DNA from: Hemileia vastatrix
Taxonomy: Eukaryota; Basidiomycota; Pucciniomycetes; Pucciniales; Zaghouaniaceae
DNA length: 64,000 nucleotides
Reading direction: 5' to 3'
Assembly: GCA_030280995.1 (NCBI GenBank)
Contig: JASXTE010000008.1
Coordinates: 4,235,001-4,299,000 of the forward strand
This document shows positions 1 through 64,000 of the stretch, piece after piece. The translations under genes and the position numbers were made by a program. The first letter of the stretch is position 1. Every line of letters starts with the position of its first letter. The notes beneath the pieces were generated by a model, which made no database searches, had not been told where the DNA came from, and was given only the letters and a program-made list of their open reading frames with translations.

Positions 1-2412
1 AGAGTCATTTTCATAGGAGATATTACTTTCACAGTCACTAGAAGAATTATTGACATCAATTTCAGCTTCATAAGTGTCTTCATTTTGTTCAACAAGATGG
101 ATTTTCTTGTCACAAACATGACCCTTCTGCCATGGTTTGTTACATTTATAACAAGTATTTGTTGCATATTTTTTAGGTGCAACTGGGGCAGAGGGTTTAC
201 CAGATTTTTCTGGGGTCTTTGTAGAAGGTTTATTTTGATCATGATAAGATTTACCAAGGTAATTCTTTGGTTCATATCTATGGTTGAGTAGTACCTCATT
301 ACAGATATTAATGAAAGAAGAATTTTCCCTTACATGCTCAGTTCTAGCTACAATTAAATCTCTAAGAGAATTTGGTAATTTATACAAGATTTTATCTCTC
401 CAAATATCATAATCCATCTTTGGATCAATTGCTCTTAGGATTTTTGTTACTTTCATAAGAAAAACAATGGTCTTTTCAACAGAGAAGGATACATATCTAG
501 TATTCTCATACAGTCTTTGCTGAGCTAACCTGAATTTTGAACCACCTAATTGATTCTCAATCAGGGATTCCCAATCATTCCATGTATAATGATTGTTATC
601 TAAAAGGACAGATTCATACCACATCAAGGCTACATTGGAAAATAAAGAAATTAGCTTATAAACAATTTCCTCATCAGGTAGTTTATAAGATCTCTTTAAA
701 TTATCAATTCTTTGGATAAAGTGTTGCCAATCAGAAGAAGAATCACCATCAAATGTAGGATATTGGTCCAATTCAGGCCAATTTTTCTGACTACTGGGAT
801 GGTCCATTTTTTGGTTTGAATTATTCATCTTTAATAATTCCTGAAGTTTAGCCAGGTGTTCAGAAATTTCATTATTTACAGAAACAGCTGGTACATGACC
901 ATCACAAGATTTTTTTCTAGTAGCAAAAGATTTTACAGACTCATTGTCAGCTTGATTAATGGCTGAAATATGAGGAAGAAATGAGGAACTCTGTTCTGGT
1001 TCTTTTTCTTTATTTTTTTGCAGCTTATGGGCAGCATTCTCATTTATACCATAATTATTGATGGTTAAGGTTGAAAATTTTTCCTGCAGGTCAGACACAT
1101 AGTTCCTTATCCTTGGAATTTCAGACATATGGTCATTTATTTTTGCAAGAGATAAAAAATTTCTGTCCTCAGAAACAGTGTGTTTGGAACTCAGTGCATG
1201 GAAATCATTTTTTAGCTTTTTAAACTCAATTTGTAGAGATTTTATTTCACTTTTCAATAAATAATTTTCCTCAATGAGGGGTTTCAATTCACTCAAGGCT
1301 TTATGTAGATTGATATTTTTATCTGAGATCGATCTATGGTCACTTCTTATTTGTTTTTGTTGGCTAAGAACAATATTCAAGCTTTCATTGATTTTAAAAT
1401 AAGCTGTATCTTGTACAGAAGAACTTACTTTACATTGCAAGTGCAAATTATTTAATCTATCACTCTCATGGATTAACACATCTCTCAAATGTTTGTCTTT
1501 CACAACATTAAAATCAAGGGTATCTTTCAATATTTCTTCAGAAGTTTTCTCAATTAGGGTATAGACTTCAGGGGAAACAAAATCATTCTTAATTGCAAGA
1601 GAAGGATTAATTAAAGAAGTAGAAGTCAAATGTAAAGGTTCATCAAATGATAATTTTCTAATTACAACATTGGGGCTACTCATTAAATGAAGTTGTCTTT
1701 TTAAAGGTTTAACTGTTCTTTCACCAGAATCCACAAGATTACCTGAAGAAGCTTTGTTATTATACATGCCAGCATTTTTATCAAACAAATTACTTACCAT
1801 GGTAAGGGAGGAAACTTCCCCTGTGCCTCCTCTCTTCTGCCTCCCTGATAAGGATGGGGCTGAGAAGATGGATGGTAGGTTTGTGTCCTGGATGGGCCAG
1901 GGTGTTGAGCTGGTTTTTGAACATTCTGCTTGTAATGGCTCATCAAGTAATCCCATTTCCACTGTTCCACTTGTAGAGTGCTTTGATTTTGCTTGAAGGA
2001 GCTGGGTACCTGATTGGGCTGAGGTTGAGGCTGAGGCTGAGAGTCTGGGAAATGAGGTGTTTGAGCCTGTTTGGGATTTAAAAATCCCTGCATTTGCTGC
2101 CAGAGTGTGTCTACCTTTGCCTTGTACTTCATGCTTTCTGCCTTCAGTTCTTTGATGTGACTGGACAGATTGTTTACTTGTTGGGTTAGAGGTATCTTTT
2201 TTATTTTTATACCTTTGAGTTGATTTTCCTGATTTATTAGAGGTTTTACTTCTTTCAGAGGTGTTTGGTGAGGGCGGTTTTCCACTTCTCTTTCCATTTC
2301 CACGCCCTGATGGTTTTTTGCCAGCTGAGTCATTTCTGTAAGTTAATTTAGAAGAACCTACAGATTCAGTGTCATTATCCACTTCAATCTCATCCACATG
2401 TAAGTTATCCAT
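1..2412 (-). CDS. gag: Gag-like polyprotein of chromovirus element A (runs off left edge)
   Basis: From the ATG at 2412 the minus strand stays open for 804 codons to the window edge, so the C-terminus lies outside. I checked the frame line by line and saw no stop. Residues about 310-470 are rich in charged and leucine heptad-like stretches (probable coiled coil). Residues about 545-715 resemble the capsid region of element B (20233-22428), and residues about 754-767 form a zinc knuckle of the variant C-X2-C-X7-H-X-C type (TCYKCNKPWQKGHVC). Ty3/gypsy Gag packages element RNA into cytoplasmic particles. A second plausible start is the ATG at 1800 in good context (ACCATGG), which overlaps the stop of a nested ORF. 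B has stops in the equivalent N-terminal stretch, so the region 2412-1801 in this frame may not be translated. The protease and pol are presumably to the left. Confidence 0.82.
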   Translation of the reverse strand, partial: MDNLHVDEIEVDNDTESVGSSKLTYRNDSAGKKPSGRGNGKRSGKPPSPNTSERSKTSNKSGKSTQRYKNKKDTSNPTSKQSVQSHQRTEGRKHEVQGKGRHTLAANAGIFKSQTGSNTSFPRLSASASTSAQSGTQLLQAKSKHSTSGTVEMGLLDEPLQAECSKTSSTPWPIQDTNLPSIFSAPSLSGRQKRGGTGEVSSLTMVSNLFDKNAGMYNNKASSGNLVDSGERTVKPLKRQLHLMSSPNVVIRKLSFDEPLHLTSTSLINPSLAIKNDFVSPEVYTLIEKTSEEILKDTLDFNVVKDKHLRDVLIHESDRLNNLHLQCKVSSSVQDTAYFKINESLNIVLSQQKQIRSDHRSISDKNINLHKALSELKPLIEENYLLKSEIKSLQIEFKKLKNDFHALSSKHTVSEDRNFLSLAKINDHMSEIPRIRNYVSDLQEKFSTLTINNYGINENAAHKLQKNKEKEPEQSSSFLPHISAINQADNESVKSFATRKKSCDGHVPAVSVNNEISEHLAKLQELLKMNNSNQKMDHPSSQKNWPELDQYPTFDGDSSSDWQHFIQRIDNLKRSYKLPDEEIVYKLISLFSNVALMWYESVLLDNNHYTWNDWESLIENQLGGSKFRLAQQRLYENTRYVSFSVEKTIVFLMKVTKILRAIDPKMDYDIWRDKILYKLPNSLRDLIVARTEHVRENSSFINICNEVLLNHRYEPKNYLGKSYHDQNKPSTKTPEKSGKPSAPVAPKKYATNTCYKCNKPWQKGHVCDKKIHLVEQNEDTYEAEIDVNNSSSDCESNISYENDS
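1794..2333 (-). CDS. Nested ORF overlapping the gag 5' region of element A (179 aa, coiled-coil-like)
   Basis: This ATG-initiated frame lies inside the gag frame of element A but in another phase. Its product has a heptad-like middle (about residues 45-90), a Gln/Pro-rich stretch, and ends in Pro-Leu-Pro-Trp. The counterpart in element B (19778-20239) aligns with it along the same frame: an IKK...PL...LS....LK.E core, a V-[DE]-[QK]-W-K-x-D-[WY] motif, a PY[QK]G motif and a final Pro-Trp. The stop overlaps a downstream gag ATG as ATGGTAA, a geometry suited to termination-reinitiation. GGTAAGTAA there also looks like a splice donor. The function is unknown. It could be an accessory Gag-associated protein or the true N-terminal Gag module. 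Confidence 0.6.
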   Translation of the reverse strand: MTQLAKNHQGVEMEREVENRPHQTPLKEVKPLINQENQLKGIKIKKIPLTQQVNNLSSHIKELKAESMKYKAKVDTLWQQMQGFLNPKQAQTPHFPDSQPQPQPQPNQVPSSFKQNQSTLQVEQWKWDYLMSHYKQNVQKPAQHPGPSRTQTYHPSSQPHPYQGGRREEAQGKFPPLPW

Positions 2413-4334
2413 GCTGCTAGCCAAACTATTGAACGTTTAAACTGTTAAAATCAAAAAAAATTTTTTTTAATGATTCAAATTGTTATTTCAAAATAAAATT
2501 TATTGAATTTTAACAAAATAATTTTTTTTTAATTTCCATAAAAAATCAATTAATTAAAAAAAATATTACAAACAAATGTAATTACATTTATTTATCAAGA
2601 AATAATCAGTAATTAAAATGGAACCAACCAATAAAGGTTTTTATAAGTCAACCAAAATAATAAAGAACAAAAATTAATATGATGGTAAAATTGGGACTAC
2701 ATACTGAGTACTATTGTGGTCAAAAAATATACAAAAAATAATAATAAAATTAATTTAATAATTTATTAAATATTGATTGTCTTCTAGGACTAAGAGGTTT
2801 ACTCTATTATGGTCAGCTAGGAAAAAAAATTAAAAAATAATGAACACTTACACTAAGTGAATCAGCAATTAAGCCACAATCACTGTTATTGCAGTAAAAA
2901 TATAATAATATGAGTGAGAGATGCAAAGGTTAACTTACTGTAGTGATGAGAAAATCACTTCAAAATAATATATGAATTAATTTAATATAAACCTAATAGA
3001 TTGAACCCAAGTTCGAAACACAGTCGCGGCAAAAGTTTCTTTTTGGCTGGGTGGTCCGTGCACTATGTCGTTTGTTGCAAGTATCGATTGTCGTTGTTGT
3101 TTGGAAAGGCTCCCACTTGTCAGCCGGTCTTCTAGAAGAAGAGGAGGAAAGAAAAATAGGAAAGAAAAGGGTTATAATAAATAGAAGAAATAAGATAACA
3201 AAATGATTTAATTTATTTAAAGAGGAGCAACAACAATTTATTTGAGAGCTGACACAAAAAAATAAGGCTTATTAAATGACAATATTTATTTAGAGTAAGG
3301 ATTATTTTCTCTGCGCAGAAAACACTAATATTACTATCAGACTTAAAGAAACCTGTAATTAGTTATGTAAAATTTTAAATTATAATTTTAATACTAATAA
3401 AAATAATATAAACATAATATATTAAAAATATGTTCAAGTTTTGATTGTATATTAAGTGATGTAGCTACAGGTGATTATCCAAAGCCTTTTATAGGCAAGG
3501 GATCCTCTGAAGCGCCAAAATAAGTAATTACAAAAGATTAATAAAGTGAAACAAGAATATAAAAGATTTTAACTAAGACATAGATAATGAGAGAAAAACA
3601 TGAAACAATAAACTAAATCCATGAGTAAGTAATCAATTTATGCACCATAAGTTCCCAAAACAATTAATTAAAATAATTTTTAACTAAGTAAGCTTGAAAC
3701 ATAAGAACAGTGAGTAAAATAACCCAAAACAGATATTACAGTGAGATATAAAGGGTTTAATTAAAATAAATAGAATGATTTTCATGCAAAAATCTAAGTA
3801 ATTAATTTAATCCAGTATAATGCAAATTTAATTAATTTTTTTAAATAAGTAATTAAATTCAATAACTGATTTAAATGTAACAAATAAATAATATAATGAT
3901 ATTTCCCATTTAAAGTGAGAATTTTAATACCATCTTATTAAATAAGTGTTTTAATTTATTTAATAATTTTACTGACACAAGTAAGGGTCAAAAAAACGCC
4001 CAATATTATTGGTTTATAAGATATGTATGGTTTTAATTAATATATAATTTTATTTAATTAATTTAATTACATTATAAGCTCATTTTACACTTATTATTAT
4101 AATATATGTTTATAACTAATTAATTATGAATTTATATTTATTAAATACATAAAAATGAGCAATAATTTATAGAATATAAAATATATCATGCTTAATTTAA
4201 ATGTATAAATAATTTATACAATAATAAAATTAATATAATATTTATTGTATATATTTAATAAAATAATTATATCATTTCATTATGCAATATAATATTAATT
4301 TATCTACATAATAAGCATATTTTTACGCCCTCTT
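2413..4334. other. AT-rich stretch without a recognisable gene
   Basis: The leader and 5' LTR of element A should lie in the right-hand part of this interval or beyond it, but I could not find an LTR pair because the other LTR is outside the window. The sequence is strongly AT-rich, with poly-A/T runs. A short richer patch (about 3003-3160) contains no credible ORF. I see no RNA gene here. Confidence 0.6.
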
Positions 4335-7210
4335 TTAGATCCAGTAAACTGGCATAAAATTTACTGGGCTCCTGGTATAGCCTTGTCGACAGTTCTTAAC
4401 TCTAATAAATATTTTTTCAAGATCAAAAAGGCCTGCCAGTATTTCATAATGACTAATTTTCATGATGATTTCTTTCATAGAAGCAGGAATAACAATAATA
4501 TTACTTAACTCTCTTATATAATCAATATAACCTTCATCAACTGAAAACTTTATCTTGTTCATAGCATTTTAGTACTTTTGTGGAAGAGTTTTGATTAATG
4601 CTTTTATTTAAATATTCTTTGGATCATTAAATAAAGTACACAGCTTTTTTGAATCAGTGTCTTTATGATGTGAGTCCAGAATAATCTGTAATAGCTCATA
4701 CTCTATATCAAACACATAAATACCATGAATGTGGACTATTTCATATTCAGGATCATATTCAAGATTAGAGTCATCATTTGGAAAAGGTAACTATGATAAC
4801 ATATCCAAATTTAATTTAAGAATACCAGCCCCATAAATTATTGTCATCCTCCCTCTGTATTCCTGAACAGCCAGCTGCCCTCTGAGCAATGTATCTGTTA
4901 GATGTTCTTAAGTTTAAGATGGATTTTACTGCACGGCAGTCAGTGACAAGCTCAAATTTCTGGTCATCAATGTAATAATGTAGCATCTCTATAGCCCACA
5001 CTGCTGCTAAACATTCCAGTTAAGTGGCACCATATTTGAATTCACAATTTCTCAAGGTTCTTAAAATATAAAAAATTACTACTTCTGATACTTTGTCATT
5101 CATAACTTGTTTTTGGTGGAAAGAAGCACCAAGGCCAATAAGACTGACATCAGTGAGTAAAACAAATGGTTGATTAAAGTCAGGAAAAGCAAAAATTGGC
5201 TCTGAAATTAAACAATTTTTCATAGAGTCAAAAGCTCTTTGTCTTTCACTGTTCCAGACAAAAGAAACATCTTTCTTAGTTAATTGGGTGAGGGGTAATT
5301 ATATGAGTTAATAATTTTTAATATATTTTCTATAGTATCCACCCATTCCCCAAACACTTTAGAGCTCTCTAACTGTGGTAGGAGCTTTCACCTGTTGTAT
5401 GGCTGCCACTTTGTTCTGGTCAACACATATCTGTAATCCTGAGACAACATGACCAAGAACTTTCAAAGAATGAAAAACAAATTTGCATTTTTTCAAGGAA
5501 AGTGTCATTTTTATCTCATCCATCTTATTGAACACTTTACACAGGTGGTTAAGGTGGTCCTCAAATGTCTTGGAGAATATTATGATATCATCAATATACA
5601 ACATTAGCCATCCTTCAATTATTTCCTGATGGAATGTGTTATCCATAACTATCTGAAAAACTGAAGGGGTATTTTTGGGGCCAAATGGCATCCTAATATA
5701 ATTATATATACCCATATGAGTAGCAATCATTAGAAAATTTGGTAATTTTTTCTAAAAAGGTACCTGGTGATATCCCTTATCACCATCTAAACAGCTGATA
5801 TATCTATCACCTTTTAAGGTAGCATGGATAGAGCTAATTCTAGTTAAAGGATAGATATCATCTACAGTATAAGTATTTATTGCTCTATAATTACCACATA
5901 ACCTCAAGTTATCTTTCTCATAAGAAATTAGGACAGGTGAAATAACACAATGTTTAGGTGTTTTAACAACCTTTTCAATAATATATGTTTTTAAAAGGGT
6001 AGAGATATTGTCTTCAATATCTTTTCTCTTTGTGGGGGAAGCAGGATAAGGCTTCTTCTTAAAAATAGGTAGTATTACAGTTAGTGGGCAAGATAATGAA
6101 AGCTTCATTTCTTCTTTTACTGATCCTAATTCATGTGATCAATGAGAAAATCCATAAGAAAAGATTTTATCAGCTGAATGATGGAATATTCTTCCTCACC
6201 AGAATTTTGTTCTCCAAAAGAAGCTGTGTTAATTTCAGAAAGAAGGGCAGGCACCTATTGTGTAGATCTTCCTTTATGTTGAACTACAGAATGATATGTG
6301 ATTAAACCTGGTGTTAAAAATTATTAGGAGGAGGAAATTTTAAATTTTCTCTTCCCATTCAACCCCATTGTGAAGCATTGGTTTGAGGGATCAAGATTAA
6401 TGCCATATTTGGTTAATATATCATCTTCCACAATGAACCAATTGCTTAAATATCATTCTTCACAATTAAAAAGTCACAAATAACTCTTAAAAATCCATGG
6501 TTATATCTTAAAAATACTTTAGCTTTGTATTTACCAATGGGAGACAAAACAGAGACATAACCTCTCCAATTTTCAGAATTGATAGGCATAAGTTTTGATT
6601 TATAATGCTGATCCACTGAGACAAGTTGTTTTTTAGATAAAACACTTCCTCCAGTTCCAGAATCAAAAGCAACCTCAACATTCATTCCATTAATCTAGAC
6701 TGGTGCCTTGAGAGGGGAAATAATTTTTGAGCTGTCTTTAAGGTTTCTTATGATTTCAGCTTTGTTAACTGTAGATAAGTCATTGCTCTCAATTTCAATA
6801 TTATTTAAATAATAAATATCTTGTTCCATAATAAAGATTTCCTTGTGAGATTCATAAGAAATGTTGCTGGCACAATAACTTGAAGTATCATCCAGTGTAA
6901 TTGTGTCATCAGCAGGTTCCTGCCTTTGTTCCACAAGGTTTATTTTCCTGTCACAAACATGGCCTTTCTGCAAAGGCTTGCTGCATTCAAAGCAAGTGTT
7001 TGAAACATAAATTTTAGGTGCAACAGGGGCAGAAGGTTTACCAACTTTTCCAGGATGTGTGTGTTGGTAATTGGAGGTCTTCTTCAATGAAGGTCTAGTA
7101 GTGAACCTTCTAGAATCATACTAGTTATTAAAAAGAACCACATGACAAGTATTAATAAAAGAAGAAGGTACCCTTGAGAATTCAGTCCTAGAAACTATTC
7201 TGCCAGCCAG
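4335..7210 (-). pseudogene. Decayed chromovirus gag-pol relic (element A0)
   Basis: A Ty3/gypsy gag-pol remnant related to element B, read right to left and broken into many frames. The order is: Gag C-terminus with zinc knuckle (about 7200-6695, FECSKPLQKGHVC), protease with an active-site D-S-G (6685-6446), RT N-terminal part (6108-5752), RT core with the catalytic Y-I-D-D motif (5730-5359), RNase H (5223-4816), and the start of the integrase zinc-binding region (4562-4335). The N-terminal half of Gag, the integrase core and chromodomain, and both LTRs are missing. Numerous stops and frameshifts separate the fragments. It cannot be the pol of element A, because it lies upstream of A's gag in the same orientation. 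It is therefore a separate, older and truncated insertion. Confidence 0.85.
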
Positions 7211-7690
7211 GCTACTAGACTTATCCAGTAAAATAATTAATTATCTTACTGAGAGAAGCCACACCTTTTAAATCCTTATTAATAATTAATTATTTATTGC
7301 TTACTTATGTATTACTTACAATTAACTAGATAAGTACATTAAGTAAATTTAATGATTAATAAAAATAAATTTCCCATACATTTTTACTCCCTAACACCGT
7401 GCTCAATAATACAGTTGGGAAAGGAATAAAAATAGTATTTAAAATATAATAAAATCTAAAAAAAAACCTTAAATTCCTTTATTAAGAAATTTAAATTTAC
7501 ATTAAAACAACATTTTAAATCAAATGTTTTATACTAAGTGTGACAAACTAAGGGAACTCAAGTTTTATTTCAAATAAAAACGATAACTTATATTGACACA
7601 CCATTTAGTATATCTTTTTATATTTCACATACTCTCTATATATTTAGTTTTTTCCTCTCACACCCTTTTATTAGATGGTGTTAACTCTGT
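7211..7690. other. AT-rich interval without a gene
   Basis: Low-complexity AT-rich sequence lies between the A0 relic and the minus-strand LTR. Directly left of the LTR I do not see a primer-binding site of the TGGTGCCCAAC type, so that LTR is not obviously the 5' LTR of a minus-strand element. Confidence 0.5.
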
Positions 7691-8716
7691 CGTAGACAAT
7701 CCTATAGTACTAGCTATAGGCCTTTACCAAGGGAATTGGAGAAAAACAAGAAAGAAAATCCCCTGTCCCTTTAGAAAAATATAAGTGAGATTTCTCTGCT
7801 ACAGTAAATTGGTTCCTGTTGTTTAAAGCCCCATTTTCAATACACTTGACTGCCTGATCAGCCAAGAAAGTAGTCTCCAAACAGACTATTAATCAAAAGA
7901 ACTGAAATGTAAACCAATGTCCACACCAGAGAAAGCAATGATACTTGAGTTAGGTTGAAAATCCACACTAGTCACAGCAATAATACTTGATATAGCTTGC
8001 AAAACTACATAAGAAATAACAGTTGCCAAAGTTGAGTTAAATGAAGAACTAACCTTGCAACAAACACAGCCAATTGTGGCCAAAAAACAGTGAAAACTGA
8101 GTGAGGAACAAGGATATCACTTCCGCATGGTTGTATGATAATTAAAGCTGCCCCAAACTGTCTTATTCACTATATACACACAGACCACTATCTAAGAGCC
8201 CATGCACACCAACAAATTTGGCGTTTCTGAGCGCCAAATTGCATAAAACCCCTCTAGAAGCCTTCTAGCACTGAGGCAGGCGGTCTGCCCAATGTCGAGA
8301 GGCCGGACCACCCTGAAGCCAGAAAACCACCAAAAACCTTAAAAATACCCTAAATACTTAGAAAAATAAACTACGACTACTAAAACCTTTAAAACACATA
8401 ATTAGGTTATAACAACATTGTGACATGAAAAGTAGAGAAAAATTAGCCCATTCTAATGGTACTAAGCACTTAACCCATAAAATGCAAAAAACAAAATTAA
8501 ACAGCTATCTTTTAAAATGAAAAATGAGAAATAATCCCTTAAATACTTAGAATATGAAAAATGTCAACAAGACATAAAATATAGAGAAAATGCAGGGCTA
8601 TCCAATGGTAGTGCCCATCCCCGCAGTCCCAATATTTGCCAAATAATTCCAGAAAAACACCCAATTATTAACAATGCCATTTAAGACATATCAAAACAAT
8701 GCCAAATAGACCAACA
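7691..8716 (-). repeat. LTR of the A2 family, minus orientation (probably solo or truncated)
   Basis: On the minus strand this begins TGTTGGTCTATTTGGC and ends near GGATTGTCTACG. It matches the plus-strand LTR at 8731-9794 along its whole length but has diverged clearly. Shared blocks include the region around AAAAGATAGCTGTTTAATTT and the ends GCCTATAGCTAGTACTATAG. No internal retrotransposon sequence follows on its left, so it is a solo LTR or the remaining end of a rearranged copy. Confidence 0.8.
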
Positions 8717-8730
8717 TTGGCAGGGGCCTT

Positions 8731-9794
8731 TGTTGTGTGATTTGGCGCTGTGTGTGCATGTCTTAATTGACATCTGTTAAGGAATTGGGTATTTTTCTGG
8801 TTTTATTCCGTGAATATTGGGTCTGCGGGTATGTGGGTACTATCATTGGATAGCCCCAGTTTTTCTCTATATTTTATGTCTTGTAGACATTTTTCATATT
8901 CTAATTTTTAAGGGGTCATTTTCACATTTTTCATTTATAAAAGATAGCTGTTTAATTTTGTTTTTTGTGTTTTACGGGCTAACCTTAAGTCTTAGGGTTA
9001 AGTGCTTAGTACCATTGGATAAAGCAAATTTGTCTCTATATTTCATGTCAAAATGTTTTTATAGTGAAATTCCGTGTTTTAAAGGTTTTAGTAGTTGTAG
9101 GTAATTTTTCTAAGTAGATTAGTTGTTTTTATTGGTTTTCTGGCTTCAGGGAGGCCGGGCCGCTTCAGGAGGCTCCTCCGACATTGGGAGGCCTACCCGC
9201 CTCTGTTTTAGAAGGTTCGGGAGCGCTTCAGGAGGGTTTTTTATTCAATTTGGCTGGTACAGGCGCCAGATTGGTGGGTGTGCATGGGCTCTTAGATAGT
9301 GGTCTGTGTGTACATAGTTGATAAGACAGTTTGGGGCAACCTTAATTATCATACAACCATCCAGAAGTGATATCCTTGTTCCTCACTCAGTTTTCACTGT
9401 TTTCTGGCCACAATTTGGCTGTGTTTGTTGAAAGTGAGTTCTTCATTTAACTTAACTTTGGCAACTGTTTCTCTGTTATAGTCTTGAAAGCTATAGCAAG
9501 TATTATTTCTGTCTCTGGTGTGGATTTGCAGCCTACATCAAGTATCTTTGCTGTCTCTGGTGTGGACATTGTTCTACATTTCAGTTCTTTGGTCTGGCAG
9601 TCTGTCTGGTGACTACTTTCTTGACTCATCAAGCAGTCAAGTGTAATGAAAAGGGGCTTTAGCAAAACAGGAACCAACTTACTTTAGCAAGTAAATCTCA
9701 CTCTATTTTTATAAAGGGACAGGGGATTTTCTCTCTGGTTTTTCTCCAACTCTCTTGGTCAAGGCCTATAGCTAGTACTATAGGATTTTCTACA
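8731..9794 (+). repeat. 5' LTR of element A2
   Basis: It begins TGTTGTGTGATTTGGC and ends in TACA at 9794, four bases before a primer-binding site and the A2 gag. The length is about 1064 bp. Its sequence is unlike the LTR of element E, although the coding regions of A2 and E are closely related. The matching 3' LTR of A2 is not in the window. Confidence 0.8.
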
Positions 9795-9798
9795 TTTC

Positions 9799-9821
9799 TG
9801 GTGCCCAACGTGGGGCAGAGC
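9799..9821 (+). promoter_or_regulatory. Primer-binding site of A2
   Basis: The sequence TGGTGCCCAACGTGGGGC lies just inside the 5' LTR, in the position of a minus-strand primer-binding site complementary to a tRNA 3' end. Element E has the related TTGGCGCCCAAGGTGGGG in the same place. Confidence 0.75.
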
Positions 9822-9885
9822 TTGCTAGTTCTTTGGAATCTCTGTTTTCTTTGGTTGGCTTTTTTTGGTGTTTTGGTCTGGAGGA

Positions 9886-11316
9886 ATGGCTTCTGGTTCC
9901 TCTATTCCTGTGGTGACTGTCAGTGGGGGAGATGGTCCTCCTTCTGTGATGGTTAGGGAGTGTGTAAGGATTAAAACTTGGGATGGTTCCAAGTTTAATG
10001 GGGAGGATGTCAAGTGGTTTCTAGAGAAGTATGAAACTGCTGCTGGAGTGGATGGTTCTTCCTACCTGGACATGGTGAAGCAGATTATCTTCTTCATTGG
10101 TGATAGGGCAGTGGAGAAGGAGATTGTGGCCATGTCTGCCTACAAGAAGAGGGATTGGAAGTTTTTGTGTAGGGAGATGGTGGATAGATGGAGTGTCAGG
10201 TTCACTATGGTGGATCTGAACAAGGTTGGCAGTGAATGGCAATCTTATGGTGGTGTTGGTAACTTGCATAGTTACAGGACGTTTCTGCTACAGTTTGATC
10301 CTGTGGTGGAATATTTGGTGGAAGTGGAGGAGCTGGCACGTGAAAATGCTGCCAAGGATGTTTTTTGGTCTGCCCTGGCTAGAGATGTCAGGATGGATGT
10401 GTTGAAGGAGTTGTCAAGAAAGGAATTGATGAAGACTCTTTCTAATGGGGACCCAAAGTTTCCTGCCTTGGATAAGGTGAAGGAGGCTGTTGAGGCCCAT
10501 TTGAAGTTATTGGCTGTGGACACCTATCAGGAGGGGTGTGCCAAGTATGTCAGCAAAGTCAGTGAGGCTTTGGATGAAGAGGAAGTTAGGGAGAAGAAGG
10601 AGGAGAAGAATTTGGTGCAGGTTCCCAAACAGGAGAGGGACCCAATGGTGGAGCAGTTGGCTGATGTTACAAAGCAGCTGCATATTTTTGTTCAGGAGGC
10701 TAAGAAGGTCAATAAGGCACCTTCTCAGCCTAGAGATTTTGATAGGGGAGCTGGTAGGAGTGATCTTTGGGTCTGCTCTTATTTCAGCAGGAGGGGGCAC
10801 AGGTCCAATGATTGTTGGGCATTGAACAGGGATGTGTCTGAAGGAAAGGTTGAATTTGATGGCAGGGTTTTCATGTTCCCTGATGGTTCTTTTGTTAAGC
10901 CCAGTAAGGGGCAGGCTCCTCTTGATTTGGTCAGGAGAAGGGGAGATCTCAATCAAAGGAGGCCAAGGTTTGAGGAGATTCCTGATGAAGGGACGTCTTC
11001 TGGTAAGGAGGATGAGGATGGCAAGGGAAAGGGGAAGGAGGTCAATAAGGTCTCTTTTTCTACTTCCTTTGGTGGTTTGGAGTTGTATTCTTGTGGTGGA
11101 CAGTCAAGTGGTGAATGCTTGGCTGGTGTGTATGATGTGGAAGCAGGAAAGTTGGGAAGGCCTAAGAGAAGTTCTCAGGCCCAACCAAAGCCAAATGCTT
11201 CAAAGGTGGATCCTAAGCCGAGTGCAGCTAGGAAGAGGTACAGAAAAGAGGAGCTGTACAGGATGCAGAAGGGTATGGCTGACATGGTCCCCCTAGTTTT
11301 GGTGCATTGGACATGA
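9886..11316 (+). CDS. gag: Gag of element A2 (frameshifted at its 3' end)
   Basis: The ATG at 9886 (MASGSS) matches the N-terminus of E Gag, so I prefer it to the in-frame TTG at 9865. Residues about 20-210 match the E capsid-like region. A basic, glycine-poor linker follows, then a damaged zinc knuckle near nt 10773-10820 (CSYFSRRGHRSNDC: the second Cys of CX2CX4HX4C is Phe). The frame ends at 11316, but similarity to E shows that a one-base loss near 11287 shifted it out of frame. The original reading continues as the acidic segment at 11307-11714. Gag would assemble the particle and bind genomic RNA. Confidence 0.85.
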   Translation: MASGSSIPVVTVSGGDGPPSVMVRECVRIKTWDGSKFNGEDVKWFLEKYETAAGVDGSSYLDMVKQIIFFIGDRAVEKEIVAMSAYKKRDWKFLCREMVDRWSVRFTMVDLNKVGSEWQSYGGVGNLHSYRTFLLQFDPVVEYLVEVEELARENAAKDVFWSALARDVRMDVLKELSRKELMKTLSNGDPKFPALDKVKEAVEAHLKLLAVDTYQEGCAKYVSKVSEALDEEEVREKKEEKNLVQVPKQERDPMVEQLADVTKQLHIFVQEAKKVNKAPSQPRDFDRGAGRSDLWVCSYFSRRGHRSNDCWALNRDVSEGKVEFDGRVFMFPDGSFVKPSKGQAPLDLVRRRGDLNQRRPRFEEIPDEGTSSGKEDEDGKGKGKEVNKVSFSTSFGGLELYSCGGQSSGECLAGVYDVEAGKLGRPKRSSQAQPKPNASKVDPKPSAARKRYRKEELYRMQKGMADMVPLVLVHWT

Positions 11317-12266
11317 ATGGTGAGCCAATGTCAATGGAGGTTGATTCTGACTCTGAGGAGGATGTCCCTTTGGCTTCATTTCCAAAGCCTGCTGGAGCTA
11401 GAGGTTCTGGTAAGGGATCTGGTTTGGTTCCTGTTAATGGTAAATCTGTTGGTGGTGCTAGTCCTCAAGAAGATTCTAGGACCAAGGTGGTGAAGCCAAG
11501 GGCTCACTTTGAGAGGCCAGTAGTTTCTGGTCAAGTTAATGTTATGGACTCTGTCCTGGAAAGGATGAATCAGGGTCAGGTTTCCCTATCTTACGGGGAA
11601 TTGTATGCTATCAGTTCAGGGTTGGCTGATAGACAGAAAAAGTTGTTGACCAGGAGAAGAGTTTCTTCTGGGGAGGTAGAATACATTTGTTATTCTGCTG
11701 AAAAGTTTGGTTAGGGGTTGGAAACTCATTTTTCTGCTCCTCTGGGATATGTCAATGTCACTCTGAATGGCAGGGAGGCAAGGGCATTGGTGGATTCAGG
11801 TTCTCAGATAAACCTGATTTCTTTGTTTGAGGCAACTCATTTGGGCCTCCCCATCAAAACTGGTATTGGTGGGAATTTGAGAGGGATCGGTGGTCATGTC
11901 ACTGAATCGGTTGGAACTTCAGAGTTTGTGAAATTAGATGTTGGTGGAGCCTCAGGGAAGGTTCATTTTTACATTGATAAAGGTAATGTAAAAGCAGTTT
12001 TGGGTGGGCCATTCTTGATGGATTTTCAGGAAATAATTGGTTATCAATTTGATTTGGGAATCAGTTTGGAGTTGACTGGTTAAGATGAAAGGAGGCTTCA
12101 CATGAGGTTATCATCCCCTGGAGAGGATGGTTGGGATACCAGGCCTGGTTTATCTTCAATGTGCCAGTGCATGGACTGCTGCAGGAGAAGGAAAGAAGTG
12201 GGTGCTGCCTCCGGTTTTTTTGAGTGTGGCTCAGGCTCTATTGAGAGTCTGTCTTTTTTAGAGTAA
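11307..12266 (+). pseudogene. Gag-protease continuation of A2, broken by stops
   Basis: An acidic Gag tail (DSDSEEDVPL, as in E) is followed by an aspartic protease of the retropepsin type. Its active-site motif D-S-G-S lies in ALVDSGSQINLISL near nt 11787-11830. In-frame stops TAG at 11712-11714 and TAA at 12081-12083 stand where E has Glu or Asp codons. The frame then continues to a TAA at 12264-12266. That stop overlaps the ATG of the next frame as TAATG, which may be the ancestral protease-pol junction. The protease would cut the Gag-Pol polyprotein. Confidence 0.75.
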
Positions 12267-13406
12267 TGAGGGCTGATCACCCTAGTGCTACAACCTCTCC
12301 CCAAGATGAGGAAATCCCAGGTTGTAGTAGGTCAGCTCCCTTGGAGATATACCAAGTGGATTTTCAACTTTCTCTTTTTGATGTTTCTCTTCTCTGCAAG
12401 TATTCATCAAGTTTTTTATCAAGTCACTGTTCTCTCTCAAGATTCTTAATTATTTTTAATTCAAGCTCAAGACAGAAGATTGGTTATATATCTTTATTGA
12501 AAGATATGCGGAAACGTTTTGGGGCGGTGAGATTGGGGTCTAAAAGTAAGTCCTCCCAATTGTGCACCGCTAGGGTTTCTTCTACACCTTTCAAAAACAT
12601 TACCTGGGCCACACTTGTGAGCATTGGGAAAACCCCTGGTTATTTTTGTAGGTCAGAAGAAAACTCAAGAAAAGAAGATAAAAATTTCAAGATAATTCAA
12701 GAAAATCAATAAAAAAATCTGAAGATAATGAAGAAAGAAGATTCAAAATATTTTTGTGAAGATCTTCAAGATCAATTTTTGGGCCTCCAGCATGAGCTTA
12801 AACTGCATAAAATTATGAAGAAAGAAGATCATTAAGATCAATTTTTGGTCCTCCAGCATGAGGTTAAACTGAAAAATTTTAAAAGAGTTGATTCTGAAGA
12901 TGAATCAAGATTTGAAGATTTGGAAGACGGAAGTGAAGATGAAGATTTGGAATTGCGAAAATGTTTTGGAGTGGTGAGATTGGGGTGTAAAAGTAAGTCC
13001 TCCCAATTATGCACTGCTAGGGTTTCTTCTACACCTTTCAAAAACATTGCCTTTGCCACACATGTGAGCAATGGGGAAACCCTTGGTTTTTGTTCCAGGT
13101 CTGGTGGTGAAGATTTCCTGATGATTGCTCAAGTTGAAGATGGAGCGGCAAAGTATAAGAAGGTAGCACAGTAGATTAGGCCTGTCAATGAGCCTATGCC
13201 TGTGGGTTTGAATCCACCCTTGAAGAGACCTCATTTGTCAAGAGATCCGTACTGTACTCCTTTGGTGAAGAATCCTCCAAAATTTTTAGAGATGGCTAGG
13301 GTGACTGTGGAAAGGTTGAAAGTTGTTAATTTTGGTCCTGATGGGTGGTTGTCTGAAGATTAAAAGAAGTTATTGTTGCACGTTATTGTGCTAAAGGAAA
13401 AGGCTG
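12266..13406 (+). pseudogene. N-terminal pol linker of A2 with duplicated segments
   Basis: It starts at the ATG of the TAATG overlap and initially matches the start of E's pol frame (SPQDE.P.C.RSA motif). The middle consists of repeated material: two 143-bp copies (12508-12650 and 12955-13097) and two copies of the CTCC/GAGG motif at about 12781 and 12848. From about 13160 it again matches the E segment before RT (PVNEP, LNPPLKRPHLSRDPY). Stops and frame changes are frequent, so it cannot be translated through. Confidence 0.65.
12508..13097 (+). repeat. Direct duplication of a 143-bp segment in A2 (12508-12650 and 12955-13097)
   Basis: The two copies share AAGTAAGTCCTCCCAATT, CTAGGGTTTCTTCTACACC and TTTCAAAAACATT blocks with a few substitutions, at an offset of 447 bp. 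I do not see convincing terminal inverted repeats, so this is described only as a direct duplication. Confidence 0.7.
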
Positions 13407-15611
13407 GTGTTTGTTGAGGAGGAAAGGTGTGTATTGAAGCACTCTTATGGGGAACCTTACTTGATTCCTGTGGTTTGTCATGAACCTTGTCAAATTAAAC
13501 CTATTCTAATTCCAGCCGCTATTAGAGAGGATTTTGTGGAGATTGTTAGGGAAAGAGTCAGGACTGGGTTATACAAACAATCGACATCCAGCTACTCAAA
13601 TCCGGTTTTCTGTGTAGAGAAGCAAAATGGGAAGTTGATGGTGGTTCATGATCTTAGAGCCTTGAATAGAGTCACTATCAAGGACACTGGTATGCCACCA
13701 AGTGCAGAGGATTTTGTTGAAGCTTTTGCTGGAAGGGTGTGTTAAGTTTTGGGTGATATTATGGGTGGTTATTATGAGAGGGAACTCCATACGGATTCAA
13801 GGCCTCTCACAACTTTTGAGACTCCTTTGGGAAGATTTCAGCTCACTAGGTTGCCTCAGGGAGCAACTAATTCAGTGGCAGTATATCAAGCACAGATGGC
13901 TTGGATTTTGCAGGATGAGGTTCCTACTCATCACCACACAATATGGGGGGCGGACTTGCTAGCGAGTCCGCAACCTTGGACCCAAACTCACCACAGATTG
14001 AACACACATTGAGCTATTGATAAAGGAACCATACAATCAGGGATGAACACCACTCAGCAGAACAGTTTTAGGTGGGTGTTCAAGTAGAGTTCAGTATGGA
14101 TTCAGTCTGAGTTCAGTCTGAGTTCCATCTGAGTTCCATCTGAGTTCAGGTTGAGGACTTGCTAGCAAGTCCACCCCCTATATTGTGTAGTGCATGCTGG
14201 TATTTTTATTTATGATGGTGGAACTAAAGGACCATCCACTGATTATGGTAATGAGGTGTTAGCGGAGAATCCTGGCATAAGGAGGTTTGTGTGGGAATAT
14301 GCAATAACTCTAGAGAGAGTGTTGTTTAGGATTGAAGAGGCTGGTTTGACCATTTCAGGGTCAAAATTCTGTTGTTGTGTTCCTGCTTTGGAAATTCTGG
14401 GTCATGTGGTCTGTAAAGAGGGAAAGATTATGGCGAAGAAGAAGATTAATAAAATTCAGTCATGGCCAAGGCCTAAAAATACTACTGAAGTCAGTGGATT
14501 TTTGGGTGTATGTGTATATGTCAGGATTTTTATTAAGGATTTTTCTTTGTTGGCTTCACCTTTAAGGAAGTTTACCAGAAAAGATGCAGATTGGGAATGG
14601 ACTGAAGAGTGTGAAGAGGCTTTTCAGAAGTTGAAAAAGGTTGTTGGTGAAGATATTGTTCTTCACAAGTTGGATTATGGTGTTGGTGCTGGAAAAATTT
14701 ATCTGGAAGTGGACTCAAGTTATATTGCTGCTGGTTCTGTTTTGTCTCAGGAGGATAAGACTGGGAGGGTCAGGCCAGTAAGATATGAGTCTGTGGTGTT
14801 TAATGAGGTGGAATCAAGGTATTCTCAACCTTAGTTGGAATTGTGTAGTGTAGCAAAAATTTTAAAGAAGCTACAGACGGTTTTGTGGGGGCAGAATTTT
14901 GAGCTGCAGGTGGATGCAAAATCTTTGGTTCAGATGATCAATACGCCTAGTCTTCCAAATGCTCCAATGACTAGGTGGGTGGCATTTATTCAACATTTTT
15001 CTTTTGACCTGGTACACAAACTAGGCAAAACTTTTACTATGCCTGATGGATTATCAAGGAGGCTACCTACAGATGAAGATTCTGAGGCTGAAGAGCTTGA
15101 TGAAGATGTTCCAGTGGTTAGGGCCAGCACAAAGGGTGCTGAAGATTTTTCTGACGTCCCCCAAGAGGCTAAAATGGCTGGATCTGATCTTGATTCTGGT
15201 GATCAGGATGTTTTTGTTGATGAAGATGGAGTTGTTGTTTGGTACAGCTCAAATTTGGAAAAGGGTGTTTTTGTTAGTGAACTGGATTCTCACAAGGTTC
15301 AGTGGAAAGAGAAGGACGTGCCAAAATTTAAGGATTGGTGTCCTGGTTGGGCTGCTCAATTGGCTCATGTTCACACTGGGGATTTTGATGATAGAATTGT
15401 ACCCTTGGATGTTGTTTTGTTGGATTTTGAAGATGAGACCTGGGGTCAGTCTGGGTTTTATTTTATTTTGGTGGAATATCTGTTGACCTTGGAGAGGCCA
15501 GATAGTTGTGATGATGATACTTGGTTGGAGATCAAGAAGAAGAGTCCTGGATTTTATGTGTCAGGAAGAAGGTTGATGAGGAAAAGGCATTCTAATCCTC
15601 AAGGGTGGTGA
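13407..15611 (+). pseudogene. pol: Reverse transcriptase-RNase H of A2, interrupted by a MITE
   Basis: The RT fingers/palm matches E (SSYSNPVFCVEKQNGKL, LGDIMGGYYEREL, RLPQGATNSVAVYQAQ). It is interrupted by the MITE at 13932-14192 and resumes with the catalytic region, where E has F-I-D-D-G-G but A2 has F-I-Y-D-G-G. RNase H follows (EVDSSYIAAGSVLSQ to about 14834, then FELQVDAKSLVQMI). A linker with VWGQ/TWGQSGFYF and LLTLERP then leads to the integrase. Stops include TAA at 13743-13745 and TAG at 14832-14834. The loss of one catalytic Asp plus these stops makes the enzyme inactive. Confidence 0.85.
13932..14192. mobile_element. 261-bp CACTA-like MITE inserted in the A2 RT
   Basis: It is flanked by the 3-bp target duplication CAT (13929-13931 and 14193-14195). 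Removing it restores the RT reading around THAGIF. The terminal inverted repeats begin CACCACACAATATGGGGG on the left and CACTACACAATATAGGGGG on the right. Each end continues into a subterminal palindrome; the right one is GGACTTGCTAGCAAGTCC, the left one differs slightly. Inside are several TGAGTTCAGTC/TGAGTTCCATC direct repeats. CACTA ends with a 3-bp TSD fit the CACTA/EnSpm (CMC) superfamily. It has no coding capacity, so it would depend on a transposase elsewhere. Confidence 0.8.
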
Positions 15612-16735
15612 CTCAGAAGAAGGGTCAAGAACTTGTGTTGAAGTCTTTTCATAAAGACCTTGGTCATAGAGGCTTTGGGGAGACTTATAGAAGAGTAGCA
15701 GACAGATTTTGGTGGCCAGGTATGAAGTTGGCTGTGCAGGGTTTGGTTTAATCTTGTGAAGAATGTCAAAGAAGAAGTCACTTGAAACCTAAAGAGGTGG
15801 GCCGTGCTACTGGTGAATCAACTGTTTTTGGAAGGGTCAGTCTGTATGCTGTCCATATTAAAGAGGGCAGGTATAAATACTTGATTTTTGCTAGGGATGA
15901 TTTGTCTGATTGGATTGAGGCAGTGCCTCTGGTTAATTTGATTGCCAAGAATGTGGCAGAGTTTTTGAATAAGGAGTGGATTTATAGGTCTGGGTTGATG
16001 AAGTTGGTGACTGTTGATGGCGGGCCAGAGTTTGGTGCCGAATTTAAAGAAGCTGTGGCTAGTATTGGTTCTAAAGATAGAGTGGCTACGCCGTATTATC
16101 CTGAAGCTGAAGGCATGGTTGAAAGAGGCCATCAAGTTATTAAGAATACTTTGGTGAAGATGTGTGGAGATAGTGCTGAAAAGTGGAGGCATTATTTACC
16201 CTTGCTGTTATTTGCTGATAGGGAACTGTGAAGAGGACAACTGACTATTCTTCTTATGAGTTAATGTTTGGTCGGAAAGCTGTTCTACCTGTGGACTTGG
16301 AAGCTGTCTCATATCTTGGAATTGATTGGGATGAGGTGCACTCAACAGAAGAATTTCTCTGTGCCAGGATGCAACAGTTGGAATGTAGAGAGGAATGTCA
16401 AGAGAAGACATAATCTAGAATGATGAAGATTAGGAATCAATCATTCAGATAGTGGGACAAGAAGTTGGCTCATAGACTCAGGAATCCTTTGAAACCTGGT
16501 TGAATGGTTTTGGTGTATAATAGAAGTTTGGAGAGTCAGTGGGGAAAAATGTTTGCTAACAGATGGAATAGACCTTACAGAGTCAGATCTCAGGTGTCTG
16601 GAGGCTCCTATGTTTTGGAAGAGTAGGATGGTGCAGTCTTGAAAAAGAGAGTGGCTGAAGACCAGGTGAAGAGGTTCTATCCCAGAGGCACTAGGCATGT
16701 AGAAGATTGACTCCGCAATGAGGATAAACTATGGA
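15612..16735 (+). pseudogene. pol: Integrase of A2, inactivated
   Basis: The HHCC zinc-binding region lies at about 15640-15780 (LGHRG and CEECQ are recognisable across a stop). The core follows at 15782-16231. The second Asp (TVDGGPEF) and the Glu (AEGMVERGHQ) are present, but the first Asp is Tyr (SLYAVHI against SLDAVHI in E). A frameshift near 16230 and stops at about 16411, 16450, 16501 and 16624 break the C-terminal part, which still shows the GPY/F-like segment. Pol ends in an L-R-N-E-D-K-L motif followed by GG at 16734, just before the D insertion. Confidence 0.8.
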
Positions 16736-16739
16736 ACGT

Positions 16740-17999
16740 TTTAGACTGTTCTGAAGTACTAAGCAGTAGACACAATGCGAGATGGGTTGGTTCTTCCTTT
16801 CAATTTCTAAAAAGAAGCGCCTTCCACTCTTAATTTTAAAGACAGCGCAATAATGTGTAACACTAATTTTTGATTAGAAAGTTTGTAAGATGAAAGATGA
16901 GTTTTAGAGATCAGGAAAAACAAGTATTACTATCTGGATTTTCCTATTCTTAACAAGCGCTAATATCCACAGCTACTCCCTCTTTAAGCGCTCTCTTTGA
17001 ATATGCCTTGCAATAGGGATCAAAATGACTCTAGTAATAATCAATCCTACTGAATCTATATAACCTCACTATGTTGCGATTCTTTCACTATGCTTTTTGA
17101 AATACACACACAGACGCAAAAATTAAAAAGATTCAGACAAATCTCTAATTTTCTACTCTTAAAAGACTATATATGTGTATATATATCTATCTTATATGTA
17201 TGTCACTCTTCCTCTTTCTTTTAGACTCTATCAAATAGTCATCCTTTTTATATTTTTATGGTACTCAAGACAAAGTTCCCTAGTGGATCTTCAGCGCTAG
17301 CTCTAGCGCCGTATTAGTAAAACAATAAATAATTTATTAGTAAGCAACATACACTGCTTGTAACAACTACAGCGCCTAAATCATACCCTATAATTACTAA
17401 CACTAGTATTAACTTTTTTCACTGATACTCCACATATGTGCTTTTAACTATACCTTTGTTTCGTTTCAGCGCTAGTTCCAAGTTTGACTTATCCTAACAC
17501 TGTGTCTGGTTGCCTTAACTCTTGGGTAGTTTTATGATTGAGTCCCCACTCTTTTTGCTTTAATACTAAGTTCATAGTTCCGACAGCTTGCTTAACTAGT
17601 TAGCCTTCTTCATTACTTGTCTCAGTAAGTTTCCCAACTGGCTGCAGTACAGCATACTATGCACTTGAGTCGTCCTTAACCCATAACTTTTTCCTTAATG
17701 CGTAACACATACTTTTCTTTTTTTTTTTTTGATTTGGAAAGCCTGATTCCATATTTGTTTAGCGCATAATAGTCCTAAGTTGATAATACATAATTCCCCA
17801 TTGTGCGGCACATCTTGCTGCAATATCCGAGGGCACAGACCCTTAATCCTTTTAAGCGCTTCAATTTCCTTTCTTCCTTGAAACACAAAAATAAATATTA
17901 TATTTTTACACTTCCTGCTGCGCTAACTCCCCTTTATTCTTCCTGGACTACGCGCGCTGATTGGTCTAAATTCACGCTTCCTGCGAGGCGCATACCACA
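16740..17999 (-). repeat. 3' LTR of element D
   Basis: On the minus strand it begins TGTGGTATGCGCC at 17999 and ends GTCTAAA at 16740 (the expected terminal CA is changed). It matches the C LTRs at 29753-31085 and 39320-40653 but is shorter, with small deletions. A CCAAT box lies near its U3 start (GACCAATCAGC). Confidence 0.85.
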
Positions 18000-18004
18000 T
18001 CCTC

Positions 18005-19181
18005 TGTCAGAATAAATATCCTTAGGACTGATTATTTCTTATGCTTAAAATAAGATAACCTTAAGTAGATTAAGCTTATATCTTAAAAATAATGTTAAAA
18101 TAATAATATATATTATTTGATTATATATATATATAATTATTATTCTATTATATAATTTACAATAGTTTAAATAGCTTATCCATGGCCTAATAATATTTAT
18201 TAAGGTGTTAATGGAGTCATAATATACTTATCTTAAGTGATATGAAGTAATTATTGACATACATAAGCTTATATGTATACATAAATCTCATATTCAGTGA
18301 AATATGCAGTATATTATGTATATTTAGGTATATAAGTGAGTTTTAGCCCCTTAATAGCCTATAACCTTTGTTTTTCTGCTTATTTTAGGTCATATGGACG
18401 AAATCAGTGGACTCACAACACCTACAGAAACATAGACACCTATATCAGGCACATACACCCAGTTTGGACAACTAAAATTACTTCCTTGGATGGTTATTCA
18501 CGAATTTATGGGTTGGAAGGATGTTTCTGGGTTAATATGGATGCTTGGGGATGTTATTGGGGGCTTGGACATTTTATTTGTTTCCTTTATATGCTTTTAG
18601 TTTCATTAAATCTCTTTTTGATTATTTATTTTACCTGTTTCTTTATGGTATCCGCTTTTATCTGGGTTTTCTATTTATGGTATGGATCTGTGTTATTATT
18701 AATAGTGATGGAGGGTCCTTACTGGAGGTCTGGGTGTTGAAACTGCTTGAAGTGGAAGCCATGGGGAGGTGATGAGCCCTCACAGTGCTGTAATTGCCGA
18801 GGATAGCAGTGACATCATCTGGATTGAAGGTCTGTGCACTCCAGTGGATTTGGGTATAAGTAAGAAGGGATTTTGACGGTTTATTATAATCATTCAATTA
18901 CTGCAACTCAAACAACCACTACAATACAATTATTAGCATTCAGAAATATATTATAAAGCCCTTATAAATTGATATTATCTTTATATAAGCTATAACTATA
19001 TTTTATTCTTCTATTTTCCACCACTAGCACGCATTTAAATCCAAGTATTGTGAGTTTTATTTGAGTATAACTATTCTAATAGTCTTCCCCTGAGGTTTAA
19101 TCACTAAATCATTTATCAATAAGTAGTAGGACCATAAAATAACACTATTATATCATACTTATATACTAGACTATACTGACA
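18005..19181 (+). repeat. 5' LTR of element B
   Basis: It begins TGTCAGAATAAATATCC and ends ACTGACA. The left third is very AT-rich. The middle (about 18340-18900) has a more balanced composition and an open frame on each strand. The primer-binding site should start within a few bases of 19181; the sequence TTGGGGGTCTTTCC lies there but I cannot assign a tRNA. Confidence 0.88.
18336..18740 (+). other. ORF inside the B LTR (up to 134 aa, hydrophobic C-terminus)
   Basis: An ORF inside the LTR encodes a hydrophilic N-terminal part (YGRNQWTHN, HPVWTTKITSLDGYS) and about 60 hydrophobic residues that could form two or three membrane spans. The solo LTR keeps most of it open (60379-60750, minus strand). 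The 3' LTR copy has a TGG-to-TGA-type stop early on and stays open only downstream (26157-26411). It may be chance in a short LTR region, since three related copies are not independent evidence of coding. No family is recognised. Confidence 0.3.
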
Positions 19182-19692
19182 ATTGGGGGTCTTTCCTTAT
19201 ATTTTACTTATTATTTAGTATAAGCCTTGGGACGTGATTTTTACCTTAGTACAGCTCAAAATTAACCAAATATTTGGGTCTGCTGCATATTAGTGGGTCA
19301 TCATAACTCATTGATTGCGGAAAAGAACCCTTAAAATAATTGTACTAATTTTTTATCATAAAAATTAGATATTTACAGTAGTAACTGTACCCAATATAAA
19401 CCCAATTTCACTTGGTATTTGGACACCAATATAACACCCAATTAAATTGGTATTTGGCTAAAGCTTGGTAAGCTAATTATTCACCCTTATAGAGGTCTAG
19501 TTAAAATTATTATTATATTTTTAACAGATTTTTTTGAATTTTTTTTACATTTTATTTAAATAAATAAAGATATAAATTCAGGGTAAGCTCCATTGCTTTT
19601 TTATTAGTAATATATTTGCTAATATTATTTGTCTACTAATTCAATAGAGTTTTTTCCTTTTGTAGACGTAAAATATTGTCATTCTGAACAAT
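19182..19692 (+). other. Leader of element B, no gene seen
   Basis: About 510 bp between the 5' LTR and the first ATG at 19693. It contains two short related segments with TTGGTATTTGG (near 19410 and 19450) but no ORF or RNA gene I recognise. Confidence 0.55.
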
Positions 19693-19777
19693 ATGAGTGC
19701 TCCCCAGGATAGTGTAAGTGAAAAGCCTGCTTATAATACCAGGTCTAAAGCTAACAAAAACTTTCCAGGACATCACC

Positions 19778-20239
19778 ATGGAGGGACAACAGTACCCCCA
19801 GCCAGAAAGCATGAGTATAGAGGAAAAGGACGCCCTCTTAAAAAAGATGACTATAAAAAAGACGTCTCCTCCTCTTCAGGATCAACTGTCCCACCTGGCC
19901 AAACAGGTTCTGAAGTTGGAGGAATCAAAATCTCTCATGTTCAAAGAAGTAGAGCAGTTGCAAAACAATTGCAAGGTAGGGTTTCAGCAGATGAATCAGG
20001 CAATGGCAGAATTAAAGGGAGGCCAGCCCAGTCAATCAAATAAGCAACCCCCTACCCAAGGAGGGTCCACTCACTCCCAGGAGAAAATCCTGGTAGACAA
20101 ATGGAAACGGGACTGGTTTCACCAACAGTGGACAAGCCACAGTTGCAACAGGGATCCACCCCCTCATCTGACTTCCTCAGCTAACCCTTACAAGGGAAAA
20201 AAGTGCCAAAAATCAGGACTGGCAACCATCCCTTGGTAA
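19778..20239 (+). CDS. Small coiled-coil-like ORF upstream of and overlapping B gag
   Basis: From the ATG at 19778 (MEGQQYPQPESMSIEEKD) this frame is open for 153 codons. The middle has a heptad-like pattern (LSHLAKQVLKLEESKSLMF). Toward the end come VDKWKRDW and a terminal IPW, directly before TGGTAAGTAA. It is the homologue of the nested ORF in element A (1794-2333). The alternative frame from the ATG at 19693 hits TAA at 20041 and again at 20182, so in B this is the only long frame before gag. Its stop TAA (20237-20239) overlaps TTG at 20233-20235, where A has ATG. The role is unknown; it may be a separate Gag-like accessory protein. Confidence 0.6.
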   Translation: MEGQQYPQPESMSIEEKDALLKKMTIKKTSPPLQDQLSHLAKQVLKLEESKSLMFKEVEQLQNNCKVGFQQMNQAMAELKGGQPSQSNKQPPTQGGSTHSQEKILVDKWKRDWFHQQWTSHSCNRDPPPHLTSSANPYKGKKCQKSGLATIPW

Positions 20240-22428
20240 GTAAATTACCCTCTCAGATTGGAAATAATACTGATAATTACAATATAGGTAATTCTATTGA
20301 TGTTAAATCTGTACAAAAAATAGAGGAGGATTTAAGAAATTTAGGTTTTAGAGTAGATACACCTGACTTGTCTTTTGTCCACAATAACAGTACTATATAC
20401 AATGATAATAAAGTTAATCCTCAGTTGCAACCACCTACTAGTGAGATGAGAAGTTCACAGGAGAGTGAGAGAATTAAAAAGGTGGACATGGAATATTTTA
20501 ACAATAATCCAACTGTCCATAGAATTGTTTCAGCATTGTGGAATAGAATGACTGATTGTGAGGAACAGACAGTTAAGCTCACTAGTGATAAAATTTCATC
20601 CTTGACATTGAATGTTTCTCAATTAGCAACACGTAATAAAGAATTAGAGAAAGAAAATTTGTCTCTAACTCTTAAATATGATTCATTGAGTAATAAATAT
20701 AATGACCTTTTCAAAAAATTTTGTGAGTTAGAAAAATTATATGAAACACATTTATTAAAAACTGAATCAAGAACAAAGTTATCTTTTGCACAGACAAATC
20801 AAAGTGTCTCTGAGTTGCTACAAAGATTAACTAAAGTTGAGATTGAAACTTCCAATCTACTAATGAACCAGGATAATCATAAGTATAATCAATATAATAA
20901 TAATCCTTTCATTGGCAAAAGTGAATCTCATTCCTTCCCTATACCACCACAATTAAAACCATCTGTTGGTAGTGTCAAATCTGAAAATGTAAGTCACAAA
21001 TCCGTGCAGGAAGAAATACAAGACCATTTATCAAAAGTGAATGCGTTGTTGAATTTACCTAAGATTAGTGAGATAAAATCCAATCAGAAAAACTGGCCTA
21101 AGATAGATCAGTACCCAACTTATGATGGGGAAGCCAGCTCTGATTGGCAACATTTTATTCAAAGAATTGACAACTTGAAATTCTCATATAAGTTACCAGA
21201 TGAAGAGATAACATCAAAATTAATTTCTTTATTTAAGGATGTTTCTTTATTATGGTTTGAAGCTGTCTTAAGTGAGGGTAGAGACTACTCTTGGGCTGAA
21301 TGGAAACAACTTATTGAAAAACTATTTGGAGGTTCTAAATTCAGGCTTACTCAGCAGAGACTTTATGAGAAGACTAGGTATAATCCGTTGAATGGTGACA
21401 AACCTATGGTATTTTTAATGAATTTAAACAAAATATTAAAAGCCATTGAGCCTCATATGGATTTTAACTTATGGAAAGATAAGATAATATACAAATTACC
21501 TATATCTGTCAGAGACATTGTTGTAGCTAGAACATTAAATGTTACTGAATATTCTGACTTTATTAATATTTGCAATGAAATATTATTAAACCATAAGTAT
21601 GAATCAAGGTATTCCACTTATAAGCAAAATGTTGAACCTGTAAAAACTCAGAATTCAAAAACACTTCAGGAGAAGCTGAAAAAACCTACTGCACCTGTAG
21701 TACCTAAAAAGTATGAAACAAATACTTGTTATAAGTGTAACAAACCTTGGGTCAAAGGTCACAAATGTGAGAAAAGCATAAATATTGTTGAAAATCAACG
21801 TGAATCTGAAACTGAAACTGAGAAAAGTAAAGAATCAAGTGATTATGACAGAAATATCTCATATAGTGATGAAAATGAAGTCTGTATGTTGGAAAATGAT
21901 TTGTCAATCTTTGAAAATCCAATATTAAATATGGACTCAAATGAATCTTTAATGAATTTTGAGGATGCTGAAATCATTAAGGATATACAAGCTGATAACT
22001 TTAGAATGACACCTATCACGGTTCCAGATATCATTTCTGGTGAAAATGTTAATATAGTATTGGACACAGGAGCTGCTGGTTCAGTTGTTTCCACTAATAC
22101 ATTACAGAAAATTGATAGTGAATATAAGTTTAAGCTTGAACCACTTCAGAATAAAAATTGGAGAGGTTTTGGATCAGTACTACACCCCATTGGTAAATAC
22201 AAAGCTGCTGTTTTCTTTAAACACCAACATGGTTATGTAAGGGTAACTTGTGACTTTGTAGTAATGGATAATACTAATTGTAGTAACTGTTTTATCATTG
22301 GAAATGATATTCTGACTAAATTTGGTGTAAAATTAGACCCTGCTAATAACAATTTTACAATTGGCATGAATGGTAAAAGGAAATTTAAAAAAATTCTTTT
22401 AACACAGTCTTACACATTGAGTCAGTAA
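20203..22428 (+). CDS. gag: Gag-protease polyprotein of chromovirus B
   Basis: An intact frame of about 740 codons. It has no ATG at the expected junction: the codon matching A's ATG is TTG at 20233, and an upstream GTG at 20203 opens the frame. Residues about 100-220 are coiled-coil-like (LTLNVSQLATRNKELEKEN). Residues about 300-480 form a retrotransposon capsid-like region (SDWQHFIQRID, WAEWKQLIEKLFG). A zinc knuckle C-X2-C-X7-H-X-C lies near nt 21725-21770 (CYKCNKPWVKGHKC). A retropepsin active site D-T-G-A lies near nt 22060-22075 (VLDTGAAGSVVS). The frame stops at 22428; pol follows in another frame. Confidence 0.88.
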   Translation: MPKIRTGNHPLVSKLPSQIGNNTDNYNIGNSIDVKSVQKIEEDLRNLGFRVDTPDLSFVHNNSTIYNDNKVNPQLQPPTSEMRSSQESERIKKVDMEYFNNNPTVHRIVSALWNRMTDCEEQTVKLTSDKISSLTLNVSQLATRNKELEKENLSLTLKYDSLSNKYNDLFKKFCELEKLYETHLLKTESRTKLSFAQTNQSVSELLQRLTKVEIETSNLLMNQDNHKYNQYNNNPFIGKSESHSFPIPPQLKPSVGSVKSENVSHKSVQEEIQDHLSKVNALLNLPKISEIKSNQKNWPKIDQYPTYDGEASSDWQHFIQRIDNLKFSYKLPDEEITSKLISLFKDVSLLWFEAVLSEGRDYSWAEWKQLIEKLFGGSKFRLTQQRLYEKTRYNPLNGDKPMVFLMNLNKILKAIEPHMDFNLWKDKIIYKLPISVRDIVVARTLNVTEYSDFINICNEILLNHKYESRYSTYKQNVEPVKTQNSKTLQEKLKKPTAPVVPKKYETNTCYKCNKPWVKGHKCEKSINIVENQRESETETEKSKESSDYDRNISYSDENEVCMLENDLSIFENPILNMDSNESLMNFEDAEIIKDIQADNFRMTPITVPDIISGENVNIVLDTGAAGSVVSTNTLQKIDSEYKFKLEPLQNKNWRGFGSVLHPIGKYKAAVFFKHQHGYVRVTCDFVVMDNTNCSNCFIIGNDILTKFGVKLDPANNNFTIGMNGKRKFKKILLTQSYTLSQ

Positions 22429-22459
22429 CAAATTCCCCGTCTAAAGGAAGAGAATCCAA

Positions 22460-25400
22460 TGAGATGGAACTTCTGGAAACAGAAATTTCAAAACATCATT
22501 TGGCACTCGGATATGTGAAACTGAGAAAGATAATATTTTGGAATTAATTAAAGCTTTTCCAATGGCTTTTGCACATGGTACAAATGAACTTGGCCTTGTA
22601 AAAGATCATGAAATGAAGATTAGTTTAACCTGTGATATGAATAATATTCCTGCTAGTCTTAAAAAGAAACCATACCCTGCTTCACCAATGAAGAGGAAAG
22701 ACATAGAGGATAATATTAAGATGTTATTAAAAATGAACATTCTTTAGAAGGTTGAAACTACACCAAAATATTGTGTAATATCACCAGTGCTAATTTCTTA
22801 TGAACAAGATAAAGCAAGACTGTGCGGTGATTATAGAGCATTAAATACATTTACAGTAGATGATATTTATCCCTTTCCAAGGATTGCCTCTATACATGCT
22901 ACCCTTAAAGGTGCTAAATATATAAGTTGCCTAGATGGAAATAAAGGGTACCATCAAATTCCTGTTGAAAAGAATTCACAGAACTTTTTGTTGATAACAA
23001 CACACATGGGAATCATAAATATGTCAGAATGCCATTTGGACCAAAAAATGCTCCATCAGTATTTCAGAAGTTAATGGATATAACATTCCATAATGAAATG
23101 ATTGAGGGAAGGTTAATGGTATACATTGATGACATCATAGTGTTCTCTAAAACTTTTGATGAACACTTAATCCATTTAAGGAAAGTATTTCAGAAAATGG
23201 ATGAAATAAAAATGACCCTTGCATTGAAAAAATGTAAATTTGGGTTTGAATCTTTAAAAGTGCTTGGTCATATTGTATCTGGCTTACAAGTATGTGTAGA
23301 CCAAAATAAAGTGGCTGCAATAAAAAATATTGGCATTCCTCAAAATGTGAAGGATGTACAATCTTTTCTTGGAATGTGTGGTTATTATAGACAATATATA
23401 AAAAACTACCAATCAATTGCTGCACCACTGACCACACTGATAAAGAAATCAGAAGCTTTCATTTAGAATAATGAAAGACAACAAGCTTTCAATAAGTTGA
23501 AGGAATGTTTAATGACAGATCCTATCTTGGGATTACCAGATTTCCAATTACCTTTTGTATTATATACAGATGCAAGTTTTATTGGACTGGGTGCTGCTTT
23601 ATATCAAAAACAACTTATTGAAGGTAAAATGTCAGAAGTAGTAATCTGCTATATTTCACGTACTCTGAGAAGTAGTGAATTGAAATATGGTGCTACTCAA
23701 CTTGAATGTTTGGCAGTAGTATGGGCTCTTGAAAAGCTACATTATTACCTTGAAGACCAAAAATTTGAGTTAATAACTGACTGTAGTGCAGTTAAGTCAC
23801 TCTTAAACATGAAAACTCCTAATAGACACATGTTTAGATGGCAATTAGCTGTACAAGAATACAGAGGACGGATGACTATTACACATAGAGCAGGAACCTT
23901 GCACTCTAATGTAGATCTGTTATCTAGAGTACCTCTGCCTAATAATGATGATAATTCTGCTTATGTTCCTGAGCCAGAGATTATTAGCATTTATGGCATT
24001 TATATTGTAGATCTTGAGGATGAATTTATGCAATCAATTCTTGATAATTATAATTCAGATCCTGACTTAAGTAAATTAACTACAATATTAAATGATCCAT
24101 CTAATGCTTCAATGAATGTTTTAATAAAAACATTACCAATTAAGTATAAAGAGGCATTAGAAAAAGGAAAATTTTCGATTGAGGATGGTTTTATATATTA
24201 CAGGAAAAAATTAAGTAATGTAATTGTAATTCCCCCTTCAATGAATGAGTTAATGTTAAGTATATGTCATGCTGATATATTAGCAGGTCATTTTGACTAC
24301 CATAAAACATTAACCAGAGTAAAAAACACAGCTTGGTGGATTAACATGTCTGAAGATGTTCAGAAATATGTTGAAACATGTGATTCTTGTCAAAAATATA
24401 AAAGATTAACAGGAAAAAGAGCTGGTTTATTACAACAAATTGAGCAACCAAAAGCTCCATGGGAAATCATTAACATGGACTTTGTAACAGGTTTGCCAAT
24501 AGCAGGGCATAAGAGTTATAACTCCTGCTGGGTAATTGTAGATAGATTTACAAAGATGTGTAAATTTATTCCTACCCACAAAGAGGTTTCTGCAAAGGAC
24601 TTAGCTTTTTTATGGTGGACACAAATGTTAAATACAGCAGGTTTCCCCAAAGCAATAGTTTCTGACAGAGATCCTAAATTTACTTCTGAGTTCTGGACAT
24701 CACTTATGGATGTTTCAGGGTGTCAATTAAAACTTTCTACAGCACACCATCCACAAACTGATGGGCTAGCAGAAAGAATGATACAAACCTTAGAAGATAT
24801 GATAAGAAGATACTGTGCTTTTGGTCTTAATTTTAAAGACAATGACAAATTCACGCATGATTGGGTAACCCTTATCCCAGGTTTAGAATTTTCATTTAAT
24901 AGTACAGTACATTCTGTCACTGGCAAAAAGCCATTTGAGTTATGGTTGGGTTATGTACCTAATACCCCTGCTAAAACTCTTAATAAGTTACCTAGATTGG
25001 ATAGTCATCCAGGTACTAAATCTTTTCTTCAGATGCAGGAATTATGCAGAAAACATGCTCAAGAATGTATAAATAAGGCTTTTGAGTATGAAAAGAAAAG
25101 ATGGGATAAAGCCCATAAAGAACAAATGTTCAAAGAGGGTGATGAAGTCCTTATTTCAATGCTACATTTCAATTTAAATGGTAAAGTTAAATTGAAGGAT
25201 CCATTCATTGGACCATTTGTAGTTAAAAAGATGGTTGGTAATAATACTGTTGAGGTTATTCTATATGCACCATATGATAGAAAACATCCAGTATTTCCTA
25301 TTTCTCTTATAAAACCATACCATTCTAATGATACTGCTCTATTTCCAAGAAGATCAGGAAGGCATAAACAGCAACCTGAAGAAATAGTGGAAAAGGCAGA

Positions 25401-25557
25401 AATTGAAAAGATACTTAAAAAGAGACACCTTACTAAAGAAAAGGGAGTTGAGTATCTATTAAGATTTAAAAATAAATCAAGTGAATATGACCAGTGGATT
25501 CCAGAAAATGAAATCTCTGATCTTAAAAATCTCTTGAAAAAATTTAAATCTAAATAA
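22460..25557 (+). pseudogene. pol: Pol of chromovirus B: RT, RNase H, integrase, chromodomain
   Basis: RT begins at about 22530 and includes the catalytic Y-I-D-D (MVYIDDIIVFSK, near nt 23122). RNase H follows (LYTDASFIGLG, QLECLAVVWALE). The integrase has a zinc-binding H-H-C-C region (CDSCQKYK near 24380) and a catalytic D-D-E: Asp in INMDFVTG, Asp in VSDRDPKF, Glu in TDGLAERMI. Then come GPF-type residues (DPFIGPFVV) and a C-terminal chromodomain-like segment (YLLRFKNKSSEYDQWIPE). Lesions are TAG at 22745-22747, a one-base loss near 23008 before RMPFGPKN, and TAG at 23464-23466 where Trp is expected. From 23497 to 25557 the frame is intact (686 aa). Chromodomain integrases target heterochromatin in known chromoviruses. 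Confidence 0.9.
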
Positions 25558-25657
25558 TACTGTTCATTCAGCATATGTATTATAAAAATTATTATTATTT
25601 ATTTTATTATTTCACTCCTTAGTTTTAATTAAAATGTCTTAACATTTTTTTATGTTT

Positions 25658-25675
25658 TTTTTTGGGGTGAGGGAG
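25658..25675 (+). promoter_or_regulatory. Polypurine tract of element B
   Basis: After a T-run, GGGGTGAGGGAG lies immediately before the 3' LTR. It is the expected plus-strand priming site. Confidence 0.75.
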
Positions 25676-26852
25676 TGTGAGCCTAAATATCCTTAGGACT
25701 GAGTATTTCTTATGCTTAAAATAAGATAAACTTAAGTAGATTAAGCTTATATCTTAAAAATAAGGTTAAAATAATAATATATATTATTTGATTATATATA
25801 TATATAATTATTATTCTATTATATAATTTACAATAGTTTAAATAGCTTATCCATGGCCTAATAATATTTATTAAGGTGTTAATGGAGTCATAATATACTT
25901 ATCTTAAGTGATATGAAGTAATTATTGACATACATAAGCTTATATGTATACATTAATCTCATATTCAGTGAAATATGCAGTATATTATGTATATTTAGGT
26001 ATATAAGTGGGTTTTAGCCCCTTAATAGCCTATAACCTTTGTTTTTCTGCTTATTTTAGGTCATATTGACGAAATCAGTGGACTCACAACGCCTATAGAA
26101 GCATAGACACCTATATCAGGCGCATACACCCAGTTTGGACAACTCAAATTACTTCCTTGGATGGTTATTCACGGATTTATGGGTTGGAAGGATGTTTCTG
26201 GGTTAATATGGATTCTTGGGGATGTTATTGGGGGATTGGAAATTTTATTTTTTTCCTTTATATGCTTTTAGTTTCATTAAATCTCTTTTTGATTATTTAT
26301 TTTACCTGTTTCTTTATGGTATCCGCTTTTATCTGGGTTTTCTATTTATGGTATGGATCTGTGTTATTATTAATAGTGATGGAGGGTCCTTACTGGAGGT
26401 CTTGGTGTTGAAACTTCTTGAAGTGGACGCCATGGGGAGGTGATGAGCCCTCACAGTGCTGTAATTGCCGGGGATAGCAGTGACATCATCTGGATTGAAG
26501 GTCTGTGCACTCCAGTGGATTCGGGTATAAGTAAGAAGGGATTTTGACGGTTTATTATAATCATTCAATTACTACAACTCAAACAACCACCACAATACAA
26601 TTATTAGCATTCAGAAATATATTATAAAGCCCTTATAAATTGATATTATCTTTATATAAGCTATAACTATATTTTATTCTTCTATTTTCCACCACTAGCA
26701 CGCATTTAAATCCAAGTATTGTGAGTTTTATTTGAGTATAACTATTCTAATAGTCTTTCCCTGAGGTTTAATAACTAAATCATTTATCAATAAGTAGTAG
26801 GACCATAAAATAACACTATTATATCATACTTATATACTAGACTATACTGACA
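25676..26852 (+). repeat. 3' LTR of element B
   Basis: It begins TGTGAGCCTAAATATCC and ends ACTGACA at 26852, followed by the TSD TCCTC. It is colinear with the 5' LTR. Visible differences include TGTGAGCC against TGTCAGAA at the start. Confidence 0.9.
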
Positions 26853-26965
26853 TCCTCCCTATACTCGCGACTGTCCCCAGAAGCCCATAAATACCTGCGT
26901 CTCGCAGCGTTTCCTTCCTCCATCTTCTATCTTCTTTTCTTATCTGTTATCCTTCATATCTTTCA

Positions 26966-27227
26966 ATGAATACCAGAAGAACTAATCCTAACACTGAAAA
27001 TACTGCCAACGTCATGGACACAATTCGACAGTTCGTGCGCACTCAGCCCCCTGCTGCTCCACCAACAACACCCATAACTACACTGATGGGTGGGACAAGA
27101 TGCACCGCTGCATCAAAAATGGCATAACTACTTGTCATTTCTCAAAAGCCCGCCGTGGAAATAATTTCTTCACTGTAAGTTATCTTCACTTTCCTTCCTT
27201 GTTGTTACTAAAATTTCATTACTTTCT

Positions 27228-27259
<32 letters not shown>

Positions 27260-28014
27260 CAGTCATGCGATTACTGCAAGCAACACAAGAAGAAGTGTAG
27301 CTACATTGGGCCTCCCACTGTTGCTTGTCTAGACCCTGATGCTTCAACCTTGACTATGATGAGTCAAATGATTATCAAGCGCCCAGCCTCACAACAAACG
27401 AGCTAAGGTTGGTTACCGTGCTCCTACGCCTAGTAGCGCCTCTTCGACCCCCAGATCTCTCTTCTGGGAGGAAAGTACAGTAAGTCTCTTTTTTTTTTTT
27501 TTTTTTTTTTTTGGGTTGAAATGCTAACATCTTCTGTTTTCCTCTGTTTTAGAATGCACCAGGCACTCCTTACGCTGAAACACCTCTGCCTCCTATTGCT
27601 CTCTTATTCCTTCCTGCCTTGTAAGAAGATCCCGTCTGGGATACCAAACCTATTCCAGAGTGTTCTTCTTGAATACCTTCTCCTGACTGGACTACGATGC
27701 AGCCGGTCTTTCATACCATTATCCCGGACGAATGGCCTATCGAAAACTTCCCGGTTGTCAATGATGAAGAGCCTGCCATGGCTCAAAACTGGGAATTTGC
27801 AGAGCAAATCGCCTGCACTCCATACGATGCGACCATGCGTCCTATGAACAATATGATAGCTGCTGTCAAAGAATTCCTTGAGGGGGTTCCGGTTTATACT
27901 TGCACTGAGTATGATAAACAAAAACAGCTGATAACTGCCTTGCAACGAAACATGCAAGAGGCTGTTAACGACTGGGCTTTCTGTGTCCCATTCTTTGAGG
28001 AAGCAGAATACTAA
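26966..28014 (+). pseudogene. Antisense cargo gene 1 (zinc-cluster-like), D copy, degraded
   Basis: It lies on the plus strand inside the 3' region of the minus-strand element D, and is homologous to 31204-32250. Exons are 26966-27174, 27263-27479 and 27553-28014. Introns have GTAAGT donors and CAG/TAG acceptors; both have expanded T-runs. The protein starts MNTRRTNPNTENTANVMD, as in the other copy. Compared with that copy, one base is missing in the first cysteine pair (near 27105), exon 2 has a 20-nt net loss, and exon 3 has a TAA near 27620. The second cysteine group CDYCKQHKKKC is intact. The last 105 codons (27697-28014) remain open. A TATA-like CATAAATAC lies about 80 bp upstream of the ATG. 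Confidence 0.75.
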
Positions 28015-28378
28015 AAAAAAAAACTTTCTTGTATATAATTCTTGTAAACTGTATGTAGGTAAGAAAAATTTAATATTATTTATTCTCCATTAATTTTCCT
28101 GTGAGAATTCTACAACAGCAAGATGAGTTGCCTTCAAAGAATATCATACTCTTGAGATTGTTGCTACTTCCTAAAACAAAAAATACTTCCTCTGCGTCGT
28201 ATATGCGTGCGCTTTTTACAATCTTTAGATCTTCGCAATACATGTCTTTCCCTTGATTGTAACAATTCATCTTTCCTTGGGTCCTTCATTATGACGAACA
28301 CTTTTCACTTTCTTCTTAGAAACCATCCAGCGCTCAAGTCAGACGTGGCACAACTGATGACTTCTTTATAATGCTATT

Positions 28379-28400
28379 GTTAACCTATAAATAGCCCTTC
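28379..28400 (+). promoter_or_regulatory. TATA box of antisense cargo gene 2, D copy
   Basis: CCTATAAATAG lies about 35-45 bp before the ATG at 28432 and is preserved in the C copy (near 32697). It supports an independent plus-strand promoter inside the element. Confidence 0.6.
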
Positions 28401-28431
28401 TAATAACCTGAATTTCCTCTATCCTAACATC

Positions 28432-29209
28432 ATGACTCAATATTGCACAGTTCCCAGAGATCAAGCTTGCTCATTTTTAAAACGCCGTAACTTTCATTGT
28501 ACATTTTCTAGACCTCGGAGGTATGCCTCTTTTAGACCTTCCTGTGACAATTGCTTTAGGTACCACAAAACTTGCAATACCTCCCTTAACCAGAATACTC
28601 CTCAGCCTACTGGTTATATTCGCTTTCCACCTAGCTCAACTAGTAGCGCTCCCATAATTACCACCACCAGTCCCACTATTTCCACTAATAATAATAATGT
28701 TCCTTATGAGTCGCCTTTGCTTCCTAGTTTTCCCAGGCGCAAAATATCCATACAGCCTAGCGCTACACCTTCTTCCATGCGCTCAGGCTCCACTTCAGCT
28801 GCTCCTGACGCCGTTACCGTTACTTCGCCGTCTGCACGCCCACAAAACTTATTAGCAAGTAAGTATCCTTTACTATACTTATGCTCCTCTTGCTTACTAA
28901 CTTCCTGTCAGGCTTCAATGAATACATCTCCTTGAGATGGGTTCCTACTCCTTTACCCTTTGTCAATTCCATGCAAATGTTTTCCAGACTTCGTCTTATA
29001 TATGACGCTATGTCCTATCCTACAATAACGCACCAGCTTTTTCTGACGCTGAACTTGAAGCTGGCTATTCTCATATAGAAATGATAGGTAAACTAATGAA
29101 CGAAATCAGCTCATCAACTATTCTTTGACTCCCTGCCAATCCCCGTCGCTTTGTCATGCCTGAAGACTGGAGAGGATATCCTATTAGCTTTCACTCTGAT
29201 ACTGAATAG
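28432..29209 (+). pseudogene. Antisense cargo gene 2 (zinc-cluster-like), D copy
   Basis: Exon 1 runs 28432-28858, the intron 28859-28911 (GTAAGT donor, TTACTAAC branch, CAG acceptor), and exon 2 from 28912 to the TAG at 29207-29209. Exon 1 encodes MTQYCTVPRDQACSF, then a second cysteine group CDNCFRYHKTC (C-X2-C-X6-C), then a Ser/Thr/Pro-rich region. One Cys of the first group is Arg (KRRN against KCRN in the other copy). Exon 2 has a one-base loss near 29018 and a TGA at 29126-29128; both sites are intact in the other copy. Conserved C-terminal motifs are SDAELEA, HIEMIG and MPEDW.GYPISFH. The pattern resembles small fungal Zn2Cys6-type proteins; the function is unknown. Confidence 0.7.
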
Positions 29210-29752
29210 CTTACAAGTGCTTTTCCTTATGAGCCTCCTCTTTCCATTCTCCCTGTACATATTCTTTGTATATTTTTCATGCTATGCCTACACATAATCT
29301 TTTTAGACATGGCGCTATTTTATTACACCTGTCTTCCATACTTTTAGAGCGCCTAACTTTTCTCCCTCTACTTTCTTCAAAAGACTGTAAACCCAAACAA
29401 AAATCATAAATAAACCTTCATATCGTAAAATGTTACCACCTTTACTGCGATACAGTGATATACCATGTAGAATAAGAATTGAACTATAGAGTGCCTCATC
29501 TATAAATCGATGATACACATCGCCTTTAATCCAATTACCTATTTTGTCATGTCCCCTTGAACAATGAAAGTATAAGATTACATTTTCCTCTGCTCCCTCA
29601 TCTAAGCACTTGTGCCAGTTTCCTGTTCAGCCATAGTCCGCCTAAATTCCAGTTAGCGCCCTCTATCCATCACAACTGTGTCAAAAAGTCTCCTGTGAGT
29701 CCTCTTAGAAAAACAAAACTTAACATAACTTGTTAGTTTAACCTCTTCCCGG
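29210..29752. other. Non-coding end of the D 3' region
   Basis: It is homologous to 33543-34140 in C. No gene is seen. It ends in AGTTTAACCTCTTCCCGG, the first half of a CCTC/GAGG motif that C interrupts. Confidence 0.6.
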
Positions 29753-31085
29753 TGTAGACTGTTCTAAAGTACTAAGCAGTAGACACAATGCAAGATGGGT
29801 TGGTTCTCCTTTTTAATTTATAAAAAGAAGCGCCTGCCACTCTTATTTTTAAAGACAGTGTAATAATGTGTAACACTAATATTTGAATAGAAAGTTTATA
29901 AGTTGAGATAAGTTAAAGATAAGAAACAAGTACTACTATCTGGATATTTCTATTCTTAACAAGTGCTATTATCCACAGCTACTCCCTCTTGAAGCGCTCT
30001 CTTTGGATATGCTATATTATAGTAATAAAATATCTCTAATAATAGTTAATCCCACTGAATCTATATATTCTCCCTATGTTGCGCTCTTTCACTATACTAT
30101 ATTAAATACACACACAGACGCACAAAATCTAAAGACTCAGAAAATACCTTTTAATATTCTCTCAAACAATTAATCAAAAAATATCTAATATCTAATACTG
30201 GGTACTATGACTATAGCTACACGTATATCTCTATATTGATTTTTCTATGATCTGCTTTTTAAAATGACAACTAATGCGATTTTTCTTATTTTATTAACTA
30301 AATAGATAGATCAACCAGTTCTCTCTTTTGTCCCTACCTAATAGTCCTCCTTTTTATATTCTTCCAGCGCTCAAGACACAGTTCCCTAATGGATCTCAAG
30401 CGCTGACTCTAGCGCCACATTAGTAAAACAATAACTAATTTATTAGTATTCTACTTACACTGCTTGCAACAACTACAGCGCCTAAATAAGACCCTATAAT
30501 TACGAACACTAGTATTAACTTGTTTCACTGATTCTCCACATATGCGCTTTTAACTATACCTTGTTTTGTTTCAGCGCTAGTTCCAGGTTTGACTTATCCT
30601 AACGCTGCGTCTAGTTGCCTTAACTCTTAGGTAATTTTACGATTGAGTCCCCACTCTCTTTGCTTTAATACTAGGTTCATAGTTTTGACAGCTTGCTTAA
30701 CTAGTTAGCCTTCTTCATTACTTGTCTCAGTAAGCTTCCCAACTGGCCGCGGTACAGTATACTATGCACTTGAGTCGTCCTTAAGCCATAACTCCTTCTT
30801 TAATGGGTAATGCACAATTATTTGAAAATCCAAATCCATATTGTTTAGCGCTTTATGCTCTTAAATCAATAACACACAATTCCCCATTGTGCGGCACATC
30901 TTGCTACAAAATCCGAGCGCACAGACCCTCAATCTTTTTCCGCATTTCCATTTCCTTTGTTCCTTGAAACACACAAATACATATTATATTTTAACATTTA
31001 CTGCTGCCCTAACTCCCCTTTGTTCTTCCTGGACTATGCGCTCTGATTGGTCTAAAATCACGCTTCCTGCGAGGCGCGTACCACA
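29753..31085 (-). repeat. 3' LTR of element C
   Basis: In the forward direction it reads TGTAGACTGTTC to GCGTACCACA. It is near-identical to 39320-40653. On the minus strand it starts TGTGGTACGCGCC, with a CCAAT box about 35 bp in. Confidence 0.9.
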
Positions 31086-31112
31086 TCCTCCCTCTACTTG
31101 CGACTGTCCCCA
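31086..31112 (-). promoter_or_regulatory. Polypurine tract of element C
   Basis: On the minus strand GGGGACAGTC...GAGGGAGGA directly precedes the LTR start TGTGG. E has nearly the same arrangement (GGGGACATTC...GGAGGGAGGA), linking the two families. Confidence 0.75.
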
Positions 31113-31203
31113 GGAGCCCCTAAATATTCTGCGTTTCGCAGAGTTTTCTTTCTCCTTCTTCTATCCTTTTCTCTTATTATCTTTATTATTTTTATCTTTC
31201 ACA

Positions 31204-32250
31204 ATGAATACCAGAAGAACCCCTCCTAACGCTGAAAATACGGCCAACATCATGGACGCTATACTACAGTTCATGCGCACTCAGCCCCCTACTGCTTCCC
31301 CAACAACGCCCATAACCACACTGATGGGTGGGACGAGATGCACTCGTTGCATTGAAAATGGCATAAATCCATGTCATTTTTCAAAAGCACGCCATGGCAA
31401 TACTCTCTTCACTGTAAGTTCTCTTCATTCTTCTTCCCATTTGTTACTAACCTTTTCATTTTTCATTTATTTTTAGTCTTGTTATTACTGCAAGCAACGC
31501 AAGAAGAAATGCAGTTAGGATGGGCCTCCCACTGTCGCGCGCCTGGACCCAAATACTTCTACACTAAGTATGATGAGTCAAATGGCCATCAAGCGCCCAG
31601 AACCTGCTCCTGTTACCCCACCTGGTAACAAACAAACCAAGGTTGGTTACCGCGAGCCTACTCCTAGTAGCGTCGCTTCTGTCACTAAATCTCTTTTCTC
31701 GGAGGAAAGTACAGTAAGTTTCTTTTTCTTACTTCTTCCCTTTCTAACACTAACATTCTCTCTTTCCCCCTTTTTTTTTATGTAGGATGCACCAGGTACT
31801 CCTTATGCTGAAACACCTCCGCCTCCTATCACTCCACAATTCCTTCTTACCTTGGAAGAAGATCCCGCCTGGGATACAATGCCTACTCCCAAACCTACTC
31901 CTTGTTCGCCCACTCCTGACTGGTCTGATATGCAGCTGGTCTTCAATACCGTCACTCCAGTCAAATGGCCAACCGATAACTTTTCGGTAGTAGATGACGA
32001 TGAGCCCGCCATGGCTCAAAACTGGGAATTCACAGAAAAAATTGCCTGCGCTCCTTACAATGCGACCATGCGTCGTATGAATAACATGATTGGGGCCGTC
32101 AAAACATTCCTCGAGGAGGTTCCGGTTTATACTCGCGCTGAGTATAATAAGCGAAAACAACTAATAGCTGCCTTGCAACAAAACATGCAAGAAGCTGTTA
32201 ACAATTGGGCTATCTGCGTCCCAATCTTTGATGAAGCAGAATACTACTAA
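31204..32250 (+). pseudogene. Antisense cargo gene 1 (zinc-cluster-like), C copy, one nonsense codon
   Basis: This is the better-preserved copy. Exons are 31204-31413, 31477-31713 and 31786-32250, all phase 0, giving 303 codons. Introns of 63 and 72 nt have GTAAGT donors, TTACTAAC/CACTAAC branch sites and TAG acceptors. Across the first intron the cysteines read C-X2-C-X7-C-X14-C-X2-C-X6-C (RCTRC...PC, then CYYCKQRKKKC). This is close to the fungal Zn2Cys6 binuclear cluster, usually a DNA-binding domain in the nucleus. The C-terminal 150 residues (NMIGAVKTFLEEVPVYTRAE, QEAVNNWAICVP) are unrecognised. The only visible lesion is TAG at 31516-31518, where the other copy has TAC. It lies antisense between the 3' LTR and pol of C, 119 bp from the LTR. 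Confidence 0.78.
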
Positions 32251-32689
32251 AAAATATTTTCTTTTGTATTTATTTCTTGTAATGTATATAGCCTTGTAAA
32301 AAAATGTAATATATATTTATTTATTTCTATTATTATTTTCACTTAACTTTTCTGTGAGAACTCTACAACCGCGAGATGAGTTGCCCCCAAAATATCATCC
32401 TTTTTCTAAACAGCGCACCCTTCTACTAAGTGCCTATGAAAGATGAAACCACAAATAATAATAATAAAAACATGAGATTGTTGCTACAGCAATTACTTCT
32501 CCTGCATCATTTACGTATGAACTTTCTTTCAATCTTTAAACCTTTGCAATAAATGCCTTTCCCTTGATTGTAACAATTCATTTTTCCTTGGGTTCTTCAT
32601 TATGAGAAACGCTTCTTGCTAGCTTCTTAGAAACCATCCAGGGCTCAAGTCAGACGTGGCGCAACTGATGAATTTTTTATAATGCTATT

Positions 32690-32712
32690 GTTAACCTATA
32701 AATAGTCCTTCT
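32690..32712 (+). promoter_or_regulatory. TATA box of antisense cargo gene 2, C copy
   Basis: CCTATAAATAG lies about 40 bp before the ATG at 32743. It is identical in the core to the D copy, although the surrounding sequence has diverged. Confidence 0.6.
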
Positions 32713-32742
32713 AATAACCTGAATTTCCTCTATTCTAACATC

Positions 32743-33542
32743 ATGACTCAATATTGCACAGTTCCCAGAGATCAAGCTTGCTCATTTTTCAAATGCCGTA
32801 ACTTTAACTGTACATTTTCTAGACCTCAGGGTTATGCATCTTTTAGACCTGCCTGTGAAAATTGCTTTAGATACCACAAAACTTGAAATACCTCCCTTAA
32901 CCAGAATACTCTTCAGCCTACTGGTTATATTTGCTTTCCACCTAGCTCTACTAGTAGCGCTCCCATAATTACCACCACTAGTCCCACTATTTCCACTAAT
33001 AATAATAATGTTCCTTATGAGTCGCCATCACTTCCTAGTTTTCCCAGGGGCAAAATATCCATATAGCCTAGCGCTACACTTTCTCCCCCTCCGAGTTCCA
33101 GTGCTTCCATGCACTCAGGATCCCCTACAGCTGCTCCTGACGCGGTTACTGTTACTTCACTGTCAGCACGCCCACAAAACTTATTAGCAAGTAAGCATCC
33201 TTCACAATACTTATGCTCTTCTTTCTTACTAACTTCCTGTCAGGTTTCAATGAATCCATCTCCTTGGGATGGGTTCCCATTCCTTTACCTTTTGTCGATT
33301 CCATGTGAATGTTTTCCAGACTTTGTCTTATATATGACGCTATGTCCCTATCCTAAAATAACGCACCAGCTTTTTCTGACGCTGAACTTGAAGCTCTCTA
33401 TACTCATATAGAAATGATAGGTCAACTTATGAACGAAATCATCTCAACAACTATTCTTGGATTCCCTGCCAATCCCCGTCACTTCTTCATGCCTGAAGAC
33501 TGGAAAGGATATCCTATTAGCTTTCATACTGATACTGAATAG
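32743..33542 (+). pseudogene. Antisense cargo gene 2 (zinc-cluster-like), C copy
   Basis: Exon 1 runs 32743-33190, the intron 33191-33243 (GTAAGC donor, TTACTAAC branch, CAG acceptor), and exon 2 33244-33542. The first cysteine group is complete here (ACSFFKCRNFNC). The second is CENCFRYHKT followed by TGA (32884-32886), where the D copy has the last Cys. Further stops are TAG at 33064-33066, TGA at 33305-33307 and TAA at 33354-33356. The D copy has sense codons at all four positions. The C-terminal part stays in frame where the D copy is frameshifted (ILGFPANPRHFFMPEDW). The gene follows cargo gene 1 by about 490 bp on the same strand. Confidence 0.7.
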
Positions 33543-34142
33543 ACCACTAGCACTTCTCCTTATGAGTCTCCTCTGTCCATTTTTTCCGTAAATAGTCTTC
33601 ATATATTTTTCATGCTATGCCCTCAAATAATCTTTTTAGACATGGCACTATTTTGTTACACCTGTCTTCCATACTTTTAGTGCGCCTAACTTTGCTCCCT
33701 CTTCTTTCTTTAAAAGACTGTAAACCCAAAAAAAAAAAATCATAAATAAACCTTCATATCGTAAAACTTTAAGGCCTTTACTACAATACAGCAATATACT
33801 ACGTAAAATAAGAATTGAACTGTAGAGCGCCTCATCTATAAATTGCTATTCAAATCCTGGTTAGTTAACCCATTAGCTAAATCCCCAACATCTTTTGCGT
33901 TTACATGATACACATCTCCTTTAATCCAATTACCTATTTTGTCATGTCCCCTCGAACGATGAAAATAAACGAGATCATTTTCTTCTGCACCCTCATCTAA
34001 GCGCTTGTGCCAGTTGCCTGTTCTGCCATAGTCCGCCTAACTTCCAGTTAGTGCCCTCTATCCATCACAACTGTGTCAAACGCCTCCTGTGAGTCCTCTT
34101 AGAAAAAGAAAACTTAACATAACTTGTTAGTTTAATCCTCTT
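33543..34142. other. Non-coding sequence between cargo gene 2 and C pol
   Basis: I see no gene. Near its right end lie two CCTC/GAGG motif copies (about 34134-34152 and 34164-34185), the second encoding the end of pol. Confidence 0.55.
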
Positions 34143-35302
34143 CCCGGAGGTATTATTCTGGTAGTTTTTCCTCATTCCGGAGGCTATCTTGTATCACTGG
34201 AACACCCCCTGGGTAGAATCTTTTGATCTGGTCTGTAGCCACACGCCGCTTCCACTCAGTACCATCTAATTCCTCAAGTAAGTAAGACCCTCCAGTTATC
34301 TGCTTTCTTATCCTATAAGGACCATTCTATCTGTCAGAAAACATCTTCCCCCATTGGCTTTCTAAACTTCTATTATAAACCAAAACCAAATCTCCTGGAT
34401 TCAATGACTTCCTTAACCTATGCGCTAAGCGCTCATCCCAATATATAAATGACTTGTCCTGGATCTGCATCATTATTTCATACGCTTTCTCCACAAACTT
34501 GTCTTTTCTTTCAAGTTGCACTACCCTTGCTAGAATTAAATCTTCGGTTGAGCGCACTTGATCCCAATCACATCCTAGGAAAGATCCAGCCTCTAGATCA
34601 ATAGGTAATACCGCCCTTTGACCAAACATAAGCTCGAATGGCAAAAACCCTGTTGTCCTTTTAACCGAAATCCTGTCGGCAAACAAAACTAATGGCAAGT
34701 AGTTCTTCCACTTCGCCCCATTATTTCCACATAACTTAACTAGCGCATCTTTATAACTTGATGCCCTCTTTCTACCATTCCCTCTGCTTCAGGATAATAT
34801 GATGTTTCAACTCGTAACTTTGCGCCAATACCTTTTACTACTTCTTGGAATTCTCCCGCAAATTCAGCGCCACCATCTACGGTTACCATCTTCATTACCC
34901 CATACCTATATATCCATTCTTTCTTCAAAAACTCGGCCACATTACTTGCCTTGAGGTTTATCAATGGTGCTGCTTAAACCCATCCTGATAGATCATCCCT
35001 GGCTACTACCAGGTATTTAAAGCGTCCTTCTTTTATATGGACTGCATCTAAACTGACCCTACCAAAAACAGTATCCTTGCCTGTTGCTCTCACTTTTTCT
35101 TTTGGCTTTCTGTAACTTCTGCGCAGGCATTCAGGACAAGATTTAACCAATCTCTTAATTCATTTTTCATGTTGGGCCACCAGAATCTTTCCCTAACTCT
35201 GCAATGAGTCTCATCTTGACCTCTATGTCCTAAATTCTCATGTAACTCCCTGAGTATCTTCTCCTTCCCTTTCATAGTTTGAATAACTAAGTGATGAGAC
35301 AA
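34143..35302 (-). pseudogene. pol: Integrase of element C
   Basis: Fragments are 35302-35090 (zinc-binding part: LHENLGHRGQDE, then a frameshift in the CXXC region), 34964-34740 (core: TVDGGAEF and AEGMVERGHQ, giving the second Asp and the Glu) and 34698-34327 (C-terminal). Past a TAG after MFSDR come GPYRIRK and the end LRNEEKLPE. The core resembles E and D. Several frame changes make it non-functional. Confidence 0.82.
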
Positions 35303-35317
35303 TTCTTGATTCTTCCA

Positions 35318-37087
35318 TCACTTCCCATTTTTAATAAAATAGCCTTTAGCGCACCTTTTAATATTGCGCCAAACCTTTTTATCACAAAAATTTGGTTGGC
35401 TATTACCTTCCAAATATAACTTTAACAACTCTACTCCCTCATCTGTAGATGTGTTGTCTTCTAAATACTCCCCCTCTTTGAGTTGAGTACTACTATCCTG
35501 ACTTCCCTTTGAAGAATCTCTATCATCTGACTCCTCCACTTCCTCGCCTTGCGCACTCCTTGTCGCTACATTAGCTTCAGTGTTCCCTAAATCCAGTTGC
35601 AGTTCAACATTGCTACAAACATCCTTTACATTGTCAGCTTTTAATTTTATGTCTTTTCGGACATTCCTTGTTACTAGTTTATTGTCATCACGGATAATAC
35701 TACCTACTAGTTTATGGTCTTTGCGGACATTCTTGCTTGATAGTTTATTGTTGTTGCAGACGTTCTTGCCAAATTTTGTATAACAATAATCTATCCCGTT
35801 TAACCATCTCTTATCTTCTTCAAATTCTTCCTCTTCCAAGTCTTCGTCACACAACGGTCTTCTCAACAGCACATCTGGAATAGTGAAAGATTTCCCTGGC
35901 TTATGGACTAAATGAAAAGAAAACAAATTAATCTGCGCTACCCACCTTGTCATGGGCGCATCTGGTAAACTCAGGCTACTAATCATTTGCACCAACGATA
36001 GCGCATCAACCTGCAGCTCAAAATGCTTCCCCCAAAGAATCCATTGTAGCTTATTAAGGATCTTTGCTACTCCACATAACTCCAGCTTGTACTGGGAGTA
36101 CCTAGACTCCACTTTGGTAAAAGTCTTGGACTCGTAAAGGACAGGTCTATTATTACCTTCTTTGTCCTCCTGCATCAAAACTGCGCCCACCGCGGACACA
36201 CTAGAATCCACCACTAGAGTAATTTTTCTAGCGCCTTGTCCATACTTTAATTTCTTCAAAAGAATATTTTTTCCTACAATCCTCTTTAATAACTCGAAAG
36301 ACTCCTCACATTCCTCTGTCCAATCCCACACAACATCCTTTCTTGTTAAGAGCCGTAAAGGCAAAGACATCAAAGCAAAATCTTGAATAAACATTCTTAC
36401 ATATGTACAAATGCCTGAAAACCCTCTAACTTCCTTAGTATTTCTTGGTCTTGGCCATGTAAGTTCCTTATTCCTCTGTTTTTCAGTGATGATTCTCCCT
36501 TCCTTACATACCACATGTCCCACTATATCTAGCGCTGGAACACAACAAGCAAATTTAGACCCAGAAATCGTTAATCCTGCCTCTTCTATCCTAAATAGCA
36601 CTCTTTCCAGGGTAATCGCATATTCCCAAATAAACTTTCTAATATATGGATTTTCTTTTAACACTTCCCCTTCATAATCACTGTCTGGTCCTATTATACC
36701 GCCATCATCAATGAAAATTCCCACATGTTCTGGGATTTCATCCTTCAATATCCACATCATCTGTGCTTGATATACCGCCACAGAATTTGTTGCGCCTTTC
36801 AGTAACCTTGTCAACCTAAAGCGCCCCAGTGGTGTTTCAAACGTCGTCATGGGTCTGGACAATTTGTCCAACTCGCGCTCATCATATCCTCCCATAATAT
36901 CACCTAATCCGTAACATGCACGTCTTGCAAAAGATTCAACAAATTCTTCTGGCGTTGGTGCCATCCCTACATCCTTTACCGTAACCTTGTTCATCTCCCT
37001 AAGATCATGAACAACCCTTAATTTACCATTATGTTTGACCACACAAAGCACTGGACTTGAATAACTAGATATAGACTGTTCATACAA
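35318..37087 (-). CDS. pol: RT-RNase H polypeptide of element C (589 aa, open)
   Basis: The longest intact frame of C. It contains an RT core (GDIMGGYDERELDKLSRPMT, then IFIDDGGI with both catalytic Asp residues near residue 120) and RNase H (LVVDSSVSAVGAVLMQ, then FELQVDALSLVQMI). An acidic/Asn-rich linker with KNVRKDHKL/RNVRKDIKL repeats follows, then a conserved ELLKLYLEGNS...KKVW segment before the integrase. The stop TGA at 35318 replaces the TTA seen in D (NGKLWKNQ). It has no N-terminal partner in frame because the segment upstream is broken. Reverse transcription would occur in the particle. Confidence 0.85.
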   Translation of the reverse strand: MYEQSISSYSSPVLCVVKHNGKLRVVHDLREMNKVTVKDVGMAPTPEEFVESFARRACYGLGDIMGGYDERELDKLSRPMTTFETPLGRFRLTRLLKGATNSVAVYQAQMMWILKDEIPEHVGIFIDDGGIIGPDSDYEGEVLKENPYIRKFIWEYAITLERVLFRIEEAGLTISGSKFACCVPALDIVGHVVCKEGRIITEKQRNKELTWPRPRNTKEVRGFSGICTYVRMFIQDFALMSLPLRLLTRKDVVWDWTEECEESFELLKRIVGKNILLKKLKYGQGARKITLVVDSSVSAVGAVLMQEDKEGNNRPVLYESKTFTKVESRYSQYKLELCGVAKILNKLQWILWGKHFELQVDALSLVQMISSLSLPDAPMTRWVAQINLFSFHLVHKPGKSFTIPDVLLRRPLCDEDLEEEEFEEDKRWLNGIDYCYTKFGKNVCNNNKLSSKNVRKDHKLVGSIIRDDNKLVTRNVRKDIKLKADNVKDVCSNVELQLDLGNTEANVATRSAQGEEVEESDDRDSSKGSQDSSTQLKEGEYLEDNTSTDEGVELLKLYLEGNSQPNFCDKKVWRNIKRCAKGYFIKNGK

Positions 37088-37788
37088 GCCGGACTTTAAC
37101 CTTCTCCTAAGTAATTCTGTATACTCTTCTCTTATAGCCCAGGTATTGAAAAAGCCTTCTTTTGCCAGGGCGCATGAGGTATAACTGGAACAATATAAGG
37201 TTTACCATAAGAGTGTTTTAACAAACCTCTTTCCTCTTCTGAAAATGCAATAGCCTTTTCCCTAAGAACCATAACATGTAATAATAATTTCTTTATCTTC
37301 CTGCAATAACCAGCCCTCTGGTCCAAAATCTACCATCTGGAGCCTTTCCATTGTGATCTTACTGGTGAACGCAAAATCAGGCGGAAACTTTGTTAAAGGT
37401 GTATCATAAGGATTTCTAGATAGTGCCGGCCTCTGCAAAAGAGGATTCAAATCAGGCATCGCTATATTCACTGGTTTAACCTTAACAGCTACTGGTTTAT
37501 ACTTAGATGCAAAACAGTCCTTACTGCTTCCTTCATTAATTAAAATAAAACCCTTTCTAATAAAACTACGGGTTGAACCTGAATCCTGTTTTTGTCTTTT
37601 ATTTTTAATATAAGTATAACAATATCCATAATTAAAGAAATCAAAAAGCTTAGGTATAATACATTCTACAGTGGTATCCCCAAGACACCTATGAAGTACC
37701 GCTTTACGTATCCCTCCTTGTTGGACTGACTGGTCACTATCCGGGTTCTTCTCATCTTGGGAGATAGTAACACCTAAAATGCCAGTCC
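37088..37788 (-). pseudogene. Protease-RT linker of element C
   Basis: Fragments resemble the segment before RT in E and D: LNPLLQRPALSRNPYDTPL at about 37460-37400, then VDFGPEGWL and EEERGLLKHSYGKPY. Frames change several times. No domain is recognised beyond this conserved pre-RT segment. Confidence 0.65.
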
Positions 37789-39071
37789 CTAATGAAAATG
37801 CTGACGCCTTCCTGGCAGTCGCCCTATCTCCTCATCTGAGACTTCCTCATAAAACTCTCTTTCTTTCTCTAACCGCGCAGCTCCAGAGTACTTAGTTTCC
37901 CAGCCACCATCCTTGGGTGCTACAAAGACTGATGTTACTGGAACACCATCATCACCCGTAATCCTTATTCCTTTAGTTTTATTTAAACAATAATCTATAG
38001 TTGCCAAATAATCCATTAAAAATGGCGTGCCTAAAACTGGTTTAACTTCACACATTGGAACATAAAAATGTATATCTCTTGTTGCTCCCGCAACTCTAGT
38101 GCGTACATACTCTGCTACACTTATAACAGGTAACCTACCTCCCCCGATTCCTGCGACAGTGCCTTCGCCGTCTTTTACAGAAAGACCTAATTCCACTGCA
38201 AAGTTTGAGGAGAACTCTTGGGCCTAAACAATTCTTTCGCTTTTGCCGCTTCAACTATCTTCTTCTCCAACTCATCGATTCTTGCCATGACTGAATCTGG
38301 ATCTTTAGAGAGAATTTTATCTTTAGGAGACGAGATCTGAGAAGGAAATTGTACGCCTGGCGCATCTTCCCCCATATCCTCATTATCCAGAGCCATCCTT
38401 GCTGCAAGTTGCTCAACTCAACGCAACTTCATTTCAGCTTCCACTGCCATTTCTACTTCTTCTAATCCGGGGTACTTATAATTTCTGTCCCTCTTTTTAA
38501 CCAACTTTCCTTCGTTATCCAAGCGCCTTTTTGCCCAGTCTTCAACTTCTGGCGCTAACACTTCACAAAACCAAGGTAACAACGCATTAACATCACTAAA
38601 ATCTTTGTTACTAAATAAATATTCTGCTATCCAATCAAATTCTTCCCTAAAAATTTTAAATTCCTTGGGGTCTCAAACACCTCCTCTAGCCTTGACCCTA
38701 TTTACCAAAATATCCAGGTCCTTCATTGTAAACCTAGTTTCATCGGTAACCTTTGGCCATTTCTTGAGCATTTGTTCTTTTAGCGCTGACCAATTTTGCT
38801 CCTCATGCCCTTTTAAATCCTCTAAATCATCTTTTCACTCATCAGATACAAAGAATAGTACTTGTCGTACCATATCATATTCGGTTGCTCCATGAAATTC
38901 CGCTGCTTGTTCAAACCTGCGTAAAAACTTTTTGGTATTAATTCCCGCAAAGCGCAAGCTTTCATCTTTACACCTAATAATTGTGGTTACCGTTTTTGGA
39001 AACGATGTCGAAGAATTGGGCGATTTAACCCTCTCCTGACATCCCCTAGATGTAGTCGCAGTAGGATCCAT
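37789..39071 (-). pseudogene. gag: Gag-protease of element C with a 1-kb internal deletion
   Basis: Gag starts at 39071 (MDPTATTSRG) with a capsid-like segment (INTKKFLRRFEQAAEFHG). In-frame TGA codons lie near 38835, 38672 and 38416. At about 38196-38206 the sequence jumps from the Gag linker (KSSPQTL) straight into the protease flank (ELGLSVKDGEG). D keeps about 1.02 kb here containing the zinc knuckle, the region that follows it and the protease D-T-G. The junction shares only GC with both sides. The remaining protease part runs to 37789. Confidence 0.8.
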
Positions 39072-39299
39072 TCCCGAAATATCAAATCCAAGAAAAGATC
39101 ACAAAGAAAAAAACACACTCTTGGTTAATTAAACCTGACTGTTTTCACAATACATCCCTACGCTATCCTCTGATAAAGGCTATTGATCCACTTGTTGTAG
39201 ACCCTACGACTCTTCCGCTGAAGCGCCGGCTTGATAACTTCCTCTTGATGAAACCCTAATAAACCAAACAATCTAATCAAAAACACTAGTTACAATTAT

Positions 39300-39319
39300 G
39301 CTACTGTTGGGACACCAAT
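39300..39319 (-). promoter_or_regulatory. Primer-binding site of element C
   Basis: On the minus strand TTGGTGTCCCAACAGTAG begins one base after the LTR end. D has TTGGTGTCCCCTACAGTG at the same place. Confidence 0.72.
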
Positions 39320-40653
39320 TGTAGACTGTTCTAAAGTACTAAGCAGTAGACACAATGCAAGATGGGTTGGTTCTCCTTTTTAATTTATAAAAAGAAGTGC
39401 CTGCCACTCTTATTTTTAAAGACAGTGTAATAATGTGTAACACTAATATTTGACTAGAAAGTTTATAAGTTGAGATAAGTTAAAGATAAGGAAACAAGTA
39501 CTACTATCTGGATATTTCTATTCTTAACAAGTGCTATTATCCACAGCTACTCCCTCTTGAAGCGCTCTCTTTGGATATGCCTTATTATAGTAATAAAATA
39601 TCTCTAATAATAGTTAATCCCACTGAATCTATATATTCTCCCTATGTTGCGCTCTTTCACTATACTATATTAAATACACACACAGACGCACAAAATCTAA
39701 AGACTCAGAAAATACCTTTTAATATTCTCTCAAACAATTAATCACAAAAGATCTAATATCTAATACTGGGTACTATGACTATAGCTACACATATATCTCT
39801 ATATTGATTTTTCTATGATCTGATTTTTAAAATGACAACTAATGCGATTTTTCTTATTTTATTAACTAAATAGATAGATCAACCAGTTCTCTCTTTTGTC
39901 CCTACCTAATAGTCCTCCTTTTTATATTCTTCCAGCGCTCAAGACACAGTTCCCTAATGGATCTCCAGCGCTGACTCTAGCGCCACATTAGTAAAACAAT
40001 AACTAATTTATTAGTATTCTACTTACACTTCTTGCAACAACTACAGCGCCTAAATCAGACCCTATAATTACGAACACTAGTATTAACTTGTTTCACTGAT
40101 TCTCCACATATGCGCTTTTAACTATACCTTGTTTTGTTTCAGCGCTAGTTCCAGGTTTGACTTATCCTAACGCTGCATCTAGTTGCCTTAACTCTTGGGT
40201 AATTTTACAATTGAGTCCCCACTCTCTTTGCTTTAATACTAGGTTCATAGTTCTGAAAGCTCTCTTAACTAGTTAGCCTTCTTCATTACTTGTCTCAGTA
40301 AGCTTCCCAGCTGGCCGCGGTACAGTATACTATGCACTTGAGTCGTCTTTAAGCCATAACTCCTTCTTTAATGGGTAACGCACAATTATTGGAAAATCCA
40401 AATCCGTATTGTTTAGCGCTTTATGGTCCTAAATCAATAACACACAATTCCCCATTGTGCGGCACATCTCGCTACAAAATCCGAGCGCACAGACCCTCAA
40501 TCTTTTTCTGTGTTTCCATTTCCTTTGTTCCTTGAAACACACAAATACATATTATATTTTAACATTTCCTGCTGCGCTAACTCCCCTTTGTTCTTCCTGG
40601 ACTACGCGCGCTGATTGGTCTAAAATCACGCTTCCTGCGAGGCGTGTACCACA
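39320..40653 (-). repeat. 5' LTR of element C
   Basis: 1334 bp, colinear with 29753-31085. It ends in forward orientation at CGTGTACCACA, immediately followed by the TSD copy CCTG and the D pol sequence. Confidence 0.9.
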
Positions 40654-41815
40654 CCTGAGGTATTATTCTGGTAGTTTTTCCTCATTCCAGAGGTTATCTT
40701 GTATCACTGGAACACCCCTTGGGTAGAATATTTTTATCTGGTCTGCGGCCACACGCCGCTTCCACTCAGTACCATCCAATTCCTCCAGTAAGTAAGATTC
40801 TCCAGCTATCTGCTTTCTTATCCTGTATGGACCATTCAATCTATCCGAAAACATCTTCCCCCATTGGCTTTCTAAACATCTATTATAAACCAATACCAAA
40901 TCTCCTGGATTCAATGGCTTTCTTAACCTATGCGCTAAGCGCTTGTCCCAATATTTAACTGACTTGTCCCGGATCTGCATCATTCTTTCATACACTTTCT
41001 CCACAAACTCGTCTTTTCTTTCAAGCTGCGCTACCCTTGCTAGAATTAAATCTTCGGTTGAGCGCACTTGATCCCAATCACATCCCAGGAAAGATCCAGC
41101 CTCCAGATCAATAGGTAATACCGCCCTTTGAACAAACATCAGTTCAAACAGCAAAAACCCTGTTGTTCTTTTAACTGAAATCCTGTCCGCAAACAAAACT
41201 AACGGCAAGTAGCTCTTCCACTTTGCTCCATTATTTCCACACAATTTGACTAGTGCATCCTTTATAACTTGATGCCCTCTTTCTACCATTCCCTCTGCTT
41301 CAGGATAATATGATGTTGCAACTCGTAACTTTGCGCCAATACCTTTATACTACTTCTTGGAATTCTCCCACAAATTCAGCGCCACCATCTACGGTTACCA
41401 TCTTCATTACCCCATACCTATATATCCATTCTTTCTTCAAAAACTCGGCCACATTACTTGCCTTGAGGTTTATCAACGGTGCTGCTTCAACCCATCCTGA
41501 TAGATCATCCCTGGCTACTACCAGGTATTTAAAGCGTCCTTCTTTTATATGGACTGCATCTAAACTGACCCTACCAAAAACGGTATCCTCGCCCGTCGCT
41601 CTTCCTTTTTCTTTTGGCTTTCTGTAACTTCTGCACTGGCATTGAGGACAAGATTTAACCCAATCTCTTACTTCATTTTTCATGTTGTGCCACCAGAGTA
41701 TTTCCCTAACTCTGCGATGAGTCTCATCTTGACCTATATGTCCTAAATTCTCGTGTAACTTCATGAGTATCTTCTCCTTCCCTTCCCTAGTTTGAACAAC
41801 TAACTGGGGATACAA
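40654..41815 (-). pseudogene. pol: Integrase of element D
   Basis: From right to left it carries the zinc-binding part (LHENLGHIGQDE, CPQCQC) and the core with the first Asp in SLDAVHIKEG and the second in TVDGGAEF. A frameshift follows near 41345. Then come AEGMVERGHQ (at about 41289) and a long intact C-terminal part with GPYRIRK. It ends NEEKLPE at 40663. Apart from one frameshift it is the best preserved D enzyme. Confidence 0.85.
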
Positions 41816-41842
41816 AGCTTGATTCTTCCATAACTTCCCATT

Positions 41843-43783
41843 TTAAATAAAATAGCCTTTAGCACGCTTCTTAATATTGCGCCAAACCTTCTTATCGCAA
41901 AAATCCGGTCGACTATTACCTTCCAAATATAACTTTAACAATTCTACTCCCTCATCTGTAGATGCATTGTCTACTGAATACTCCTCCACTTTGAGTTGAG
42001 TACTACTGTCCTGACTTCCCTTTGAAGCATCTTCATCATCTGACTCCACCACTACCTCGTCTTGCGCACTCCTTGTCACTATATTAGCTTCAGTGCTCCC
42101 TAAATCCAGCTGCAGTTAAACCTTGCTAAAAACATTCTTTGCATTGTCAGCATTTAGTTTTATGTCTTTTCGGACATTCCATGTTACTAGTTTATTGTCA
42201 TCGCAGAGGTTACTATCAAATTTTGTATAACAATAATCTATCCCGATTACCCAACTCTTTTCTTCTTCGAATTCTTCCGCTTCCAAGTCTTCTTTACACA
42301 ACGGTCTTCTTGACAGTGCATCTGGCATAGTGAAAGATTTCCCCGGCTTATGGACTAAATTAAAAGAAAATAAATTAATCTGTGCTACCCACCTTTTCAT
42401 AGGCGCATCTGGTAAACTTGGGCTACTTATCATTTGCACCAATGATAGCGCATCAACCTGCAGCTCGAAATGCTGCCCCCAAGGCATCCATTGTAGCTTT
42501 TTAAGAATCTTTGCTACTCCACATAACTCCAGCTTAGACTGGGAGTACCTAGACCCCACCTTGGTAAACGTCTTGGACTCGTAAAAGACAGGCATATCAT
42601 TACCTTCCTCATCCTCCTACATAAAAACTGCGCCCACCGCGGACACACTAGAATCTAACGCTAGAGTAATTTTCCCAGCGCCTGGTCCATACTCCAATTT
42701 CTTCAAAAGAATATCTTTCCCTACAACTCTCTTTAATAACTTGAATGACTCCTCACATTCCTCCATCCAATCCCATACAGCATCCTTTCTTGTTAAGCGC
42801 CGTAAAGGTGAAGACAACAAAGAAAAATCTTGAATAAACATTCTTACATATGTACAAATGCCTAAAAACCCTCTAACTTCCTTAGTATTTCTTGGTCTTG
42901 GTCATGTAAGTTCCTTATTCCTCTGTTTTTCAGCAAAGATTCTTCCTTCCTTGCATACCACATGTCCCACTATATCTAGCGCTGGAACACAGCAAGCAAA
43001 TTTAGACCCAGAAATCGTTAATCCTTCCTCCTCTATCCTAAATAGCACTCTTTCCAGGGTAATCGCATATTCCCAAATAAACTTTCTAACATATGGATTT
43101 TCTTTTAACACTTCCCCTTCATAATCACTGGCTGGTCATTTTATACCGCCATCATCAATGAAAATTACCACATGTTCTGGAATTTCATCCTGCAATATCC
43201 ACATCATCTGTGCTTGATATAATGCCACAGAATTTCTAGCGCCTTGCGGTAACCTTTTCAACCTAAAGTGCCCCAGTGGTGATTCAAACGTTGTCATGGG
43301 TCTGGACAATTTTTCCAATTCGCGCTCATCATATCCTCCCATAATATCACCTAATCCGTAACATGCACGTCCTGCAAAAGAATCCACAAATTCTTCTGGT
43401 GTTGTTGGCATCACTGCATCTTTTACTGTAACCTTGTTCATCTCCCTAAGATGATGAAAAACCCTTATTTTACCATTATGTTTGACCACACAAAATACTG
43501 GACTTGAATAAATAGACATAGACTGTTCATACAAGCCGGACTTTAACCTTCCCCTAATTAATTCCGTATACTCTTATCTTATAGCCGCCTGTATTGGAAA
43601 AGCCTTCTTTTGCCATGGCGCATGAGGTATAACTGGAACAATATAAGGTTTACAATAAGAGTGTTTTAACAAACCTCTTTCCTCTTCTGAAAACGCAATA
43701 GCATTTTCCCTAAGAACCATAACATGTAAAAATAACTTCTTTTCTTCCTGCGATAACCAGACCTCCAGTCCAAAATCTACCAT
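41843..43783 (-). pseudogene. pol: RT-RNase H of element D
   Basis: Fragments are 43783-43574 (pre-RT), 43534-43136 (RT with GDIMGGYDERELEKL and IFIDDGG), 43111-42902, 42841-42617 and 42595-42116 (RNase H with FELQVDALSLVQMI), and 42079-41843 (RH-IN linker ELLKLYLEGNSRP). Single-base changes and frameshifts separate them. All motifs are those of element C. Confidence 0.83.
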
Positions 43784-44315
43784 CTAAAGCCTTTCCATCG
43801 TAATCTTACTAGTAGACGCAAAATCAGGCGGAAACTTTGTTAAAGCTGTATCATAAGGATTTCTAGATAGCGCCAGCCTCTGCAAAGGAGGATTCAAATC
43901 AGGCATCGCTATATTCACTGGTTTAACCTTAACAGCTACTGGTTTATACTTGGATGCAAAACAGTCCTTGCTGCTTCCTTCATTAATTAAAATTAAACAC
44001 TTTCTAATATAACTACGGGTTGAACCTGAATCCTGTTTTTGTCTTTTCTTTTTAATATAAGTATAAAAATATCCAATATTAAAGAAATCAAAAAGCTTAG
44101 GTATAATACATTCTACAGTAGTATTCCCAAGACACCTATGAAGTACCGCTTTACATATCCCTCCTTGTTGGACTGACTGGTTACTATCCGTGTTCCTCTC
44201 ATCCTGGGAGATAGTAACACCTAAAATGCCAGTCCCTAATGAAAATTTTGGCGCCTTCCTGGCGTTCTCCCTATCTCCTCATCTGAGACTTCCTCATAAA
44301 ACTCTCTTTCTTTCT

Positions 44316-44717
44316 CTAACCGCGCAGCTCCAGAATACTTAGTTTCCAGCCGCCATCCTTGGGCACTACTAAGACTGCTGTTACTGGAACACCATCATCA
44401 CCCATAATCCTTATTCCTTTAGTTTTTTTTAAACAATAATCTATAGTCCCAGAATAATCCATTAAAAATGGTGTGCCTGAAACTGGTTTAACTATACCCA
44501 TTGGAACATAAAAATGTATATCTCTTGTTGCTCCCGCAACTCTAGTGCGTACATACTCTGCTACACCTATGAAAAGTAACCTACCTCCCACTATTCCTGT
44601 GACAGTGCCTTCACCGTCTTTTACAGAAAGACCTAATTCCACTGCGTCATCCACTGATACCACGTTGATTTTCAAACCCGTATCTACTAACGCTTTAATT
44701 TGCTTACCATTTACCAT
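44316..44717 (-). pseudogene. Protease of element D
   Basis: A retropepsin-like fragment with an intact active-site D-T-G (ALVDTGLKINVVS) and the flap-side segment (HFYVPMGIVKPVSGTPFLMD). It is the part that C has deleted. It would process Gag-Pol. Confidence 0.8.
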
Positions 44718-44783
44718 AATAGTTAAATACCCTTAGGGTCCTGCATAATGTGGCGCCCTAGGTATTCCAACAGCTGGCTGAAA

Positions 44784-46544
44784 TTACTGTTCTGCCATAT
44801 CAAACTCAGCGCAACTAGCAATCCTTTGCTTTCTGCACTTATCCACGATTCCATTTTCTACATCCGGTGCTACTGCTGTGAGCATTCCTAATGGAACAGA
44901 GACTGTAGTCTTCAAACATTGCGCAACTAGATCTTCAGCAGCTTTAGGAAAATAATAATGAACCGTGCGCTGCATTCTCCATTTAGGCTGAGTTGCCTTG
45001 GCACCAGCTTTCGCTCTTCCAGGTGGGTTCTTTGGAGTATTATTATTTGCTCCTGGCATTCCTTCAGCAGGTACCACTCTCTGCTGTACTACCTCTGGCT
45101 CCTCTAATATTGCCGTCTGATCTACTTCCTGGTAATCTACGCCATAACCTTCTGGGTCCATACCCTCCATTTTGACATTTTCAATAGACACAGGTGTATT
45201 TTCTCTAGTGGTATACCCTACTTCCTCCATATCCTCTGGATTCGCATACCTAGCTCAAGTCCTTCTTGGCCTAGTAATTGTAGGTGGGGCAATTTTCTTA
45301 TGCTTTGCCACGAACATCTCCAATCATGCTGCGGTAAGTGGCTCTGCAACTGCTCCTTTTTTTACTTTAAAATCTAACACCGCGCAAGTAACTGCGAAAT
45401 TAACCGACTTCGCATCCTTGCCTTTCTCCTTATTTTCTGGCTTTTTGCCCTTGCTTGACCTGCTTTCCATAGACTTTTTATTAATATGATCTATGACCAT
45501 GGCTCGCATCCTTCAATCTTTGTCTTTAACCAATTTAGTATCATCTTCCAACATAAGCGTAGTCCCATCCTCGTAAACTACCTTTTCCTCTTTATCCTTT
45601 TGAAGCGCATTACACCTCATCCTTGTGTGCCCCTCTTTATTACAATAATAGCACACCATAGCGGAAAAACGCAAAGGTTGAGGAGAACTCTTAGGCCTAA
45701 ACAATTCTTTCGCCTTTTCCGCTTCAAATATCTTCTTCTTTAACTCATCAATTCTTGCCAAGACTGAATCTGGATCCTTAGAGAAAATTTTAACTCTAGG
45801 AGACGAGATCTGAGAAGGCAATCGTGCACCTGATGCCTCTTCCTCCATCCCCTCATTATCCAGAGCCACCCCTGCTGCATGTCGCTCAACTCAATGCAAC
45901 TTCATTTTAGCTTCCACTGCCATTTCTACTTCTTCTAATCCAGTATATTTATAATTTCTGCCCCTCTTTTTAACCAGCTTTCCTTCGTTATCCAAGTGCC
46001 TTTTTCCCCAGTCTTCAACTTCTGGCGCTAACGCTTCACAAAACCAAGGTAATGACGCATTAACATCACTAAAATCTTTGTTAATAACTAAATATTCTAC
46101 TATCCGATCGAAGTCTTCTCTAAAACTTTTAAATTCCTTGGGGTCTCAAACACCCCCTCTAGCTTTGACCCTATTTACCAAAATATCCAGGTCCTTCATT
46201 GTATACCTAGTTTCCTCAGTAACTTTTGGCCATCTCTTGAGCATTTGTTCTTTTAGCGCTGACAAATTTTGCTCCTTATGCCAATTTAGATCCTCTAAAT
46301 TGTCTTTGCACTCATTAGATACAAAGAATAGTACTTAACGTACCATATCATATTTGGTTGCTCCATGAACTTCTGCTGCTTGTTCAAACCTGTGTAAAAG
46401 CTTTTTGGTATTAATCCCCGCAAAGCGAAAGCTTTCGTCTTTACACCTAATAATAGTGGTTACTGTTTTTGGCAACGATGCTGAAAAATTGGACGATTTA
46501 ACCCTCTCCTGAGATCCCCTAGATGAAGTCACAGTAGAATCCAT
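44784..46544 (-). pseudogene. gag: Gag of element D
   Basis: It starts at 46544 (MDSTVTSSRG). A TAA interrupts it near 46335, where C has CAA. It continues through capsid-like segments to 45869-45513, which holds a canonical zinc knuckle CX2CX4HX4C (CYYCNKEGHTRMRC). A lysine-rich segment (45509-45324) and an acidic region (45230-44784) follow, leading to the protease. It is broken by several stops. Confidence 0.8.
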
Positions 46545-46778
46545 TCTCGAAATATCAAATCAAAACAAAGATCACAAAAAAAAACACGCTTGGTAATTAA
46601 ACCTGACTGTTTTCACAATACAGCCCTACGCTATCCTCTGATAACAGCTATTGATCCACTTGTTGTAGAACCTATGACTCATCTGCTGAAGCACCAGCTT
46701 GATTACCTCCTCCTGACGAAACCCTAAAAAAAAACACAAAGAATCTAATAAAAAAAAAAATACTAGTTACAACTATGG

Positions 46779-46798
46779 ACACTGTAGGGGACACCAAT
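46779..46798 (-). promoter_or_regulatory. Primer-binding site of element D
   Basis: On the minus strand TTGGTGTCCCCTACAGTG follows the LTR end by one base. Confidence 0.68.
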
Positions 46799-46915
46799 TG
46801 TAGACTGTTCTAAAGTACTAAGCAGTAGACACAATGCGAGATGGGTTGGTTCTTCCTTTCAATTTCTAAAAAGAAGCGCCTGCCACTCTTAATTTTAAAA
46901 ACAGCACAATAATGT
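46799..46915 (-). repeat. 5' LTR of D, first piece (continues at 59134 and 61117)
   Basis: It begins TGTAGACTGTTC and is cut by E after ATGT (46912-46915). The sequence resumes after the second ATGT at 59134, is cut again by the solo LTR at 59936, and ends at 61446 with CGTACCACA followed by the A2 TSD. The sum of the pieces is about 1250 bp, close to the other D LTR. Confidence 0.85.
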
Positions 46916-48003
46916 TATGGTAAGGTAAACTCTTACAGTCGCCTTGCTGTAAGCAGAATCCGGAGGAGATATGTGGATTTAGCTGAAAACCCCGTCCTTC
47001 CAATAAAAATAACAAAATGGGAATTCTAAATCACTTAGCTAACCAGTCTACTTGGATCTGATTGATAAAAATAATGAAACTCTAAAATATTTAACGCTCA
47101 TTGAGATTTAAATAAAAGTGGCTGTTGAGAAAAGAAATACTGATAACAACAATTAAGGTGTACCAGTGAAAGATCTGAAAAGATTGACTTTTATGTTTTT
47201 ATAATAATTTGAATTTTTATGAGACAGCAATAATCAAGTCCCAGCAATGAAGACCTTTCTAAAGATACCCTGTATGAAGTGTGATTTAAATTGTTGAGTA
47301 GTATTTCTAAAATGTTATATAAAATATAAAGTTATAAGGGTATTACAATTTATTTAATTTGTTGAGTAATAAAAAATGAGACCATGGTGGTTAATGATTA
47401 ACCTGTATGTTGTGTCCCCCCCCTCAATTTCGAGTTTGAGAGGCGCTTAAGTATTCCTAGTCACGTGCCTAAGTTTTCCCCTCCAGAGCTCTCCCAGAGT
47501 CAATCCAGAGCCCATACGGAGTCCGTCCGGACTTCTGGACTCAATTAGAACCTTAAAAACTATAATAAAAAATCCAGAAAAATTACACATGATAGAGCTA
47601 CTTCCCCTTTATATTCCAAACTAATTTTCGTAGTCTGCGCAGCTCTAATTATCCCGTGAAAATTCATCAAAGTTAAGTAATTTCTAAAAACGTAAATATT
47701 TCTATAAAACTTTAAAATTCATTTAAAAATATAATGAAAAATAGTAAAAATTCTGGAAAAATTTCCCAAGGTTCTTGAGTGACTCGACTTGATACTTATA
47801 AACTTTTCAGACTGTAAAAATAAGTTTTCTCTGTAAAATAAATTGTTTTCGTGTAGGCATTTGCTCTTGACCAATTTCTTCATATTTAAAACTCAAATAA
47901 ATTAAATAAAACCCTTTTATAAAAAAATAATAACGTTAATCTTGCACGCCGTAATAACTCCATTTACGTACTTAGGAGCCATACTAAACTTTAGGCTACC
48001 ACA
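46916..48003 (-). repeat. 3' LTR of element E
   Basis: Colinear and nearly identical with 58043-59129. On its right, minus-strand GGAGGGAGGA forms the polypurine tract touching the LTR (about 48004-48030). Confidence 0.92.
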
Positions 48004-48640
48004 TCCTCCCTCCAATTGAGAATGTCCCCATTCGTAAAACTTTGCATAAGTGGTTGAGAAATTCCAAAAGAATTATCCTTTCTAATAAAATAATTTGATA
48101 AATTTGTTTTAGCTGGTCTTCTTTTAATTTTTAAAATAAAAACGTTGTTTCTTCTTCTCTGGCTTGATATAACATAAAATAATATAATATAAATCTTGTG
48201 ATGATTCCACTACTGAGAGCAAGGTTTGAATCCCTTCAGACTCCCATATACCAGTCTTCCTTCTTGTCACAGCATTGAGAGAGTGGATCTTCCTATGAGC
48301 TGAATACTCCTGATTCCAACCTCATAGGGCCCCCCACTGAGCCGAATTCTATGATTCCAATCTCGCCATAAGGTCCTCCAAGCTTCACACCAAAAATGGC
48401 CTAACACTGAGGCACTAAAAAAAATCATTCCCTAAAATCCAACTACCATCCTAACTTCTGATTCCTTCATCACAATTTTCAAACTTTTTTATACAGCAAA
48501 CCCATAAAATACTTTTGCCAGGCTTCCAATAATAATATTAACTTTAGACCATGTTAAAGCGCCACAAATTTCACCTAATTAACCATTATGCTTTCCTTAG
48601 CATCATCAACACCTAAAATTTTAACCTCCTAAAGCTATCA
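48004..48640. other. Start of the E non-coding 3' region
   Basis: Polypurine tract, then AT-rich sequence. A repeated phrase around GAATNCTATGATTCCAA/CTCCTGATTCCAAC occurs at about 48300-48370. No gene is seen. Confidence 0.55.
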
Positions 48641-48659
48641 GCACCCAATTCCAGAAATA

Positions 48660-49200
48660 ATTGAATAACCAGTTTAGAGTCTTAGTGGACAGTGATAAAT
48701 TAAAAGATTGAATTGAGTTATCCAAACAAGATTGACATTCCAATTTAAAGTCTTGGTAGACCAAACATATAATCGATTGCCAGTTTATGGTCTTGGTTGA
48801 CCAAAGATCGTTTAGGTGCATAAATAACTTGATAAATTCCTAAGTAATGCCTAGGCTTGACCAAAGATTGAATAAATTTGATAATCCAGTTTAATGTCAT
48901 GGTGGACCAAACATTTGATCGACAAGTAATCCAATATAAGGCCATAGTTGACCAATGAATGAGAATTATCCTGCAGATATTAATTTTCCAGTTTAAAGTC
49001 ATAGTGGACTAAACAATGAATGAACTACCAGTTTAAAGTCATGCTGGACCAAACATTTAATCGATAAGAAATCCAGTTTAAGGTCATGGTGGACCCAACA
49101 GCTTGATAACAGCCCAGTTTAGGGTCTTGGTCGACCTAACATTTGATAACACTCCAGTTTAAGGTCTTGGTGGACCTAACATTTGATTGATAAAAAAAAA
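48660..49200. repeat. Irregular array of CAGTTTA...GTGGACC motif copies
   Basis: About ten copies of a roughly 27-bp motif, CCAGTTTAAGGTCTTGGTGG followed by ACCTAAC, with spacers of variable length (for example near 48669, 48780, 48890, 48989, 49029, 49073, 49113, 49152). The core carries a short inverted repeat AGTC/GACT. The copies are more diverged here than in the tandem block to the right. One more isolated copy lies at about 50547. Confidence 0.8.
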
Positions 49201-49253
49201 TAAAAAAAATCTGCCTCCAAAAATATCCATAAAATCTTGAACATCCTTGAAAT

Positions 49254-49800
49254 TCAGTTTAAAGTCTTGAAGGACTAACAGCTCCAATATAAAATTTTTA
49301 ATGACAGTCTTGAAAATTAGCCAGTTTAAAGTCTTGGAGGACTAACGGCTCCAAAATTTGTATAAAACCTTTAAGGAAAGTCTTGAACAGTAGCCAGTTT
49401 AAAGTCTTGGAGGACTAACAGATCCAAAATATGTGTAAAAAACCTAAAAGAATGTCTTGAACAGTAGCCAGTTTAAAGTCTTGGAGGACTAACAGATCCA
49501 AAATACGTGTAAAAAAACCTTAAAGAATGTCTTGAACAGTAGCCAGTTTAAAGTCTTGGAGGACTAACAGATCCAAAATACGTATAAAAAACCTTAAAGA
49601 ACATCTTGAACAGTAGCCAGTTTAAAGTCTTGGAGGACTAACAGATCCAAAATACGTGTAAAAAACCTTAAAGAATGTCTTGAACAGTAGCCAGTTTAAA
49701 GTCTTGGAGGACTAACAGATCCAAAATACATATAAAAAACCTTAAAAAACATCTTGAACAGTAGCCAGTTTAAAGTCTTGGAGGACTAACAGCTGTCTTG
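49254..49800. repeat. Minisatellite with 74-bp period in E
   Basis: Seven regular units with the motif CAGTTTAAAGTCTTGGAGGA at 49322, 49395, 49469, 49544, 49618, 49692 and 49766, plus a diverged unit at 49254. The spacers (GATCCAAAATACGTGTAAAA and CTTGAACAGTAGC) are also conserved. Neighbouring units are almost identical, indicating recent expansion. Confidence 0.9.
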
Positions 49801-49924
49801 AAGTAAAATCCCATAGGTATTGAGTTCCCCTAGACCCTGTTTCCTGTCTAATCTAAATGAATAAAACTAAAAAGAATGAAGACTGAAAAATAAACTAAGA
49901 AATATAATAATAATTTTGATTCAA

Positions 49925-50100
49925 TTAATTAATTTTTTTTTATTTTATTATTTTATTTTTATTTATTTATTTTTATTTTTATTATTTATTTTATTTTATC
50001 TTTTTTTTTATTTTTTTATTTTTTATTTTTATTTTTTATTTATATTTTATTTATTTTATTTTTATTTATTTTTTAATTTTAATTTGTTTTTAATTTAAAA
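49925..50100. repeat. T-rich low-complexity tract
   Basis: A run of TTTAT/TTTTA repeats of about 170 bp. It produces a meaningless Phe/Tyr/Leu frame on the plus strand. From 50101 to 50982 follows non-coding sequence with two segments (about 50220-50300 and 50345-50410) that reappear, inverted, in the A2 3' region. Confidence 0.8.
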
Positions 50101-50982
50101 TTAAAAGATTTTAGAAAAGATAGTTTTGAAATAAGATTTAAAATTTAATTTTTAAAGAAAGATAAATGAATGTGAAAAGAAGTAATAAAAAAGAATTATC
50201 AAAATTAAAATTTTAAAAGATGCCCCCCGGCCATTTGATGAGCCATACCCTCGACATCATACCCACATCCAAGTGCAACTTGATGTGGTTACACAATTTT
50301 GAGAAATTGAAAAGAAAAGAAAATAAATGAAAGTTTTTAGAAGATAATTTTTATAATGATGATCACTGGGTGGGCTCCCTCCAATTTATAAAAATGATTA
50401 GAGACCACCAGTGAGCATCACCTTTACAATAATTCATAATATATATTAAAGAAAAGAAATCACAATCTAACATAAAAAAATCAAAAGCAAAATAAAATAA
50501 AAAAAATCTTGAATCCGGCATTGAGAGCGGTGTCTCTTGATTCGTTCCAGTTTATAGTCTTAGTGGACTTCCTAAAATTAAAAGACAAAGCCAGGATTCA
50601 ACTAGAAACAGGGAAAATTTTGGAAACAAACATTATGGGGTAATTGTGTATAGAGCAGCCAGCCCATCAATTACCCCCACACTTTCCAATATTAAATTAA
50701 GAAGGTTCCCCTGTGAACACTTCTTCAAATAAATTTTAAAAAATTTTCCAACACTATCTTCACCCATATTTTAAGAATTTTAAGTTTTTTGAAAATTTCA
50801 AAGAAGGTCTTCTTGAATCTCGTTAAGTTTCATCATAGTTTTGTCGCCCATATGCAGTGTAACGACAGTTAAGTATTTTGATAAAAAGAAGATAGTTTAT
50901 CCTTGTTGCGGAGGTCAATAAGATTTTTATAAATGTCATAGTTTATCCTTGTTGCGGAGGGATCCATACAATTTAGTTGATA

Positions 50983-52143
50983 TCATAGTTTATCCTCATT
51001 GCGGAGGAAGACTTCGGCACTCCTGGTGCCTCTAGGATAGAACCGTTTCACTTGATCGGCCGCTACCCTCTTCTTCAATACTACTCCATCCAACTCTTCA
51101 AGCACATATGAACCGCCGGAAACTTGCTCCTTGATTTTATACGGTCCATTCCACCTATCTGCAAACATCTTTCCCCACTGACTTTCCAAACTCCTATTAT
51201 ACACCAAGACCATATCTCCTGGGTTCAAAGGTTTCCTTAATCTATGTGCCAACCGCTCATCCCAATATCTAACTAATTGATTTCTGATCTTCATCATCCG
51301 CGAATATGCCTTTTCTAAATATTCTTCTTTCTTTTCTAGCTGCATCATTCTTGCACACAATAATTCATCAGTAGTTTTGACCATATCCCAGTCAACTCCA
51401 AGATATGATTCAGCTTCTAAATCAACCGGTAAAACTGCTTTCTGTCCAAAAACAAGTTCATAAGGTGAAAATCCGGTCGTCCTTTTGGCAGTGATTCGAT
51501 CAGCAAATAAAACTAAAGGTAAATAGTGCCTCCACTTTTTGGCACTTGTCCCACACATTTTAACTAAAGCATCCTTAATAACTTGATGCCCTCTTTCAAC
51601 CATGCCTTCAGCTTCAGGATAATATGGGTTTTCTACCCTAACCTTTGATCCAACTTTCAATACGGCCTCTTTAAACTCTGTCCTAAATTCAGGACCTCCA
51701 TCTACCGTTACCAACTTCATCACCCCATACCTATATACCCAATTATTCAAAAAAAATTCTGCCACATTTTTGGCAGTTAAATTAATAAGAGGCGCTGCCT
51801 CTACCCAACCAGATAAATCATCTCTGGCCACAATTAAATATTTATACCGTCCCTCTTTTATATGAACGGCATCTAAACTAACTCTTCCAAAGAGCGTATA
51901 TTCACCGGTCACGCGTCCAGGTTCTTTTGGCCTTAAATAACTTTGTCTTTGACATTCTTCACATGACTGAACCCACTGTTTAACAGCCATCTTCATGACA
52001 GGCCACCAAAATCGATCAGAAATTCTTCTAAACGTTTCTCCCACGCCTCTATGCCCGAGATCATCATGCAGTGATTTCAAAACTAATTCTTGCCCCTTTT
52101 CTTGAGTTATAACTACTTGTGGATTTGGATACCTTCTCCTCAT
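50983..52143 (-). CDS. pol: Integrase of element E (386 aa, intact)
   Basis: An open frame with all integrase landmarks. The zinc-binding H-H-C-C region lies at about residues 24-65 (LHDDLGHRG ... CEECQ). The catalytic triad is Asp in SLDAVHIKEG (about residue 91), Asp in TVDGGPEF (about 151) and Glu in AEGMVERGHQ (about 187), giving a D-X35-E-like spacing. The C-terminal GPY/F module is WNGPYKIKE. No chromodomain follows; the protein ends RNEDKL. In the ancestral element it was fused to RT-RNase H; here a TGA at 52150-52152 separates them. It inserts the cDNA in nuclear DNA. Confidence 0.88.
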   Translation of the reverse strand: MRRRYPNPQVVITQEKGQELVLKSLHDDLGHRGVGETFRRISDRFWWPVMKMAVKQWVQSCEECQRQSYLRPKEPGRVTGEYTLFGRVSLDAVHIKEGRYKYLIVARDDLSGWVEAAPLINLTAKNVAEFFLNNWVYRYGVMKLVTVDGGPEFRTEFKEAVLKVGSKVRVENPYYPEAEGMVERGHQVIKDALVKMCGTSAKKWRHYLPLVLFADRITAKRTTGFSPYELVFGQKAVLPVDLEAESYLGVDWDMVKTTDELLCARMMQLEKKEEYLEKAYSRMMKIRNQLVRYWDERLAHRLRKPLNPGDMVLVYNRSLESQWGKMFADRWNGPYKIKEQVSGGSYVLEELDGVVLKKRVAADQVKRFYPRGTRSAEVFLRNEDKL

Positions 52144-52149
52144 TAAAAG

Positions 52150-52574
52150 TCAACCAGATAAATAAAATGTAGATGACTTCCTCTTGATAGCCACCCATTC
52201 ATTGTCTTCACAATCTTCTGGCCTCTCTAAAGTCAACAAATATTTGACTAACAAAAAATAAAAACCAGTCTGACCCCAGACTTCATCTTGAAAATCCATT
52301 AATATAACATCAATAGGGACTTCTCTATCACCAATATCACCTGCACATGAATGAGCCAATAATTGTTGACCCCTAAATAAATCTTTAATTGAGCTATGTC
52401 GACGTTTTTCTTCTGAACCTTTGGATCCTTTGTAAACCGTATTTGAAAATACCTCTTTCTCTTTATCCACCCTTTTATTTAAATTCTCTAATTCTCCAAC
52501 ATATACACCATTCCTTAATTTACTACTATCCCACACTGCCAATCCATCTTCCTCTACATACACCACATCTTCTT
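52150..52574 (-). pseudogene. RNase H-integrase linker of E
   Basis: An acidic start (YVEEDGLAVWDSSKL) leads to a conserved module, VPIDVILMDFQDEVWGQTGF then LLTLERPEDC and STFYLSG, also present in A2 and, in shorter form, in C and D. It is frameshifted from the RT frame near 52578 and ends at a TGA where A2 has Arg. I do not recognise a named domain. Confidence 0.72.
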
Positions 52575-55298
52575 CTACCTCTTTCTACCATATTTATCTA
52601 CACCTTTTCCAACACCTTTATTAACATAAAAACTATTTTCCAGTTTATCCTCTTGGTGGAGGTCATCATCATCATAATCTAAACACAATAGTCCTGCCAG
52701 TTTAACCTCATGGGGGAGGTATGGAAAGTCTTCAGCTCCTTTAGTGCTGGCTTTGATGATAGGTATATCTTCATTGAACTCTTCTGAGTCTGAATCTTCT
52801 TCAGTGGGTGGTCTCCTCGATAAACCATCTGGCATAGTAAAAGTCTTGCCAGGCTTATGAACTAAATCGAACAAAAAATGTTGAATAAAAGCTACCCATC
52901 TCGTCATGGGTGCGTTCGGTAAACTTGGGGAATTAATCATCTGGATTAACGATTTCGCATCCACTTGCAACTCAAAATGTTGCCCCCACAAAATATGCTG
53001 AAGTTTCTTCAGTATTTTTTCCACACCACATAATTCCAATTTTGGTTGAGAATATCTTGATTCGACCTCAGTAAGTACTACAGATTCATACCTAACTGGC
53101 CTGATGTAACCAGCTTTATCCATCTGAGACAGAACCGCCCCAGCTGAAACCTGACTTGAATCAACTGCTAAATAAATTCTACCAGCATCTTTTCCATAAT
53201 CCAACTTGTGCAGGACTAAATCCTTCCCCACAACCTCCTTCAACTTCACAAACGCCTTCTCACACTCTTCATCCCACTCCCAGTCTGCATCCTTTCTCGT
53301 TAACTGTCTCAATGGAGCTGCCAATGAAGAAAAGTCCTTGATAAACATTCTAACATATACGCAAACGCCTAAAAACCCTCTAACTTCGGTCGTATTCTTG
53401 GGTCTTGGCCAGGACTGAATTTTGTTAACTTTCTTCTTGGACATAATCCTACCCTCTCTACATACCACATGGCCTAATATTTCTAAGGCTGGCACACAAC
53501 ATAAAAATTTTGAACCTGAAATAGTTAAACCAGCCTCTTCAATTCGAAACAAGATTCTTTCTAATGTAATTGCGAACTCCCAAATGAATTTGCGTATCCT
53601 GGGATTCTCTTCCAACACCTGGTTATCATAGTCGGTTGTTGGTCCCTTAATTCCTCCATCATCTATAAATATTCCAGCATATTGTGTAATTTCATCTTGA
53701 AGGATCCAAGCCATCTGAGCTTGATAAACTGCAACCAAATTTGTTGCTCCTTGAGGTAATCTTGTTAACTGTAAACGTCCTAGTGGCGTATCAAATGTAG
53801 TGAGAGGCCTTGAGTCCGGATGTAACTCTCTCTCATCATATCCACCCATAATATCTCCCAAACCATAACAAACTCTCCCTGCAAATGCTTCGACAAACTC
53901 CTCAGCACTAGGCGGTATCCCAGCATCCTTTATTGTAACCCTATTTAATTCCCTAAGATCATGAACAACTCTAAGCTTGCCATTCGGTTTCTTGATACAA
54001 AATACCGGACTAGAATAACTTGATGTTGATTGCTCATACAGTCCAGTGAGTATCCGTTCTCTGACAACTTCATTATAGGCTTCTTTTAATGCAGCCGGAA
54101 TAGGAATCGGTTTCTGCTGCCACGGTTCATGACATACCACAGGAATCTTGTAATGCTCCCCATAGGAATGCTTCAACACACCCCTCTCCTCTTCTACAAA
54201 AGCAATGGCCTTCTCTCTCTTGACCATCACATCCAACAACAATTTCTTCTCTTCTCCAGACAACCAACCATCAGGTCCAAAATTAACAACACCCAGTCTC
54301 TCAAAAGTGATTCTTGACGTCTCAGAAAATTCAGGCGGATTCTTTACCAAGGGACTTTCATAAGGATCTCTTGATAACCTTGGTCTTCTCAAAGGTGGAT
54401 TTAATTCAGCAGGTAGCGGTTCATTAATAGGTTGAACTTTGTTTGCTACTTTCTTATATTTGGCTGCGTCCACATCTAAATAAACTTGAGGTAAAACATT
54501 TTCTTTTGTATCGCCATTAAAAATTTCATCAAATGAATCTTCTTCATCGCCAGAATCGGAATAAGAAAAATTAGAAAAATATTTTATTTCATTTTTAAAT
54601 TTTACCCTTTTTTCCTTTCCCTTGTCTAATTTATAAACAGATTTTCCAACACCTTTGCTTCCCTTATCCAACAGTAAATCACCCGTAAAGAAAGTTGGCA
54701 GTTTATGCTCTTGCTGGAGGACCGGAATTGAATTTTCACAAAAATTATTTTTTTGAGTTTTAATTATACTGAGATTTTTTATTGGATTTTGATAAGATTT
54801 TTGCAGTTTACCCTCTTTCTGGAGGTCCAGAATAGAAGGAGATACTTGCAGTTTAACCTCTTGCTGGAGGTCCGGAATTGAATTTTCACAAAAATTATTT
54901 TTTTGAGTTTTAATTATACTGAGATTTTTTATTGGATTTTGATAAGATTTTTGCAGTTTACCCTCTTGCTGGAGGTCCAGAATAGAAGGAGATACTTGCA
55001 GTTTAACCTCTTGCTGGAGGTCATAAAACATACCCTTCCAATTTTTATCCAACCTAATTTGGCACATTTTGCCTTTTTCACCGTTTTTAAATTTAATAGA
55101 AAAACTGGGTAAATCCAATAAACATATAGAAAAGTCCAAAACGTATTTGCACTCCAAAGTAATATTAACAGAAAATAATTGAGAATCCACTTGAATTATC
55201 TCCAAGTGAGCTGACCTATTGCAATCCGGGATCTCATCCTGAGGAGAGATTACAACATTAGAGTGATCAGCCCCTGCTACCCCAAAAAATGAGGGCAT
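52575..55298 (-). CDS. pol: RT-RNase H of element E with repeated N-terminal extension (907 aa)
   Basis: Residues 1-100 match the pol start of A2. Residues about 90-200 contain a 50-aa direct repeat, with five LQQEVKL-like motifs around it. Then come an acidic stretch and the pre-RT segment (LNPPLRRPRLSRDPYESPL). The RT has GDIMGGYDERELHPDSRPL, LPQGATNLVAVYQAQ and the catalytic F-I-D-D (IFIDDGGI). RNase H has YLAVDSSQVSAGAVLSQ, VESRYSQPKLELCGVE and FELQVDAKSLIQMI. The start ATG at 55298 lies 120 bp after the previous frame in a different phase, as at the A2 TAATG junction. The frame ends at a frameshift (YGRKR stop). Confidence 0.88.
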   Translation of the reverse strand: MPSFFGVAGADHSNVVISPQDEIPDCNRSAHLEIIQVDSQLFSVNITLECKYVLDFSICLLDLPSFSIKFKNGEKGKMCQIRLDKNWKGMFYDLQQEVKLQVSPSILDLQQEGKLQKSYQNPIKNLSIIKTQKNNFCENSIPDLQQEVKLQVSPSILDLQKEGKLQKSYQNPIKNLSIIKTQKNNFCENSIPVLQQEHKLPTFFTGDLLLDKGSKGVGKSVYKLDKGKEKRVKFKNEIKYFSNFSYSDSGDEEDSFDEIFNGDTKENVLPQVYLDVDAAKYKKVANKVQPINEPLPAELNPPLRRPRLSRDPYESPLVKNPPEFSETSRITFERLGVVNFGPDGWLSGEEKKLLLDVMVKREKAIAFVEEERGVLKHSYGEHYKIPVVCHEPWQQKPIPIPAALKEAYNEVVRERILTGLYEQSTSSYSSPVFCIKKPNGKLRVVHDLRELNRVTIKDAGIPPSAEEFVEAFAGRVCYGLGDIMGGYDERELHPDSRPLTTFDTPLGRLQLTRLPQGATNLVAVYQAQMAWILQDEITQYAGIFIDDGGIKGPTTDYDNQVLEENPRIRKFIWEFAITLERILFRIEEAGLTISGSKFLCCVPALEILGHVVCREGRIMSKKKVNKIQSWPRPKNTTEVRGFLGVCVYVRMFIKDFSSLAAPLRQLTRKDADWEWDEECEKAFVKLKEVVGKDLVLHKLDYGKDAGRIYLAVDSSQVSAGAVLSQMDKAGYIRPVRYESVVLTEVESRYSQPKLELCGVEKILKKLQHILWGQHFELQVDAKSLIQMINSPSLPNAPMTRWVAFIQHFLFDLVHKPGKTFTMPDGLSRRPPTEEDSDSEEFNEDIPIIKASTKGAEDFPYLPHEVKLAGLLCLDYDDDDLHQEDKLENSFYVNKGVGKGVDKYGRKR
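54720..55019 (-). repeat. 150-bp direct repeat inside E pol
   Basis: Two almost identical, in-frame 150-bp units (50 codons each). Each carries two copies of the CCTC...GGAGG motif (CAGTTTAACCTCTTGCTGGA) that encodes LQQEVKL or LQQEGKL. Confidence 0.88.
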
Positions 55299-55309
55299 TC
55301 ATCCCTTTC

Positions 55310-56461
55310 CAACAAACATAATTCACCAGAAGCCATCCGTTTTATATGCTGCTTCTTTGTGCAAACAAAACACTGGCACAGAGTAGTAATCCCTGGCCGT
55401 GTTTCCCAACCTTCATCTCCAGGAGGCGCTTACCGCATATGTAACCTCCGCATATCTTCACCAGTAATTTCCAAACTAATCCCCATGCCAGCTTGATACC
55501 CTATCCTGGCCTCAAAATCCATCAAAAAAGGACCACCAAGAACAGTTTTGACTGCTCCTCTGGCCACATAAAAGTGAACCTTACCAACAGATCCACCAAT
55601 GCCTAACCTGACATGCTCAGCTGTACCCATCAGCTCTGTTGCATGCCCTCCAATACCTCTGAGGTTTCCCCCAGTTCCACTTTTAATTGGCAAGCCTATA
55701 CTTGTTGCTTGCTCCAATGAAATTAAATTAATTTGAGACCCTGAATTGACCAAGGCCTTTATTTCTTTACCATTAAGAGTTACCACCAGGTAACCCAGGG
55801 GAGCGGAAAAATGCGTATCTACATCTTCCCCAAACTTTTCAGCATTTTCACAAATATATTCCACTTCTCCAGTGGAAACCCGACGCCTCCTCAAATTCTT
55901 CTTTTGCTTTTCAGCAAGCGCCGGACTAATCGTAAATAACTCCCCCAAAGATAAGGGAATCTGCAGTTGATTCACCCTATTCAAAACTGCGTCCATCGCA
56001 TTAGCTTGACCAGAAACTACTGGCCGCTCATACTGGACCTTTGATTTAACAACCTTGGCCCTGGGTACCTCTTGAGGTCCAACCGAGCCATCTTCACCCC
56101 CCATTATAACATCTTCACTTTCTATAACCCTAACTCCGTCACCAGCTTCTTGCACTAATCCTGATCCATCGCTAGTCCTTCTTACACCCTCCATTGGGAA
56201 GGGACCACTAAAACTTGGTCTGGGTAGAGACGCCAATGGTACGTCCTCCTCAGAATCCGAATCATCCTCTGGCATAGGCTCACCATTTAAATCAAACTTG
56301 CCATAACTAGGGGGCCCCATATCAGCAATCCCCTTCTGCATTTTATATAATTCATCCTTCGAGTAAGGGTTCAATTTGTTGGCGGCAGTTTGAGCACTAG
56401 AATTCTTGTCCTTAGAGTAAGGGTTCACTTTGTTATTGGACTTGCCAGGATTAGCCCTCAA
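55310..56461 (-). pseudogene. Gag tail and protease of E; catalytic Asp replaced
   Basis: The reading starts in phase with E Gag after a TAG at 56486-56488. It has the conserved acidic segment (DSDSEEDVPLASLPRP) and a retropepsin-like domain. The active site reads V-N-S-G (codon 55745-55747 AAT) where A2 has V-D-S-G, so the catalytic Asp is lost. The frame ends LHMR with TAA at 55430, where A2 has TTA (Leu). Similarity continues in the same frame to a TAG near 55256-55260. As it stands, E could not process its own polyprotein. Confidence 0.8.
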
Positions 56462-56485
56462 TTGGCTCTGGATGCTACTTTTCGC

Positions 56486-57865
56486 CTAAGTAGCAGCTGC
56501 TCTTCTAGCAGCATTAACATCGTATTCGCCAGCCATAAAGCTACCCTCCACCTGGGCAACCGTTGCCAGCTCTAAACCACCAAAAGAAGTAGAAAATGTG
56601 GCTTTACTGACCTCTTTCTCTTTACCCTTTTCAGCTTTTCCACCATTACCATTACCATTTTTGCCATCCCTGGCATTAACATCTTCATCCTTCACCTCTT
56701 CAAATCTGGCTCTCCTTTCAGCCGTTAAACTTCTTCTGACCAAATCAGAAGGAGACTGTCCATCACTGGGCTTGATGAACGAACCATCGGGAAATTTATA
56801 AACTTTACCATCGAATAAAACTCGCCCAGCATCCATATCCTTATCAAGAGCAAAACAAACTGTTGCTCTGTGCCCTCTCCTATTACAATAGGAGCACACC
56901 TTTGGCTCATCATAGCCACCTCTATAATTACTACCACCATTCCCACCATTTCTCCCATTGCCTGGGAAGCCGTTACCGTTGTTATTGCCATTATAATTTC
57001 GACGTTCATAACCTCTGGACTGATAAGAAGTCGACGTCGACAAAGAAGCGATTGGGGCCTTGTTGGCCTTCTGAGTCTCTTGAACAAATATTTTTAATTG
57101 TTTCGTTAAATTGGCCAAGTGATTGACCATCTTATTATCTACATTGCCCTCAACTTTAGCAGCAGGTAATCCCATTTGAGCCTTCTTGGCCTCCTGGGCT
57201 TTGACCATAATATCGTTGTTTTCGGCCAAAACTTCGCTAACCTTGCTAACATATTGAGTGCAGGACTCTTGATATTTGTCCAACGCCAATAACTTTAAAT
57301 GGGCTTGAATGTTGTCCTTGATAACCTCCAGAGCCGGCAGTTCCTTCATCATATCTTTTCTTGAAAGATCCTTCAAAACGTCCATACGAATATCCCTGCT
57401 GCATGCTGTCCAAAACAAATCTTTTTCTTGATTCTCATGCACTAACTCATCCACCAATATGAGATATTCCACCACTTCATCAAACTGAACACACAGCTTT
57501 TTGAAGTCTGCCATAGAAGAAACACCACCTTTTGCTTGCCAGTCTCCAACAATTTTATTGAGGTCCATCATAGTAAATCTAACACCCCATCTATCAACCA
57601 TAGCTTTAGAAAGCTTAACCCAATCCTTGTCCTTGAATGCCTGCATAGCAATAACCTCTTTTTCCACCTCCCTATCAGCAATAAAAAATCTAACTTGCTT
57701 CACCATATCCACATGAGAAGCACCATCAACAGCAGCAGCAGCTTCATACCTGCTAATGAACCATTTAACCTCCTCCCCATCAAACTTTGGGCCATCCCAA
57801 AAAAAAATTCTAACTGAGGGAGTAAGAGGGTTAGAAGATCCAGAAGCAACAGCAGAAGAAGACAT
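56486..57865 (-). CDS. gag: Gag of element E (459 aa)
   Basis: The ATG at 57865 opens an intact frame. Residues about 20-215 form the capsid-like region (FFWDGPKFDGEEVKWFISRY, then DLFWTACSRDIRMDVLK). Residues about 225-285 look helical. A Gly/Asn/Arg-rich stretch follows, then a canonical zinc knuckle CX2CX4HX4C (CSYCNRRGHRATVC, about residues 323-337). The frame ends at TAG 56486-56488. The downstream Gag tail is in the same phase, and A2 has no stop there, so this is either a readthrough site or a nonsense mutation. Confidence 0.9.
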   Translation of the reverse strand: MSSSAVASGSSNPLTPSVRIFFWDGPKFDGEEVKWFISRYEAAAAVDGASHVDMVKQVRFFIADREVEKEVIAMQAFKDKDWVKLSKAMVDRWGVRFTMMDLNKIVGDWQAKGGVSSMADFKKLCVQFDEVVEYLILVDELVHENQEKDLFWTACSRDIRMDVLKDLSRKDMMKELPALEVIKDNIQAHLKLLALDKYQESCTQYVSKVSEVLAENNDIMVKAQEAKKAQMGLPAAKVEGNVDNKMVNHLANLTKQLKIFVQETQKANKAPIASLSTSTSYQSRGYERRNYNGNNNGNGFPGNGRNGGNGGSNYRGGYDEPKVCSYCNRRGHRATVCFALDKDMDAGRVLFDGKVYKFPDGSFIKPSDGQSPSDLVRRSLTAERRARFEEVKDEDVNARDGKNGNGNGGKAEKGKEKEVSKATFSTSFGGLELATVAQVEGSFMAGEYDVNAARRAAAT

Positions 57866-57904
57866 CCCAATGAGTAATGAAAAGCGTTAACAATCGATAA
57901 AATA

Positions 57905-57975
57905 ACAAGCCTCTTGCAGGCCAATAACAAAAATCCAATTAGAGTTCCAGAAAATAAGCCTCTTGCAGGCTAAGA
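57905..57975 (-). repeat. Duplicated stem-loop motif in the E leader
   Basis: GCCTCTTGCAGGC occurs at 57909-57921 and again at 57958-57970. Each can fold as a GCCT/AGGC hairpin. Both lie between the primer-binding site and gag. Confidence 0.6.
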
Positions 57976-58023
57976 ACGTTCTTGATCCAAGTAAGTCTTT
58001 AAAGAAAGCTAGAAAAATCGAAA

Positions 58024-58042
58024 CCCCACCTTGGGCGCCAAC
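58024..58042 (-). promoter_or_regulatory. Primer-binding site of element E
   Basis: On the minus strand TTGGCGCCCAAGGTGGGG follows the 5' LTR by two bases. The TGGCGCCC core is typical of a tRNA 3'-end complement. Confidence 0.78.
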
Positions 58043-59129
58043 TATGGTAAGTTAAACTCTTACAGTCGCATTTCTGTAAGCAGAATCCGAAGGAGATATG
58101 TGGATTTAGCTGAAAACCCCGTCCTTCCAATAAAAATAACAAAATGGGAATTCTAAATCACTAAGCTAACCAGTCTACTTGGATCTGATTGATAAAAATA
58201 ATGAAACTCTAAAATATTTAACGCTTATTGAGATTTAAATAAAAGTGGCTGTTGAGAAAAGAAATACTGATAACAACAATTAAGGTGTACCAGTGAAAGA
58301 TCTGAAAAGATTGACTTTTATGTTTTTATAATAATTTGAATTTTTATGAGACAGCAATAATCAAGTCCCAGCGATGAAGACCTTTCTAAAGATACCATGT
58401 ATGAAGTGTAATTTAAATTGTTGAGTAGTATTTCTAAAATGTTATATAAAATATAAAGTTATAAGGGTATTACAATTTATTTAATTTGTTGAGTAATAAA
58501 AAATGAGACCGTGGTGGTTAATGATTAAGCTGTATGTTGTGTCCCCCCCCTCAATTTCGAGTTTGAGAGGCGCTTAAGTATTCCTAGTCACGTGCCTAAG
58601 TTTTCCCCTCCAGAGCTCTCCCAGAGTCAATCCAGAGCCCGTACGGAGTCCGTCCGGACTTCCGGACTCAATTAGAACCTTAAAAACTATAATAAAAAAT
58701 CCAGAAAAATTTCACATAATAGAGCTACTTCCCCTTGATATTGCAAACTAATTTTCGTAGTCTGCGCAGCTCTAATTACCCCGTGAAAGTTCATCAAAGT
58801 TAAGTAATTTCTAAAAACGTAAATATTTCTATAAAACTTTAAAATTCATTTAAAAATATAAGAAAAATAGTAAAAATTCTGGAAAAATTTTCCAAGGTTC
58901 TTGAGTGACTCTACTTGATACTTATAAATTTTTCAGACCGTAAAAATAAGTTTTCTCCGTAAAATAAATTGTTTTTGTGTAGGAATTTGATCTTGACCAA
59001 TTTCTTCATATTTAAAACTCAAATAAATTAAATAAAACCCTTTTATAAAAAAATAATAACGCCAATCTTTCACGCCATAATAACTCCATTTACGTACTTA
59101 GGAGCCATATTAAACTTTAGGCTACCACA
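58043..59129 (-). repeat. 5' LTR of element E
   Basis: 1087 bp, begins TGTGGTAGCC at 59129 and ends TTACCATA at 58043 on the minus strand. It differs from the 3' LTR at a limited number of positions. Confidence 0.92.
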
Positions 59130-59133
59130 ATGT

Positions 59134-59936
59134 GTAACACTAATTTTTGATTAGAAAGTTTGTAAGATAAAGATGAGTTTTAGAGATCAGGAAAAACAAG
59201 TATTACTATCTGGATTTTCCTATTCTTAACAAGCGCTAATATCCACAGCTACTCCCTCTTTAAGCGCTCTCTTTGAATATGCCTTGCTATAGCAAGAAAA
59301 ATGACTCTAGTAATAATCAATCCTACTGAATCTATATAACCTCTCTATGTTGTGATTCTTTCACTATGCTTTTTGAAATACACACACAGACGCACGAATT
59401 AAAAAGATTCAGACAAATCTCTTATTTTCTACTCTTAAAAGACTATATATGTGTATATATATCTATCTTATATGTATATGACTCCCCCAGACTCTATCAA
59501 ATAGTCGTCCTTTTTATATTTTTACGGTACTCAAGACACAGTTCCCTAGTGGATCTCCAGCGCTAGCTCTAGCGCCATATTAGTAAAACAATAACTAATC
59601 AATTAGTAAGCTACATACACTGCTTTTAACAACTACAGCGCCTAAATCATACCCTATAATTACTAACACTAGTATTAACTTGTTTCAGTGATACTCCACA
59701 TATGCGCTTTTAACTATACCTTTGTTTAGTTTCAGTGTTAGTTCCAGGTTTGACTTATCCTAATGCTGCGTCTAGTTGCCTTAACTCTTGGGTAGTTTTA
59801 CAATTGAGTCCCCACTCTCTTTGCTTCAATACTAAGTTCATAGTTCTGACAGCTTGCTTAACTAGTTAGCCTTCTTCATTACTTGTCTCAGTAAGTTTCC
59901 CAACTGGCCGTGGTACAGCATGCTATGCACTTGAGT
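59134..59936 (-). repeat. 5' LTR of D, second piece
   Basis: It continues the D LTR after the E insertion (GTAACACTAATTTTTGATTAG, as in 16858-16880) and ends at TTGAGT, where the solo LTR is inserted. Confidence 0.87.
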
Positions 59937-61111
59937 TGTCAGTATAGTCTAGTATATAAGTATGATATAATAGTGTTATTTTATGGTCCTACTACTTATT
60001 GATAAATTATTTAGTGATTAAACCTCAGGGGAAGACTAATAGAATAGTTTATACTCAAATAAAACTCACAATACTTGGATTTAAATGCGTGCTAGTGGTG
60101 GAAAATAGAAGAATAAAATATAGTTATAGCTTATATAAAGATAATATCAATTTATAAGGGCTTTATAATATATTTATGAATACTAATAATTGTATTGTAG
60201 TGGTTGTTTGAATTGTAGTAATTGAATGATGATAATAAACTGTCAAAATCCCTTCTTACTTATACCCAAATCCACTGGAGTGCACAGACCTTCAATCCAG
60301 ATGATGTCACTGCTATGCCCGGCAATTACAGCACTGTGAGTGCCCATCACCTCCCCATGGCGTCCACTTCAAGCAGTTTCAACACCCAGACCTCCAGTAA
60401 GGACCCTCCATCACTATTAATAATAACACAGAGTCATACCATAAATAGAAAACCCAGATAAAAGCGGATACCATAAAGAAACAGGTAAAATAAATAATCA
60501 AAAAGAGATTTAATGAAACTAAAAGCATATAAAGGAAACAAATAGAATGTTCAAGCCCCCAATAACATCCCCAAGCATCCACATTAACCCAGAAACATCC
60601 TTCCAACCCATAAATCCATGAATAACCATCCAAGGAAGTAATTTTAGTTGTCCAAACTGGGTGTATGCGCCTGATATAGGTGTCTATGCTTCTGTAGGCG
60701 TTGTGAGTCCACTGATTTCGTCCATATGACCTAAAATAAGCAGAAAACAAAGGTTATAGGCTATTAAGGGGCTAAAACCCACTTATATACCTAAATATAC
60801 ATAATATTCTGCATATTTCACTGAATATGAGATTTATGTATACATATAAGCTTATGTATGTCAATAATTACTTCATATCACTTAAGATAAGTATATTATG
60901 ACTCCATTAACACCTTAATAAGTATTATTAGGCCATGGATAAGCTATTTAAACTATTATAAATTATATAATAGAATAATAATTATATATATATAATAAAA
61001 TAATATATATTATTATTTTAACCTTATTTTTAAGATATAAGATTAATCTACTTAAGGTTATCTTATTTTAAGCATAAGAAATACTCAGTCCTAAGGATAT
61101 TTAGGCTGACA
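59937..61111 (-). repeat. Solo LTR of the chromovirus B family
   Basis: The reverse complement of the B LTR, 1175 bp, with a perfect 5-bp TSD TGAGT (59932-59936, 61112-61116) and no internal region. It probably formed by recombination between the LTRs of a full B copy. Confidence 0.9.
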
Positions 61112-61116
61112 TGAGT

Positions 61117-61446
61117 CGTTCTTAATCCATGACTTTTTCCTTAATGCGTAACACATACTTTTCTTTTCTTTTTTTTTGATTTGGAAAGCCCGATTCCATA
61201 TTTGTTTAGCGCGTAATAGTCCTAAGTTGATAATACATAATTCCCCATTGTGCGGCACATCTTGCTGCAATATCCGAGCGCACAGACCCTTAATTCTTTT
61301 CTGCGCTTCCATTTCCTTTGTTCCTTGAAACACACAAATACATATTATATTTTTACACTTCCTGCTGGGCTAACTCCCCTTTATACTTCCTGGACTACAC
61401 GCGCTGATTGGTCTAAATTCACACTTCCTGCGAGGCGCGTACCACA
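61117..61446 (-). repeat. 5' LTR of D, third piece
   Basis: It completes the D LTR to CGTACCACA at 61446. The TSD ACGT (61447-61450) follows, then A2 sequence. Confidence 0.87.
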
Positions 61447-61450
61447 ACGT

Positions 61451-62662
61451 TCTTTATGTTTTGGAGTTTTGTTTTTTTAGATGTTTCAGAGCAACTTTTG
61501 TGTTGGAAACTTTTTGTTAGAAGGTACCCATGGGTGGGGCTTCTAGATTTGATCTTGGCAAGTGTGGGGGTAACTGATGGGCTAGCTGCTCTGTAGAACA
61601 ATTACCCCAGATTGTCTGTTTCCAACCCTTTCTCTTAATTTGGTTGAACCCTAGTATTGGTTTCTTTTCACAGGTTTTAGTCCTCTATGACTTTAAACTG
61701 GAATTTACTTTGGTTTTCAAGTGCTGGACTCTTCACTCTTATTGGTTTGGGTGTATTGTGTTGGATGTTGTGTACTTGTTAGAAGGTACCCAGGGGGGGA
61801 TTCTGGATTTTATTTTGGCAAGTGTGGGGGTAACTGATGAGCTGGTTGCTCTGTAGAACAGTTACCCCAGAATGTCTGTCTCAAGTCTATTGTTTTTCCT
61901 AGTTGAATTCTAGTTCTGTTGTTTATTATTCAGTTTTCAAGTCCACTATGAATTTAAACTGGTTTGGGACTGGCTTCTTTATCTTTGGTTCTTTTGGGTT
62001 GATGGTGGATCACTGGTGATCTCCCATTATTTTTACTTATTGGAGGGAGCCCACCCAGTGATCATTTCTATGGACCGGACTTTCTCTTATTGGACCATCT
62101 ATGGAGCTGGACTGTCTTTGATTTTGCAATTATGTTTTTGCTAGATAGTAGTTTTAGATTATTTTCTTTTTTCTCTTTTTTTCTTTTAATTTTTTTATGG
62201 GGGTTGATCAAAATTATAAAATCAAAATATAGGGTGTTACCACATCAGGGTCACCTGGATGTGGGCAAGCATTGGTGGGGAAAGGCTCATCAATTGGCCC
62301 AGCAATGCTATTTTCTTTTTTATTTATTTCATTCATTTCTTTGTTTCATTATTTTTATTATCTTCTGTAATTTCTTAATTTTTTTTGTTTTTTGTTTTTT
62401 GTTAATAATTTAAAATATTTAATTGTGTATCCACATCAAGGTGCACATGGATATGGGTAAGGTATCAGGGGATCAGCTCATCAATTGGCTGGGGGATACC
62501 AATTTTATATATAACTATTTATTTCATATTATTTTCTATACTTCATTTACATTTTATTTTTAAATTTTCTTATGATTAGTAGTTTAGTTAAAAAAAAATT
62601 CTGAAATTATTTTTATTAATTGTTTTATATTATTATTATGTTTCTAATCTTTTTGCAGGAGC
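61451..62662 (+). mobile_element. Element A2, 3' non-coding part (resumed)
   Basis: It shares inverted-orientation blocks with the E 3' region: the GTGGGGGTAACTGATGGGCT block (twice, about 61560 and 61826), the GGAGGGAGCCCACCCAGTGA block (62043) and the ACCTGGATGTGGGC block (62250). A segment of about 260 bp occurs twice (61515-61620 and 61781-61880 are its best parts), each linked to an AGTCC...ATGA.TTTAAACTGG motif. A T-rich tract like the one in E follows. No gene is seen. Confidence 0.7.
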
Positions 62663-63789
62663 TCATTGTCTGGATGATGAAGCTTCTGGAGGCTGATCAG
62701 GATTGTGATGTCCTTTTTGTTTTTTGTTGGAATTGTGGGAAGCACTGTGTTCTTTGAAGTGCATCCTGCTGGAGAGATTATATTTATTGTAATGGGCAGG
62801 TATTGGATTAGAGGAAAGTTCAAAGGAGGAAGAATAAGAGGCAGGAATGGAGTGCTGGAAGGTGTGATTAATGATCCTAGACATCTTCCAGTGGTCGTCC
62901 AACAGGCGCTTTCTCAGGGATTTTTCAAAGTCATTCAAAGGTCCATGGAGGGCAAAGGCTTTTAGAATGTTGGAAAAAATGGTGCTTAGGTGTTTTTTCA
63001 TGTCTCCATAATCCAGGGTCAAAGAAGTTTCTAGAGGTTGGCCAACTCCAATAGTAGATTCAGGAGGAGGGGTGCCAACTAGACAAGAAGAATTGGATCA
63101 GTAATTATTTTTGTTGAAGAAATGGGATGAATTAATTTGGTACTTACAGATTTTAAGCTCATCAAATTTGTAAGGAGCCGGAATTTGGATCTCTGAAGAT
63201 TTTGGAATTTTCATAGTGGGTGGATCAATCAGGGAAAGATATGGATTCTCTTGGTCTTCCTCTGAAAGATTTTGAGAAGTTAAACTAGGAGGCTGATGTT
63301 CCTGGGGCCTAGTTGGAGCAGCGGGATTGTTGTTGTTTTTGTGGTTGTTATTTCTGTTGGATTCAGCTGGAGGAGGTGCGGGTGATGGAGTACCAGGGTT
63401 ATTAAAAGATGGAGCAGGAGAGGGTGATTTTGAATCAGATTGATCTCTTTTGGTTGGAGCTTTTGAAGGGATGGAACTGTCAGAAGAATAGTTATCTGAC
63501 AGAGGAGAGGTGTAGTTTTGTTGTCTTAACTGGGAACGAAGTTGTTGCTTTGGTGAGTGTTGGGTGCTCTGGTTTCTTCTTGGGGTCCTCTGGCAGGTCT
63601 CCTAGAAATTTGGGAAAATTTGGAGTTTTTGGACCTTGGAAGGGTTGGCTGGATTGCTCTGGGAGCAGTGGGAGGTGATTGGGTAGAGTTGTTTTTGTTG
63701 ATTGATTGAATTTGGCTGTTTTCTGGTTGTTTTTGGAGGTTTTGAGCCTGATTTTCACTGTGTAGTGTGGCGGGCGGGCTGCCCAACAT
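62663..63789 (-). CDS. Spliced gene of unknown function, antisense to A2
   Basis: Read right to left. The ATG at 63789 opens a Gln/Asn/Ser/Pro-rich frame (LQKQPENSQIQSINKNN) that ends in a stop at 63526. The adjoining frame continues without a stop from about 63600 (TPRRNQSTQHSPKQ), suggesting a one-base indel or a short intron (a TTTCTAG acceptor lies at about 63601). It runs to an intron of about 69 nt at 63151-63083 (GTAAGT donor, TACTGAT branch, CTAG acceptor). The second exon reads FGTPPPESTIGVG, a helical segment (DYGDMKKHLSTIFSNILKAF, then NDFEKSLRKRLLDDHWKMSR), and a Ser/His/Lys-rich tail ending at 62663. No family is recognised. An E-type LTR begins 23 bp upstream of the ATG. Confidence 0.55.
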
Positions 63790-63811
63790 AGGCCAGGCTA
63801 CCTGGACGCGG

Positions 63812-64000
63812 TGTGGTAGCCTAAAGTTTAGTACGGCACCTAAATATGTAAATGGAGTTATTACGGCGTGCAAGATTGGCGTTATTATTTTTTTAAAAAG
63901 GGTTTTATTTAATTATTTGAGTTTTAAATATGAAGAAATTGGTCACGAGCGAATGCTTACACGAAAACAATTTATTTTACGGAGAAAACTTATTTTTACG
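63812..64000 (+). repeat. Partial E-family LTR (continues beyond the window)
   Basis: It begins TGTGGTAGCCTAAAGTTTAG and matches the E LTR start through the window edge. No polypurine tract precedes it, so it is the 5' end of a new insertion or a solo LTR, inserted next to the antisense gene, rather than the 3' LTR of A2. Confidence 0.85.

Follow-up and report, generated by a model that had tools for sequence, protein, structure and literature searches.

Intron-containing antisense genes for six-cysteine proteins in Ty3/Gypsy retrotransposons of Hemileia vastatrix, candidate regulators of their own elements

Background

Antisense extra genes of LTR retrotransposons have been known for years and their function is unsettled; elements with additional ORFs are reportedly also present in bdelloid rotifers (PMC5408684). 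In plants, the Gypsy elements Grande, RIRE2 and Retand are described as having an extra antisense ORF, the Retand proteins (TRP28) are predicted to bind DNA, and in Retand the region between pol and the 3' LTR often includes tandem repeats (PMC11963269, PMC7264820). In fungi, an additional antisense gene, brtn, is attributed to the Boty-like elements of Botrytis cinerea (cited in PMC7264820, PMC8365987). Antisense coding of a nuclear protein by a retroelement is exemplified by HBZ of HTLV-1 (PMC11963269), and the VANC proteins of VANDAL elements, also encoded by the element, are reported to recognise short motifs that have accumulated in their own family (PMC5735166).

In this work we analyzed a stretch of 64,000 nucleotides of the genome of the fungus Hemileia vastatrix (the window), in which the elements C and D carry two genes, g1 and g2, antisense to pol, and a sister element, A, carries a third one, gA. 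Antisense extra genes being already known from Retand/Grande and Boty, C/D and A are a new form among them. The likeness to Grande, RIRE2 and Retand lies in the antisense extra ORF; unlike these, the fungal elements have a six-cysteine domain, two genes in C/D and conserved introns, introns being a term absent from the main text of PMC11963269. As in Boty, an LTR element of a fungus carries a further gene in antisense, a likeness that is based on the description of brtn and not on its sequence. VANC provides the model of an element protein that recognises a motif, to which g1 and g2 are likened by analogy and not by homology; VANDALs are DNA transposons, whereas C and D are LTR retrotransposons. 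HBZ, a bZIP protein with a spliced mRNA, is comparable in its antisense coding within a retroelement; it belongs to a retrovirus, and homology is not claimed. A literature search for antisense zinc genes in fungal LTR elements, judged by titles and abstract openings, gave no match.

Results

Self-comparison of the window revealed a nest of insertions. Element C (16739..61446), with pol on the minus strand, is interrupted by the elements B (18005-26852), D (29753-40653) and F (46916-59129), and by a solo B-type LTR (59936-61111), as delimited by self-BLAST. Its left LTR spans positions 16739-17999, the right one is fragmented from about 46799 to 61446, and the 5-bp target site duplication (TSD) ACGTT is read at either end; a previous sequence-only reading of this DNA had proposed C as a complete element with two LTRs and a TSD. 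Element D, also on the minus strand, was inserted into C and has LTRs at 29753-31085 and 39320-40653 that are 97.4% identical, as well as a 4-bp TSD with one mismatch (CCGG/CCTG); its reverse transcriptase (RT) and RNase H domains were recognised with Pfam. RT, RNase H, LTRs and a short TSD, as seen by Pfam, self-BLAST and reading of the sequence, place C and D among the Ty3/Gypsy elements. Positions 44646-45670 of C (1025 nt), which when translated show a knuckle of the CCHC type along with the DTG motif of a protease, are absent from D. In both elements g1 and g2 lie on the plus strand, between pol and the 3' LTR and antisense to pol, and self-comparison bears out this layout as it had been described before.

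In D, g1 (31204..32250, plus strand; exons 31204-31413, 31477-31713 and 31786-32250) encodes 303 aa with one in-frame stop, and g2 (32743..33542, plus strand; exons 32743-33190 and 33244-33542) encodes 248 aa with four in-frame stops. In C, g1 (26966..28014, plus strand; exons about 26966-27174, 27263-27479 and 27553-28014) and g2 (28432..29209, plus strand; exons about 28432-28858 and 28912-29209) both carry frame-changing indels and stops. All four copies in the window are thus broken, a point missing from the sequence-only reading; other copies in the genome have kept open frames. The introns that this reading had placed at 31414-31476, 31714-31785 and 33191-33243 stood up to alignment, given that intron positions coincide in 27 of 27 g1 copies and in 22 of 22 g2 copies; judged by this conservation, the introns are real. 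TATA-like sequences, putative promoters, are also visible upstream of g1 and g2, as had been noticed.

It had been argued that the introns survive retrotransposition owing to their antisense orientation: the genomic RNA holds them as the reverse complement, and there they cannot be spliced. The absence of a spliced g2 junction that this argument predicts was found, since the exon junction of g2, searched with the spliced-form probe alone, had no match in the genome at up to three mismatches. The top match of a genome search for g2 (L037) is one further copy, beyond the 22 aligned, without the intron; it was rejected as a retro-spliced copy because the intron and its surroundings have been lost in a deletion of about 100 nt and not by a splice. 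These elements offer a clear case of intron-bearing genes carried intact through an RNA intermediate.

In the 747.6-Mb genome, a first search with g1 of D yielded 1025 candidates; scores were obtained for 40 of them, among these the copy in the window, and every one had at least 90% identity, a recurrence that exceeds chance. The layout was inspected at 20 further loci, the next best matches to D g1; having been picked by similarity to g1, they sample the elements with a bias. At 18 of these 20 loci g1 is followed by g2 on the same strand, at 18 an LTR of the same family lies where the layout predicts it (16 full and two partial, one of the partial ones about 1.2 kb off), and at 16 pol of the same family is antisense to the genes. 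The antisense-gene elements have many copies; as these loci were found via the genes themselves, they do not measure the share of the family that carries the genes. The shared layout at many separate loci supports the claim that g1 and g2 belong to the element and have moved together with it.

Coding constraint was evaluated among copies of the genes. Against two divergent copies dN/dS was 0.18-0.22 for g1 and 0.19-0.20 for g2, values that indicate a strong constraint and argue that both were protein genes under selection while the element was active; against five C-type copies g1 gave 0.27-0.39. Purifying selection spans a dS of about 1 within the element lineage. In 20 copies of g1, shared variants gave 0.54 and singletons 1.07 (Fisher p = 0.008), and in recent copies of g2 shared and singleton variants were alike (0.85 and 0.90, p = 0.86). 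In eight copies of gA the values were 0.55 for shared variants, with few shared sites, and 0.97 for singletons.

The third antisense gene with an intron, gA, which the sequence-only reading had overlooked, is located in element A at 62666..63783 on the minus strand, with pol on the plus strand; the window copy comprises the 3' part only, with an intron at 63079-63147, and is devoid of the six-cysteine N-terminus. RT pieces of A and F have 68-74% protein identity to D, and those of B 23-30%, from which it follows that the two families with antisense genes, A and C/D, are sisters. In F, likewise a sister element, no antisense gene was recognised in the comparisons carried out, one of which was dominated by low-complexity matches.

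The proteins encoded by g1, g2 and gA all have the pattern Cys-x2-Cys-x6/7-Cys-x14/15-Cys-x2-Cys-x6-Cys. In Zn2Cys6 clusters the spacing is C-x2-C-x6-C-x5-12-C-x2-C-x6-8-C, with the basic half first; the linker of 14-15 residues and the x7 in the first half of g1 depart from this rule. With the PF00172 profile (curated cut-off, 21 bits), two open g1 copies scored 21.4 and 23.6 bits, whereas two g2 copies (13.4 and 17.0), the broken g1 of D (15.6) and the broken g2 exon of C (9.2) fell under the cut-off, and gA was unmatched. The best stretches align profile positions 1-18 with the second half of g1 and 19-37 with the first half of g2, and positions 17-31 fall on the second half of the broken g2 of C. 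The earlier description of the cysteines as close to Zn2Cys6 accordingly holds as a resemblance, with two open g1 copies over the cut-off, and does not extend to clean membership. Pfam comparisons of g1, g2 and gA with TRP28 (PF04195) had no match (E up to 10 / E up to 0.5), nor did any of the three match, at E up to 1, in a set of 5.8 billion proteins that may hold few fungi.

In HMM-HMM comparisons g2 and gA aligned over all six cysteines (p 1.4e-4; HHalign probability 52%), as did g1 and gA (p 0.0027; 11%), and g1 and g2 aligned over the last four cysteines only (p 0.0019; 14%); the three probably form one family. The middle part of these proteins looks low in complexity. An AlphaFold2 model of exon 3 of D g1 alone had a mean pLDDT of 51.7, with only blocks 101-130 averaging over 70; a helical C-terminal part is suggested for g1 by this one weak model, and for the others by eye.

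The sequence of D contains 53 GCGC tetramers against 10.7 expected, and its LTR at 29753..31085 has 13 against 1.9 in shuffles; this excess in C/D was missed by the sequence-only reading, and there is none in B, F or the window's A. Under a second-order model the excess is smaller (648 against 501); the GCG and CGC counts largely derive from GCGC itself. In the C-type g1 copies L044-L047 there are only 3-5 GCGC against 2.1-3.4, and in the A copies another CpG tetramer, CCGG, is in excess (31 against 8.5). CpG loss was 0.170 at GCGC, 0.271 at other CpG sites, 0.197 at ACGT and 0.203 at ACGC; with losses at ACGT and ACGC so close, decay alone does not account for the GCGC excess, and strong protection of GCGC after insertion is unsupported. 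Escape from CpG loss also fails as a mark of all gene carriers, since the CpG ratio in A is 0.13, like that of the gene-free B, and it is 0.45 in F, an element without a recognised antisense gene.

Discussion

At about even confidence, we propose that g1, g2 and gA are accessory proteins encoded in antisense by a Ty3/Gypsy lineage, and that they are DNA-binding regulators of their own family. The six-cysteine domain would bind DNA with the help of two zinc ions. Made, as we suppose, from its own antisense promoter, the protein would re-enter the nucleus, and could act there on copies of its family, at the LTR promoter, on chromatin or on the integration complex. Selection has preserved the genes, probably because they give the element a means of self-regulation. 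In favour of the proposal stand the copy layout, the conserved splice sites, the dN/dS values, the similar cysteine spacing, the PF00172 scores of the two open g1 copies, the sister relation of A and C/D, and the GCGC excess. Against it speak the like values of shared and singleton variants in recent g2 copies, the low HHalign probabilities, the PF00172 results of g2 and gA, the lack of a relative in the protein set, and the fact that no antisense gene was recognised in the sister element F; moreover, the link between GCGC and the proteins is a correlation picked out after surveying all 4- to 7-mers, and A copies have their own excess of CCGG. Accessory factors without a DNA motif, acting in nuclear entry of the pre-integration complex, in integration targeting or on host proteins, are a possible but less favoured explanation: constraint and copy layout fit any accessory role and the C-terminal part could be a protein-binding module, yet the six-cysteine domain resembles a DNA-binding cluster, and the GCGC excess would need a separate cause.

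Transcription factors with a Fungal_trans domain often carry Zn2Cys6, and the host fungus has such factors (Fungal_trans over cut-off); together with the gene-like introns and promoter-like sequence, this would fit a captured host transcription-factor gene travelling as passive cargo. We consider this improbable, since selection has lasted in the element over a dS of about 1 and similar genes are present in two element families; a host copy outside the elements may lie beyond the best matches that the genome searches covered. It is more doubtful still that the antisense transcription itself is what functions and the proteins are incidental; roles through dsRNA or in pol regulation have been discussed for antisense extra ORFs (PMC7264820), but dN/dS of about 0.2 and the conserved frames and splice sites speak against it. 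Nested insertions abound in the window, and the genes might have been separate elements merely inserted side by side, a reading refuted by the recurrence of the order LTR-g1-g2-pol at many separate loci.

Within the proposal of DNA-binding regulators, a more specific version is that the target of g1 and g2 is the palindrome (A/G/T)GCGC(T/C/A), found across their own element, that they counter silencing of their family, and that the sister families (C/D; A/F) each evolve their own protein and motif. We regard this version as unlikely; for the A family, which carries gA, the CpG ratio of 0.13 speaks against anti-silencing of the VANC type. If true, it would constitute a fungal retrotransposon counterpart of VANC anti-silencing. 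In this fungal set the coding constraint is strong and the introns are conserved; a candidate DNA-binding domain, a candidate target motif and the comparison of two sister families add to this, and together they open the regulatory hypothesis to testing. Element F has in its 3' zone (49330..49787, plus strand) seven AGTC-N6-GAC(T/C) repeats with inverted half-sites.

Nested elements of the window

Self-comparison resolves the window, which belongs to a genome of 747.6 Mb, into nested LTR elements: element A hosts C, and C in turn hosts B, D, F and a solo B-type LTR. Element C has an LTR at each side and the TSD ACGTT, and D has an LTR pair that is 97.4% identical and the TSD CCGG/CCTG. Pfam recognises RT and RNase H in D, which lacks about 1 kb where C shows what look like a CCHC knuckle and a DTG protease motif. 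In protein, the RT pieces of A are 68-74% identical to D and those of B 23-30%; judged by sequence, A belongs to a family sister to that of D. With LTRs 97.6% identical, the chromodomain Gypsy element B (18005-26852) is of roughly the same young age as D, yet its CpG ratio is 0.13 versus 0.64 in D. An imperfect inverted repeat of 2.1 kb with arms about 80% alike occupies 7692-9793, and a minus-strand stop-to-stop frame of 198 aa (10507-11103) lies opposite a 495-aa frame (9829-11316) without a Pfam match at E up to 0.5. The genome is a fungal one: Fungal_trans had 24 matches in it, all above the cut-off and some on small, possibly foreign contigs, and none in 14 control genomes.

Intron-containing antisense genes in two element families

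Elements C and D, which belong to one Ty3/Gypsy family (C/D) with pol on the minus strand, have two plus-strand genes between pol and the left LTR; given the direction of pol, this LTR is the 3' one. The first gene, g1, has three exons and codes for 303 aa; the second, g2, has two and codes for 248 aa. Their introns lie exactly where the sequence-only reading had placed them. Both genes are broken in both window copies; among sampled copies, 6 of 21 keep an open frame in g1 and 8 of 20 in g2, counting one g1 copy with an altered intron 2 acceptor, one g2 copy without a start codon and several copies short of one motif cysteine. The genes recur inside gypsy elements, antisense to pol, at the fetched loci, which were taken as the next best matches to D g1 and so do not sample the elements without bias: g2 follows g1 in 18/20, pol of the same family is antisense in 16/20, and an LTR of the same family stands on the expected side in 18/20 (two of them partial).

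A comparable intron-containing antisense gene, gA, lies immediately internal to the 3' LTR of element A (61447-64000 and 9978-16738). The window copy lacks the N-terminus, present in seven of the eight copies read; one of the eight is open end to end (487 aa), and all eight have the 69-nt intron. Genome searches returned 1025 candidates for g1 of D (40 scored, all matching), 1132 for g1 of C (40 scored), 7557 for the g2 protein (150 scored) and 3942 for gA (40 scored), figures that are not verified copy numbers.

Both g1 introns are present in all 21 rows of the main alignment and in six further rows (L042-L047), and the g2 intron in all 20 rows and two further ones (L042, L043). The second g1 intron varies in length through a T-run while donor and acceptor stay constant, with single-site exceptions in L022 (GC donor) and L026 (altered acceptor). 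TACTAAC precedes the acceptor of the D-type g2 intron in nearly all rows. A g2 exon-junction probe, for which the copies read were the only control, had no genome match at up to 3 mismatches; L037, outside the aligned rows, has a deletion totalling about 100 nt that took out the g2 intron. The introns of g2 and gA are alike in lying before the C-terminal part and, from exon lengths, in their phase after the first codon base.

A six-cysteine domain resembling Zn2Cys6

The motifs are CTRC-x7-C-x14-CDYC-x6-C in g1, CSFC-x6-C-x14-CDNC-x6-C in g2 and CKQC-x6-C-x15-CDSC-x6-C in gA. Profile comparison aligned all six cysteines with cysteines between g2 and gA (p 1.4e-4, probability 52%) and between g1 and gA (p 0.0027, probability 11%), and the last four between g1 and g2 (p 0.0019, probability 14%); common descent of the three genes is likely, though not proven. 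Closeness to Zn2Cys6 clusters was proposed from the cysteine patterns; with PF00172, the cut-off of 21 is exceeded by open g1 copies (21.4 and 23.6) and by no other sequence compared. In the best-matching stretch of g1, the second half of the domain aligns with the beginning of the profile, and in that of g2 the first half aligns with the profile's end, as if the halves were swapped relative to PF00172; the broken g2 exon of C matches weakly in the usual placement. The domain is therefore described here as Zn2Cys6-like rather than assigned to the family. AlphaFold2 predicts strand-helix-helix-strand for residues 85-147 of g1 exon 3 (helix block means 58-86, the remainder unreliable), and by eye g2 and gA appear to have a comparable helical stretch.

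Selection on the coding sequences

For each gene, three open D-type copies were paired with the copies named below to obtain dN/dS, omitting codons where either sequence had a stop (1-6 per pair). For g1 it was 0.50-0.81 against window D (dS 0.07-0.14), 0.27-0.39 against five C-type copies (dS 0.39-0.51) and 0.18-0.22 against the divergent copies L042 and L043, two of the 12 low-identity g2 matches (dS 1.05-1.37, near saturation). The g2 values went from 0.53-0.81 (window D) through 0.39-0.48 (window C) to 0.19-0.20 with L042 and L043 (dS 0.78-0.90). Relative to L042 and L043, intron divergence was 0.39-0.47. Such a drop with distance is expected if dead copies drift while the active lineage is selected. 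Among recent copies, excluding window C, shared variants of g1 were poor in amino-acid changes (0.54 vs 1.07, p = 0.008) and those of g2 showed no such depletion (0.85 vs 0.90, p = 0.86); in gA, shared variants stood at 0.55 and singletons at 0.97 (45 shared variants in total).

Motif excesses in the element families

Across 11 C/D copies, which are related by ancestry and hence not independent, GCGC was the sole markedly over-represented NCGN tetramer (648 vs 148 expected, first-order model), the others reaching at most 1.2-fold. Window D had 53 vs 10.7 expected and C 40 vs 11.5; there was no such excess in F (5 vs 4.9), window A (1 vs 1.3) or B (0 vs 0.5), and the A copies had 6 vs 3.4. Against 500 shuffles, counts were 13 vs a mean of 1.9 (max 6) in the D LTR, 40 vs 8.9 (max 17) in D internal, 29 vs 7.5 (max 17) on the C pol side, 5 vs 4.9 in F, 0 vs 1.0 in A pol and 1 vs 0.7 in B. 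Within 29753-46915, the LTR, internal part and pol of C and D have 3.5-7 times as many GCGC as expected, and the gene zone of D about 3 times as many. In its flanks, GCGC favours A before and T after, with no further preference. L042 and L043 have lost most of their CpG (ratios of 0.26 and 0.30), yet GCGC stood at 5 vs 1.4 and 7 vs 1.5, and 8 of 10 GCGC sites in their aligned genes are common to the D type; the four C-type g1 stretches L044-L047 had only 3-5 vs 2.1-3.4. The A copies (L030-L036) instead over-represent CCGG (31 vs 8.5) and CCGC (32 vs 12.4), so an excess of some CpG tetramer also occurs outside C/D.

The word AGTC[TA]TGGNGGAC[TC] occurs 36 times in 29 kb of seven A copies and 7 times in F, and is absent from C/D, B and the window's A pieces. 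Both this word and GCGC were picked after scanning many words and are candidate motifs known from counts. In the 3' zone of F (48004-50983), where no antisense gene was recognised, units of 74-75 nt are repeated in tandem and contain AGTC-N6-GACT together with related CAGTTTA words.

Possible role of the antisense genes

These elements carry genes with splice signals, selection and like six-cysteine domains. The likeliest role of the product is that of an accessory protein that binds DNA and acts on the family of its own element. The domain would bind zinc and DNA, and the protein would act in the nucleus on such a target. VANC proteins of VANDAL transposons illustrate how a protein encoded by an element can recognise short motifs that have built up in that element's family (PMC5735166, PMC10398659). 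Known comparisons are the plant antisense extra ORFs, with Retand proteins predicted to bind DNA and tandem repeats in the same zone (PMC7264820, PMC11963269), and brtn in Boty (cited in PMC7264820 and PMC8365987). Evidence from CpG levels counts against a general anti-silencing function: element A, with gA, has as little CpG as B, and F, in which no such gene was recognised, has more.
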